NCBI GenBank assembly: GCA_037043015.1
Contig: CM073322.1
Location: forward strand, 5,839,601-5,903,600
Direction of reading: 5' to 3'
DNA length: 64,000 bases
Source: Bryum argenteum
Taxonomy: Eukaryota; Streptophyta; Bryopsida; Bryales; Bryaceae
Positions within the stretch are counted from its first letter, which is position 1. The number at the start of each line of letters is the position of its first letter. The notes beneath the pieces were generated by a model that was given only the letters and a program-made list of their open reading frames with translations, had not been told where the DNA came from and made no database searches. This document shows positions 1 through 64,000 of this stretch, one piece after another. The translations under genes were made by a program, and so were the position numbers.

Positions 1-169
1 TGCGGTCTACGACCGCGTTTTACTCTATTGGGTGCCTCTTGGAGCTATGGGCGACATCAACCATTAAAAATTAGGGGGCAAATATACCCCATTATTTATT
101 TGGCGGGCAGGGATTATTTGCCCCCATGAGAGGCTCCATGACGAGCTCGCTCGCCGGCTTTAAGCCGAT

Positions 170-2500
170 CCCCCCACACCACTTGCCTCTTCACTATGTT
201 GACAACCCGAAGTATATGTCACTACGTCGCACAGAGTTTGCCAAACCCACTTTCGGTGACAATTTCGGACATGAAGGTTGAAGAGCGTGCCTAGTTGGGA
301 AAAATCGTGCTTGAGCTTGAGGTTTCGTAATTTAATTACACCTTTTCTTTCTCGGTTTCAGCTCTCTGTAGTCTTTGATCACATCCTTCATCTTGCTTTG
401 CTCTGTAGGAGTTGCTCTTGCGTTCTCTTGGAGTTTTTATTCGGAAGACATGCTTTAGATTGATGCCGGACGTAAAAGAATGAGGTTGCCGGTATTAGGT
501 TTGAATGGATGCAAGGGTTCTCGCTGTCTGCTACTCTGCTAGAAAGGAGTTTGGACTTTTCTCTAATCCATCGTTATTGGTTTTCTCTTAGTTGGATGCA
601 GAAGGAGCCCAACTCAAAAATTTGTGGAGGATTTTGTTTTCTCACGACACTCGGTCAAAGATAGTGAAAAGAATGTAAGTCTCAAATACTTCTTTTTCTT
701 GATTACATCGTTCATCTCGATCTGGTGTGTCTGAGTAGCTCTTGCGTTTTCTTGGAGTTTTTATTTGTAAGACAAGCTTTAGATTGGTGTGAGACGTGGA
801 ACAGTGAGGTTGCTGACACTAAGTTTGAATGGATGTAGGGTTCAAGCCATCTTTTCGCCAAGAAAGGAGTTTGGATTTTTCTAATCTATTGTTATTGGTT
901 TTTTGCTAGTTGGATGTAGAAGGAGCCGAGCTCGAGAATTTGTCGCGGAATTTGTTTGCGCAGGACACTCTTGTCAAAAATAGTGAGAAGAATGTAAGTT
1001 TCAAATATTTCTTTTTTTCCAACACAACGTTCATCCCAATTGGTGTGTCTGAGTTGTTCTTGCGTTCTCTTGAAGTTTATATTCAGAAAACCAGCTTTAG
1101 ATTGATGTGTGACGTAGAACAGTGGGGTTGCGCATTTAGTCCGAATAGATGCAAGCGTTGAAGCCATCTTTTCGGTGTCTGTAAGGAAGGAGTTGAGATT
1201 TTTTTCTAATTCATCGTCATTGGTTTTTCTGTAGTTGAATGCAGAAGGAGCCTTGCTCAAATATTTGTGGCGGAGTTTGTTTGCGCATGACACTTGGTCA
1301 AAAGTAGTGAAAAGAATGTAAGTCTCAAGTATTTCCTTTTCTCCAGCACATCGTTCATCTCGATTGGTGTGTCCGAGTTGCTCTTGCGTTCTCTTGAAGT
1401 TTTCAATTAAAAGACAAACTTTAGATTGATGTGGGACATAGAACAGTGAAGTTGCGTATTGGGTTTGAATGGATGCCAGGGTTCCAGCCATCTTCTTGGT
1501 GTCTGCAAGAGAAGAGTTTCAAGTTTTTAACCTCAATTCCGTTAAAATGGCACAATTCCTTGTGCCATATTGCCAAAGCCATGTTGTGCCAATTTGGTCG
1601 CGTTTCTGAAACGTGCCATTTTACCGGCATATTTTTGAACTCAAAATCTCAAAGATTTATGCTTGCAAAATGGCACGTTTTTTAATATCACCCACATCTT
1701 CCATTATATCAACAAATTTCTGTAATATCATCAAAAATTCCATAATATCACACTATTTGATGAATTTTGACCTTCAAATTTTGTCGAAGGGCAGTTTTTT
1801 CTCAACAGCCGCTCAGAAATATCTCTGGTTTTGAGCGGCCGCTCGGAAAAATTTGCTCTATTATGTCAAAAAATGACAAAAACGAGTGTTGTTTTTTTCA
1901 TTTTTTCCACCTTAAATTGTGCCATTTTACCAGAATATTGCCAAATTAACGGAATTGAGGTTTTTTCTAATGGATCGTCATTGGTATTCTTTAAGTTGGA
2001 TGTAGAAGGAGCCTTGCTCAAAAATTTGTGGCGGAGTTTGTTTGCGCTGACACTTGGTCAAAGGTAGTGAAAAGAATGTAAGTCTCAAATATTTCTTTTT
2101 CTCAATTACATTGTTCATCTCGATTTGTTGCATCAGAGTTGCTCTTGCGTTCTCTTGGAGTTTTATTTGGAAGACAAGCTTTAGATTGATGTGGGACATA
2201 GAACAGTGAGGTTGCCGGTATCAGGTGCAAATGGGTTTAAAGGTTAAATCTATCTTTTTGCTTTGTGCAAGAAAGGAGTTGGATTTTGTCTAATCCATCG
2301 CTATTGGTTATTTCTAAGTTGGATACACGACACTCCGACAAAGATAGTAAAGAGATTGTAAGTCTTAAATATTTCTCGTCTCTTTCTGCATGTGGTGCTA
2401 AGGGAGCCCCTAGTTTTGGGAGGATACTGACATGTTTCAAGTCTCGTACAAATTGCATTGCTAGTAATGCATACTTTTGCCGGTTTGAAATTTTGTGATT
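170..2500 (+). repeat. Tandem array of five MED15 leader/exon-1-like units (relic unit 1)
   Basis: Each unit resembles the 5' leader plus coding exon 1 of MED15, as found at 11.3, 18.49 and 22.78 kb. The exon-1-like blocks end in a splice donor GTAAGT (or TTGTAAGT in the last) at about 675, 994, 1318, 2078 and 2358. Donor spacings are 319, 324, 760 and 280 bp; the 760 contains a 434-bp insertion, leaving 326. Each exon block keeps remnants of the W-R..L..D-(S/T)-R..K-I-V-K-R motif, but the MED15 start ATG is lost. The left end (170-300) matches the upstream regions of units 2 and 3, including the CACTTGCCTCTTCACT stretch. I see no long reading frame, so this is a decayed, locally amplified 5' gene fragment. 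Confidence 0.8.
1529..1962. mobile_element. 434-bp non-autonomous TIR element
   Basis: It has perfect 17-bp terminal inverted repeats, AACCTCAATTCCGTTAA at the left and its complement at the right. A second inverted pair inside involves AATGGCACAATT. It interrupts the exon-1 array; removing it restores the 326-bp period, which supports a clean insertion. The flanks are T-runs, so the target-site duplication cannot be read with certainty. No coding capacity. The superfamily is not assigned. Confidence 0.8.
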
Positions 2501-2548
2501 GTCGCTTAGCAGGTTTTCGCCGCACAAATTGTCGCTCCATAGGTTTTC

Positions 2549-2830
2549 GCGCCTGAGGTCGTAGCGCTAGAGGTCGTTGCGCGAGAGGTTGTTGCGCTAG
2601 AGTTTGTCCGGCGTGAGGTTGTCTTGCTGGTCAACATCGTGTACAATGTTGCGCTCCTTGGAGGCCGGTCAAGAGGAGTTCGCACCGAAGGTTGTCGCTT
2701 CGCAAGTCGTAGATCTAGAGGTTGTAGCGCCTAAGGTCATTGTGCCGGAGGTTGTTGCTCTACGCAGCGTCGCGCAAAAGGTTGTAGTACAAGAGGTCGA
2801 TGTGCTTAATGAGGGTGCATCAAAGGAGGT
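2549..2830 (+). repeat. 15-bp coding minisatellite (V-A-x-E/K-V pentapeptide)
   Basis: Degenerate 15-bp units encode V-A-P/L/R-E/K-V. They run in one frame at 2549-2625 and another from about 2680, so at least one indel separates the halves. This is the apparent N-terminal low-complexity part of the fibronectin-III gene that follows. Confidence 0.6.
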
Positions 2831-5800
2831 TGCTGAGACCGAGGAGACGATGTCAAAAGAGAAACTGAAGCTTACAATGATGTATCTAGAGAATGGAAAA
2901 GTTTCCAACCTAGTGGATGCAAACCCAACTAATTCCAGCATGATGTCTAGACAAACTGAAGAATCTCAGGGTTTGCTGCAACTACCAACACTGAGGAGGC
3001 CAAACTCCTCGCAGACGCCGAGGCAAAAGAGATTGCAAAAAAGAAAGGTAAAGAGAACGTGGTTTTTGTTAATGTGAGCACCGATGAGCCGCCATGCATT
3101 GGTGCTGCAGGTTCGAGTGTGGAAAGTAATGAAGGCTATTTGGACGAAGAGTTTGAAGGAGAATCCCAAGTCTCTCATGTTGCAGAGCCCAGCGTTACAT
3201 GGAACATCACATCATCAACCATTGACCTCAATTGGGGCAACAACAAATACACCTTTCCTCCTGGAACCATGTAAGCATTCTTTTCACCATTCCTGATGTG
3301 TTACGATGGACTGTTGTTGTCAAATGGATTTTCATGTTGAATAATTGGGCCTGCAGATTCCAGATTGACACAAAGCTAGGAACCGCCAAGGCCTGGACCA
3401 TGGTATATCATGGAAGTGCCCACTCGTACCAATTGGCAGCTCTTCCACCTTCATCAAAAGTTGGAGTACGCATCCGGACTCTAACTACAATGGGATGGAC
3501 TTTTGAAAGTAAGCAAATCATTCCACTCTTGTTAATCGATACGTTTTTTTAGAAGATGAGTTGCAAGCAAGCTTAGCTTCATTATGTTGATTGATTGGCA
3601 GCTACCTTTGTTACGGAATCCGGTCCACCATCAAAGCCATCAAAGCTAGTGGTTCTGGAACATGGCACCGATTGGATCGAATTGGCATGGCGTCCTCATG
3701 TGCATGACGGCGGGAGATCTATTGAATTTTACTGCGTGGAGGTAAGAGTTCATATGAATGTTCAACCGTGTGTTCAACCAGGCATGTTGATTGCAACGAA
3801 TGATTAGTATTATTAATTTTCTTCTGCACAAAATCTAATGTAATGCTTCAATGCAGATGTACGTACAAACACAATCCAGTCCTAAGAATTCCCAAAGTCA
3901 CATTTTCAGCACAACCTACTACAATAAGTTTGTGGCCAAAGAGTTGGAGCCCGGCACCAACTACGTCATCTGTGTTTATGCACATAACGAGCTAGGGGAT
4001 AGCGCTCACTCTGGTATGTACATACACATGAAAAATTGAGGTTTTTTATTAGACTCCCTTGATGTATTGATGTTGATGTTCATTTGCAATTTGTACAGTT
4101 TCGTTGGTGATGACCAACCCTGCCCCACCAGCAGTACCAAAGGCTCCACATATCAAGGATTTAACTTCCAAAGCCATTTCTCTCCGGTACATTTCTACGA
4201 AGCTCCCTTTTTCTTGCACAGAAAAGATAAGAATTTGGGTACTCACATTTCTATTTTTCTATGCAGTTGGCCTTCTCCTCGCTGTAATGGTGAACCTGTG
4301 AAAACCTTCGCCTCGAGATGCTAGATCTCGGGTATGGAGAGAAAAGCCTCCCAAAAGAGACTATTGCGGCTCCAGCACTTGTATCTGAGGTTTATAGCGG
4401 TCCAAAGAACGAGTTTGTTGTGAGGAAGTTGCATCCTTTGACAACATATGCATTCCGGGTGCAGGTATGTAACTAATGCAATACAGATGATTTTGTTCAA
4501 TAGGCAACAATTTTTAATGTTATGGTATGTTAATTGGTGCAGGCAATTAATGCAATTGGATCAAGTGAGTTCAGCAAATTTTCTGTTTGCAAGACTTCTG
4601 TAGCGGCCCCAAGTCCTCCTGAGCATCCTAGAGTAATTGAGACAAAATCAACGGCTGCCAAACTAATATGGATGGTTAGTCTCTCTCACACTACATTGTA
4701 TTGGATGGTTGGTCTTTCTCACACTGCATTGCATTGCTACTTTGACAATCGTGTAGCAATGGTACTAATTGAAAACCTAACTTGTTGGTGTTTTTAGGCT
4801 CCAGAGCGAGACAATGGCGCCCCTGTGTTCAAGTACACACTTGAAATGCAAGAAGTGAGAGTACCCATACCGTCCGAGCTACAAAGACTCCAAGGCAAGA
4901 AAAAAGTGGCTGTAAAGTCAGATGTGCTTCTAACGTCTTCATCTACTCGAGCCTGGATCGTGGTTTATGATGGCCAAGAACTTTGGTAATGCACGCTCTC
5001 GTTCATTCTGTAGCATGAGAACTTGGATAATTCGATTTGGCTTTAGGGTTCACAATTGTAATGATTTGCTTGTTCGTAGTTAGAGTGACAAATTTTCATG
5101 GATGCAACACGTCTGAGATCACAGGTCTCTCTCCGGGGCGTGAGTACAGGTTCCGAGTGAAAGCGCATAATGTTTATGGCTCATCCTCTCCGAGCTCCGT
5201 TTCTGTGGCGAATTTACTTGCTACTACACCACGAGTGCCTCCACCACCCACATTCGATAAAGTCTCGCCTACAACAATGCAAATTAAGTGGACAGCTCCA
5301 CAATCTGATAATGGCATGACAATTTCAAGGTAATGAAAGGCAAACCGGCAAAGGGAAGCAAAACTGGGTGCTTCGATATACATGCATATGAATCTAAACC
5401 TTTGGAACTAGGTACATCAACTCAACTTAGATGTCTGAGAAACTGCTCTGTTTTGGAGTTGTGCAGGTATGCGCTTCACTTGGACAATGGCCGAGGAGGG
5501 CCGCTGAGAAAGATTTACAAAGGGGAGACTAGACTATACAACTTGTCAAACCTCATCAGAGCATCAAATTACAGAGCAGCAGTGCAGGTTCGTACTTTTA
5601 ACAAAGCTAGAGTTGTTTCAATAAAGAATTTTCTACCCTTGCCACAGTGAACCGAATGTTTTTATTAAAGTTGCAGGCTATCAATGCTTGCGGAGCCAGT
5701 GAACTTAGCGAAGTGGCGGTGATCGAGCTGCCGGTGTTCAAAGCTCCACCAACACCGCCGTTTGCAGAGAGAAAAGCACCAAAAAAGGTTGCGGTTCTTG

Positions 5801-6543
5801 CCGCTCGATCCAAGCTTGCAGCATTGGAGGTGCCAAAATTGGAGAATCCAGCACCTCAGAGTCCTTCGAAAGGGGCACATTTGCTTGTAGTGGAGGTGCC
5901 AAAGACATTGAAAAATGTTCGTGTGAAGGTGGAATCCTCAAAAGCACCTACACACCCAAACATCAAGCTCGAACGGGCACTTGGGAAGTTCGGAGAGGCA
6001 TCACAACCAAAGAAGGAGAAGCAAGAACCTGCTACACTCGAAGCCAAAGGTGAGATTTCCAAACGTAAGAAGCTTGCATTGGCACCACCACCACAAGAGC
6101 AGGAGAAGTTAAGACCTGCTAAGCTTTTGCTTGTGGCTGCGAAAGCTGAAATAGTGTCGGTTCAAAAGAAGGAGAAGGCTGCACTTGCAAAGTCTTTAGG
6201 ATCATTGTCGAAGAAGCAGAAACCCGTGGCACCTGTAATTGTGGTGGATTCAGCAGCTCCAAAGCCAACATCGCCTTCACGAGCACTAGAAGAGACTGCA
6301 CTTGCCGCACTAGCATTAGCATCTTCTTCTGTTGAGAGCATCAAGTCGAAGAAGGAGATGAAGTTGCTCGTGAAGAAAGCTCACCAATCGTGGTTGGAGA
6401 GGGGAGTTGATTTCATCAAGAGGTTTAAGGGGTTCTGGCCTCTGTGGATCGTGCAAATATGCGTTGTTTCCTTTTTTTTATTCAGGTTCTTCCAAGACTA
6501 TTTTAATCTGGCGTCCGATAGTTCATTGGATCCTATTGATTAG
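2549..6543 (+). CDS. FNDC3-like protein: five fibronectin type III domains and a C-terminal membrane anchor; frame breaks, possibly a pseudogene
   Basis: Exons recognised by open frame and GT-AG sites: about 2549-3270, 3357-3508, 3602-3741, 3857-4013, 4099-4196, 4267-4464, 4543-4674, 4798-4985, about 5084-5329, 5467-5587 and 5677-6543. They encode five FN3 modules, with typical I-x-L-x-W strand B and L-x-P-x-T/R-x-Y-x-F/V-R-V motifs and N-x-x-G loops. A Lys/Ala/Pro-rich linker follows, then a hydrophobic segment near the C-terminus (WPLWIVQICVVSFFLF), as in animal FNDC3 proteins, which are tail-anchored. The frame is interrupted near 2630-2680, near 2940-2970 and at about 4306-4314 (one base short), and every acceptor tried for the 5084 exon gives a stop at the junction. 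No convincing initiator ATG; the first is at 2646. It is either a decaying or 5'-truncated gene or carries sequence errors. The last exon (289 codons) is intact. Confidence 0.75.
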
Positions 6544-6766
6544 ATGGTCTTAGTTTCGGGCAGAATAAACAAGTGTGCACAGAGTGCAAAGTCAAAGTTT
6601 GTGTCTCAATAGCTTTGTACTTTCCTCTCTTCAATAATCAACAATAATGTGTTGATCATTCTCAATTTTGTTTATGGCAGGGTTGTGAAAGGTTTCAAGA
6701 TTGTTTGTCGCAAAAGGTTGATTTGAATATATATGTTTGGTACTATTCAAAGCAAGGCACTCAAGT

Positions 6767-7060
6767 TAGTCTTTTGCTTCACACACAACTCAATTCGTGC
6801 GTATGACAACAACAAGTGCAACGACTTTCAAAAGAATCAAAGTTCATAGTGGAAGTTGGAAATCTATGTTTTGCATCCGATACTTGTTGAGCTTAGTTTT
6901 GGGATGCACTTGACACCTGAAATGTGACATGTCTTCACAGCAAGATTATCTTCAAAAGATCTCGCTTAAGATGTTGTCATAGAGACCGGGATCTGGTCTA
7001 ATCCTCTTCTGAAGAGACTTCCGCTTCGAACTCAAGTTGGAGCGTCGGGAGCAAGTTTAT
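6767..7060 (+). pseudogene. MED15 KIX fragment (intron 2 and exon 3), unit 1
   Basis: Homology to MED15 begins one base after the exon-2 donor (TTAGTCTTTTGCTTCACAC) and runs through intron 2 into exon 3 at 6941. Exon 3 reads QDYLQKISLKMLS and then TAG, where MED15 continues. Exons 1 and 2 are not adjacent; the FN3 gene occupies their place. It is a dead relic. Confidence 0.85.
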
Positions 7061-8066
7061 CAATTCATATGTTATCAATGCTTCAAGTAGGTAAGCATGT
7101 AAGACTTTCGTGGTCTCATTAGTAGTTGTTGATCCATATGGTTGTTGAGCTGATATGGGAATGCAGGACTGTGCTCAAACCTTCGGTACCCGCTTCAGTA
7201 GTGACAACAAATTTTTGTCCGACAATTATTGGCTCAATCTCTCATGTCTAGGTAAGTGAGTGCTCTTGACTTAAATGTGGTCGCCGTTGAGTGAGGAGTT
7301 CCACAAGAATGGGGCGGAGGGGATTGGGTGGTCATCCCCAAGTACAAGGTGAAGGTCCAACAAGAATGATACAGAGGTCAGAGATTAACATAAATGTGCA
7401 AGATTGTGCATTCAAAGGAGGATAGATGTGTGTAAATGAGATACAAGTATAGAAATTTTAGTTTTAGAAGTTTTAAGTATACCCAACTTGTTGGTCAAGT
7501 CGTAGATCTTAAGTTTTGAGGATATCTAGTTTCTCGTCCAAGTGAGATTGCTTATATAGACTTTAAGCTCTTCTTGTCCCTCTGTGCGGAGGTGCCTCTA
7601 GGGCTTTAGGTGTGTGTAGAAAGCATTATTACTGAAATAATTGTTCAAGGAGAAGCACAAAGATTAGTGTTTAAGGGAAATAATGTGATTGTTTGACATA
7701 CTTTTGATTATATTCATCATGCCTAGGATGATATAAACACATGAGGAAGGTGAGGCGAAAGCTTCTTCAATTTAGACAATCTATATGGAAGTTTTAGAAG
7801 CTTCTAGAATTGTGTAGAAAATTCTGTAAACTAGTGGTAGATTCTGGAACTTCCTTGAAAGTTACACCGGTCAATAAATTATATTGAATAAATAAATTTT
7901 GGAGGATTTTTGAGGAATATATTTTATGACAATATGTTTATGGGTGCTGATGAAGGTATAGTATCATAAGTAAGGCACGTCCATGACATTATCTAAAATA
8001 ATGGTCAAGATGATTATTGTAACAAATGTAGTTGGAAAGCCTTCAAATCATAATTATAGTGGTTTG

Positions 8067-8428
8067 AGGCACCACAAGCCTTCGCTTGGTGGTTGGGGCT
8101 CATGGCCCCCAATGAGGAGGTCGTGGGTTCCATTCCCCATGCCGGCGTGGTGCTCACCACTATAGTCCACCCAACTATTGTGAGGGGTCCTTGGACCTTG
8201 TTATATGGGTACCTCAAAGCCCTTTGGGAGGATACTATGTCAAGTATCTTCAAGGCACTAGTAACTAGGCTAAAAACTAGCGTAGTTATAGTGTCCGCCC
8301 TCGAGAGGGAAAGTAGTATTGTTCTAATTTCCCCTTGTCCGGTAGCCATCGGGATATGAGCATTACGAACAGACATTTCATTCACGCCGGCCCGTTAAAA
8401 AGAGACCGGAGTTTCTATCTATCTATCT
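8067..8428 (+). mobile_element. tRNA-derived SINE, copy A
   Basis: The 5' head has a pol III box A-like GGCTTGGTGGTT... (here CGCTTGGTGGTTGGGGC) and a box B-like GTGGGTTCCATTCC. The 3' end is a (TATC)n tail. It is flanked by an 11-bp duplication, ATAGTGGTTTG at 8056-8066 and ATAGTAGTTTG at 8429-8439. The paralogous spacers at 14.03 and 19.83 kb lack it. Same family as 36776-37117 and 55571-55875. Confidence 0.88.
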
Positions 8429-8489
8429 ATAGTAGTTTGTATTTCATCTATCATTAATATTTTTTAATATAGATTTTTTATTATATATA

Positions 8490-9155
8490 TATTTATTACC
8501 GAAGCACTACTCAAATTCGGAAGTAACATAAGTCAAAAAGTTAACTTGTTTTACAAGGGCGGCCACTAAACGTTATGGAAACAATCTTCAAGATTTTTCG
8601 TAACTTTTGAATTATTTAATTCAAAATTTGTCAAAATTAGATATTTTGAATTTTTTTGGAAAAGGTTACGGTAAAATAAAAAACTTACGAAGGTACCTAA
8701 TTGCATTTCGCTTTTTTGAAGTAGAATTGACAATAATGTTATCTTTGCGTTTATTGCTTTACCTTCTCCTAAAAACCATTGCATGAAGGTTTAAAAAGCC
8801 GAAGGAGTACTCAAAATGTTGCAAAGGTATTCTCAACATAGTTATCTACATGGAAAAAAATATGAGCAAAAATCTATGGAGTAACAATCATCACTATTCT
8901 CCCTTTGCTCAGCGTAGACTAAGTCTTGTACACAATGCCCAAATTTTTTTTCATTGATTCTCAATGCTATAATCTTACAATTGGTGCAGATCCAACAGTT
9001 GAAATTAGACATGATAATCTTGATAGTAGTTTCCTTTGAGACCTTAGAGTTGAAAATCCAATAAAATCTTAAAAATTTCAGCCTTACCTCAATCTCCACA
9101 AGGTAAAGAGAAATCCGAGATTGGAGATAATAAAATGTTTGGATTTTTTAAGGGG
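8490..9155. repeat. Old, 5'-truncated relative of the 930-bp TTAA element family
   Basis: It aligns with the internal part of the young 930-bp copies: the ...TACTCAAATTC..., ...TTTTACAAGGGCGGCC... and ...TAGACTAAGTC... blocks occur in the same order. It is collinear with 14350-14989, so it is the duplicated descendant of one old insertion. The left end is deleted. Confidence 0.65.
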
Positions 9156-9981
9156 TATAGTTGAAGGCTTCAGTTTTTTATACATCAAAATAAGAAAACT
9201 TATGTAACAACTTTGTTCATGAGCTAGTTATGTAATCACCTCTTTCTCAAAAGCTAAGACGACTAATTAAGATATCTTTCTTTTTAATGATAAAAAAGAT
9301 CATCAAATTCCCAAAGATGATGAATTTTCATGGAGAATTGAAATGTTTCCAAAATCACAATTTTCACTAGTAACCACACTTTGGCAACCTATCCATATCA
9401 TGATAATGGCAATCATGATATTCCAAAGGAAATGTAAATGGAGGTCTCGACCTTAATCTTTCAGCCCTTGCCTCTCAATGATTGCCTTTCGTGCCCTTTG
9501 CCCTTTGTATATACAGAAATTTTAATTCAAGTTACCAAATAATAGTTAGAATTATTGAAAGTTTGTAATTCAAAAAACTGAAAGTAGAGGTAAGGTAATT
9601 ATCACAATATTTTATTGTTGAGTTGTCAAACAACTCTTTTTATTCTTATTATCATGGTATATGAAATTCATAATTATGAGTCAAAATGGCCGTCGTGTAT
9701 CTATCAAGATCTTTTAATATTGGGTTCCCAAACGTAGCCTTACTTTTGAAACCTTCGGCGTGAACTTTAATCCTCTATAAACTCTAATTAGCTTTTAGCA
9801 ATTTTTTGTTTACCTATTTTGTACAAATAATTTCGAATCAACTTTGAGGGGGTAAACTATATTTTTTCGTAATATGAATTCAAAAATAAGACCAAAGATC
9901 CTAGATATCCCAAACTCAAAACCTAAAACAAAAAAACTCAACCTCAAAACCAAACCTAAACATTATATTTTGTTCACTTAA

Positions 9982-10568
9982 CCCTTAATTGACATCCTTG
10001 TTTTCCACAAATTGGAGAGAAATGCAACCTCATTGTCTTCTGGCCTTATTTCTGCACTAAAGATAAATCAATTTTGAGAATCGGAAACGGTGGTTACCAA
10101 GGTAACTTGGTGATGTGACCAATGCAAAAAAGATCGATCACATCGGGTAAAATCTCAAAAAATGGCAGCGTTGAGAAAAAAATGTTTATGTTGATGATCA
10201 TGAGTGAGAAATATCATATTGCTTTTTTGGTTTTTCTCCCCTTGGGTCATTTTTTCTAAAAATTGGCATCATAGAGCATGGTATAGGGATAAAGATCAAG
10301 ATTCTTTATTATTTTGAAAAAAAAAAACGTCAAAAAAATAAAAAGAAAGGCCAAGTCAAAGAGCATTGACCATGGGATCATGTGGCCCTTACAATTTTGT
10401 GCGGATCACACAAACCTCAAGAAGGCGATCGGGAAGGAGCATTGGATTTGGAAAAACAAAAGAATAGGGGTGCCTTTGCACAAGATTTGCACCCTACCAC
10501 TGTGTCGGACCCCAAAAGCAAAATCAATGACCTTGGTGACCAGTTTGGTTACCGGTGACAATTAAGGG
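9982..10568. mobile_element. 587-bp TTAA-flanked non-autonomous element
   Basis: Termini are CCCTTAATTGACATCC and, on the other strand, CCCTTAATTGTCACC, each directly flanked by TTAA (9978-9981 and 10569-10572). The paralogous spacer near 16.05 kb lacks the insert, so it arrived after the duplication. No transposase reading frame. Confidence 0.8.
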
Positions 10569-10844
10569 TTAACAAACTTACCTGCGATGAGACTTTGGCC
10601 ATTGTGAATGGTCTCAGGCCCGCTCATGGCCGGCTCGGAGCTCCTATTCAAAAATTCCCTGCATTCATTCTCGATCAAATTAAAAGGTAGGTTAACAATA
10701 TGGTGAAGCGGTTCATCGGTCAAGAAATAAGGGAGAAACCTGAAATGTTTTTCATTGAACTTGAGACTCTTAAAATCTGAGAAGTTGAAAATGAAATTCT
10801 TCAATGGCTTATTCTACCATAGTGTAAACCGACCCCAAAACCAA

Positions 10845-10850
10845 TATAAA
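10845..10850 (+). promoter_or_regulatory. Putative TATA box of KIX unit 2
   Basis: TATAAA in the context CCAATATAAAATTGAATCGC, about 20 bp before the leader block shared by the KIX units. The same context occurs before unit 3 at 17939. Prediction only. Confidence 0.4.
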
Positions 10851-11274
10851 ATTGAATCGCATCTGACTACCACCACACCACTTGCCTCTTCACTCTGTCG
10901 ACAGCCCGAAGTATATGTCTGTACGTCGCACAGAGTTTGCCAATTTCGGACACGGAGGTTGTGGAGCGTGCCTGGTTGGGAAAATGGGGCTTGAGTTTGA
11001 GGTTTTGTTGTCTAATTACACCCCTCTTTTTCTTTCGCCGTTTCAGCTCCATCGCCATCCTTGATCAGATCGTTCATCTCGATTTGTTGTGTCACAGTAG
11101 CTCTTGCGTTCTCTTCGAGTTCTTATTTGGAGGAAAAGCTGATGTGGGACCGTAGAACAGTGAGATTGAGATATTAGGGCGGGATGGATGCAAGGGTTCA
11201 AGCCATGTTTTGGATGTCTGCAAGATACAAGTTTGGATTTTTTTCTAATCCATCGTGTATTTGGTTTCTCTTAG

Positions 11275-12475
11275 TTGAATGCAGAAGGAGACGAGCTCGA
11301 GAAGCTCGAGAATTCGTGGCGGAGTTCACTTGCTCACGACTCTCGGACAAAGATAGTGAAAAGGATGTAAGTCTTGAAGATTTCTGATCTCTACGTGCAG
11401 GTGGTGCTCAGGAACCCACTCGTTTTACAAGGATTTCACGTCTCCTTTGAATTGCGTTACCGGTGTTGCATGCTTTTGCCGATTTGAAATCCGGAATATT
11501 TTACAAAGAAACAGCACCAAGACCTAGTCGGACGTACAAAAATCATGTTAAGAGATGCTTCTGTGTGGTATGTTTTACACAAGCCACAGAGCAGCTAGAT
11601 GATAGTGTCCGCAGGAGTGTCTGGTTAGGAGCCAGAACCAGGGTACCTTGCTTTGTTTGAAACATCGGGGGGATGGTAGATGCGTGTAACATACATGATG
11701 ATGGATCCCCGTCGAATTAGTGAACGATGGAGTGTGGTAATGGTTGGGCTGTATGTGTGTATGTGAAACGAGTGTCGGTGTGGTGCAGCATGGACACGTT
11801 GAAGCGCCATATGCCAGTTGCTGGGCAGGACGGCGAGGATGAGCTTCTGAAGATCGCATGGCAATTCGAAGAGAAAATCTTTCAGGTTGCAACTGATCAA
11901 GTAAGTCTTTTGCTTCACACACAACCCAATTCCTGCGTATGACAACTAGGAGTGCAGCAACTTTTTCGGAAGACTCAAAGCTCATAGTGTGAGTTGGAAT
12001 TTTGGAAATCTATGTTTTGCATTTGATACTTGTTGAGTTTAGTTCTGGGATGCACCTGAAATGTTACATGTCTTACACAGCAAGATTATCTTCGAAAGAT
12101 CTCGCTTAAGATGTTGTCATTGGAGACCGAGGCTAATCCTCTCCAAAACAGATATCCGCCTGGAGCTCAAGAAGTTGCAGCGCCAGGTTGTTTATTATCA
12201 CCTTGGCTTACATGTAACGATAAGTGGGGACACACCAGACGTGTGTCAGTGCGTTTATGTTAAATATTGTGAGATTTTATCAATTGATTCGAGTTGAAGA
12301 GAAAAGTGGGTGTGTCTTTCACTGTCTGTATTGTGGGCATTTCAGTGGTCTTATGGACATTTCAGGGGCCTTATTAGTAGCGGTTGATATTTCAGGTTCT
12401 TCAGCTGGTGCTGTGGCGATGCGAAACCCTGCTCACACCACAGAAAACGGAGTTCTCTCGAGCGAGGCTCAATAG
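11275..12475 (+). pseudogene. MED15 KIX-domain paralogue, unit 2 (open KIX exons, no clear start codon)
   Basis: Exons match MED15 exons 1-4: 11275-11366, 11789-11900, 12081-12186 and 12405-12475, all with GT-AG borders and conserved phases. The frame stays open through the whole KIX region (MDTLKRHMPVAGQDG..., then QDYLRKISLKMLSLE...) and exon 4 (AMRNPAHTTENGV), ending at TAG where MED15 continues into its glutamine-rich part. In exon 1 the MED15 ATG-GAT is replaced by CTCGAG sequence (ENSWRSSLAHDSR), so no in-frame ATG exists in that exon. Splicing from an upstream ATG at 11184 is not in phase by the donors I can see. If translated it would be a KIX-only protein with a short tail. I rate it a recent pseudogene or a gene with an unrecognised start. 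Confidence 0.75.
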
Positions 12476-12889
12476 CACCTTCAGTGACAACAATGATTGG
12501 TTCTGTCTAGATTCGGAAAGCTTAATTCTGGGACGCAGTTGACACATGAAATGTGATATGCCTAGATGGTTTAGATTAGTTTTGAAAAGTCTCCTTGAGG
12601 TTGTTGTCAACGGAGATCAAGGAAAACCACGTTGGCACGATGCTCGACTTGAATGAGGCAGGGGCTGATTTAAGTGTTACATGAGAATCGGTTGAAAAAA
12701 CAAGAATTGGGTGAAATGAATGAGGAGGTGATTGGCGAGGGGACTCCGACAAACCTCTTTCAATGCTTAGAATCGATGTATAAGGATGTATGTAAGGGGT
12801 TTAATATGAATGTATATTATATTAATATATTGTATGCTTATACTCTCAATCAAGGGCAATAAATGTGAGTGAAGAAGTTATGTATAAGC

Positions 12890-13020
12890 CGGGTAAAGCA
12901 CACCCACTCAAGCATTATGGGTTTAAAGGAGCCTTGCTCCGTGAGGGGCCGGGTTCTAACAACTACGAAGGTGCAGGCTCCTCAAAACACATTAATGCAT
13001 GAGTGGGTGTCCTTTACTCG
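12890..13020. mobile_element. 131-bp foldback MITE
   Basis: The two ends are imperfect inverted repeats over about 50 bp, starting GTAAAGCACACCCACTCA on the left and GTAAAGGACACCCACTCA on the complement of the right, and continuing to GGAGCCTTGC / GGAGCCTGCA. Almost the whole element is a hairpin. The target duplication is not clear. Confidence 0.7.
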
Positions 13021-13231
13021 TCATAAAACACCGAGGCCAAAATTTCTTGCTCTCGTTTGTTGACGTAGATGAGAATTCAAAATTTCTTCTCGTTGCTCGT
13101 TCAAATGGGCCAAATTATGCTTGCCGAGATGATAGTTGTCCATTTGGAAAATTGGATTAAGAGTGTAAAGCTTCGTCAAATTGAAGAGCGATTCTGCAAC
13201 TAGGGCTTTATAGAGGTACAATTCAAGTTAC

Positions 13232-13290
13232 GAAGGAACCCAACCTGATGTCAACCAAAGTGAAGGAACCCAACCTGATGTCAACCAAAG
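13232..13290. repeat. Two tandem copies of a 30-bp unit
   Basis: GAAGGAACCCAACCTGATGT followed by CAACCAAAG occurs twice in direct succession. Confidence 0.85.
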
Positions 13291-13399
13291 CATGCATCCG
13301 ACCAACGGTTGCCCACATCATAATGATCCTTATAAAACAAACTACCTACCTTGAATAATAGATTTTCATTATCACATGCCATGTACTAATCAAATTCAT

Positions 13400-16220
13400 A
13401 GACACAACTCCTAAACAAAACAAGAAGTAAGGAACTTCTTTATAAGATTAAAATAAGATAATTTTGTCAGATAAAAGAATAGATAGAACTTGTGTTACGA
13501 GAGTGAAGAATAACGACCTAAAGCTCATTATATATGCTAGTGTAGAGGAAAGCTTTCGGCGTACGATCTTGGAGGCAATCATAACATCTTCTAGTAGTTT
13601 GAGGCGGGTATTTGAAATTCTAGGAAGGTGAAGCAAAAACTTCTTGAATCTAGGAGGAGGAAATGGAAGTCTTTAAAGTAAGGTCTTGGAAGTAACCATG
13701 AAATCTTCCGGAAACTTGAGAGACTTCTAAAATCTAGGAAGGTGAGGTGAAAGCTTTCTGAATCTAAACAACTATATGTAAGCTTTGGAAGTTTGAGAAT
13801 TTCGTAGAAAGTTCTAGGAGATAACGGAAGACCCAGAACCTTCAGGAAACTTAGACCAACAAAATATTTTTTTAGTAAATAAATTTAGAAAAGTTCTTGA
13901 GGGGCATCATTTTCACAGTAAGTTTAGGAATGCACAAGAAGCTAAACTATGACACGTCCATGACATTTTCTAAAATTACCCTCATCTTGATTATTAGATA
14001 AGTGTAAGGAGTGTAGTTGAAAAGCCTTCGTATTTTTATTGTTGTCATTTGTATTTCATCTATCATTCATAACAATTAGTTTCAAAGTTTTATTCATAGT
14101 TAGATATCAAATGTGTAAGAATTAAATCAAATATAGGTTAAACCCCTACACGTCAATAAAACCCAAATATCAAGTTTTCGCAATATGGGGCAACCTAGAT
14201 GAAAGGGTTAGAAGTGATACTTTTGCCTAAGATTTTTACTGGATGTTCCTTACACCATAACGTATATGTGGTTAACTCTGCAAAGTCAATTTCTAAGTCC
14301 AAAAAGGGCAGTTAGAATTTAGTCTTTTTTTAAATATTTCCTTCTAACATATGTTCATAACCAAATCACTACTCAAGTTCCAAAGTAACCTAAGTCAAAA
14401 AAATTACCAAATTTACAAGGGCGGTGTCCAAAAGTTAGAGAAACACTCTTCAAGCTTTTTGGTAATTTTTTATTTATGTAACTCAAAAATTGTCAAAATT
14501 CGAGATTCCAGATTATTTTGGAAAAAATTGCTTAAAATAAAAAACTTATAAAGATACCTACTCACTGTTCACTCCTTCTAAAAATAAAATACAATAGATG
14601 TCATGCTTGCTTTTCCAAATCACTCATTCTATACCTTGTTCAAAAATAAAATGGAATGAAGGTTTAAAAAGCAGAATAAGTCTCCAAAAAATTTTGCAGG
14701 CATTCTCAACTTAGTTGTCTACATGGAAAAAGACATGAGCAAAGTTTTTGGAGCAACAATCATTAAGTCTCCCTTTGCTCAAAGTAGACTAGGTACTCGA
14801 CAATACCTAAGAAAAGTTTGCATCACTATTTAATGCTATAAGTCTCACAATTGTTAGAGATCCAACGTTTGACTTTGAACATGGTAATTTTAATAGTAGT
14901 TTCCTTTGAGATCTTATAGTCAAAAATCCTATAAAATCATTAAATTTCTTTTGAGTTTGGAGATAAATTTTTTTTTTGGATCTTTGGGGTTAAATTGAAG
15001 GGTTGAGACTCTCACACATGAAAATGGAAAAACTCATGTAACAACTTTGTTTCTTTAGTTTGTAAGTTAACCACCTCTTTTAAAAAAAAGCTAAGACAAT
15101 CAATTAAGGTTTTTTTCTTTTGGGATGCGTTTTGGAGCCACCCTAATATTATGATATTTCACTCAAAATCACAATATTTTTTAGTGACCACCGGTTTGGC
15201 AACCCTTTATTTTCATACAAATAAATACCATGATATCCCCAAAATCATGATTTTTCATTAGAAAAATAATCAAGATATTCCCACAATCACAATATTGTCG
15301 TGGACCATCCATTTGGCAACCCTTCATTTTATGATAAAAAGGATTATGATATTTCCAAAGCTCATAATCTTTCAGAGAAATTTGAGATATTCTCATTATT
15401 CCACTTTTCACTAGTGCCCACTCGTGTAGCAACCCATCAATATCAGGATAATGATAATCATGATATTCCAACGGAAATGAAAGTAGAGGTCTCGACCTCA
15501 ATGTTTGAACCCTTGCCTCTCATTGATCGCCCTTCCGTGCCCTTGGCCCTTTGTGTCCACTAAAAATATAATAGAAGTTACTAAAATTACTGAAAATGTA
15601 CTTAAAATTACTGGAAAATACTCCAAGCTTGTCATTAAAATTATTGAAAATTATAGAGTTCGTGTAATTATCACGATATTTTACTATTGAGTTGCCAAAT
15701 GACCCTTCAAATTCTCAGCATCATGGTTTGTGAAAATCATAATAATGAGTGAAAATGGCAATCATGTAAATATCACAATATTTTATTATTGAGTTGCCAA
15801 ATGTACCCCTTAGTTTTAGAACATTCGGGGTGAATTTTAATCCTCACTAAATTCTTATTAGCTTTTGGCAGTCTTTGGATCACCTATTTCGAATCAACCA
15901 TGTGTGTTTCAGGGATAAAGTGATCTTTTTTGACAATTTAAATTCAAAAATAAGACCACAGATCCTAGAAATAAAAACTCCAATAAATAAAAATTCCAAA
16001 CTCAAGACCTAAAATACAAAAAATCAACCCAAAAACTAAACTTAAAATTACTTTTTTTTTCGCGACACAAACTTATCCGTGATAAATTGGTAGGTTTACA
16101 CAACCATGAAGAGGTTCATCGGTCAATAAATTAAGAATAAATTTAAAATATGTTTAATTGAAATTTAGACTCTTGAAATATGATTGGTTGAAAAAGAAAC
16201 TCTTCATGTACTGATGGCTT
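13400..16220. other. Intergenic spacer of unit 2, paralogous to unit 1 spacer
   Basis: No gene seen. Collinear with 7.8-10.75 kb as described there. It has the pre-insertion states for the SINE at 8067 (near 14.03 kb) and for the TTAA element at 9982 (near 16.05 kb). Confidence 0.65.
14143..14989. mobile_element. Older full-length relative of the 930-bp TTAA element
   Basis: It starts CCCCTACACGTC and ends CTTTGGGG, with TTAA at 14138-14141 (one extra A before the element) and TTAA at 14990-14993. The internal order matches the young copies, including TTTTGCCTAAGATTTTTA and TTTACAAGGGCGG. Sequence divergence is clearly higher than among the four young copies. Confidence 0.65.
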
Positions 16221-16390
16221 AAGGCCCCTTCCCACTTGGCCTTTGATAAGAGCATACATTAAAACTTAAGACCTCCACAATTTTGGGGAAATTCCTTATT
16301 CTTAGGGAAGGCCTCATCAATGAGGCTTGGAAAAGTGTTTTGAAAAGTAGCCTCAATTACATAATGGCTCCTCAAAGGCCCCATTAACTA

Positions 16391-16704
16391 AGGCCCAGTT
16401 TATACAGAGGCCAGGGCCGGATGGAGGCTGGGCCGAATTCGACAGCTAGGGCTTGGGCCCAAGTTGGGGAGTTCGGGACTTGGTAAACCTTGTCCCAATT
16501 GCATCACTTGGGCCCGAACATTTTGGCGCCAAAACAGTGCCACGTGGGATGCCACATAGGATAAAGTGAAGTTTTGGTCGGGCCCTAGTCGGGTCCTAGT
16601 ATAAAGCCCTTGGGCCCGATTTGAAAGAATCGAGCCATCCTATTGGTTGAAATTTGAAGAATTCGGGCCGGCCCTCAATCCGGCCCCAAGTATAAAGTGG
16701 CCCT
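16391..16704. mobile_element. GC-rich MITE with ~45-bp inverted termini
   Basis: The left GGCCCAGTTTATAC... and right ...GTATAAAGTGGCCC ends are inverted repeats that continue through GGGCCGGAT and reach GAATTC. It is rich in GGGCCC blocks, unlike its AT-rich surroundings. The flanks carry TAA/TTA, which may be a PIF/Harbinger-type target site, but the exact border is ambiguous. Confidence 0.65.
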
Positions 16705-16913
16705 TAAGACCACTCTTAAGTCTTCAAAACTTGAGAATATTTCTAATTGTGGTGCTTCCCTAACACTTGCCTACTAATGCTCAACTATCTTTTGTCCACC
16801 CAAATACTAGCTAATATTTTTTTTGTCCTCCAAGTTTTAGAGTGTGCCATGTGGGCATCCATGTAGGATTGGTAATTACTAAAGAGTGTAGGTGTGGACA
16901 CACACTCTTTTAA

Positions 16914-17845
16914 CCCCTAAAAATCCAGGATAACCGATTCGGTTTTCTGAGATTTCAGGCAGCTCATTTTAAGCATTTAAATCGATATTTTTGCCTAAGA
17001 TTTTTATTGGGTGCTCCCCATACAGTAATGTGTATGTGGTAAAATTTTCAAAGTCAAATTTTAATTTTATAACCTTCACCTAGAAATTTTAGGTTTCAAG
17101 TCCTAAACGGGCAGTTTAAAAAATATATATATATATATATTTTTTTTTTTTTAGAAATATGTTCATTACCAAATTACTATTCAAATTCCAAAGTATCCGA
17201 AGTCAAAAAGTTTACCAATTTTACAAGGGCAGCCTCCAAAACTTTCAAAAACAATCTTCACAATTTCTAGTAATTTTACAATTTTTTCTTTCAAAAATTG
17301 CCAACATTCGAGATTTTGGATTTTTTCCAAGATTTTTTTTAAAAAAATTCACATTATCATAAATGCACCTTCTCACCGTCGAGATTTTTCTCAAACTAAA
17401 TATATCAAACGTGGTGCTTGTTTTACTATATGGTTATTTTTAGACCTTCTTTCATAAAATATTTTACGTTAAGGTCAAAAAGTGGAATTGGTCTCCAAAA
17501 TTTTGCATGAGCACACCCAACTTGATTACCTACATGAAAAAAAATGAGGGAAAAATATTTGGAATAACAATCATCAAGTTGCCCTTGGCACCATTTAGAC
17601 AATGCCTCTCACGCAGCGGCAAAAAAAAGTGTTGGTCAAACTTTGATTGTTATGATCTCACAAATGACAAACATCCAACGGTTGAAATTTTGACCAGTCC
17701 TTTGTATACAAGTTAGGTACAAGATCTTACGGTTCAAAGTCTAAAACCGGAAAAAAAAGTTTCTCCATTTCCCCATTTCCCAACGAAGGTGAAAAATGGC
17801 AGTTTTTGGTTCTGGAGGTCGAGGAAACCCCTGGATTTTTAGGGG
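16914..17845. mobile_element. 930-bp TTAA family (F1), copy 1
   Basis: Termini CCCCTAAAAATCCAGG and its complement; TTAA at 16910-16913 and 17846-17849. 932 bp, with no long reading frame. An internal A/T microsatellite lies near 17120-17155. It is nearly identical over its length to copies at 34020, 49740 and 57415. Confidence 0.92.
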
Positions 17846-17938
17846 TTAAGGGGATAAGACCACCTTCTAACACCACCTCTAAGGCCAAGTGGGAACGTAC
17901 CTTTACTCCACCGTAGTAGAAACCGACCCTAAAACTAA

Positions 17939-17946
17939 TATAAAAA
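17939..17946 (+). promoter_or_regulatory. Putative TATA box of the KIX-only gene
   Basis: TATAAAAA in the context ACTAATATAAAAATGAATCGC, matching the position before unit 2. It is followed by the leader block CCACTTGCCTC shared by the three units. Full-length MED15 has a different upstream sequence. Confidence 0.45.
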
Positions 17947-18490
17947 TGAATCGCATCAAACCCCCCACTAAACCACTTGCCTCGTCGCTCTGTCGGCAAC
18001 CCGGAGTATATATCTGTAGGACGCAGACATTTTGCCACACCCGCTTTCGGTGGCAATTTCGGAGAGGGAGGTTGTGGAGCGAAGCCTGGACAAGGAGGAG
18101 GAATTGGACAAGAGGATTGTCTTGGGCACAGGATTTCATTGCCAATTGATCCTTTTTCTTTCGCAGGTACAGTTGTTTGCACCTGTCTATCTCGATTTCA
18201 ATTTCATTGCGACCCTCGATGAGATCCAACCTTTCGTTTATCGAGATTTGCTGTTTCGAAGACGCTCTTGCTTCGGGACGAGTGTCTTTCTAGGGTCAGG
18301 AGTTTGAGATCTTGGACGGAGGACGGTGGGGTTAGGCAGAGCTGATTGGATGCGAGGCCGGGGTCAAGCCACCTTCCGAACCAAGAGCGTCTGATTCAGC
18401 GTGTTCTGTTTTTGTGCAGCTGGCTGCGGCTACGGAAGGTTCATCCTTTGCAGCAATTGTAGAGGTTGGTGTTACGTTACAACTATCAAC

Positions 18491-19333
18491 ATGGATAATT
18501 CATGGCGGGCTTCGTTGGGGCACGACAGTCGGACAAGGATCGTGAAAAGAATGTAAGTCTGTCAGAGGCTTCTGGTCTCTACTCTCACATAGTACTCCAT
18601 AACCCACTGCTCGTTTATAAGGATACCTTCAGGTATCACGTCTCCTGTGAATTATGTTACTTGTGGTGCTTGCTTTAGCGGTATCTGGGGTTTTGAAAGT
18701 TTTAGAAAAGAAATGGCAATCTGACCTAGTCGGAGGAGCATGATCAGAATTAAAGAGGCACAAATGGCGAAGTGGGATATGAGTTAGTCTGAATGTGAAA
18801 TGAGTGTCGGTGTGGTGCAGCATTGTCACGTTGGAGCGCCACATGCCAGTTGCTGGGCAGGACGGCGTGGATGAGCTTCTGAAGATCGCATGGCGATTCG
18901 AAGAGAAAATCTTCCAGGCTGCAACTGATCAAGTAAGTCTTTTGCTTCGCACACAATCCAATTCCTGCGTATGACAACGACGAGTGCAGCAGTTTTCAGA
19001 CGAATCAAAGCTCATAGTTGGAAATCTATGTTTTGCATTCGATCCTTGTTGAGCTTAGTTTTGGGATGCCGCAGTTGACACCTGAAATGTGACATGTCTT
19101 TACAGCAAGATTATCTTCGAAAGATCGCGTCTAAGATGTTGTCACTGGACACACGGAGTGGACGGAATGAAGAGAATGAAATTGGGGTGGTGATCAACCA
19201 GCAGGAGACGGAGGTCGACGAACGTTCATCGAAGCTTGACATCGCCATTAAGATGTGGTCACTGGAGGTACAGAGTGAAGAGAACGAGAATGGGGTGGTG
19301 ATCAACGAGGATGAGATGGAGGTGGAGGCTTAA
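18491..19333 (+). CDS. Intact KIX-only MED15 paralogue, 133 aa (unit 3)
   Basis: Three exons, 18491-18552, 18821-18932 and 19106-19333, with GT-AG borders at exactly the MED15 positions and phases; the 402 nt end in TAA. Residues 1-58 match MED15 with about six changes (N7A, A10G, K16R, M22I, D23V, Q26E). Helix residues of the KIX fold are kept, including W5, HMPVAGQDGVDELL, AWRFEEKIF and QDYLRKI. From residue about 75 it diverges into an acidic tail made of two tandem copies of a KM-(L/W)-SL(D/E)...EN(E)xGVVIN block. The glutamine-rich middle and the MED15 C-terminus are absent. KIX domains bind activation domains, so a protein with KIX alone could compete with Mediator (inference). The ATG is in the same place as in MED15. 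Its promoter region is shared with the other units, not with MED15. Expression is unknown. Confidence 0.8.
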
Positions 19334-19404
19334 TACACTCAAATGATAGTGAAATGGACTTGAACAATGCATACGGGGAGCTTGAGTTTCAAAGCCATTT
19401 TGGC

Positions 19405-19700
19405 GAGTGGGAGTGTACAGACGTTGAGCTCTTTTGGTGTGCATTGCCCATTCGGAGTATACGAATGTTAAGGTTTTTAGGTCTGCATTTCCCATTGGGT
19501 TGTACAGATGCTAAGCTCTGTAGGTGCGCATTGCCCATTGGGAGTGTACGGACGTATAGCTCTTTAGGTTTGTAATGCCGACGTTTAGCTCTTAGGTGTG
19601 TGTATTGCCCATTGGGAGTGTACAGATGTTGAGCTTTTTAGGTGTGCATAAGAGAGTTTAAGGTGTGCACAAGAGAGTTTAAGGTGTGCATAATAGGCTC
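19405..19700. repeat. Minisatellite downstream of the KIX-only gene
   Basis: About five degenerate units containing GCATTGCCCATTGGGAGTGT and ACAGATGTTGAGCTCTTTAG, then short GGTGTGCA..AAGAGAGTTTAA repeats. Probably within or just after the 3' UTR. Confidence 0.75.
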
Positions 19701-19739
19701 CTCGTGTGTAGGAGAACATTCGTTCAATGTATACGCTAC

Positions 19740-21560
19740 ACGTATGCTTGCTTTGGAGTTTAAATGGTTTTTAAATTAGTGTACAAAGTGTCGAACATTG
19801 GATAGCCTTTGGATCATGATTATAGTGGTTTGTTTTTCAACTATTGTAAATAACAATAAACTTCAAAGTTCTCTTTTTAGTATATTCTTATATTTGATGA
19901 TATATTATTTGATTATGGGCTACATTAAAGACTTTGCTCTTCCACACATATGAAATTTGAGAAACCTTAAATATTAATTGTGTCGTTTCTTTGTTGGTTT
20001 GTTTGAACATCACCCTTTCCCAAAATTTAAAACTGCAAGGTCTTAGTCATGAACAACTTGGGTAATCACCCTTTTGAATTGAATTCAAATAACTTTGACT
20101 ACATTCTTAATCCCTATGCGTCCCTAATTGTCACCTAAAAATTTGAAATCAATTTTTATAATGAAAAATTTCATTGATATTATCTCTATCATCCTAGATA
20201 ATGTGATTATTTTTTTTTCAAAAGCTGTAATTTAAGTGTGATAATATCAAGTATGGATGGATTTTCATGGACCACCCTTGCATTAAATGCAATGTTATTC
20301 ATGCAACTTGGTCGTTCACCAACCCTTCATGGGCAAAAAGGACTTTTTATTTCCATTGCATTGAAAGGGGCGGCACATGACCCTCACCACCGTCAAGACT
20401 TGGCCTCTATGCATCCCAGACACTTGTATTCACCTATTTTGATTTTCCACCTATTTTTCAATAATACCACATTTACGACATTATCAGATATGACACACCT
20501 TATCTATAACACACTTTTTGGTGAAACGGATGGTGTGATATTATCAAGGTTATACCGTACCAGTATGTCGTAAGCTTTTACTTCTTACTATGATATATAT
20601 ACAAGTAATGTGGTTCACGATAAAGAATATAAATTTGGACACATTAAAAGACGGAGATGTGACTCAAAAACATGGTAAGACGGAAGCACTCGGTAAGTCA
20701 TGGTGTACTCGTAAAAATTAATCAAAGATAGAGATATGATACAATCACTTGATAAGATAGCAATTTTGTAAACGCTAAGTTGTAATTATAGAAATATATC
20801 AATGTAATAAAATAACCTAATGATCAACAATTGTCTCATGTTGGTCATAGCAAGAAGTCATAAATATGACACGACTGCTAGATGAGACAGAAGCCTTGTA
20901 TGCAACACACTAATCTCTACTCGCAAGAGAATACAAGTCTCATACATTGAACCGATGAGACAGAACCATTATCTATATTTATAGGAATTACCCATAAAGT
21001 GTTACTCAATCTTATTCTCTACTTTTTAGAACAATTCTAATCTTGCATAATACCAAGTAGAGTCAAAATGTTACTATCAAGTATTTTTCTAACTAAAGTT
21101 TGAACAAGCACAAAATTGTAACTATCTAGCAGTCAAAATGTTACTATCAAGTATTTTTCTAACTAAAGTTTGAACAAGCATAAAATTGTAACTATCTAGC
21201 ACACAGTCTCTCAAGCCAATCCATAATACAACCCACCCTGAACTAAATCTTGATTTTACATACATTATAACATAATTGAGCCAAAATGCGAGTCCAACAA
21301 CAAAAACCGGACACAACTATCACATAAGTACACTTTGCCCAAATTTCAACATAGAGCCCATGGCCCAATCAAACAATTGGAGCAATTTGTACAACCAAGG
21401 GATCCTACTAGAAAGTGCAATAGAATGGTCGCAGGGGCGCCAGGGGACCCATCGGGATTTGCTTTACGGGATTCCTGGCGCTCAGCAATAAAAAATCCTT
21501 TAATAAAATGGTCGAAATACGGGTGCTCTTTGTTTTCTGGCACGCAGGGTTGTTGATGTT
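19740..21560. other. Intergenic spacer between the KIX-only gene and MED15
   Basis: No gene supported. 19.75-19.88 kb matches the landmark spacer of units 1 and 2, with GATTATAGTGGTTTG and no SINE. 20.23-20.35 kb resembles 15.30 kb. It includes a 70-bp tandem duplication listed next. Confidence 0.6.
21061..21200. repeat. Tandem duplication, 2 x 70 bp
   Basis: 21061-21130 and 21131-21200 differ by a single base (CACAAAATT versus CATAAAATT). Confidence 0.95.
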
Positions 21561-21599
21561 GCGGGCGATCCTCGAGCAGTGACCGGCGCTCCACGCTCG

Positions 21600-22781
21600 G
21601 TAGTCGGTGTCTGACCCAGGAGCAAGTAAGGCGCCTTATAAGTCGTCTTCTCCCTCCCAACTTAACGCGCCTTCTCTTCGCCTGTTGTTCTTTTCTTTTC
21701 TCTCACTCTGGCTCTGGCTGGTGGGGGAGCAAGCGCCTGCACCATCCCCATACCTCCACCTTCCCTCTCTTCCGTGTCTGTACGCAGACATTTGGCTAGA
21801 CGCTACCTGTAAAAGCATTCTCCCGTGTCAAATTTCGAACCGGGACTGGTTAGGGTTAGCTTGTGAATGTGGAAGGGCGCTCGCTGGGGAATTCTGTTTC
21901 TGTTGGAGTAGGGCGAGAATCGCTTGTCAGGTATCGTCTGCTTTTTCTATTTCTTAGAATTTGTCGGTGCGCTTACTTGTGAGACGAAGGACGAGAGCGA
22001 CAGGTGATTTGTGGGCCGGACGAGGAGATTCATTTTGTTGAGAGTCTGTGCTAGGAGGTTGCTTTAGGTTTCATTGTGCTCGTGATTCTTGAGATTTTCT
22101 GAAGCTTGTAGGTAGCGGTTTGCGTATTGTTCGGTTGCTGCGGTAATTTGATGACAGGATGCTCGCGTTTTTGTTTTCTGCTGAGGCTCTCGATCCAACG
22201 TTGAATTATAAGCCGTCAGAATTGGTTATAGTTGTGGCTACCGCCCTTTGCGTGGAAACGAGCGGCTGCATAGCTCTTTCCTGTGTGAACGTCGAAAAGC
22301 GCCCTGTTGGCGAAGGGAGCTCGAGATGGGACAAGTAGGCCTGGGTGTTTTCGTTAGTGCAGATTTGTTGGGCGGTTTGATTGCGTAGAGAGCAAGATTT
22401 CTTTGGTTATGAGCAAATAGTTTTTACTCTTTTGGTTTATTCCTCCAGTTTCAATTTCATCGCGATCCTTGACTAGATCCAACCTTTTGTAGATATGCTG
22501 TGGTAGGCAGGCTCTCGGTTCGGGAGGAGTGTCTTTTTAGAGTTTTCATTTCGGACAGGAGCTTGAGAGCTGATGAGTGGGAGGGACAGTGCGCTTGATG
22601 AGAGCAGACAGGAATGTCTGCAAAGGCTCAAGCCATCTTTTGAACCTTTGCAAGTTTTGCTTTTGGAGTATTGTCTAATTCAGCGTGTTTTGTTTTTCTT
22701 AGCTGACTGCTGGCTCTGAAGTTGTGCGGGAGGAGCAACCCTTGCTGTGATAGAATTTGAAGTGTTTCACTCCCACTCAAC
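21600..22781 (+). promoter_or_regulatory. MED15 promoter and 5' leader
   Basis: CTTATAAG near 21633 could be a TATA box. The pyrimidine-rich and GC-richer stretch after it, without a long frame, fits a long leader. A 5' UTR intron probably ends at TTTTCTTAG near 22702, since the same acceptor precedes the ATG exon in the KIX units. Homology with the KIX units starts only near 22450. Confidence 0.45.
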
Positions 22782-25700
22782 ATGGATAATTCTTGGCGGA
22801 ATTCGTTGGCGCACGACTCGCGGACAAAGATAGTGAAAAGAATGTAAGTCTGAAGATTTTGTTCTTTACTCTCATATAGAGCTTGGTAACCACGAGGCCT
22901 AAGTTCATTATGCCACTCACGTGTTTCACAAGCATACCGTCAGGTTTCACGGCTCTCCTGAACTGTGTTACTGATGGTGGATGCTTTAGCGGTATTTTAA
23001 TTTATTTGGGGTTAAAAAAGCTATACAAAGAAATGGCATTATGACCTCGTCGGAAGAACAAGTTCATGATCAGAGTGGTCATGCATGCCTTAGTGTGGCA
23101 TAGTTTACGTAAGTAATATCGCAGTTAGAATAGCTTCGGCAGCAGTATCTAGTTGGGAGCCAGAAAGTATTTCAGTGGTCGGCAGTGGTGCGATTTCTGT
23201 ATGGTCGTGCTTGGGATGAAGCGTGAGTGCACAGCTTAAGTTGCTATTGCTTCACTGGGTTACCTTGCTCCGTTCTAAATGTAGGGGGGATGCTAGGAGG
23301 GACGGACATGCGTGTAATTACATGATGGTTCCTGTCGAATTAGTGAATGGCGGAGTGGGGTATGGGTTGGGCTGTATGTGTATGTGAAATTATTGTCGGT
23401 GTGCTGCAGCATGGACACGTTGCAGCGCCACATGCCAGTTGCTGGGCAGGACGGCGTGGATGAGCTTCTGAAGATCGCATGGCGATTCGAAGAGAAAATC
23501 TTTCAGGCTGCAACTGATCAAGTAAGTCTTTTGCTTCGCACACAACCCAATTCCTGCGTATGACAACGACGAGTGCAGCAACTTTCCGAAGAATCAAAGC
23601 TCATAGTTTGAATTGGAAATCTATGTTTTGCATCTGATCCTTGTTGAGATTCAGTGAGCTTAGTTTTGGGACGCAGTTGACACCGGAAATGTGACATGTC
23701 TTTACAGCAAGATTATCTTCGAAAGATCTCGCTTAAGATGCTGTCATTGGAGAACAAAGCTAATCCTCTCCAAAACAGACATCCGCCTGGATCTCAAGTT
23801 CCAGCGCCGGGAGCTCAAGTTGCACCGCCAGGTTGATTATTCTTACCTGGACTTACATGTAACGATATGAGGGACATGGCAGATGTGTGTCAATGCTTTA
23901 ATGTCGAATAACTTGAATCTTCATTCATCGATTCGAGTTAAAGAGAAAAGTAGGTGTCTCTTTCATTGTACTGTGGACATTGCAGTGGCCTTATTAGCTG
24001 TTGATATTTTCGGTTCTTCAGCTGCTGCTATGGCGATGCGAAACCCTACTCAAGCCATGGGAAACGGAGTTCTGTCGAGCCAGGCTCAACAGCAGCTTCA
24101 GCAACAGCAGCTCCAGCATCGTCAGCAACAACAATTATTGGCTCAGTCTCTGCAGGCTACTGGAACTGGTGGCATTCAAACCCCAGCGACTGGGTTGGGC
24201 ACTAATTTGTCGTCAATCGCTGGTGTGCCTCAAAACCTAGGAGCCATGTCTGGTCAGGTCATGAATCCAGCCATGAACCCAGCAATGATGAACAACCGCT
24301 TACAGCAGATGCAGCAGCAGCAGCGCCAACAACAGCAAGCAGTGCAGCAACAGCAGCAGCAGCAACAACAGCAGGTAATTACGTTGCGGATCTCTCTCTC
24401 TTGCTGAAGGTTCCATTCTGGCATATATTTGGTCGTTTAGCAAGTGAGGTACTTATTTGTTATATAACAGATTTCGTCAAACGTTGATTATATTAGCTGA
24501 TGCGCATGACTTACTCGTAGCCACTTTCTGTAACATGTGGTTCTATGATGGTTGACTGAAGCAGAATAGTCAACAACAGCAGCAGCAATTATACCAGCAC
24601 CAACAGAGGTTGCAGTTACAACAGCAACAAGCAATGTTGAAGCAGAAACTGCAGCAGCAACAGCAGCAGCAACAGCAACAATCACTTCTCCAACATCAAC
24701 AGCAACAGTCTTTGCAACAACAGCAGGTGGGAACGCACAATATCATGACTCACCTTACTACCTTCGGATTGCAGTTGATCAGGATGTTACACTCACTTTG
24801 TGAGACCGTCTGGAGAACCTTTGCTTAACAGGATGAAGCAGATTTTACGGTGTCTAGTTGTATCCGACTGTCGATTAATTATCTGTGCTTATTCGTGTCG
24901 GAATTTCTTCTTGGACCAGGTTGCTGCGTTGCAACAACAGCAACCTGTCAACCAGCTTATGGGCCAAAGCAACGGCATGGGCCAAAGCAACGGCATGAGC
25001 CAAAGCAACGGAATGAGCCAAAGCAACGGAATGAGTCAAAGCAATGGAATGAGCCAAAGCAATGTCATGGGTCAAAGCAATGTCATGGGTCAAAGCAATG
25101 TTATGGGCCAAAGCAACGGAATGGGCCAAAGTAATGTTATGGGCCAAAGTAATGTCATGGGCCAAAATAACGGAATGGGCCAGAGTAACGGGATGGGCCA
25201 AAGCAACGCAATGGGGCAAAGCAATTCGATGGGGCAGAGCAACGGTATGGGACAGAGCAATGCAGCACTACAGCAGCAGCAGCTCCTGCAGCAGCAGCAG
25301 CAAGCCAAACAACAGCAGCAGCAAGTGAGTGATGTTGTACAGTGATGCTTGGGTTGCGAAGGGTAGTGGAGAACTTTGGTTGTGGAGAACTTCAGCATTA
25401 TACTAAATCTAATGTTCCAATTTTGTCCTGTTCCTTCTTCAGCAACAACAACAGCAGCAGCAACAACAGCAACAGAATCAACAGCAGCAGCAGCAGCAGC
25501 CTACAGCTACACCTACCCAATCGCAACAATCGCAGCAATCCCAGCCTATTGTGCAGCAGCCTGGTCAACCTGCTCAGCAGCAGTCTGTCTCGAACCAGCA
25601 ATCCCAGCAGCAGCGTATTGGACAGCCAGGTAATGTTATAACTTTGTGAACTTGTTGTAGGCTACTTCAAGTACCAGGATTTTTGAAAGTATTGGTGGCT

Positions 25701-27504
25701 TTTGTGATTGAACAGATAATCTCATTTTTTTAACAAGACTCATATAATTTTTGTTCGATAAAATGTAAAGTAATAGAGTTTCCACGTCGTACTATGCACA
25801 CTTTTTTCCTATGTCTTTCAGAATTTGGAAAACATTCGTACTTGATCTCGAAGGGAAATTTAATCAACCATGTAATTGGACGTAAAGCAGTTATATGAAG
25901 CATTAGGTGTCTAGCTTAACCAGGAAAGTGGTGATGCTACCATGTTTCTTGAACATAGTTTTGCTTGTTTATATCAACTTCTACTGAGAGTTGCGTTACA
26001 CTTCAGCAATAAATGCAGGAGGTCTGATGCAGCAACAGCAACAGAACCAGCAGCAGCAGCAAAATATACTTCTTCAGGCTCAACAACAGCGGCCCATGCC
26101 TGAGCCCTCAACAGGTACTTCTCCATCTCTGTTGTTAGGTGTCAATATATGTGGAATGTAGTTATGTAAATATGTAGATTCTCCTGTTTATGTTCTTATG
26201 TATAATTACGCTGACTAGCATTTGGTTATGTTACTACAGCTTCTGTAGAGTCATCAGCTCATTCTGGACCTACCGGAGCCCCAGCAGGCAATGTGGACCA
26301 ACGCGAACTCGTGTGGACCAAGGTGCGTATTGGTTGATCGAATTTGTACGGGGCTTTGCATTCTTCAATTGGACGTTGCAATTGCGCTATGTATTCATTA
26401 CTTGGTGGTAATGTTTTTGTAGCTTCAACTCTTGAAAGACAAGTACTTGCAAGACATGAACGAGCTGTATGGAATGCTTTCAACCCGCAGTACTCAGGTA
26501 TGCTCATTATAATCATATTTGATTGGTGCTATTAAAGTGGTATTCTTTGAATTGGAAGGGTGAAATAAAAAGGCCAATACCGCCTTTAGAGAGTGGAGGA
26601 AGTTTGCTGGCATGTTCATATCAATGTCCTTTGTTGACATGATCTTTTTTGGAAATAGCTAATGCAGTTCCGCTTCATGATGAGATTTAGGTCAAATTCA
26701 TGGTTTGGTTATACGAAACTAGTCTGTAAATGGTTATCAATCTTCTTATTTTCACGTTTCTTAAGATTTCTATTGATTTTTTTTAGTTATCTTTGTTGCA
26801 GCCTATGCCTGCAGAGCAATTGCAGAAATTGAAACACTACAAGGATGTTCTGCAGCGAATGATTCCATACTTGCGTGTCCCCAAGGATAGAGTACCAAAA
26901 GAGTTTAATCAAGATAAAGTGGATGCTTTTGAGAAGCAGATTGTGAACATCATGGAGACTTTCAAAAAAAGGCGGCAGCCACATGCAGCTCCTGGAGGCC
27001 CTCCTGCCCCTGGAGGACATCCTGCACCTGGACAGCCTCCTCCAGCACCACAGGCCCCTGCGCAGCCAGCACAGCCAGCACCTGTCCAACAACCTGACCA
27101 AGTCAATATGGCTAACGGTTTAGGACAAGCACCACAGCAACTACCAGCTCAAATGGTATGTATAAATCTGGGCATGTTGTTGGATCACTTTTTTCAGCTT
27201 AATCCCCTTCGTATGCATCTGGAGAATGCTTAGACAAGTCCATAAGCAGGTGTTTAATCGAACTTTTGCAAAGAAGTGTCTGAAGTCCTATGCTCTCGAC
27301 TCACTTTAAATCCGCCTGGCAATCTTCGTGTGCTTGTCTGATTTTTATTCCGGTTCTATTTGTCAGGCGCAGAATGGCCAATTACTTCAACAAGTTCCGA
27401 ATAATAACCAGGCAGCGCAGCAGCAGAACCAGCAGCAATTACAACAGCAGCAGAACCAGCAGCAGTTACAGCAGCAGCAGAATCAGCAGCAGCTACAGCA
27501 GCAG

Positions 27505-27538
<34 letters not shown>

Positions 27539-30500
27539 TTCAGCAGCAGCAGCAGCATAACCAACAACAGCAGCAACAGCAGCTGCTCTCGCAGATGCAA
27601 CGAGAAAAACAGCTGAATGGGGGAGTCTCACAAGCTGCAGGAAGCATGTTGCAGACCACTAATAACGCGTTGACACCACTACAGCACAACACAGGAAATG
27701 TGCAGCAGACGCTTCCAGGAGCCACAATGCAATCAAATGTGGTGCCCACCTCACAAGCCTTAGGAGCTGCAATGCCCACTAGCAGCACAGGGTCAATGGG
27801 TCAAAATGGAATTCCTACTCTGCAACCGAATTCTGTAAGAAATTTTCTCCATTGTGGTTTTCGTTTCACTCTCACACATACTGCTGATTCCGGTTGAGTC
27901 TGGTAGTTACAAAAATGAAATGAATTATTGCTCCTTTAATGAACTGATAATCTCCAAACCCTCTAGTTATTGGACCCAAACCTTGCAAAGAAGTACTGAT
28001 AATGAACTCTGTATCGCAGAATGTACCTGTCAATGCTCTACAGTCTAGTATGAATCTGCCACAGTCGAATGGACTCAGTTCGCAGACCGGGGTAAATACT
28101 TATCAACAAAGTCCAAGCAACTCATTGCAGCAGGGTAGTCTCGGGGTTCAGAATGGAAACAGTGTAACGTCGTTGCCAAACCAGAGTAACGCAATACAGC
28201 AGCAGATGCTGAAGCAACAACAAGAACAACAGCAGCAGCAGCTTTTGCAAGTCCAGCAGGCTCAACAACATCGGTTACTGCAGCAGCAGGTTGGTTTGTA
28301 TCCACTCATGTGGGCATCATCCTATTGATTGGTAGTTGCCTCGTCACAAGTGGTCTGTTTGAATTAGTTTCTGAAGAAAGTAAGGTTGCTTTTCGAAATG
28401 AACGATTTTCTCCTGACTAGAGCCAGTTGAGACTTATCATCTCTATCATGTGGAAACAATACAGGAGCAGCAGCGACAAATGCAGCAACGACAGCAGCTA
28501 TTGCAGCAACAGCAGATTCAGAAGAGTCAGCAAGCTCAGCTGCAACAGTATCACGCACAGCAGGTCTGTCTACATTGCAGCATATGACTTCTGCTCTTGT
28601 TGTTCAAATTTCAAACTTAAGACCCACAAATGCACCTCTTTAGTGACTGAGGTTGTAAGCTTGTGCCGTGTGTTTGTCTGCAGCAACAGCAATTGTTAGA
28701 CCCATATAATACAGACCTGAAGATGGATTCTACCCTGAAAGCTAAGCAAGCGGCCGTCAAGCAGGTGCTACGTCCAGACAATCATTATTGTGACTAATGT
28801 TTATACATATTATATTGGATATAATTATAGTTGAAAGAAAAGGAGCTAGTAGCTGGAACCAATATGGTCGTCCGATCTTGCACCTGAAGTCATCTCGTGG
28901 ATGTTGGCTTTGGCATGTGTGCCGCACCGTTTCTCAGCATACTGCAGTGATTTCACTTATAACTGTCACTTTACATATTAGTTGTATTTCGTTTACATTT
29001 TTGTACTTCCTAAAACTTTATGAGGCTATCATTTAGTCACTTCATCTCTCCCTCTTCCTTCGTGTTTAGTGTTCCTTGATAGTAGTCGAATTCTTTTTTA
29101 CTGGTCGCGGATACTGCAATTAGGTTGTCTAAATGAGGATAAATACCAATTAGGCTATATAAGCGAGGGTTTTACAATTCAAGGTCTAGGGTTTAGGGTT
29201 TAATAAAACAAGCAATACTATGTTCCAAGCAACACTATGTTACCAAGCAATACTATGTTCCAAGCAACACTATGTTACCAAGCAATACTATGTTCCAAGC
29301 AACACTATGTTACCAAGCAATACTATGTTACTAGCAATACTTTCAATTTTATTTGTAATAGTTAAGTGCATTGGATTAAGGTATGTGAACAAGACCATGG
29401 TTGCTTGTAAAGTTACTCCTTTTGAATTTTTTCATAAGTTGTACCTCACTACTTGTTAGATAGTGGTACTAACGTCCAAGGTATCATGTTGTGCAGGCAA
29501 TGCTGCAGCAGCATAATCTCAAGCAGCGACAGTTGTTTGAACAACAATTTCACCAACAGCAGCAACAGAAACTTGGATCCCCGCAGATGGTCTCTTCTCC
29601 CCAGCTAATGCAGGCCCCATCCCCACAGCTGTCGCAGCAGATGTCGCCTCAAACAGATCAAACCTTTACGGCCATGCAGAACCTACAGAAGGTAATCCTT
29701 TCACCTATGGTAACACACATAACGTCTCTGAAAGATTCCTTATTTGCACCAGTACTTGCACCAACTAGACTAGTCTTAAGCGGCATGGAGCCTCAGTCTA
29801 CATCAAAGCTTGGGTGGGTAATCTCTTTATTAGGTCAGGATGTTCACTCGAGGGAGGACGTACTTTGATCAATACCTCTTCTCTTAAAGGCCCAAATATG
29901 TATCGTTAGGTTACATTCTTATTCTAGATATAGTATTCTGGCCAAGTCCAGTTTGCTGTCCTTTCAAGGTGCAGCTACGCGAGTCTGATCAACAGGGAGT
30001 AGTGGGCAAAGTGATGCATTGTGATTGAAGATGTAGCTGACGGGGTTGTGTGCTTCATTGTTTTGTGGATACTCAGACGAGCACACCACCATTTCGAACA
30101 CCGTCCCCGTCAACGCTTCCGGCCACCCCTCCTACTCAAGACGAGCCAGAACACAAAGGCCCGACTCCTCCCACGAACTTCATTCCAACACCCAGTCCTA
30201 TGCAGACTTTGCAAGCGCAGTTGGGTGTAACATCAGCGCGGGCAATCAATACTCCAGGCATGCCGGTGTCGCCGCTCATGGAGGCTGGCTTCTCGCCAAG
30301 TCCTGCCCAGTTGGCTGGAGTAGCACATGATGCTGTTCAAGCCTTTTCCCCCGGGACACCACTTCTGGACAAGACCAATTCGACCGAAACTCCTCTTGAG
30401 AGATTAAAGAGAAAGGTCCGTCCTCATGGGATTGTTCGGTTCCTGTCTTTTTTCTCGAGAGTTTTCATGATATATAGCCGCTGCATCGAAATTTCTAAGG

Positions 30501-31970
30501 TTTTTACCATTTTACGTGCAGGTGGATTCAATGAACCCTGAATTATGCAGAGCAGCTGTGTATGATATGTTCGACATGGTCAGCTGTGCAGAGAAACTAG
30601 GAGCTTCTGCTCCTGGTACCGGCTCTCGCGCTGCAATTGGAGAAGATCTGCCGGCGAAGACCCGAGCATTGCTGCAAGCCCGAGCCAATTCACAGGAGAA
30701 CAATAACGTTGCAAAGAGGAGGCGGCGTGTGGAGTCGATACCTTTAACCATGATCTCTGCAGATGGGACCGTTACCAACACCCTGCACAGGCCTTACCAT
30801 AACCCAGTTGAATACTCCATGGTCTCACATATCAACAGCCCCCGAATTCCGGTACGATCTCTCACTTCCGATCTTTCACACAGTTTAGGGTTTTTCCTCT
30901 GTTTTCAATTCAGTGCTATTGTAGGCTTACCTGAAGTTCGTTCGCTCAGATCCCAACCAGTTTGGAGGAGGAGATCAGGGATATCAATAGACGTCTGATT
31001 GATACCACTGTCGAAGTCAGCCCTGAGGCCACAGAGGAGGTCGCGGCACGCGGCCAGAGTGGCATCGTGCTGTCTTGCTGTTACAAGGGCAATGCTACGA
31101 GCCCAAATCTGCTCTTTCTTCAAGAGAAAGAGTATTCTCTGGTACGACTCTAACAGGGTTCCAATCATTTAGGTCGATGTCAGCAGTGTGCTAACAATAG
31201 CCGTAGACAGTAATCTGTTTTTGGTAACTGATTTTGCATCTGTCTCAATCGATGCTATCGGTCTGCTACTTATCCCTTTCATAGCCACTTGTAGTATATT
31301 CCGTCGTCTCATCTTATCTTGGATGATGACATTCATCTCTTTGATTGTTAAGTTCTATCAAATGCTTGAAACACTTAGAGTAATTGTTCCTGTCTGCACT
31401 TACTTTTCTTATTTACGTAATCTTTCAACCAATAGGATTTTGTACGAATCTGCATATGTACCCATTTTCTACTTGCTCATCGACTCAATTCGTTGAATCT
31501 ACCGATTGCGTTGAATTCCTGAATTAATCTTTCAACTTGTGCGTATTGGCAGGTATCTAGAGCAGTTCTGTATTTGACTGTGCCACCTACCTACCCTGAA
31601 AGCGCTCCAGTTGTCTGGTTTGATGAATCAGCTCCTCAAGCCAAGTAAGCACCGACTTCAAAGTTCATCCCACATGAATGGTTTCAAGCCTATCGTATGA
31701 CAGTGTATGTCTGTTTGAATGTCTGATGTCTGTTTATGAGTACTGCGCTGATCAATTGCTCTGGTGTCTGGCAGTCACCATTGTTTCAAAGGAGCACGGG
31801 AAGAATTTGAAGGGAACGTCCGTCGCTTGCAAACACCCTTGTCTGTGAGCAACATCGCAACAACTTGGGACGAATGTGCTCGTAATTCTCTGAACGAGTA
31901 TGCCCACCAGCAAGGCGGTGGCAATTTCGCCACAACATTTGGTGTGTGGGAGTCAATCTTGACTATCTGA
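22782..31970 (+). CDS. MED15: Mediator complex tail subunit 15 (MED15), KIX domain, 1428 aa
   Basis: Twenty-one coding exons, all phases consistent: 22782-22843, 23410-23521, 23708-23831, 24022-24374, 24565-24726, 24920-25324, 25443-25629, 26007-26114, 26240-26322, 26423-26497, 26802-27155, 27367-27834, 28020-28289, 28465-28563, 28684-28764, 29497-29691, 30077-30415, 30522-30851, 30950-31141, 31553-31644, 31775-31970. Residues 1-85 are the KIX domain (MDNSWRNSL..., MDTLQRHMPVAGQDG..., QDYLRKISLKMLSLE). Then come long Gln-rich tracts, a helical middle part (LKDKYLQDMNELYGML, LQKLKHYKDVLQRMI) and a conserved plant C-terminus (TPLERLKRKV, APGTGSRAAIGEDLPAKT, LEEEIRDINRRLIDTTVEV, TTWDECARNSLNEYA, GGGNFATTFGVWES). 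Arabidopsis MED15 has the same order and similar length. In the nucleus the Mediator tail links activators to RNA polymerase II. A hexapeptide repeat in exon 6 is unusual. Confidence 0.95.
24959..25264 (+). repeat. 18-bp coding minisatellite in MED15 exon 6 (17 units of MGQSNG type)
   Basis: Seventeen in-frame hexapeptide units, M-(G/S)-Q-(S/N)-N-(G/V/A/S), total 102 residues. Bases differ among units mostly at codon third positions and at the sixth residue, as expected of an expanding repeat under coding constraint. Flanked by polyglutamine. Confidence 0.95.
29210..29340. repeat. Tandem ~36-bp repeat in a MED15 intron
   Basis: About 3.5 units of AGCAATACTATGTTCCAAGC plus AACACTATGTTACCA within the intron 28765-29496. 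A TTTAGGG-like GGTTTAGGGTTTA lies just before it. Confidence 0.9.
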
Positions 31971-34015
31971 TTCCCATGTATTTCCTCCTCGTAAGGCATT
32001 TGCTACGAGGATTCTCTCTCCAGGTATTTTTAGTATTGGAAAACCCTTTCTCCGTTTTGAGCTCCTGTGGGAGCGAATGAGAAAGCGATTGCAAGAATGT
32101 AGAACCTTCGTAAGGATGCTTTTGGTTTTAGTTTTGTGCTGCGAAGGTTGTGGTTGTGTAGTATATATTATTCAAGTGTAGATACTCTGTTGCAATGGTC
32201 ACCGCTTTCATTTCACACTAGCTGTACATAGTGAGTGTAAAAATAGTCCCGAAATCAAAAAACCATTTGTTCTCAGGAAATTTGTGTGCTTTCATTTTAT
32301 CACATTAATTTTACGCAGATTGTTCCTTGGCACGGTTATAAAGATATATTCCATACCAGTGTATTTTCAACCATATTTACATGCATGTTATCCAATCAGG
32401 AAGTTGCCTTTTCAACCATTCAATGTGAAATGATTCAAGGTGGTTTGCACACTTGTTTGTCACTTTGAACTTTAATAGCGCTGTGGATTGATTATAATAT
32501 ATTATCTTTCGTGTGGTGGCCCTTTTTAGTGTTATGAAAACCCCTTCAGTGAAATGAAGGTAACATGCTCAATAACAGCTCGAAGTCCAGATTGGCAAGC
32601 TCGTTGGAAGAGGGCCAAAAATTTAATTTCGGAATATGTGCAAAGTACTTTATGTAGGAGATTGGATGTAATGATGTAAGTGAACAAACCTTGAAACATT
32701 TAGAGTCTCTTCATCCTTGATGTGAGGTTGGCATGTTAGGCTGCTATTTGGCTATGCCACTAGTATGCTCATTAGGGTGTTGAAAGTCCACCCCAATCGC
32801 TAAATTGCAAACTACAACCAAGTAGCATTGATAGTCCACCAAAATCAAGTAGCATTGCAAACTACAACCAAGTAGCATTGTTAGTCCACCAAAATCAAGT
32901 AACATTGTTAGTCAACCAAATATTGGAAACTTGGTAGTTGCATGTATACACATAAAAACTAGATGCCAACATGGATTGCAATCACATTGGAGAATATTAC
33001 AATATCATAGAACACATATATTAGTGAAGTTAAAAGTTACAAATATTTTAGTCACTATCTACGAGTGTTCCCACCTTTACACTATTCAAGCTACACTCCA
33101 CCTTTCCTCCATTCAAGCAAAGCATGTCCAGAATAAACTTTTGGAGGTTTTCTTAATACTTGAGCCTATACTTGCTGAATGATCTGTTTCATTTCCTTTT
33201 TGTTTTAGTGGCTTGCATTGTAAACAATATAAGAACAACGTTCTCAATTAATCCACCTTTTCATAAATGTTAATAAGCAGAAAGGGATATACTGCGTATT
33301 GTGATCTAACAAGTCAATATGTTATGAGGAAATCTATCCAACTGCTAAAGTGGTAAAAAGCTCAATTTGGGTTGTGATTTCACAAACTATGAAACTTTGA
33401 CTAAACATATCTCAAGATTCCTATGAAATACCTAGTATAACTTTGTAAGCAGACTAATTGGAGAGTTTTAAACACAATACTATAGTTGAAATTTTCAAAA
33501 CATGCACATCAATTCCAAAAAGATCATTTGAAGATCATTTTGGTATTAATAAAAAAAAGTTGGTGAAAATCAATCGTAGAGTTCTAACAAAAAAAACTAG
33601 GGGAATATTCGTACAAAGAAATACTTCTATAAAATATTTTCGGATAGGGAAACAATCTTAAACTATTTGCAAAAAAACAAAAACAAGTCCTTTCCCGTGT
33701 CCTCCGTGAGAAAAACATTATATCCTATTGAGAATCCTCCAACTTCGTATTTTTCTTATGTACCTAGGTTTGGATTTTTTACATGTTTTTTTAAAATTTC
33801 AATCTAACCTCTTTGATGTCTGTGTATGGAGAACACATGTAAAGACTTGTACTTCTGTAAAACATTTTCGGATAGGGGAACAATCTCAAATTATTTGCAA
33901 TAAGAGAAAGGAACAATGTCCTTATTGTTGTTCTAAAAGGAGGAAAAAGAAGCTACCCGTTAGCTTCAATATGCTAAGATGCCAATCTTTTTTCATATTG
34001 ACTTCAATAAGTTCA
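31971..34015. other. MED15 3' region and gene-free spacer
   Basis: The 3' UTR probably runs to about 32250. Beyond that it is AT-rich with no supported gene. Near 32780-32930 a unit with AGTAGCATTG..AGTCCACC is repeated about four times. A ~70-bp block containing CATTTTCGGATAGGGGAACA is repeated at about 33620 and 33850. Confidence 0.6.
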
Positions 34016-34019
34016 CTAG

Positions 34020-35693
34020 CCCCTAAAAATCCAGGAAAACCAATTTGGTTTTTTGAGATTTCTGGCCGCTCCTTTTAAGGAGTTAAATTGATATTTTTGC
34101 CTAAGATTTGTATTGGGTGCTCCCCATACTGTAATGTGTATGTGGTAAAATTTGCTAAGCTAAATTTTAATTTTATAACCTTCATTGAGAAATTTTAGGT
34201 TTCAAGTCCAAAACGGGCAGTTTAATTTTTTTTTATTTGAAGTATTCTTTTTTGGAAATTTGGTCATTACCAAATTACTATTCAAATTCCAAAGTGTCCA
34301 AAGTCAAAAAGTTTACCAATTTTACAAGGGCAGCCTCCAAAACTTTCAAAAACAATCTTCACAATTTCTAGTATTTTTACAATTTTTTTCTTTCAAAAAT
34401 TGCCAAAATTTGAGATCTTAGATATTTTCCAAGATTTCTTTTTTCAAAATTCACATTCTCATAAATGCACCTACTCACCGTCCAAATTTTTCTCAAACTA
34501 AATATATCATATGTGGTGCTTGTTTTACTATATTGTTGTTTTTAGACCTTCTTTCATAAAATAATTTACATTAACCCCTAAACGTCCCTAGTGTCGAAAA
34601 GCGACATTTTGGATGTAGGGAAGAAACTTTGAAGAGTCATAACTTTGTTGTCCAAACTCCGTTTTTGACGAAATCACTTGAGCTAGGTCACAAATCAAGT
34701 CTAGTTTATGTGGTAAAATTTGCAGACTCATAAAATAAATTATGAATAAATGGCATGGATTTTAGTGAAGGCAACTTTTGTTTTTGGGTTTTCAAACATT
34801 TGGCATGTTTTACCATTGCAAGCCAATTATGTGAAATCTAAAATAGTGTTTCATGAATTTTTTTTCATAGGTTTGATATTTAGATGCATCCCAACAAATT
34901 TGTAGTTGGAAGTTTTTTGATCTAGATAACTTTGATATTGGCTTTGCAATGATGTTCCTACAATGAAAAAAGTGAAAAAATGGATGATTTTTGAAGAGCT
35001 AGATCTCCTTCATCCACCGTTAGATTTTGACTTTATTTTTTGGGATGGATTCCAATTATAGTCTATTTTTAGTGGTAGAAACCTTGACCCAATTGAGGAT
35101 ATATTGAAGAAAAGGCATGGATTTGAGTGCGAGGGGTCTAATTTTGGACTATTTTTCCTTTGTAAAATTTTGGCAGTTTTGGTCCACATGATCTACTACA
35201 AGTCTATTACAAGTTTGTAAGGTTGAGATATGAATAGCTTATCTTTATTTTCATCTACATCACTTTTTTTGAAAATGAGTTTTTGGCTAAAAATACCCCA
35301 AGTACGTTTAGGGGTTAAGGTCAAAAAGTGGAATTGGTCTCTAAAATTTTGCATGAGCATACCCAACTTGATTACCTACATGGAAAAAAATGAGGGAAAA
35401 ATGTTTGGAGTAACAATCATCAAGTTGCCCTTGGCACCATTTAGACAATGCCTCTCACGCAGCGGCAAAAAAAAGTGTTGGACAAACTTTGATTGTTATG
35501 ATCTCACAAATGACAAACATCCAACGGTTGAAATTTTGACGAGTCTTTGTATACAAGTTAGGTACAAGATCTTACGGTTCAAAGTCTAAAATCAGAAAAA
35601 AAAAAAGTTCCTTTATTTCCCCATTTCCCAACGAAGGTGAAAAATGGCAGTTTTTGGTTTTGGAGGTCGAGGAAACGCTTGGATTTTTAGGGG
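34020..35693. mobile_element. 930-bp TTAA family (F1), copy 2, target CTAG, carrying a nested element
   Basis: Termini CCCCTAAAAATCC and GGATTTTTAGGGG; flanking duplication CTAG at 34016-34019 and 35694-35697. Removing the nested 740-bp insert and its 4-bp duplication leaves 930 bp. Confidence 0.9.
34575..35314. mobile_element. 740-bp TTAA element nested in F1 copy 2
   Basis: Termini CCCCTAAACGT and its complement, with TTAA at 34571-34574 and 35315-35318. The other F1 copies show the unfilled site (CATTAAGGTCAAAAAG), so the 4-bp TTAA duplication is directly visible. No transposase frame. Confidence 0.92.
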
Positions 35694-35699
35694 CTAGTG

Positions 35700-36475
35700 A
35701 TGGGAATATAAAAATTAAAGAAATAAATTTATTTCCCTCTTTGCAAGTATTTTGCAATCCTTCCCCTATTTACAAAAGCCTTTCCTTACATGAAAATTCC
35801 CCAAAAAACAACGTGCTAAGTGACTAGTGTACTTCCATCTTCCCCAGTCAAAGAAAGCATGACCCACAAAGCTTGTTGCCGCCCTGACTCAAGATGGACA
35901 TGAGAAAGTCCACCTGCACTAAAAACTTCCAAAATGATTGGTAATTAAATAGAGGCAATAAAATAAATTAAAGGGTGCCTCGTTTGCATCATGATAGGGC
36001 TCTTTAATTTATCGTCTGCAAGGTCAACTATGAACATGAGTTTATTGCATCAACTAATCAATGGCACACGAGGCTCACTACCCCTTGATGAATTTTTGTG
36101 ATAATGTTGCATCTGCTCAATTTCTTTTGAAACAATCAATGTATTATTGATTGAGGACAATTATACATCTAGTCCATAGTACACTTGCCTGGAAATTCTT
36201 CAAGTTTTTATCATTTAAGGAAAAAAAGGTTATGTTTGGAGAGGGAGGGAGAGAATTGAGTCTAAGCTGCAAAGAATAAATCTCAAGAGCGAGGAGAAGG
36301 TGGAGGGCTAATCCACTCTAGAGTAAGCTCAACCCTTCTACAAGATGTAGTGATTCGCACCTAATAAGAATCAAATTTGTATAAGTAAATGAAAGAGTGT
36401 TGAGGATGAATATGGATGAGAGATGTAGTGTGAAGCCATGTTGCCTTGATGGTGTCCATGAATACCTCCAATATC
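35700..36475. other. Gene-free spacer
   Basis: No gene, RNA or clear repeat structure found in this stretch; ordinary AT-rich sequence. Confidence 0.5.
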
Positions 36476-36479
36476 TTAA

Positions 36480-36556
36480 CCCTCAAACGCCCATCCCCTC
36501 TGAAAATACACTAAAAAGCATGCCCGAGGGGCAATCCATGCTTGGGCATTTAAGGG
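36480..36556. mobile_element. 77-bp miniature TTAA element
   Basis: Starts CCCTCAAACGCCCA and ends TGGGCATTTAAGGG, with TTAA at 36476-36479 and 36557-36560. The termini match the 360-bp element at 48820, and the GCCCGAGGGGC block is shared with it. Essentially only two termini and a short centre. Confidence 0.8.
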
Positions 36557-36775
36557 TTAAGCACACTAAAGTGGGGCGTGGAGTGGTCGTTAGAGAAGTA
36601 AGCGGGGTTCCTCTCCAAACAAATGAGCCAGAGTATTGAGCCCCTAAAAATTGTCCAGAGCTTGGAGGCATTTGTCACTGTGAAAGGTAAAGCACAGGCA
36701 AACAAACATTGCTGCCATAAGAAGGAGTCTCAAGAGCCAGGAGGAGATATCCTTTCTTAGTTGTATAGCCAAGTA

Positions 36776-37117
36776 AGGCACCACAAGCCTTGGCTTGGTG
36801 GTTAGGGCTCATGGCCCCCAATGAGGAGGTCGTGGGTTCTGTTCCTCATGCCGGCATGGTGCTCACCACCATAATTCACCCAACTATGGTGAGGGGTTCT
36901 TGGACCTCGTTGTATGGGTACCTTAAAGCCCTTTGGGGGGGATACGATGTCGGGTATCTTTAAGGCACTAGTGGCTAGCTAGGAATTAGCATAGTGCTCA
37001 CTCGGGTTAGTAGTCCCGGCAATTGTCCTGTTGACGTCTGGCATACATCCAAGGATAGATCGAACAAACACTCTATTCAAGTCGGCCTCTTAATTGGTTG
37101 GAGTTTCTCTTCTTCTT
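36776..37117 (+). mobile_element. tRNA-derived SINE, copy B
   Basis: It has box A-like GGCTTGGTGGTTAGGGC and box B-like GTGGGTTCTGTTCC, with a (TCT)n-type tail. Perfect 10-bp target duplication TAGCCAAGTA at 36766-36775 and 37118-37127. Same family as copy A. Confidence 0.92.
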
Positions 37118-37127
37118 TAGCCAAGTA

Positions 37128-38146
37128 ATCAAGGGGCGTGATCAAACTTCAATCCAGCGGTTACACCTTCAAACAAAAGAGAAAAAGACAGATCCCTTCC
37201 ATGAAGGGTTTTTCAAACTATTTGCTACAACTGAAATTAAAAATTAATATTTTTTCTTAAACCAATAAAATTTATCCATATGTGGGGTAGGGCAAAATGA
37301 AAGCAAGGGACAGTACCACCAATCAAACAATCCTTCCGCCAATTAAGTCACAAACTAAAAGGCCAAAACAGCACTTGGAATGCGTGCACCTTTGTGGCAT
37401 GTGGCTGCCATGCATGTGTACTCTATTAATTGGTCCTTCACACTCTTTCTTTAGCATGCACAAAAAAGCAAAGGACATGTTTCTCATTTAAATATGAACA
37501 TTGATAGTTAGAAAAGTGTGTGCTATACCACCCTCAAATGGACTTCAAAAAGAAGAGTGTGCTATTGCTCCAAATCCGGAGACACGGACTGTTTACCTTC
37601 CTAGTAATCAATATGATTTTTTGCATGATTATTATGTTATTTACTCACATATTTATTAAGCAAGACAAGTATGAAGTTTGACCAAACACACCAACGTAAG
37701 CAATTTGCTTAGAGCACCACCACCCATGGCCCTAGAGACTTTTGGGTTCTGGGGTAAGGGCATGATATGGGTACCTCCAAAATAGTGTGATTTTTTTTAA
37801 ACTACTTTTTTGGTAAAAAAATTATACTAAAAATTTATTCTTACCAAATAGTATTATAGTTAATATGACTATAGTTGTATACATGGGGTTAAAAGAGGAA
37901 TTTTTGGCACATATGTAATGAATTACACATAGGTCACACATAATGAGACGCATCTTAGTGGTACTCATATCATGCCTTTGCCCTCTACTGTCTATTTAAC
38001 CCCTAAAGTCAACTAGCCTCAAAATTGTAAGAAAATTGCAAAACTCCCAAAGGCTGCTCTCTTTTGACGCAATGTGAAAGTTTTATCATTTTGACATTAT
38101 TTTTAGGTATGTAACCTTAGGATCTATTAATTGACTTGTATGTGTA
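37128..38146. other. Gene-free spacer with a single TTAA-element-like end
   Basis: No gene seen. At 37995-38010 TTTAACCCCTAAAGTCAAC resembles the left end of a TTAA-type element, but I found no matching right end. Confidence 0.45.
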
Positions 38147-38312
38147 CAGTGGTACCTGGATAAGATCAACCTTGTTGAGATCAACGTTTAATTAAGAACG
38201 CTATCCCTGTCCCTTTACAATGCAAAGAGGCATTGTTTCGTTATGGTCAACTCTTGGATAAGATCAACGTTTTTGACTGTCCAAAAACGATTATTTCATC
38301 CAAGCACCACTG
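38147..38312. mobile_element. 166-bp pogo/Tigger-like MITE
   Basis: Termini CAGTGGTACCTGGAT and, complemented, CAGTGGTGCTTGGAT, flanked by TA on both sides (38145-38146 and 38313-38314). CAGTGGT ends with a TA target are typical of pogo-group Tc1/mariner elements. Confidence 0.75.
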
Positions 38313-38361
38313 TATATTTATATGAAATCGTGAGATCATAATGTTCAAAGTTGGAGAAAAT

Positions 38362-38362
<1 letters not shown>

Positions 38363-38393
<31 letters not shown>
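38363..38393. repeat. Poly(T) run of 31
   Basis: An uninterrupted T homopolymer; it could be an old retroposon tail on the minus strand, but no body was recognised. Confidence 0.9.
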
Positions 38394-38394
<1 letters not shown>

Positions 38395-38661
38395 TTGTAA
38401 AAAGACTAATTACATGCTTGTTCCTTGGTGAGTTAGGAACATGTCTATGCAATTTTATTACCATCGTACGACCTATTAAACCTAAAGGGATGCTCGATTA
38501 TGCACAAATTTGACGTATGCTGAAATTGAAGTACAAAGCTTGGTCTTTGACAATAAAATTGGAATGGAATTATTGGATTGGAAATCTATACGGTGCGATC
38601 ATGCCTTGTCACAACTCTTGTGAAGTTTTACCCCATGCACAAAAATTGCTTGCACTAGTTA

Positions 38662-39050
38662 GGGCGCAGTCACATGTGAGACCCGACCCCGTAAAATGGA
38701 TCGGGTCTCAGAAAAGTAAGCCACTCACATGCTCCCCAACCCAACATTATAATCACGGGCTCCCGTATTATAATTCGGGCTTGCCAAGGGAAGGTGGCAA
38801 GCCCTTGAAATTAATATAGAACCCGTATTATAAAATTAGTGTGTTCTTTTGTCATATTCCCTGACAAAATGACAAAATGAGGCTAATTGTCAATGAATAT
38901 GAGAAAAGAGCACACTCAACTTGCTATTTCAATTAATCATGAATGAACATGGGAAGTGACCCGTAATGTTCACCCTGAAAAGTGACCCTTAAAAAAATAT
39001 GGGTAGCTACAGTGAAATTATGGGGTCGGGTCTCACATGTGAGTGCGCCC
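38662..39050. mobile_element. 389-bp PIF/Harbinger-like MITE
   Basis: About 33-bp inverted termini beginning GGGCGCAGTCACATGTGAGA (left) and GGGCGCACTCACATGTGAGA (right, complemented), with a 3-bp TTA duplication (38659-38661 and 39051-39053). GGGC starts and a TTA target fit Tourist-type MITEs. An internal hairpin surrounds CCCGTATTATAA. Confidence 0.85.
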
Positions 39051-39053
39051 TTA

Positions 39054-41089
39054 CATCAAAATTATAGATTGCAAAAACTTCAAAGATTCACCAAAAATTG
39101 AAATTTTACTCCTTTTCAAGTTTGTTTCTTGTACATGGGAATGAGCCCTATATTAAAATTACTAGAGCTCCACTTTGGGACCTGCTCCATATTAAACCAC
39201 TCTATAACTCTACTATAGACAACAGACAACTTCCCCAAATATTGCAAAATAGAATCACTTTACACAAAACCCACGCCGTGAGCTCATGTGAATAAAAAAA
39301 TTACAAAATCAAACACTGCATGGAAGTTGCTTGATTCCCATGAAAATTCACCTGCCTCATATAAATGGAAACTGGCTTTTATTAGGGCAATGAAGAAGGA
39401 GCTAGTTCAACCCTGCATCCACTCCATAGTGTACTATTATCGCAAACTATCAGTTTAAGATATATTACAGTTTTTCCCTCCTTATTGAGGAATATCACTA
39501 GGATATAGTCTATCACAGGCTGCAAAAAGAAAGGGAATCATCACATAGGCGCCTTTAAAACTGCAAACCCAATATTTTTATTTGCATTTATAGTGTGACA
39601 TGGCATCACGTTTAAGTCACAAGTGGAAAATATTAGAAAATATCATAGTGTAGAACCAAAGCACATTCTATCCTATAAACTTAGAATTGTTGCCTTATTT
39701 TAGGATTCTGCTACCCTGTAGATGCTCACGGCCCCTTCAGTATGATCGCTGCAGTAGTAGGCATATTGCCAAGAGTACATTCATCCACGACATGGATGAA
39801 AAGGATCTCCATTCGTGTACCATCGCTAGCAAATTTTCACTTGATTGTGACCGGTCATCCCTCTATTCATCCATTTTCCACAATATACTAATTCAAACAT
39901 CAATATTTCATCCATCCATCTCATCCCACTAAGAGTGATTCATCCATCCAGGTGACCCGCGAAGAGTGCTTCATCCATCCAAGTGGCCCGCCAAGTGCCG
40001 CCAAGACCGACTGAGACGGGGCATTCAAATGAAGCGGGGCGCATCCCATCCAAGACGTTGAAGGCGTGGGGGGGGGGTGGGGGATCCCAAGGCTGGAATC
40101 AGCACTGCAACTAGGTACTCTTTATGCGCCAGCGGAAGTCACGAATGGGCCATGCAGTGCGGCGCCTGTTTTGCGCGTGACCGCTTTGCCTGGGAGGAAG
40201 CGAGACTTGATCTGTGAAGGAAAATTCATCCAGGGGATGCTCGTGTCGAGCGAGCCTAGCCTTCTTTTGGAAATTCGAAAGGCTAACTTTCTCTTGCTTT
40301 CCTTTTGGTGCGCTTCAGGATTCACTACTGTACCAAACGAAGCTTCGGCGGATTGCATTCCTGGGAGAGACTCTTTCTGATTGCTTATTGATGTCACTTT
40401 TACGTGATAGTATTCTGTCAACTTGGGAGGCAAGCTTCGTAGGTAGCAGTCTGTGCGAAGTGGCAGTGACAGAGACGCTAGTTGTGTGCTATCGGCGATA
40501 GAACGTAAATCAATAACGTCTGGGAGGTTACAGTTGAAGAAATACAGGATCTTGAATAGCAGGTGGATTCGAACGACTTACCGAAAACGGACCATTCGTT
40601 TTTCTTGTGAACGTATTGTGGTCGAGGATGTGAATCAGAATGAACGGATCGTGAAGAGAGTGATGCTACTTCTTCACAGAGAACGACGTTAGAGAGCATT
40701 CTCGCTTTCTTGAGTTTAACATCACTTCAACGTTGTTCAGTTGCATCTGAGGAGGTTGCTGTTTGGAGATACAAGAATTCAGAAAACTTAGACTCGTACG
40801 TCCTTAGCGAAGTTACGATAGTCTAGTAATCGTCTTAGTGCGTCGCTCAAGCAATTTATGTCATACTTGGAAAGCAAGCAATGTAGGGATCGATGAGCGT
40901 TGAAGCGAGAGATGCTTGCTTCAAGTCTTGTTTCTGAGCTACATTCGGTGGAGCTTGTAGATTTTGAGGCGGTTGATGCACTTCGTGGTTGTTGCCGTCT
41001 TCAGTAGCAGTTGGAGCTTATGTTTTTCGACAACAGAGGAGATGATATTGTTATAGAGATGAGAGCGCTGGCTCGGTTAGTAAGTCACG
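39054..41089. other. Spacer and long 5' leader of the DUF688 gene
   Basis: 39.05-40.05 kb shows no gene; ATCCATCC-rich repeats lie near 39890-39990. From about 40.05 kb the base composition rises in GC and splice-like sites appear, which suits a promoter and spliced leader of the 41090 gene. Short frames here have no recognisable product. Confidence 0.4.
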
Positions 41090-43654
41090 ATGGGGGAGCA
41101 CCTCAATATCAAAATCTTTGGTGAAAAGCTGATCACGGAAGATACAGGGAATTCATTGAAACCTCCACAGTTGGCACAGGTAGTCGCTGATTCAAATGTT
41201 GAGGATACTGCGGATGCTCGGAGCTGCCTGCCCTGCATTGCTGTTGAGCGGCAGGCAGTTGTAGATGGGAACTTGGCAAGCGCTCAGAAGAGTGAAGATG
41301 TTGAGCCTAGCAGGCCGTTCGCGGACGATAGTTTTCGGTCGGAAGACAACGAGGCGCTTGCGCTGTGGGAGGAAAAAGAGAAGTCTCCAAAGGCGGTTTC
41401 GACTGAGTCCAGTCGGCTCAAGCCAGCCGGAGGTGCACAGTTGCCATGGCTAGGATCTGTAAGCAATGCCATGAAGAAGATGGAGATGCTATCTCATGCT
41501 TGGGCGCGAAGCTCAGCAGTTGATCCCAATCCTGCTTCCCTAGATGGCGCGACACAGTCACTGGAATATTTGAATAGAGGAAACGGTCGATCAACTTGGA
41601 AAGATCGCAAGATCGTTTCTACGACAGTGAGGTCCTCTGAGACGGCTCTGCATTTGTCGTCGAGAGTGAGTTATACTAGTGTTTCGGCCTACCGGAGGCC
41701 AGATGGAACCGAATTGCCGTTTTCAGGTCCTATTTCAGCGACTCCTGTAGATTATACCAGTGTTTCGGCCTACCGGCGGCCGAATGGAACCGAGTTGCCG
41801 TTCTCAGGTCCTATTTCAGCAACTCCTGTAGACTTCGAAAGTCCCAGTAAGCTCCGCCATTCCGTTAGTTGTCAGAACATGAGTGGTTCTTCAAGAGCAG
41901 TGGCTTTAAACAGGATTTTGCAGTCGAAAGATGAAATCAAACCCTCACTCCGGAGTGGCTCGAATCGAGAGGAGTTTGTTGATGCACCGCGAACCATTGC
42001 TGCTGCGGTTGAAAGAGCAGTTTCGCGGAGAATACAAGCGGAAGCTGTGTCTTCATCGAGGGAGAGGTATTCCGCATCTAGACGCTCACACTCCATGAAT
42101 GAGGCCATGCTCATTGATTGCGGGGTCGAACAAGCTCTGGAAGGAAACTCGAATATGCAAGAAACTCGTGAGCCAAAGACTAGCCTGAAATATTACGACA
42201 AGGTAGCGTCGAGAAGGAAGAAGAGTTCGTGCTGGAGTTCCTTCGATAACACGCATCTGGACCTTAGAGCTGATTCTCTTGCATCATCTGCGGCAAGTTT
42301 AATGGAAGACGAAGGAAGTGAATTACCCGTTAGGAAACCTGGCGCAGTCCCGTTCAAGTGGGAGAAGGAGCCTGGGAAGCCGAAGGAGACTGAATCACAT
42401 ACGACGTCAAGTCAGTTAAACAATGCCCTTTCGCTTCCTCCTCGTCTCACAGGTGGACATTGCTCTTCCGTTTCGAGCACGTCTTTTTCGCACAATCAAT
42501 GCTCCTCGCCATCGCCGAGCTCTTGTGGTTATGCGACGATAAGTGGTTCGCTTCGGGAGCACTACGCCCTTCCAAGCCCCAAGAACCCGTCTTCAGAAAG
42601 TCATAGGGTGTTGCTGCCGTGGTTTTCAACATCGTTCGGGAACAGCTCGTCTTCTTTACGGACGGCTTTTGCAGAAAGGTCCGAGCGGGGTTCATGCACG
42701 ACCCCTTCTGCAGAGCTGCCCATCCGAAAGTCAAATTCTGTTGGGGAGGTCAGGAATTTCCCTCAGAGTTATTCCCGTGGCAATGTGGGAGACGAAGGAA
42801 ATGCTCAGAAGCTTTGTGCCGGCGTCGCCAAGCAACCAGATCAGCAGAAGCCCGTACTTCCATCTGGCATTGTCAGGCCTTCGTCTCCGACGAGCATTTT
42901 ATGTGGTCCGGATGCTGGAAGGCGGTCATCATGTAGTGATCCGTCTGTTTCCTCTGAACATGAAGTTCCTCGGATTTCCGCTTCAGCATCATCAACGCTG
43001 TCTCAATCTGGCTTACCTGCTCTCATATCTCTTGACTCGAGTGAGTGCCACAGGATTGACAATAGCTCTGAACTTGTGCTCCCTGGCTCTAGTCTCAGTT
43101 CACCGATTCGTTCGACCTTTCGTAGCACCAGTGGCGCGTCAGGCTACAATCCAGATTTCGAGGACATGCACAAGTACTTAAACAACACGGAGTACCAAAG
43201 AGGAGCAGAACACAACGAGAGCTCATTTGTGAAATTCTGCAAGGTTGGGAGACGATGGATGAGGACGAAGTCACAAGCCAAGCTAGGAACAAATCCGAGT
43301 CCCGAGATTTGGACGCCGAGCATTGTGAGACAACAGGATACATATTCGGACTTCTCTGCTCGTCTGGGGGAAGGAAGCTCCCGTAGCCAAACAGAGAGCT
43401 ACTTTCCCCGTGTCGCCTCAGCACGTGCACAGGACTTGGGAAATGGGTCTACGAGTTGGGAAGCCACCGCTGCTTCGCTAGGACTATTGTCAACTGTTCA
43501 GAAGCCGAAGAATCGCCAAACAAGGGCACCATCTCGGACGGCATGGAAATCGGCCCGAATTCTGCAAACAAGAGCACGTTTGCGAGCTCAATTTATCGTA
43601 TGTACTTTTCACCTGTTGTTTAGGATTGCGTTTCATGTTAGAGTGCATATTTAA
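41090..43654 (+). CDS. DUF688-family protein, about 850 aa
   Basis: A single long frame from ATG 41090. Around residues 411-431 it has the family hallmark, a P-V-R-K-P-G-A-V-P-F-K-W-E-x-x-P-G-K-P-K motif (usual form VPFxWExxPGxP). The rest is Ser-rich and probably disordered, with basic patches. An 81-bp tandem duplication encodes a repeated YTSVSAYRRP block. Function unknown; members are plant-specific. The end is uncertain. After about 43450 the +2 frame reads SEAEESPNKGTISDG and, using the intron 43600-43740, continues HSCAQNSQDSLDKLHTSPWK to TAA at 43895. The long frame instead runs into intron-like sequence (GTATGTAC at 43600). The true C-terminus may therefore lie at 43897, with a frame change or an unrecognised intron. 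Confidence 0.82.
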   Translation: MGEHLNIKIFGEKLITEDTGNSLKPPQLAQVVADSNVEDTADARSCLPCIAVERQAVVDGNLASAQKSEDVEPSRPFADDSFRSEDNEALALWEEKEKSPKAVSTESSRLKPAGGAQLPWLGSVSNAMKKMEMLSHAWARSSAVDPNPASLDGATQSLEYLNRGNGRSTWKDRKIVSTTVRSSETALHLSSRVSYTSVSAYRRPDGTELPFSGPISATPVDYTSVSAYRRPNGTELPFSGPISATPVDFESPSKLRHSVSCQNMSGSSRAVALNRILQSKDEIKPSLRSGSNREEFVDAPRTIAAAVERAVSRRIQAEAVSSSRERYSASRRSHSMNEAMLIDCGVEQALEGNSNMQETREPKTSLKYYDKVASRRKKSSCWSSFDNTHLDLRADSLASSAASLMEDEGSELPVRKPGAVPFKWEKEPGKPKETESHTTSSQLNNALSLPPRLTGGHCSSVSSTSFSHNQCSSPSPSSCGYATISGSLREHYALPSPKNPSSESHRVLLPWFSTSFGNSSSSLRTAFAERSERGSCTTPSAELPIRKSNSVGEVRNFPQSYSRGNVGDEGNAQKLCAGVAKQPDQQKPVLPSGIVRPSSPTSILCGPDAGRRSSCSDPSVSSEHEVPRISASASSTLSQSGLPALISLDSSECHRIDNSSELVLPGSSLSSPIRSTFRSTSGASGYNPDFEDMHKYLNNTEYQRGAEHNESSFVKFCKVGRRWMRTKSQAKLGTNPSPEIWTPSIVRQQDTYSDFSARLGEGSSRSQTESYFPRVASARAQDLGNGSTSWEATAASLGLLSTVQKPKNRQTRAPSRTAWKSARILQTRARLRAQFIVCTFHLLFRIAFHVRVHI
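41672..41833 (+). repeat. 81-bp in-frame tandem duplication in the DUF688 gene
   Basis: Two copies of 27 codons (starting YTSVSAYRRP and ending ATPVD), differing at few bases such as GAT/AAT in the tenth-residue region. Confidence 0.95.
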
Positions 43655-43899
43655 CTAGGGCTGCCTCACTTGTTTAAGAATCTCAACATCTTCATGTTGA
43701 TGCTACCGGCACTCGATTAACACTCGTTCAATTGTTGTCAGATTCCTGTGCGCAGAACTCTCAAGACTCTCTTGACAAGTTGCACACTTCGCCATGGAAA
43801 CAAGAACGTGAAAGTAGTAGATCCAAAACTGGCGTACCAGTACCAAATACAGCACCGATCATACTAGCCGAAGCAATTTCCAGATTTGCAGTGTAAGAA

Positions 43900-45099
43900 C
43901 GATAGTACGATTTGCGCCACTATATATAGGAGTGGAACTGGAGAGAAATTCACTTGTTTATATTCATTCATTAATTCCTTCTTATTAAATTTTCAAAGTG
44001 GAAAGTTGAGAGATCACTGTGACACAGTACACAACTTCACTTTTGTTCAAAGTTCATGGACATAACTTATGGGCCAATTCATCTGTAAACGAGTTGCTAA
44101 CTCGTTGAACCTAGTAAATGAACAGATGAGTCATTGAAGGGGAGGCATTAAACCTGCACTTTCATGTGAGGTTGCCAACTCTTGTTTTATCTGAATAACA
44201 CTTTGCTCTGCTTTGAATTCAAGTATTGAAGGTCTATGCCTTGAAGGCTGGGATAGTCACTTAATGCATTGTATGGCAGCTGCTTTCCTCTTCAATTTCG
44301 ATAATTTGAGTGGGGTTCAGCAAGGATCTCGAGGAGTAATTGAGCACTTATCCTGCACGAATGGTCAACCAGATGACATCACTTTTTGCATGGGACAATC
44401 TTTCTTTGATCGGGTTATAAACTCGTCAGTCATAAACTCCTGCCACGGCCACACGGCCATAGCAGCCTGACTCACTGAAATTGGTTCTGACCGTTCTACA
44501 GTTAAGAAAACTTCTCTTTTGCTCAAAACATTGCAGGATTACGAACAGAGTTCAAAGGACAGGTTTCCAATCGATCAGGACGCTCGAAGTCAACGCAGTG
44601 CCAATCATGGCTCACTGAGCATTTGCTCAAAACGCAGAGCTACATTATAGCTTGATTGTAATGTGTCATTTTTGAGCACCATTGTGGAAACACCTATAAT
44701 CCAGCTTTAAAATTCATAATGAATATCAGGGAAGTCTGAACTTGATAACTCCACTTGAGCTAGTCGTCCACTCACTTTTCACATGCACAAAGAAATGCTT
44801 ACAGTTAACTCCATTACAAATCTCCTAAACTGAAATTCGCACCATTATTGATCGAGCAGTCCACCTTAAAACGAACACTGCTCTCCTCAATCTCCATGAG
44901 AGGAACGTTTCCAGCAACTAACTTCTACTGTACTGTACTGTCAACCCTGTTCTTGAATGAAAAACTAATCGCCACACCAGGCGAACACTCTTGGTGCAGA
45001 AGAAACTAGATTGGGGTAAGTGCTTGTATGTACACTGATTGATAAAAGTAGCTGACGGCCATCCCAACTCTCAAGCTCCAACGCTTTGCAATCGAAGCT
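43900..45099. other. 3' region of the DUF688 gene and spacer between convergent genes
   Basis: No gene recognised. The minus-strand gene at 45100 converges on the DUF688 gene, so both 3' UTRs probably lie here. Confidence 0.5.
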
Positions 45100-46303
45100 T
45101 CAGCCAACATGGGTGTAGACAGCAGAGATCCGTTCAATCTTAGCATGAAGATGACCTAAGTTGGCCTCTATTGGAGCCTGCCCACTGCCACTTTGCCCGT
45201 GAAGCTCAGGAAGTTCATACTGAGCATTCCAGTTGACGTTGATATCGAAGCCAGGGAAGATCGGCAGCTTGGTCTTCTGACGAACTTCAGGCATTCCAGG
45301 CAATCCCAAAGAAGATGTGACCCTCCACTTCCAGCCAGTCGATTTCCTGGCGTAGTCATACCCAACCCCACACTGCAAATTCCACAAGATAGGATCGACA
45401 ATGCTGTAAGTGTTAATCCACCACATAAGGAAGAGTACATAATCTGCTTTTTCCAGGCAGAGGTACACAATCACATTTTTCATGTCCTCACAGTGTATAT
45501 TATGAAGTGCCGTCTTAGGGCACCATTTTAGAAACACCTACAAATCCAGCTCCAGAATTTTATAGAAGAGTACAAATATCATGCTGAAATTTGAGCTACT
45601 ATTGAGCAGGTTACCTTGAGATTCAAGAATAGTGTTAATCAGTACCTGAAAATGCAAGAATCCACCAAATGGAATTTTCTTCGTAAGTAGCTGGATATCC
45701 TTTTGCTTTGGCTCACAGATTACTTTCCAGTAGCCTTCTCCAGAGTAAGGCTTGATCACGAACTTTGTCTGACAATCGTTAGGTTTACACCCCGAAAGGT
45801 GCATTCCATCGACCTGCACACCATCAAACTGTCGGCAATTTCAAACCCTGACTGTCCGCGAATACACATTTACTCGAATGAGAAATCAACCGTGTTGCCA
45901 CACGATTGAGGGACCGAATTGAAGAATGGATCTACAAACAAGATTCCGGCAAATAAGATGGATAGGGGTTTTGGATTTTACATACATCAAAATTGGCGCC
46001 AAGTTGGAGCCCTTCGACGCGCTGTCGGAATTTGACAGTGAACGTCTTCGGCATCAACTCGAAGGTATAAAACTGGCGAACCTTGTGCTGCACATCGTCG
46101 CACACAGCTCGAAAGCCACGGGCCCGAATTGGCGAGGAGTTTCGATGGCGCTGAGGGAGAGGGCGAGAAGAGGCCATGTCTCGATGACTACTGTTATTCT
46201 CGACCTTCAATCTAGAGCCTAAATTGTTACCGTAACCCCAATCACATCTTTCGAATCGCCACGGCGCCAATTCACCATAAGCCGAGAAGAGAATTTCGAT
46301 CAT
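45100..46303 (-). CDS. Conserved-looking 252-aa protein of unknown function
   Basis: Three exons on the minus strand: 46303-45986, 45813-45646 and 45372-45100, with GT-AG borders and all phase 0, giving 106+56+90 codons plus stop TGA. A second in-frame Met (MASSRPLPQRHR) could be the real start, followed by a basic, Ser-rich N-terminus that may be a plastid transit peptide. The rest is rich in beta-type alternation (FTVKFRQRVEGLQLGANFDV; FVIKPYSGEGYWKVI; FDINVNWNAQYELPEL). That could fit a beta-barrel or lipid-binding fold, but I do not recognise the family. No membrane helix. Confidence 0.7.
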
Positions 46304-46544
46304 GGAAACTGTGGAGCTTTACATCACTGCGGAATCTAATGAGAAAGTGTTGAGATCGTTGCTGCAAAGATGAAATGTGAGGGAATTAGTCATCGGAGCT
46401 TGTTAACCTAGAAATTCAGCAAGAAAATCGTGTGGGAAATCAATAACGTTCTATATGTTCATTCTGTGGAGATTGGGTGCAATGTAAAGGGGAGGCCCCA
46501 CCGGAGGCTCCGGACCTCGGAGAGAGGGACCCGAGAGGGTTGGA

Positions 46545-46665
46545 CCCGACCCGACACGAGGAGGGTTGGACCTGACCCGACCCGACCCGACCCGACCCGA
46601 CCCGACCCGACCCGACCCGAGGAGGTTTGGACCCGACCCGAAGAGGGTTGGACCCGACCCGACCG
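46545..46665. repeat. (CCCGA)n satellite
   Basis: About ten perfect pentamers followed by interrupted ones within GGTTGGACCCGACCCGA units. It lies about 240 bp upstream of the minus-strand gene start at 46303. Confidence 0.95.
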
Positions 46666-46699
46666 GGTAACATCCATCTTCCTCAAAATCACGGAGGCC

Positions 46700-48815
46700 A
46701 CTACAATAAATTTGATAATTTGTGTTGGATGCTCTAATTGTCAACCATAACACTAATTTTATTTTTTGAAGTTGATGTTTAATCTGTAAATGACAACTCT
46801 AACACTATATTAGTTCTATGGTAAAATTTGGCACTTCAACATTTTACAAGAGTACATTTAATCTTAGATGGAACCAAAATGTAGAAATTGAATAAAATAT
46901 TGAAATTAATTGTTGTGCATGTGCATATGGGAATTAAAGAAGAAGAGAATATTTGTGGAGGGCTAAATATAAAAATAGTCAAAATATGGAAGTAGTATAA
47001 ATGTACATGAATTTATAATTAACATATTATTAAAATATGAATATTATATTATAATAGTAATATTATATTAATATAAAAATTTAATTTGAATATTATATCA
47101 ATATGACATCTTATACTGATATTATATGCATCAATCAATTATGTAGCATTAAATCTACACCTAAATAATGAAAATTGGAGTTGGAAGGTAAGTTCAAGGA
47201 ACAAGATTAAATATCATCTAGCAATAACTATCAAACTTAGTGTACTTTGATTCATGATTGTATACTTTTTCATTGATTATTACATTGATTGGTTATTATG
47301 AAAAAAAATAAATTATTATGAAAGCAACCTTGAGTAGGTTTAGATAAAGAATGTCATATAAGGCGCATTTATTCAAGACAAATATTGATTCCGTGAGGGA
47401 AAAAATAATTTAGGACATTATTTTTGGAACACGTATAAGTTCAATGTCAAAGTTTGAAAGCAAATTGCACAGTAATCCACACATGATGATTCCACTTGGT
47501 CTAACTATCCTTCTACTATCCTATGCACAATTGCTTACAGTGTTAAGTTCACTACAAATTTCCCATTATGAAATGTTGGCGATTATTGACCATGTTACTT
47601 TATGTATCGGTTTTGAAATTTGACATTTGCATCATCTTACAAAAGGTTTATGTCATCTTTAGTCTAAGGTATCCCCTCGATGATTGTGGAGTACCAAAAA
47701 TTACCCAGTCAGATTGCTCACATTCTAAAACACCCCATTTTAGGAACGCCTGTAAGTCCATTTTAAGAATTCATACATTTCATTAAATGGTATAAAATTG
47801 ATTTCATCATTTTCATTTTGAAGTTTAAATGCTAACACAATAATCAAACTCAACTAGAAATATATTTGCCTTCATTACAGAAACACCCAAGTACCAATAT
47901 GTAGCCTAATAATTATTTTTCTACTCAAATAATAACCTTGAAGTTTTAAAATGTCCCAAATTTTTTAAAGGAGAAAATATTTTCAAAAAGAACTTGCATT
48001 GTAATGCATGGCATAACATCTTGGGTTGATCTAAGATTTCTACCTCAAGTACCAATTTTATAAGGGCAACCTCCAAAATTTACAATTCCAAGCTCATGGA
48101 TTTTCGTACTTTTGCATCTATACCTTTCAATATATGACAAAATTTGAGAATTTGGAATTTCCTGAAATTTTGGTATTGCCTGAAGAAAAAAACTTTAAAA
48201 ACTTGTAGTGGTACCTACTTACCATTCATTTCCCTCCTATACCAAATACAAAGTTCTAACATATTGCATGCTTTACCATATCATTGTTTTAGACTTTCTT
48301 CTAATAAAGATGAGTCACTAACCGCACTAGGGTCAATATACAAGATGAGTCTCTCAATTTTTGCATGTGGGTACTCAACTTAGTAATTCACATGGAAAAA
48401 GATAGAGCAAAGTGTTTGAGGTAACAATCATCAAGTCCTACCTTTGCACAAAGTAGACTATGTCTCTCAACAAATAACCAGAAAAAGTTTTGCACCAACT
48501 TTGAACATTATAATCTCACAAATGGTGCACATCCACCAAATTAAATTTTACATAGTCATTGCAATTGTAGCTAGATTTGAGATGCTATGGTTGAGAACTT
48601 GAGATACTACAAAAAAGGTAAATAATTTGACCATAATTTGAAATTCAAACTGAAAAAAAGTATTTTACCGTGTTGTAGAATGGCAAAGTAAATTTTTTGA
48701 GGGCCAAGAATACCATTTTTGAAAGGAGATTTGACATGAGGCTCTTCATATTCTTGATCCTAGGTGAGTAAGGAAGATATCCGTAAGTTTTTTACCCTCA
48801 TAGGACCTACGGAAC
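46700..48815. other. AT-rich gene-free spacer
   Basis: No gene seen. 46.9-47.2 kb is extremely AT-rich. 48040-48620 is another old relative of the F1 element (CCAATTTTATAAGGGCAACC; AAGTAGACTATGTCTCTCAA), without recognisable ends. Confidence 0.55.
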
Positions 48816-48819
48816 TTAA

Positions 48820-49179
48820 TCCTTAAACGCCCAAGCAAGCCCGAGGGGCTTGATTCCAACATAATCTTCTCTGTAGCTCTCACTGTAATCAACTTTTCAC
48901 TTATATTTAATGTCAAACTGGTCAACGTTTTATGATGCATTCAAAAAGTGAAATTTTACAATTCAAATCACAATTTGTATGTATGATTTTATGGTTTGAA
49001 AGGATTGTGGTAGGTAGGTTGGGGCTGTACATAACCTTGTAAGAGGTTGCAAGCTAATCATTGATTGGTTCATTCATGGTGCCAAGTTCAAAAAGTGCAC
49101 TGTTCATGATGCCTAAGTCCAAAAGATGCTGTGATCCAATTTTGGGCTGCCCGTTTTAGACCCCATGGGCGTTTAAGGG
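48820..49179. mobile_element. 360-bp TTAA element (F2), copy a
   Basis: Termini TCCTTAAACGCCCA and, complemented, CCCTTAAACGCCCA; TTAA at 48816-48819 and 49180-49183. Its reverse complement aligns with copy b at 49649. Confidence 0.85.
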
Positions 49180-49648
49180 TTAAAGAAATGCTTAATCTTT
49201 CACGTGAAGGTATGCTGAAATTCAAATACAAAGGCCCCTTTTTTTCATGAAAGATGCATGTGAAAAATTATTGGACTCAAAATTTGAACGATTAAAGCAT
49301 GCCTTGGTACCTTTTCTTGGTGTACAAAAAAAAACTTGAAAAAGTAAAATCTCAATTTTTGGTGAATTTTTGAAGTTTTTGCGTTTTAATAAAGTTTGGG
49401 TAGATTTTGAGAATAAACGAGCATTAACCGCAGTTCGGGCAAATTTCAAATAGTGTTTTCAAACTTTGACAGTGGATATCTACTAAAGTAAGAGGAATTT
49501 TGGAGCATGAGATGACATTTCGGAAAGCTATGGAAAAACTCTACAATCTAGTAAAATTTTCAACTATAAGCAATCTGAAAACTATAAATTAGAGATTGAC
49601 CAAAGTCCAACAAATCCAATTTGAGCCTCACTCACCTTTAGGAACTAA

Positions 49649-50892
49649 TCCTTAAAGGTCCTTGGGGTTTGAAACGGGCAGCTCAAAATTGAATCACAAC
49701 ATCTTTTGGACTTGGGCATCATGAATAGTGCACTTTTAACCCCTAAAAATCCAGGAAAACCGATTCGGTTTTCTGAGATTTCGGGCAGCTCATTTTAAGC
49801 ATTTAAATTGATATTTTTGCCTAAGATTTTTATTGGGTGCTCCCCATACAATAATGTGAATGTGGTAAAATTTTCAAAGTCAAATTTTAATTTTATAACC
49901 TTCACCTAGAAATTTTAGGTTTCAAGTCCAAAACGGGCAGTTTAAAATATTTTTTTTAATTTTTTTTTTAGAAATATGCTCATTACCAAATTACTATTCA
50001 AATTCCAAAGTATCCGAAGTCAAAAAGTTTACCAATTTTACAAGGGCAGCCTCCAGAACTTTCAAAAACAATCTTCACAATTTCTAGTAATTTTACAATT
50101 TTTTCTTTAAAAAATTGCCAAAATTCGAGATTTTGGATTTTTTCCAAGATTTTTTTTTTCAAAATTCACATTATCATAAATGCACCTTCTCACCGTCGAG
50201 ATTTTTCTCAAACTAAATATATCATACGTGGTGCTTATTTTACTATATGATTGTTTTTAGTCCTTCTTTCATAAAATATTTTACATTAAGGTCAAAAAGT
50301 GGAATTGGTCTCTAAAATTTTGCATGAGCATACCCAACTTGATTACCTACATGAAAAAAAATGAGGGAAAAATATTTGGAATAACAATCATCAAGTTGCC
50401 CTTGGCACCATTTAGACAATGCCTCTCACGCAACGGCAAAAAAAAGTGTTGGTCGAACATTGATTGTTATGATCTCAAGAATGACAAACATCCAACGGTT
50501 GAAATTTTGACCAGTCCTTTGTATACAAGTTAGGTACAAGATCTTACGGTTCAAAGTCTAAAACCGGGAAAAAAAGTTTCTCCATTTCCCCATTTCCCAA
50601 CGAAGGTGAAAAATGGTAGTTTTTGGTTCTGGAGGTCGAGCAAACCCCTGGTTTTTAGGGGTTAAAACTTGGGCATCGTGAATGGACCAATCAATGATGA
50701 GCTTGCAACCTTCTACAAGTTTATGTACAACCCTACCTACCTACCGCAATCCTTTCAAAGCACTTCTTGAATGCATCATAAGAAGGTGACTAGTTTGACA
50801 TCAAAATATACGTGAAAAGTTAAGTACAGTGAGAGCTACAAGGCATATTCTGTTGGAAAAAAGCCCCTCGGGCTTACGAGGACCTTTAAGGG
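49649..50892. mobile_element. TTAA element (F2), copy b, carrying F1 copy 3
   Basis: Termini TCCTTAAAGGTCCT and, complemented, CCCTTAAAGGTCCT. Flanks are CTAA and TTAT, so the duplication has decayed or was imperfect. Interior matches the inverted copy a (CAAAATTGAATCACAACATC; CCAATCAATGATGAGCTTGC). About 318 bp without the nested element. Confidence 0.8.
49740..50661. mobile_element. 930-bp TTAA family (F1), copy 3, nested in F2 copy b
   Basis: 922 bp, termini CCCCTAAAAATCCAGG and CCTGGTTTTTAGGGG, TTAA at 49736-49739 and 50662-50665. The inverted F2 copy a shows the uninterrupted sequence at the corresponding point. Confidence 0.92.
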
Positions 50893-51371
50893 TTATACTT
50901 GAATAACAAGAACAAGTGATTGTGCTCAATATGGACTAGTTCAAAGCTAAGCGGAAAAGAAAAAATGTTTGATTGCAGCGAAGCAAACATTCTATCATAT
51001 ATTCAACAAAGTGTGGTAACAAGTATTACAGCAAAAGCTACAACTTTGTAGCAGGTGGCTTTGTAAGATGCCATTCATCTGTAAAACCCTATAAACCCCG
51101 GACCAGCTGAACGCAACCCTTCATTATCAGAATCAAGCTCTTTCTGTACGTTTCGAGCTTCACTATCAGAAAAGCTCTTTCTGTACATGTCGAGGTAAAT
51201 AATGTACAACCCTTTTGAAAGGGCAATTCTCCAAGTATCATTTTGACACACCAGAACCTGCTGTTTTATCACAAAGTGTCACCTCCCATGCCATTTCCGA
51301 GCACTGTAATGTCACCCTCTCTTGCTACTGGACGCTAATCCCCCCCTCAAATGAGGCAATCCTGCTCAATA

Positions 51372-52883
51372 TCAGAATCCGTAGTTGGATTGAAGCATGT
51401 GATCCTGGTCGGCACGAGGAGGGTACTCTGCATGTTCCGGCGGAGGGTATGGAGCGGCGGAGGAGTGCACCGGGGGATAGACAGCGCCAGGATCGGATGG
51501 AGCAGGAGGAGGGTACGGAAGAGGGTAAACTTGTGGCGATGGCGATCGAGGGGACATGAGTCTCTGCCCAAGCATGTGCGCCTCATGAGCAAGATGGCGA
51601 GCGGACTGACGAAAATGGTGGCCGTGCCCATCGAGCAAACGCGCCGCGACGCGCTCTAACATTTTCGGTTGCATCTCCAACTCCTGATACTTGTGCCACT
51701 GCTTCAAGCTATGCGCCTTCAGCGGATTGTTGTGATACATTTTGCTGATATGTAACTCCGCAGACGGCACCACGTTGCTGATGTACTTGGCATCCTTTCC
51801 GAACAGGCGCGTGATGATCCCTTGCGGCTCCACCACATTCAAGATGTTCGCCTTCCCCTGCCGCTTCTTGTAGTAGTTGATGTACTGCAGACACACCAGA
51901 TCGCTCGGGTTCAGGTACATGTTCGGGCTCCAATGCTTGAGAGCAACGAACTCCTGCCACTCTTGGTTCAGCGCCTCGGGACCAAATGTCCGCACCCACG
52001 TGCTCGCGAGAATCCCCAGTTCAGAACCCGTCGTCTGTTGCACCGCCAATTGAAACTTCGGGCTCGGAGTCGCTCCGTTTCCCATCAGAGACGTCCAGAG
52101 GGTGCCGAGATCCGAACTTGGAGTGATGGCCTGCTGGTTCGAGCCGTGTGCAAGTCTCTTCCGCTCGGAGATTTCGAAAATGTTGTTGGGGATAGCCTGG
52201 CCGGACACTATGCTAGTGTACGTGACTAACGGAGGGTTGAAGCAATGGGTGTCGAAGTAGAGCCCCCGTTTCTGATCGGTGGCGAAGTGCTTACCGATCA
52301 GAAACGCAAGACCGGCACCGAGCGAGTGACCAGCAATTGAAATCTGATCGGCTGTAGCTCCGGGTCGCTCCTCGAGAAACCTGCGAATGACTTCGTCACA
52401 AAGTTCAAGGCACCGTCGGACTCGGTGGGTTTTCCGCTGGAGCTCCGCGGCGATTCGGAGATCTTCGATGATGTCAGCAGCGATGTAGGGGATGGTGCCG
52501 CGCAGGACGATGGCCAAGCGGGGCGCGAACAAGGTGGGGTGCGGGTCGCGGCGCTCGAGGAATGCCAACCCCAGTTCGAAGAGCTCCTCAGAGCTCGCGT
52601 TGCAGGGGTACGGGTCCCAGTGGTCTCTGCCGTAGCCCTCCGCGCTCTCGTTCTTGTAGCCCGTCAGCCAGGCCACGTCCCTGCCGCCGTCGCTTAGGTC
52701 CCGGAAGTAGACGTAGTGCACCAGCATCGACATCACCCTCCGAATACTCGCATCGTACAAGTGGTCCGCCGTGAATCGCCCCACATGCTCACTGTAATGA
52801 TCATCTACCTTCGCTTTGAAGCTCTCGATCTTCTCCCGCAATTGGTTTTTCAACTCCGCCAGCTTATCGCGCGTCCTCCCCAT
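51372..52883 (-). CDS. Class 3 lipase-like alpha/beta hydrolase, 503 aa
   Basis: One uninterrupted frame from ATG 52883 to TGA. A charged, possibly coiled N-terminus (1-35) precedes the hydrolase core, with LAIVLRGT (about 123-130) and the nucleophile elbow GHSLG at 185-189 (Ser187). FNPPLV follows. The family uses a Ser-Asp-His triad; I did not fix the Asp and His. The C-terminal 50 residues are Pro/Tyr-rich (YPLPYPPPAPSDPG). No signal peptide. It resembles the plant At4g10955-type lipase class 3 group; the substrate is unknown. The gene is GC-rich and intronless, unlike its surroundings. Confidence 0.85.
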   Translation of the reverse strand: MGRTRDKLAELKNQLREKIESFKAKVDDHYSEHVGRFTADHLYDASIRRVMSMLVHYVYFRDLSDGGRDVAWLTGYKNESAEGYGRDHWDPYPCNASSEELFELGLAFLERRDPHPTLFAPRLAIVLRGTIPYIAADIIEDLRIAAELQRKTHRVRRCLELCDEVIRRFLEERPGATADQISIAGHSLGAGLAFLIGKHFATDQKRGLYFDTHCFNPPLVTYTSIVSGQAIPNNIFEISERKRLAHGSNQQAITPSSDLGTLWTSLMGNGATPSPKFQLAVQQTTGSELGILASTWVRTFGPEALNQEWQEFVALKHWSPNMYLNPSDLVCLQYINYYKKRQGKANILNVVEPQGIITRLFGKDAKYISNVVPSAELHISKMYHNNPLKAHSLKQWHKYQELEMQPKMLERVAARLLDGHGHHFRQSARHLAHEAHMLGQRLMSPRSPSPQVYPLPYPPPAPSDPGAVYPPVHSSAAPYPPPEHAEYPPRADQDHMLQSNYGF

Positions 52884-52904
52884 TGCTAACCCCGGCCCTC
52901 GATC

Positions 52905-53000
52905 TCACCGCTTCCAGCAACCAGCCACTCCTGATCGCTGCAACCAGCCACTCTCGATCACTGCAACCAGCAACGCTCGATCAAAGCTCTCGATCACTGC
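52905..53000. repeat. Minisatellite in the lipase 5' region
   Basis: Four to five degenerate units of CTCGATCACTGCAACCAGC directly upstream of the lipase start. Confidence 0.85.
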
Positions 53001-53099
53001 AACCAGCAACCTGCAAGCAGCTGACGATTCCGTGATCATACTCGATCGCTGATGGCTTTTCAAAGACCATGCATGGAATTGTCGTTGTGGGACCATCGA

Positions 53100-54650
53100 T
53101 GGGGATTCGTCGGTAGGTATCACCGCCCCCGCAATAGATCAATGGACTGATATATTTTATTATGGGAAACAAGGAATCGTCGGTATGAAGCGCCAACCTA
53201 TGAATCTGTTGGCCTCGAGGCTAGTATCCGCAAGATCCTCAAACAACAGTATGGGTTCGGCGAGAAAGTCAAGGAATATAGTTCAACTTGACTTCAACGA
53301 GGCGGTGTATCATAAAGTTTCAAATTATGCATTTCTAGAAGTGGTTTAAAAACTGCTGTCCATGCTACTATTTAATGGTTTAGGATGGGATGTGTCTTGC
53401 CTATTTCAAATAGATGGGATACATTTTCATTCAAATATATAAAGCAAAGTGACAGTGTGATCATGAAGGTACAAGTTGCAACAAAGAATAAGTTGGGCTC
53501 GATCAACAATATCCGGTCTTATATGCTAGTAGAATGTTGGAATAGGGTCTTGATGGTTGAACAAGCCTTATGAAAATATCAATTGATGCAAATATCCTTG
53601 ATTTATTCAATAAATTTCCAAAAAATATGAATTAAGTCAAATACAACGATGAAATATCGTATCAAAGAAGCGGGCAAATTCACCTTGTTTTGTAGTGCAT
53701 GTGAATTTTCATGACTTGGTCTTCTATACATATATTCTATATCTTACTTTCAATATAGAAATTTGACTTCAAGTTTAATTCTGAAAATTTGATAGGGCAT
53801 TTTTCTACCTTTGATTTGAAAAATGGTAACAAGAATTAGTCAAAATGCTTGTAAAAGGTGTGGAAAAATATTGCCATTAGCTTGAAGCAATGATTCTGGA
53901 TGGGAACAACAAGAAGATTTCCCAAAATTTAAATTAGGATAATATCTGCCAAATTTTGGCTAAGGTCCAAGTAGTATTTTGAGGTTAAGGTGACGAGTCG
54001 ATCCCAATGCTTTGGCAAACTTTGGCAAGAGAAATTGTTGACTTTTGAGAATCAACACCTTTCTCATAACATTTGCTTGTTTTCTCTATATTCAAGCATC
54101 ACAACCTCTCTTGTAGCCATTATTAGTTAACTTGTAGCAAATTGAAATTAATGAAAATGCATTCTTAAAGGTGATGTCTGAATACCTCCTTACGTCCTTA
54201 CTGATTCAGAACTCTTTGCAGAAAAATATGCTCGCTTTTGGATTATTAAAATTGACCATTTTCCAACAATGAGGACTTTGATTGTGCTTTATCGCTTAAT
54301 CAAATCTACACTAGGGCGGCTCTCAAGCGTTGGCGCAAAGCGGCACAAAGGCGCATAGGGGTACTAACACATGGAGGGCGTAAAAGTTTCAAAGAGATTT
54401 TTCTTCTATAAATTGGGAAAACTAAAAGTTAATGTCAAGTATCACATATAAATACCATGTTCGCAGTAATATTTTTTTCTCAAAACATAAAATACTAAAA
54501 CCAAAGTTTAATCTAATGAAGAAGTTTCTTACACTATGGATTACAAAGATTGACAAAGAAAAATCATATAACTTCATATTTACAACTCTTGGTTTAGAGT
54601 TGTAATCTTGAAATTAGAATAACATTTATTGCGTGTCTTGGTTCAACACC
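53100..54650. other. Gene-free spacer
   Basis: AT-rich with no supported gene or ordered repeat structure. Confidence 0.5.
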
Positions 54651-54654
54651 ATGT

Positions 54655-54948
54655 CACTAGTAGAAAATGGCACTAAAAGTGATGTCTGTAGTGACTTGTC
54701 CCTAATGACGCAAAGTTCGTGTTTTAGTTGTGCTTTTATAACATCAAAATAAATGATCATGTTCATCACTTTTCCTAGAATGTTTTTTTGGTGTATAAGC
54801 ATTCTATAGCCTACTAGATTAGTAAAAATTTAAGGAAAGAGACAAATGTAACAATTTATTTTGATGCCACTGAAAGCACAATTAAAACAAGCACTCTACG
54901 TCACTAGGGACAAGTCACTATAGACGTCAGCCATTTTCTATAGATGTG
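54655..54948. mobile_element. CACTA-like foldback MITE, ~294 bp
   Basis: Starts CACTAGTAGAAAATGGC. The complemented right end reads CACATCTATAGAAAATGGC. The ends stay complementary over about 85 bp (GTAGTGACTTGTCCCTAATG; CATCAAAATAA). CACTAGTAGAAA starts are typical of plant CACTA elements; the right tip has mutated. The 3-bp target duplication is not visible. Confidence 0.7.
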
Positions 54949-55570
54949 TGAGGTAACTTGCTCATTAATGGCATGGTGCCAAAAATGTCCCATTAGGGTG
55001 AACTTTATAGATACATAATAACAACTTTGAAGGTTGATTTTGAATGCACTCACTAAGAACATTCTAACTTAATATGCCATTTCAAGAACATTCACAAGTC
55101 CTACTTTAGAAATTCATAACAAAATTTAAAAAGAATTCAAAAACAATGGTTCCACTAAATCTAGACTTCTACTTCCCTGCCCATGTGCAGAAATTCCTTG
55201 CATGGCTAACTTCACTATACAAGAGTTCTTAATAAGGATTACATGGAGATCAATGTAAGGGGTAACTTTTGGTAGAGAGCACTATAATTTCTCAACTCCC
55301 CTAAGATTAGTGTTCACCTTGGGCTGCCATTGCAATCAATGTCCCTAGTCTTCTCTTGAAGGCACCAATTGCACCACTTCCAATAAATTCTCCGACTTAC
55401 AAAAAATGTGCATGCTCTCACATTTAGTGTTGAGGTTTAAGAAGTAGTGTTATAACACTATGGGGCATATGACTTTTAGTATTATGGTTTGCAATTAACG
55501 TTTGTAACACTAATTAACAACTCTTGTGTAGAGATTTGGGAGGTTGGAATTTGTGCGAGTTTTACCATGC

Positions 55571-55875
55571 TATCTAGATAGATAGAAACTCATGTCCATT
55601 TTTAAGGGAGCCCTAGCATGAATGAAGTGTCCGTTTGTAATGGTAATAATCCAATGCCCACTAGACAAGGGGAAATAGGGACAGTACTACTTCCCTTTTC
55701 AAGAGTGACACCAATTTCTAGTGCCTTAAAGATAATTGACAGCAGGGTTCTCTAAACCCCACCATAGTTGGGTGGACTATGGTGGTGACCACCACATCTT
55801 TATGGGAGATAGAACCTAGGACCTCCTCACTGGGGACCATGAGCCCCAACCACCAAGCCAAGGCCTTTGATGCCT
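55571..55875 (-). mobile_element. tRNA-derived SINE, copy C
   Basis: On the minus strand it starts AGGCATCAAAGGCCTTGGCT, with box A-like TTGGCTTGGTGGTTGGGGC and box B-like CTAGGTTCTATCTCC, and ends in a (TATC)n-like tail. ATGGTA flanks both ends. More diverged than copies A and B. Confidence 0.85.
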
Positions 55876-55899
55876 TACCATTTTATCTTCGTAGAAGTA

Positions 55900-57334
55900 C
55901 TCTCAGATTTATGAGGTTTCAAGTGAAGCTGGCAAGAGTGCCAATGATCTTCTTATGACCCATGTCAAAGACGAACGTCTTAGGTCTTCGTGACGCCATG
56001 GGTCCCGTATCATAGAAGGATACGGCTGTAGCAAAAATTCGTCTGTCCTAGAGAAAGCAGTCCGGGAAGAAATTTAATCCGACTGCATGCACGGGAGGAA
56101 TTTTTCCTTCAATGGACCACGAGAGGAATTTTTCCTTCAATGGAACACGAGAGGAATTTTTCCTTCAATGGACCAATCACACATGAGGAATTTTTACTTC
56201 CTTTTGCCTCATGAGCGGCTTGACTCCCCGTGCAAAGCGTCCCAAATTCAACCCTTTAACAACTTTTGATTGCCTACAAATACTTCTTTCATGTAGTCAA
56301 TGGAGAGATTTAATATTGAAATCCTATGGTTGGCTACATGCGGAATTTTTTTGTGTAGACAACCAAACTTTTGTCAACCTAGTTGGTAAATCGTTAAGCT
56401 AACATTGTTCACATCCAATTGTGATAATTAGTGTACCAACACCACATTGAGGAAAATGTGCTCATAGAAAACTGTTCATGATGTAAGGGACCACCGTTTT
56501 TCTTCAACTTTGCTTTCACCTTTTTGAAATCATGTCATAAAAACTCGAATTGTCAAGAGCATGGTACAATCTCCTTGTTCACAAGTCCATGACTTAGAGT
56601 AAACACACACAATGACCTCGGTCTTTGAATCGAAGGTGTTGCTTTGTAAGTGGCCATTCCTCTAAAGTTTCACGCAAATTTCACATCCTACCAAACCGGC
56701 GAGTACATGATTTGATGCTATGATGGGCATCCTCCAGCCTTTTTGGGGGCATGGTGCCATGTTTGATGTACCTTGGTTGACCTAAGTGCGCAACCCATCC
56801 ATGCACCATGCGGTTATGGAAAAAGAGTTCCCAAACGAAAGGTGCATGGAAATTTCGATGTGATTGTTACTTCCAAGAAGGAAGCAAATCTCCCATTTGA
56901 AGCTTCCTTCTATAATCCGATTGGAGGAACCTGACATTTGTACCTTGCAATATCGTTTGAAAAACATGTCCAAGTTCGCTCAAATTTCGTCTAACTAGGT
57001 CCACACCTATTTGTCGTGTTTCAACGTAACATTCTTTGAGTTGGTGAGGGCAGGAATCCAAATTCTTATCCACATTTGTCGCAAAAGTATTCATGGACCT
57101 TGGTAATCCCGAAGTAGCAAGGTCAGCTCAGTACTGTGAGGTTTTGATTTAAGCAGCCACTAATCCGTGCGCATTGTCTATTTACTGAAAAATAATGAAG
57201 CTCCTGAAGTTGCTTGCTACGATTGTTTGCTTACATAAACTCCTGAGGCTGGAATCCCCATACGGATTTGGCGGGTCGATTATTTACCATAACCCTTACT
57301 TAGCTTGGAAGAATTGTATAACCAGAGTTTATGC
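55900..57334. other. Gene-free spacer with a 30-bp tandem repeat
   Basis: 56090-56180 holds three units of GAGGAATTTTTCCTTCAATG. Otherwise no gene or RNA recognised. Confidence 0.5.
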
Positions 57335-58464
57335 ACACGCGTTGCAGATGATATCCAACATCATGCATCCATGGGTTATATTGAACAATCCCGCACACGC
57401 GTTGCAGATGATATCCCCTAAAAATCCAGGAAAGCCGATTCGGTTTTCTGAGATTTCGGGCAGCTCATTTTAAGCATTTAAACTGATATTTTTGCCTAAG
57501 ATTTTTATTGGGTGCTCCACATGCAGTAATGTGTATGTGGTAAAATTTTCAAAGTCAAATTTTAATTTTATAACCTTCATCTAGAAATTTTAGGTTTCAA
57601 GTCCAAATCGGGCAGTTTAAAATAATTTTTTTTTTTTTTTTTTTTTTTTTAGAAATATGTTCATTACCAAATTACTATTCAAATTCCAATGTGTCCGAAG
57701 TCAAAAAGTTTACCAATTTTACAAGGGCAGCCTCCAAAACTTTCAAAAACAATCTTCACAATTTCTAGTAATTTTACAATTTTTTCTTTCAAAAATTGCC
57801 AAAATTCGAGATTTTGGATTTTTTCCAAGATTTTTTTTTCCAAAATTCACATTATCATAAATGCACCTTCTCACCGTCGAGATTTTTCTCAAACTAAATA
57901 TATCATACGTGGTGCTTGTTTTACTATATGGTTGTTTTTAGACCTTCTTTCATAAAATATTTTACATTAAGGTCAAAAAGTGGAATTGGTCTCTAAAATT
58001 TTGCATGAGCATAACCAACTTGAATACCTACATGAAAAAAAATGAGGGAAAAATATTTGGAATAACAATCATCAAGTTGCCCTTGGCACCATTTAGACAA
58101 TGCCTCTCACGCAGTGGCAAAAAAAAAGTGTTGGTCAAACTTTGATTGTTATGATCTCACAAATGAAAAACATCCAACGGTTGAAATTTTGACCAGTCCT
58201 TTGTATACAAGTTAGGTACAAGATCTTACGGTTCAAAGTCTAAAACCAGAAAAAAAAGTTTCTCCATTTCCCCATCTCCCAACGAAGGTGAAAAATGGCA
58301 GTTTTTGGTTCTGGAGGTCGAGGAAACCCCTGGATTTTTAGGGGATATCCAACATCATGCATCCATGGGTTATATTGAACAATCCCGCACACGTGTTGCA
58401 GATGATATCCAACATCATGCATCCATGGGTTATGTTGAACAATCCCTCCTTGTTGGGACCTATA
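57335..58464. repeat. Four 60-bp tandem units split by F1 copy 4
   Basis: Unit contains GATATCCAACATCATGCATC and CATGGGTTATATTGAACAAT. Two units precede and two follow the transposon; unit boundaries at 57351, 57411, 58345 and 58405 keep exact 60-bp spacing when the insert is removed. Confidence 0.92.
57415..58344. mobile_element. 930-bp TTAA family (F1), copy 4, in an ATAT target
   Basis: 930 bp, termini CCCCTAAAAATCCAGG and CCTGGATTTTTAGGGG, flanked by ATAT at 57411-57414 and 58345-58348. Neighbouring 60-bp units supply the unfilled site GCAGATGATATCCAAC with one ATAT. Confidence 0.95.
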
Positions 58465-58469
58465 TTTTT

Positions 58470-59203
58470 GTAATCCTATCATGGTTTAGTCGAATGTACA
58501 TTGCTCTTGACACATTTCTTGCACATTGCTTGTGCCTTGAACAACACCCTAGAAACAGATTCTGCCAGGAATCTATGTCATGATCTTGATTGGTGCAATA
58601 CTATATGTAATGAATAGCACAAATAAACGAGCAACAAGAGACATAAGATGGGAAGAAACATAAGGTTGTCTTTCTATGATAAGCATTGCTCAAGACTGCT
58701 CCTCATAAGTGTCACTAAGGTAATTGATTCAAAATAGAGAAGAAATAACTCAAACAACATTTCAGCTCAAGGTCATGATATGATACACTTCCAACAATGT
58801 CTCTGGTTGTTGGAGCACAGCTGCACAGAAAGACAAACCAGAGAGGGTGCTCAGCAGAACACTTAACATTGAAAACCTTGTGGAGATGGAAACTCATGAA
58901 TTGCAACGACAATTTGCATTGAAAAAAGCAGGGACACAAATACAGTCATGCATATGGGAAGCTTTCATGGTATCAGATTAAACAGCATGAACTTCCATGC
59001 GATTTATGTGCACAAATGCGTTCTCGTACTGCAATTTCTGAAATCTGTGCTACAAGATCGACAGAAGAGATGGAGCATTCATGCACAGAGGCTGGCGCAA
59101 TCACAATGCGGCTAGCTATGGTTGCCGACGAGCTCGCCATCTTCGACTTCTGTTGCGCCTTGCCAATGAAATAGAAGCTTGATCGCGGTGAGGAAGAAGA
59201 GTG
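58470..59203. other. Spacer and 3' region of the ERF gene
   Basis: No gene recognised; the last few hundred bases probably hold the ERF 3' UTR. Confidence 0.45.
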
Positions 59204-60580
59204 TTAGAATAAGTAGAATGGGACGGGGCTCGGCAATGGCGAGTTCGGAGTCTTGATGGCGGGGGACAGAGCAGGCAGGGAGAAGGAGAGCGGAGAACAG
59301 TTCATCTGCGGCCAGCTCCATGCCGTCGGTCCCTGCGGCGACTTCAGCAATACTTCAAGAAGGCTATTGATTTTCGTATCCTCCGTCGCAGGGACCGACG
59401 GAGCAGCAGGAACTTGCGTGTAACTGTCTGAAAATTCGACACTCGAGGTGGCGGAGGTTGTAGAGCGGGCTTGCTTGCTTTCGGAATCTGCCTTGATCTC
59501 CAGCGGCCTCTTCTTGCGAGTGTTTGAGGTCTCGGTTTGTGGCGGTTTCGGTGCCTTCGCTTTCGGCCGGCTCGTGGTGAGCAGCTGCACGTTGCGGCCG
59601 CTCGCAGCTCGTAGCGGAAAGTTGAGGAGTGCGCGTGAGCCGCGCAATCGAAGCGCGGCGTCGTCGTACGCCAAGGCTGCTTCCTCCGCGGTGTCGAACG
59701 TTCCGAGCCACAGTCGAGAGCCATGGCGGCTGGAGTCTCGAATTTCGGCAGCAAACTTCCCCCAGGGTCGTTGTCGCACCCCGCGGTAATGCAAATGTGT
59801 CTGCCTCGTTGCTTTGCGGGAGCTTCCGGTTGATTTCTGTGACTTCAGAGGCGCTGACGGAGCGTCTGTGACGGTTGGCAGAGTTCCTGTCGACGCTGAG
59901 ACGGCATCCGACACCATCGGCTCCTCCTTCACTGCTATGTCGTTTGATTTGGACATTGGCACACCGGTCTTGCACGGCGAGGGAAGCGGCCACCCGTTCT
60001 TCAAGAAGCTGAGAAGAAACATGTCGTCAACGTCGTTCTCATGCAAAGATGGCGCGCTCCCGTCGCTGCCATGTTGTGGAAGATCTTGACTGTTTATTCC
60101 CTGTACGTTGTTGCAGTGGACACGCTTTGATCCCCAGGGACTCGCTGGACGGGAAAAGAATTGGCTCGGCGTTGTCGACTCCTGCAGCATGCTTGCAAGA
60201 TCGCCGAGCATGATCGTCTTGGCATCACACCCTGGGAGCGCCAATGTCGACAGAGGCCGGCTAGACCGGCATCCTGGTGAGTTTCGGTTAACGTAACACT
60301 CCTGTACTGGCAGGGCTTCCTGGTGAGTATTTTGATTTGCCATATAGTGATGCCCCTCCAAAAAATGTTGATTGTCTCCAAGAATCGGCCATCCTGCATC
60401 ACAATCCCAGCTGTTTACGTTTCCTTCGTCAAAACAAAAGCTCTGCATCTCGAACCGTGCAGCTTGAGGTGTTTTCAGCGTCAAATTGAGATTTTCTGCC
60501 CAATTTGAATCCTCAATCTCTCCCGGCCAAGCCGAGTCGATCGTCAGTTTGTGAGGCGTTGCTCTTCCAAGAAACTGCAT
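59204..60580 (-). CDS. AP2/ERF-domain transcription factor (ERF subfamily), 458 aa
   Basis: Intronless frame from ATG 60580. One AP2/ERF domain at about residues 262-320: [18 protein letters not shown], then [19 protein letters not shown] and LNFP. The Ala and Asp of AAEIRD are those of the ERF (GCC-box binding) rather than the DREB subgroup. A basic stretch SRKATRQTH precedes it, and a Lys/Arg-rich patch ([10 protein letters not shown]-like, here [10 protein letters not shown]) follows and may be a nuclear signal. The acidic N-terminal half (MQFLGRATP...; [11 protein letters not shown]) and [13 protein letters not shown] near the C-terminus are likely interaction regions. It should bind GCC-box-like promoters in stress or hormone responses; the target genes are not inferable here. 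Confidence 0.92.
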
Positions 60581-60639
60581 ATCTGCCTCCTCTTTCAGAA
60601 TGATTCCTCAAGAACGCTAATGCGATCTTCACTCAAGCT

Positions 60640-63600
60640 TGGACAAGTGTAAGTGTTAATCGCAGTGGGTGAAGCGATTTATGGACCAAGTATCAATCCT
60701 CGCACCTCGAGTAGAAGGACTTGTTTGTCTCCAAACGTACAGTGCATTACAAACTTCGCATCCTCCATGAATTTCTGCATAAGACGTGCTGATCCTTCGC
60801 AGTCGCAAAATTCAAACGGAGGTGCAAGATCTAAGACGACACCGTCGCTGTTCCGGCAGACCTGGAGCGCTAAAGTATAGACAGGGGCAATTGTAAGCTT
60901 TAGTTTGGTCGTTGATGTAACTCCTCCTCTTATAGGTTTCATGCGACAGCCAGGGTCTAGCTTGTTGCAAGACAAGTCAAAACATAGGTACGTCAAACTA
61001 CATTTCCAAAATTATCGTTGAATCCCATGAGTGCCAGTCAATTCCATTTTGGGAAACACTAAACCTCAGTAATTTCGGTAACCAGACGAAAAGCTTGAAT
61101 GCACGTCCATGGTCAGTAGTAACTTTTACGTTTGGTTCGATCGAAATTGTGCATTTGAAGGATCTTGTAAACAGAATATATTGGAGCTCCGAAGGTTTAG
61201 GGTCTGATTTGGAGAGTATTATAATGTCAATGCTCCAGAAGTTGCGACACGCACCTGAGAGCGTGTCCTCCCCGCACGAGTTTGAATTGGATTGTAGTAC
61301 CAACACGGTAATCTTTCATGGCAGGTGCAAGGATTTTCGGAAAAAAAAATTATTTCCTTTTTGCACGAAGACAGCATCATTGAAGGTTCCGCTGTGCGTA
61401 CAGACCAGTACAGACGCACTAATTCTTGCGTGGAATTTAGCTGCGTCGCTTCGTTCGGTAATTCCTCAGTGGGGTCCGTGTGAGTGACAGTTCTGGTAGC
61501 TCTGTCTTATTTTTCGTGTACTGTTTCAGTGCTCCATGCAGACAGTTGAAGTTGGTCCCTCTATACGGGCATCAGCCATGTAAAATGCCAACCTGCCTTC
61601 AACCTCATGATTGTAACCAGCGTTAGGGTCATGTGAGGACTATTTGGTGGTGCAATTATAACTTTGTTGCGATACCAAAATTGGACTTGAAGGAGAATGG
61701 ATTATGATCATTATATCAAATGATAGAAACAATCCAAAGCACTAATTTCTGGAGAAAGAAATGGGGAGTTACTCACACGTAGTAGGAGCAACGTGGGCAT
61801 GTTGTATGTGGATCGATGCTATCGGAGCAACTAGTAACTGCACTAAGGAGTAATTAATTATCCTTACGCAGGTACCGGGGTTCCGCTTTGTTTTATTGGC
61901 ACTGTTCGTGTCCATGTCAGTCTTGAGGTTCCACTTTCAGAAGAACTCACTTATCTGCTAAGTTGCGGTTTCTGAAGTAGTAGTTTCAGTTTTGTGAAGA
62001 TGGCATCATCTTTTGTGCCATCTTAACTTGGAATGAGAGTGAAAGTGAATTTGCATTATACTTCTTAATCTCAATCATTCAGCTTCATTGTCGAACCCGT
62101 CATTTATTCTTCCCCGCGAGGGCAACACCTAAGTCGTGGCAATAATATAGCACATGATTTTTGAAGCTTTCGGCACAATTCGGTTCAGCTTATGTCAACA
62201 ATGTAGGTGCTCCGAATTGGGTCATCTTGACTACATCGATCGAGGGACATGAGCTTTACAACATTTGAATTCGTACACAAATCTTGTTAAGATTTTCATG
62301 TACTTGAAATTGTTATTTTAATCAAACACCATCTTGATGAAGAACACGGTACATATATGAAAGCGACGATGAAACCTCGGAAGTCATCTGCAGTTATTTG
62401 CCGTGTCTTGTCTCCACGCTGAAACAGTGATTTGACTTTGCTATGAGGAACATGATCCATTGTTATTCAACATGTCGTCCTGACCATTCACTTTCTTTTG
62501 AACACACAGGTATTTCTCACTCCGCTTTCCGATGACCAATGGCAATGTTTCCACCAGCTCCTCCACTTCATATCGACATGATCACTCACTAGTGAACAAG
62601 CTCTCTACCGGTAAGTTACATACCAAGCCTTGTATCTTTGCAACGAAAGTAAGAAAAAGGTTCGGTAATATTGAAAAAACACAGCATTTTAACAGAAATA
62701 TCGCACAAGGAGGAGTTTCTTGACTAGAAACTAGAAACTATCATGCAAGTTTTTGTGTGGCGTACCTGAAAAGGAGCAGGGGTTATAATTGCCTCCAAAA
62801 AAACCGACAGATAGTACCTCACTTGGTGGATCAGCTTACCTCATCTGTTTTCGTCATAACTGAAACGTCGGAGTTGTGCTGATGTCAATGGGCATCACTC
62901 TCTGCATAATAAATAAGTAATATTTCTTTCATGGCATGAACGTCATAGAATGATAACGAGTCAAAGATTCTGGAATGGGGTCATGAGCTGGAGCTTCTTT
63001 TTAATTTACTCTCTAGAGACGTGCTTGCCCGCTTGCTTTCCGTTTGAGAGCTCTTACTACTAAGCTTATACAAGTGCTCAGGACTAAATTGGCTCATCTG
63101 ACGTAAGTTTTGCAACTTGACATGATTCTATATTCCTAGGATCGTTTTTCATATTAAATGGTTGTTTGCATCGAAATGTATTGAATTGTATGATTCCATG
63201 CAAACACAATGTGGTTGTTGCAGACAAATTCATCAACTAATTGCGAAGAAGAGCAACTTATTCATAATTGAGCTTCGTAAGCAGGTACGTCCTCCTCAAA
63301 ACAAGAAGATGAATTAATATGCTACTTTAGCACCAGATTGCATGATGTGTTAAGGCTGCTGTTATGACAGCATGCTTACGTTCAAGTGATTGAGTCTACC
63401 TCAAGTTGTGGTAACTGATAATTGAAGAATTTGGATGATGCAAACTCTAGTACTTAAAGTATTAAACACTCCGTTATGTATGCATATTCCATAATTGCAC
63501 GGATTTAAAATTTTAAGCTTCGTGCAGAATGCATTGTATGTAGTCCTTTTGCTATCATGATCAAGTATACAAAATTACCGAGCTTTATGTAACTTACACC

Positions 63601-64000
63601 TCCAAGAGTATGAGGTCAATATCAAACAAGTGTCTCTTCAAAACTATGCTGAGGATTCTCTTTTGCCGACATTACAAGCCGCCTTAGGATTTCAAATACT
63701 TTTTATGGCTACTAATTGATATTATGGATATGTCTGCAATAATGACAAACTTTTTATAAGCTTGCTAATTGGTTGGAGCATTTGTATTCCACTTCCTTCA
63801 CATGCTCTTGTCAGAGAGTATTTAACGAGGTGATAAGTGACATAATAAGTGACGCAATCGCAGGAGCTCTACCCTTAGAAGGAGACTACCTCAATGTGGC
63901 GAGTTGGGAATGGGAGTGTTTGTGAGATTTCACGGCAAGTAGCATGATGTCTAAGCATGGGTGTGGAACTCTTGGAAAATTATGACCATGGGCCACAACA
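60640..64000. other. ERF upstream region and spacer without a confirmed gene
   Basis: 60.6-61.0 kb is presumably the ERF promoter/leader. From 61.0 to 63.0 kb I find no recognisable product. Possible short exons near 63.0-63.9 kb are listed separately. Confidence 0.45.
63017..63878 (+). other. Candidate spliced exons of an unknown transcript
   Basis: Three pieces with good splice sites, 63017-63102, 63224-63284 and 63864-63878, join in frame to a short helical-looking tail (TKLIQVLRTKLAHL, then QIHQLIAKKSNLFI and IIELRKQ) and end at TAG. No upstream coding exon could be joined in phase; an exon-like frame at 62532-62609 (MTNGNVSTSSSTSY) does not connect. Could be a non-coding RNA or chance. 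Confidence 0.25.

Follow-up and report, generated by a model that had tools for sequence, protein, structure and literature searches.

A KIX-only gene next to MED15: structure, relatives and a possible role as competitor

Structure and product of gene D

The window analysed here, the whole stretch of 64,000 nucleotides at C2:5839601-5903600 in a genome of 258.8 Mb in 25 contigs, contains a three-exon gene (D) that encodes a MED15-type KIX domain followed by a short acidic tail and ends 3.4 kb before the start of the gene for MED15 itself (gene E). Our tentative reading is that D is a KIX-only gene, arisen when the 5' part of MED15 was duplicated in tandem, and that it encodes a free competitor of MED15. 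That a gene type of this kind is functional is best supported by two older genes of similar design, G and H, more than by D alone. The features of D and of the start of MED15 are as follows.

17903..18490, + strand, region upstream of gene D; 89 % identity to the upstream region of copy A (see below) over 573 aligned bases
18491..18552, + strand, gene D exon 1: ATG, MDNSWRASLGHDSRTRIVKR and 2 nt
18821..18932, + strand, gene D exon 2: central part of KIX, 96 % identical to MED15 exon 2
19106..19333, + strand, gene D exon 3: end of KIX, then the acidic tail and the stop
19855..19860, + strand, possible polyadenylation signal AATAAA downstream of D (consensus match only)
22782..22843, + strand, MED15 (E) exon 1
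23410..23521, + strand, MED15 (E) exon 2
23708..23831, + strand, MED15 (E) exon 3

The coding sequence of D (402 nt) is in frame with a single terminal stop and encodes 133 amino acids; its introns have GTAAGT donors and CAG acceptors, and the lengths of its first two exons (62 and 112 nt) and its phases are those of MED15. The protein matches the Pfam family KIX_2 (PF16987) with an E-value of 2.2e-25 and 88.8 bits, membership being defined by a score over the curated Pfam cut-off (25.6), and 52 of its first 58 residues are identical to those of MED15. The description in an earlier note on this DNA, of a three-exon KIX gene with the start, splice sites and phases of MED15, about 90 % identical to it over 58 residues and in tandem with its parent, is thus borne out. 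Over 73 residues the two proteins differ by nine substitutions (N7A, A10G, K16R, M22I, D23V, Q26E, S66A, L67S and E73D).

Beyond KIX, D carries a tail of 61 amino acids (D+E 30 %, net charge -13), and exon 3 contains an in-frame internal repeat within the tail, with 19124-19218 resembling 19241-19326. The DNA from exon 3 of D onward (19150-19900) gave only its self-match when the 258.8-Mb genome was searched, at the sensitivity of that search; the rest of MED15 is therefore absent from D, and the same DNA search gave no match that could be a source of the tail elsewhere in the genome. Both the glutamine-rich middle and the C-terminal Mediator-anchoring part by which a MED15 subunit is recognized are missing from D, which ends at 19333, and the earlier account of a short acidic tail with the remainder of MED15 lost is correct. 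By the simple patterns used D has no basic, NLS-like run, and the EAR patterns LxLxL and DLNxxP are absent from D, G, H and A. The region upstream of D bears only a weak similarity to its MED15 counterpart (56 % by MAFFT; 66 % by BLAST over 18196-18746), and joint expression of the two genes is thus not assured.

The parent gene

MED15 is a tail subunit of Mediator; it assists activator proteins in turning genes on, and these dock on its KIX domain. After exon 3, open glutamine-rich pieces continue MED15 on the + strand to about 31150, and these downstream pieces include what we take to be the C-terminal motif of MED15; a Pfam search of the C-terminal pieces gave no family. The KIX domain of E matches a solved KIX of MED15a (9zjn chain C, E-value 9.7e-25), and from this match we take the genome to be that of a land plant. 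Two 20-mers taken as Marchantia polymorpha primers had no match in the genome with up to 1 mismatch. When the genome was searched with a C-terminal MED15 piece, E was recovered along with four weak, partial matches at other places; hence no full MED15 other than E was found. Dispersed pieces resembling the C-terminal exon are located at C7:14870537-14870665 (-), C7:14869183-14869278 (-), C3:21928971-21929078 (-) and C7:16089956-16090072 (+); they are 38-44 % identical, have the stretch VES[IV]P.TM.SADG in common, gave no match in the KIX_2 genome search and could possibly be C-terminal-only relatives of MED15.

The KIX cluster

The sequence read covers 118 kb, that is, the window plus 54 kb of flanks, and positions before base 1 of the window carry negative numbers. 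Whole-genome searches in which only the best candidates were scored returned all of their KIX matches in one cluster (11 of 11 with D as query, 4 of 4 with 98 amino acids of G, 3 of 3 with H and 7 of 7 with the KIX_2 family). From upstream the order is H, G, A, exon-1 fragments, B, C, D and MED15 (E). A, C and D closely resemble E and one another, and the flanking blocks are duplicated as well. The broken or partial copies within the window are the following.

170..2491, + strand, small array of promoter/exon-1 fragments in tandem, resembling exon 1 at 643, 1268, 2023 and 2326
6761..6979, + strand, copy B: stop-containing fragment of intron 2 and exon 3
11305..12186, + strand, copy C: exons 1-3 of the MED15 5' part, ATG lost, KIX frame otherwise open

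Copy A, which lies outside the window from C2:5836304 (window -3296), still has its ATG and splice sites, and its KIX frame is open over 92 codons to the MED15-type donor, or over 99 residues if intron 3 is retained. Copy C has an in-frame stop upstream of its lost start, and no exon 2 or exon 3 match was found near the exon-1 fragments (643-2365). The frames of A, D, G and H are unbroken and those of C, B and the exon-1 fragments are broken, so that the decay of sister copies stated in the earlier note holds for the start-less C, for the exon-1 fragments without exons 2 and 3 and for B with its stop, but not for A with its intact KIX frame. The birth and death of a single-domain protein beside its parent gene can be seen in the cluster at several stages.

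Three side observations concern this array. Within 375-2327 only one exon-1 match extends as far as the start position (613), and it lacks an ATG at that point. Flanking blocks of about 0.8-1.4 kb are repeated at about 70-73 % along the cluster (8487-9284, 14376-15730, -5707..-4287 and -1595..-817), and mark a segmental unit repeated in tandem. Copies A and C both have a further partial piece of intron 2 and exon 3 (12509-12620 and -2274..-2162), some 0.4-0.5 kb past exon 3 of each; it is not seen twice in MED15 and is a mark of the common origin of A and C.

Two older genes of similar design

G and H are located outside the window, 26-30 kb upstream of D. H (C2:5828239-5829064, 130 amino acids) and G (C2:5830472-5831728, 271 amino acids) each have three exons with the phases of MED15 and GT-AG junctions; in the G model the exon-2 acceptor AG was chosen as the one keeping the frame, and one base off gives stops. 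Both match KIX_2 (G, E-value 5.8e-16 with the first 112 amino acids as query; H, 3.6e-13), with 53 % (G) and 43 % (H) identity to the KIX of MED15, and both end in acidic tails (net charge -64 and -13 respectively). Their synonymous divergence from MED15 is 0.86 for G and 1.07 for H, and their dN/dS ratios to MED15, calculated pairwise by the Nei-Gojobori method over 72 codons (69 with H) with Fisher p-values, are 0.42 (p = 0.007) and 0.49 (p = 0.024); for the older pair itself, G against H and without MED15, the ratio is 0.57 (p = 0.117).

In a rough simulation, for which the indel rate and the base-change bias were assumed rather than measured, the start, splice sites and frame survived neutrally in 0.15 % of cases at 15 % divergence. 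Because their divergence is far beyond this simulated value, G and H have most likely been maintained by selection, and, since neutral frames rarely survive such divergence, a gene type consisting of KIX plus an acidic tail has probably persisted beside MED15.

Selection on D and the mosaic likeness to MED15

The coding pattern of D had been described in the earlier note as purified, and this is not upheld. The dN/dS ratios of D, taken pairwise among the genes of this cluster, are 0.62 to MED15 over the 72 codons (Fisher p = 0.243), 0.61 to A (p = 0.393) and 0.61 to H (p = 0.124). A value of p < 0.05 was reached by eight of the 15 pairs, which do not include any comparison within A, D and E, and the lowest ratio of all is that of C to MED15 (0.24, p = 0.007); since the start-less C has the lowest ratio, dN/dS is a poor sign of life in this cluster, and, with D indistinguishable from 1, it cannot serve as proof of selection on D. 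A tree of the seven KIX sequences gave support for none of its four inner branches.

When A, C, D and E are compared in all six pairs, the KIX exons contain no indels, introns 1 and 2 together contain from 6 (A-D) to 16 (C-E), and for the A-D pair 3.3 exon indels were expected and none observed (P(0) = 0.037). We regard this as mild evidence, since indel-free exons, which the start-less C has too, may reflect recency as well as constraint.

The likeness of D to MED15 is itself mosaic. By MAFFT the two are 0.561 identical upstream, 0.757 in intron 1, 0.964 in exon 2 and 0.947 in intron 2, and the difference between the introns has p = 7e-8; other aligners place intron 1 at 0.81 (global) or, together with part of the upstream region, at 66 % (BLAST). 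Sites that group D with A number 35 upstream, 4 in exon 1 and 16 in intron 1, against 8, 0 and 7 for the two alternatives combined; such sites are few in exon 2 (1) and in intron 2 (3, against 2), so that over these two segments the four copies A, C, D and E hardly differ. This pattern points to gene conversion or nested duplication, which would produce a close KIX match without the need for strong selection and which accounts for that match at least as well as constraint does; constraint may also act on intron 2.

There is a substantial possibility that D is a recent, non-functional partial duplicate which has yet to decay, its likeness to MED15 being due to recent duplication or gene conversion and its open frame to luck. 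The equal similarity of exon 2 and intron 2 next to the lower value of intron 1 would then be expected, as would a non-significant dN/dS of about 0.6, the presence of several dead pieces in the cluster and the open KIX exons of A and C. Luck would, however, have had to extend to the start, splice sites and frame, which in the rough simulation with assumed rates survived neutrally in about 1.5-3 % of cases at 8-10 % divergence, and to a 61-codon tail that is open, carries an in-frame repeat and matched nothing else when the genome was searched at the DNA level; older intact genes of like design (G and H) also argue against this explanation.

Possible function

For D as a competitor of MED15, we take it that repeated tandem duplication of the MED15 5' part (the upstream region and the first three exons) gave rise to several KIX-only genes, D among them, and that the D product combines a MED15-type KIX with an acidic tail, without the glutamine-rich middle and the C-terminal part. 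It is the C-terminal part of MED15 that holds the protein in Mediator. If D is transcribed and translated, its KIX would most likely bind the activation domains that MED15 itself binds, 9aaTAD-type helices among them, and the free KIX would titrate these off MED15 and dampen MED15-dependent transcription; the tail may also have some part in this. Such a competitor, microProtein-like role is plausible, and D, G and H could all make small proteins of KIX plus acidic tail that might compete with MED15. One report (PMC11714745) describes docking of the 9aaTAD of DELLA on the MED15 KIX and recruitment of Mediator in plants, including the liverwort Marchantia. A DELLA family search of this genome gave no match, and is uninformative since the control genomes gave none either. 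S66A and L67S of D are located at the expected helix 3 and may alter the binding or range of partners; a study of human Med15 (PMC4770211) finds residues near the end of helix 3 to matter for specificity, and the partner range of D may for this reason have shifted. If these genes are expressed, they would give the plant a naturally occurring decoy of the Mediator tail KIX that can be separated genetically, with which activator competition for MED15 could be tested in vivo.

The tails bear on a different function, in which D (and G and H) would be a KIX adaptor or weak activator, the acidic tail with its hydrophobic residues recruiting factors or filling its own KIX groove as an activation-domain mimic. 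We consider this unlikely, though an acidic tail is found in all three genes. A stretch of the type ENG[VI]VI is common to the tails of D and G; its score is reached by 12 of 2000 shuffles, for a sub-stretch chosen afterwards, but with full tails the figure is 81 of 2000 and with the first 40 residues of the G tail 197 of 2000. At the DNA level either D repeat, compared with the start of G exon 3, which includes KIX codons, has a score that none of 1000 single-base shuffles reaches. Homology of the D tail to that of G is suggestive at best, and homology to that of H was rejected, as 1627 of 2000 shuffles reach the score and the likeness is none beyond composition; tail similarity among the genes is mostly acidic composition. 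Small plant KIX proteins do occur in a repressor complex, KIX8 and KIX9 being members of the PEAPOD complex; they carry an EAR motif for TOPLESS binding, which D, otherwise like them a plant KIX protein, lacks. They have no other known domains and fall in a different KIX group from MED15 (PMC10565003).

It is also rather improbable, in our estimate, that D belongs to a lineage-specific family of KIX plus acidic-tail genes long kept beside MED15 and repeatedly renewed from it so that the docking surface of the decoy stays matched to that of MED15 itself; duplication or gene conversion would then have refreshed the KIX exons, as in D, with an older acidic-tail exon retained. That the upstream copies are alternative first exons of MED15, with transcripts starting at D and D exons 1-2 spliced to MED15 exon 3, is very improbable, for although the two are on the same strand, 3.4 kb apart and with identical splice phases, D has its own exon 3, stop and possible polyadenylation signal, and such a transcript would need to leave out MED15 exons 1-2.

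Known relatives

The arrangement of D beside MED15 is already known in kind from Arabidopsis, where some MED15-like genes next to MED15a encode short KIX-type proteins. By their locus numbers AT1G15770, AT1G15772 and AT1G15790 adjoin MED15a (AT1G15780), a likeness to D in arrangement. AT1G15770 is given as MED15b (PMC9181133), AT1G15790 is counted among plant KIX domains (PMC5668377), and a GWAS table (PMC11178574) groups AT1G15770, AT1G15772 and AT1G15780 as genes for mediator subunits. What is added here is the presence of acidic-tail genes and their apparent renewal by duplication or conversion. MED15 has KIX_2, exons and phases in common with D, which is without everything past KIX. MicroProteins are single-domain competitors derived from larger relatives, and D is likewise small (133 amino acids), has a single interaction domain and is derived from a larger protein, MED15, with which it is in tandem; KIX, however, binds activators rather than dimerising with MED15, and the likeness of D to microProteins is one of structural criteria. 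Narrow literature searches, by title and start of abstract, returned no report of a KIX-only MED15, and the wider literature may hold one.

Other features of the window

An ORF at 5647-6543 encodes 298 amino acids, rich in lysine, alanine and proline and with a hydrophobic stretch near the end; it has no Pfam match. Among window ORFs other than the MED15 pieces, Pfam gave no family for two. A repeat of about 0.94 kb occurs in three copies about 95 % identical (16907-17849, 49733-50665 and 57412-58347), together with partial ones (34017-34574 and 35314-35696). It resembles a young interspersed element, and one of its copies ends directly upstream of the D promoter region.
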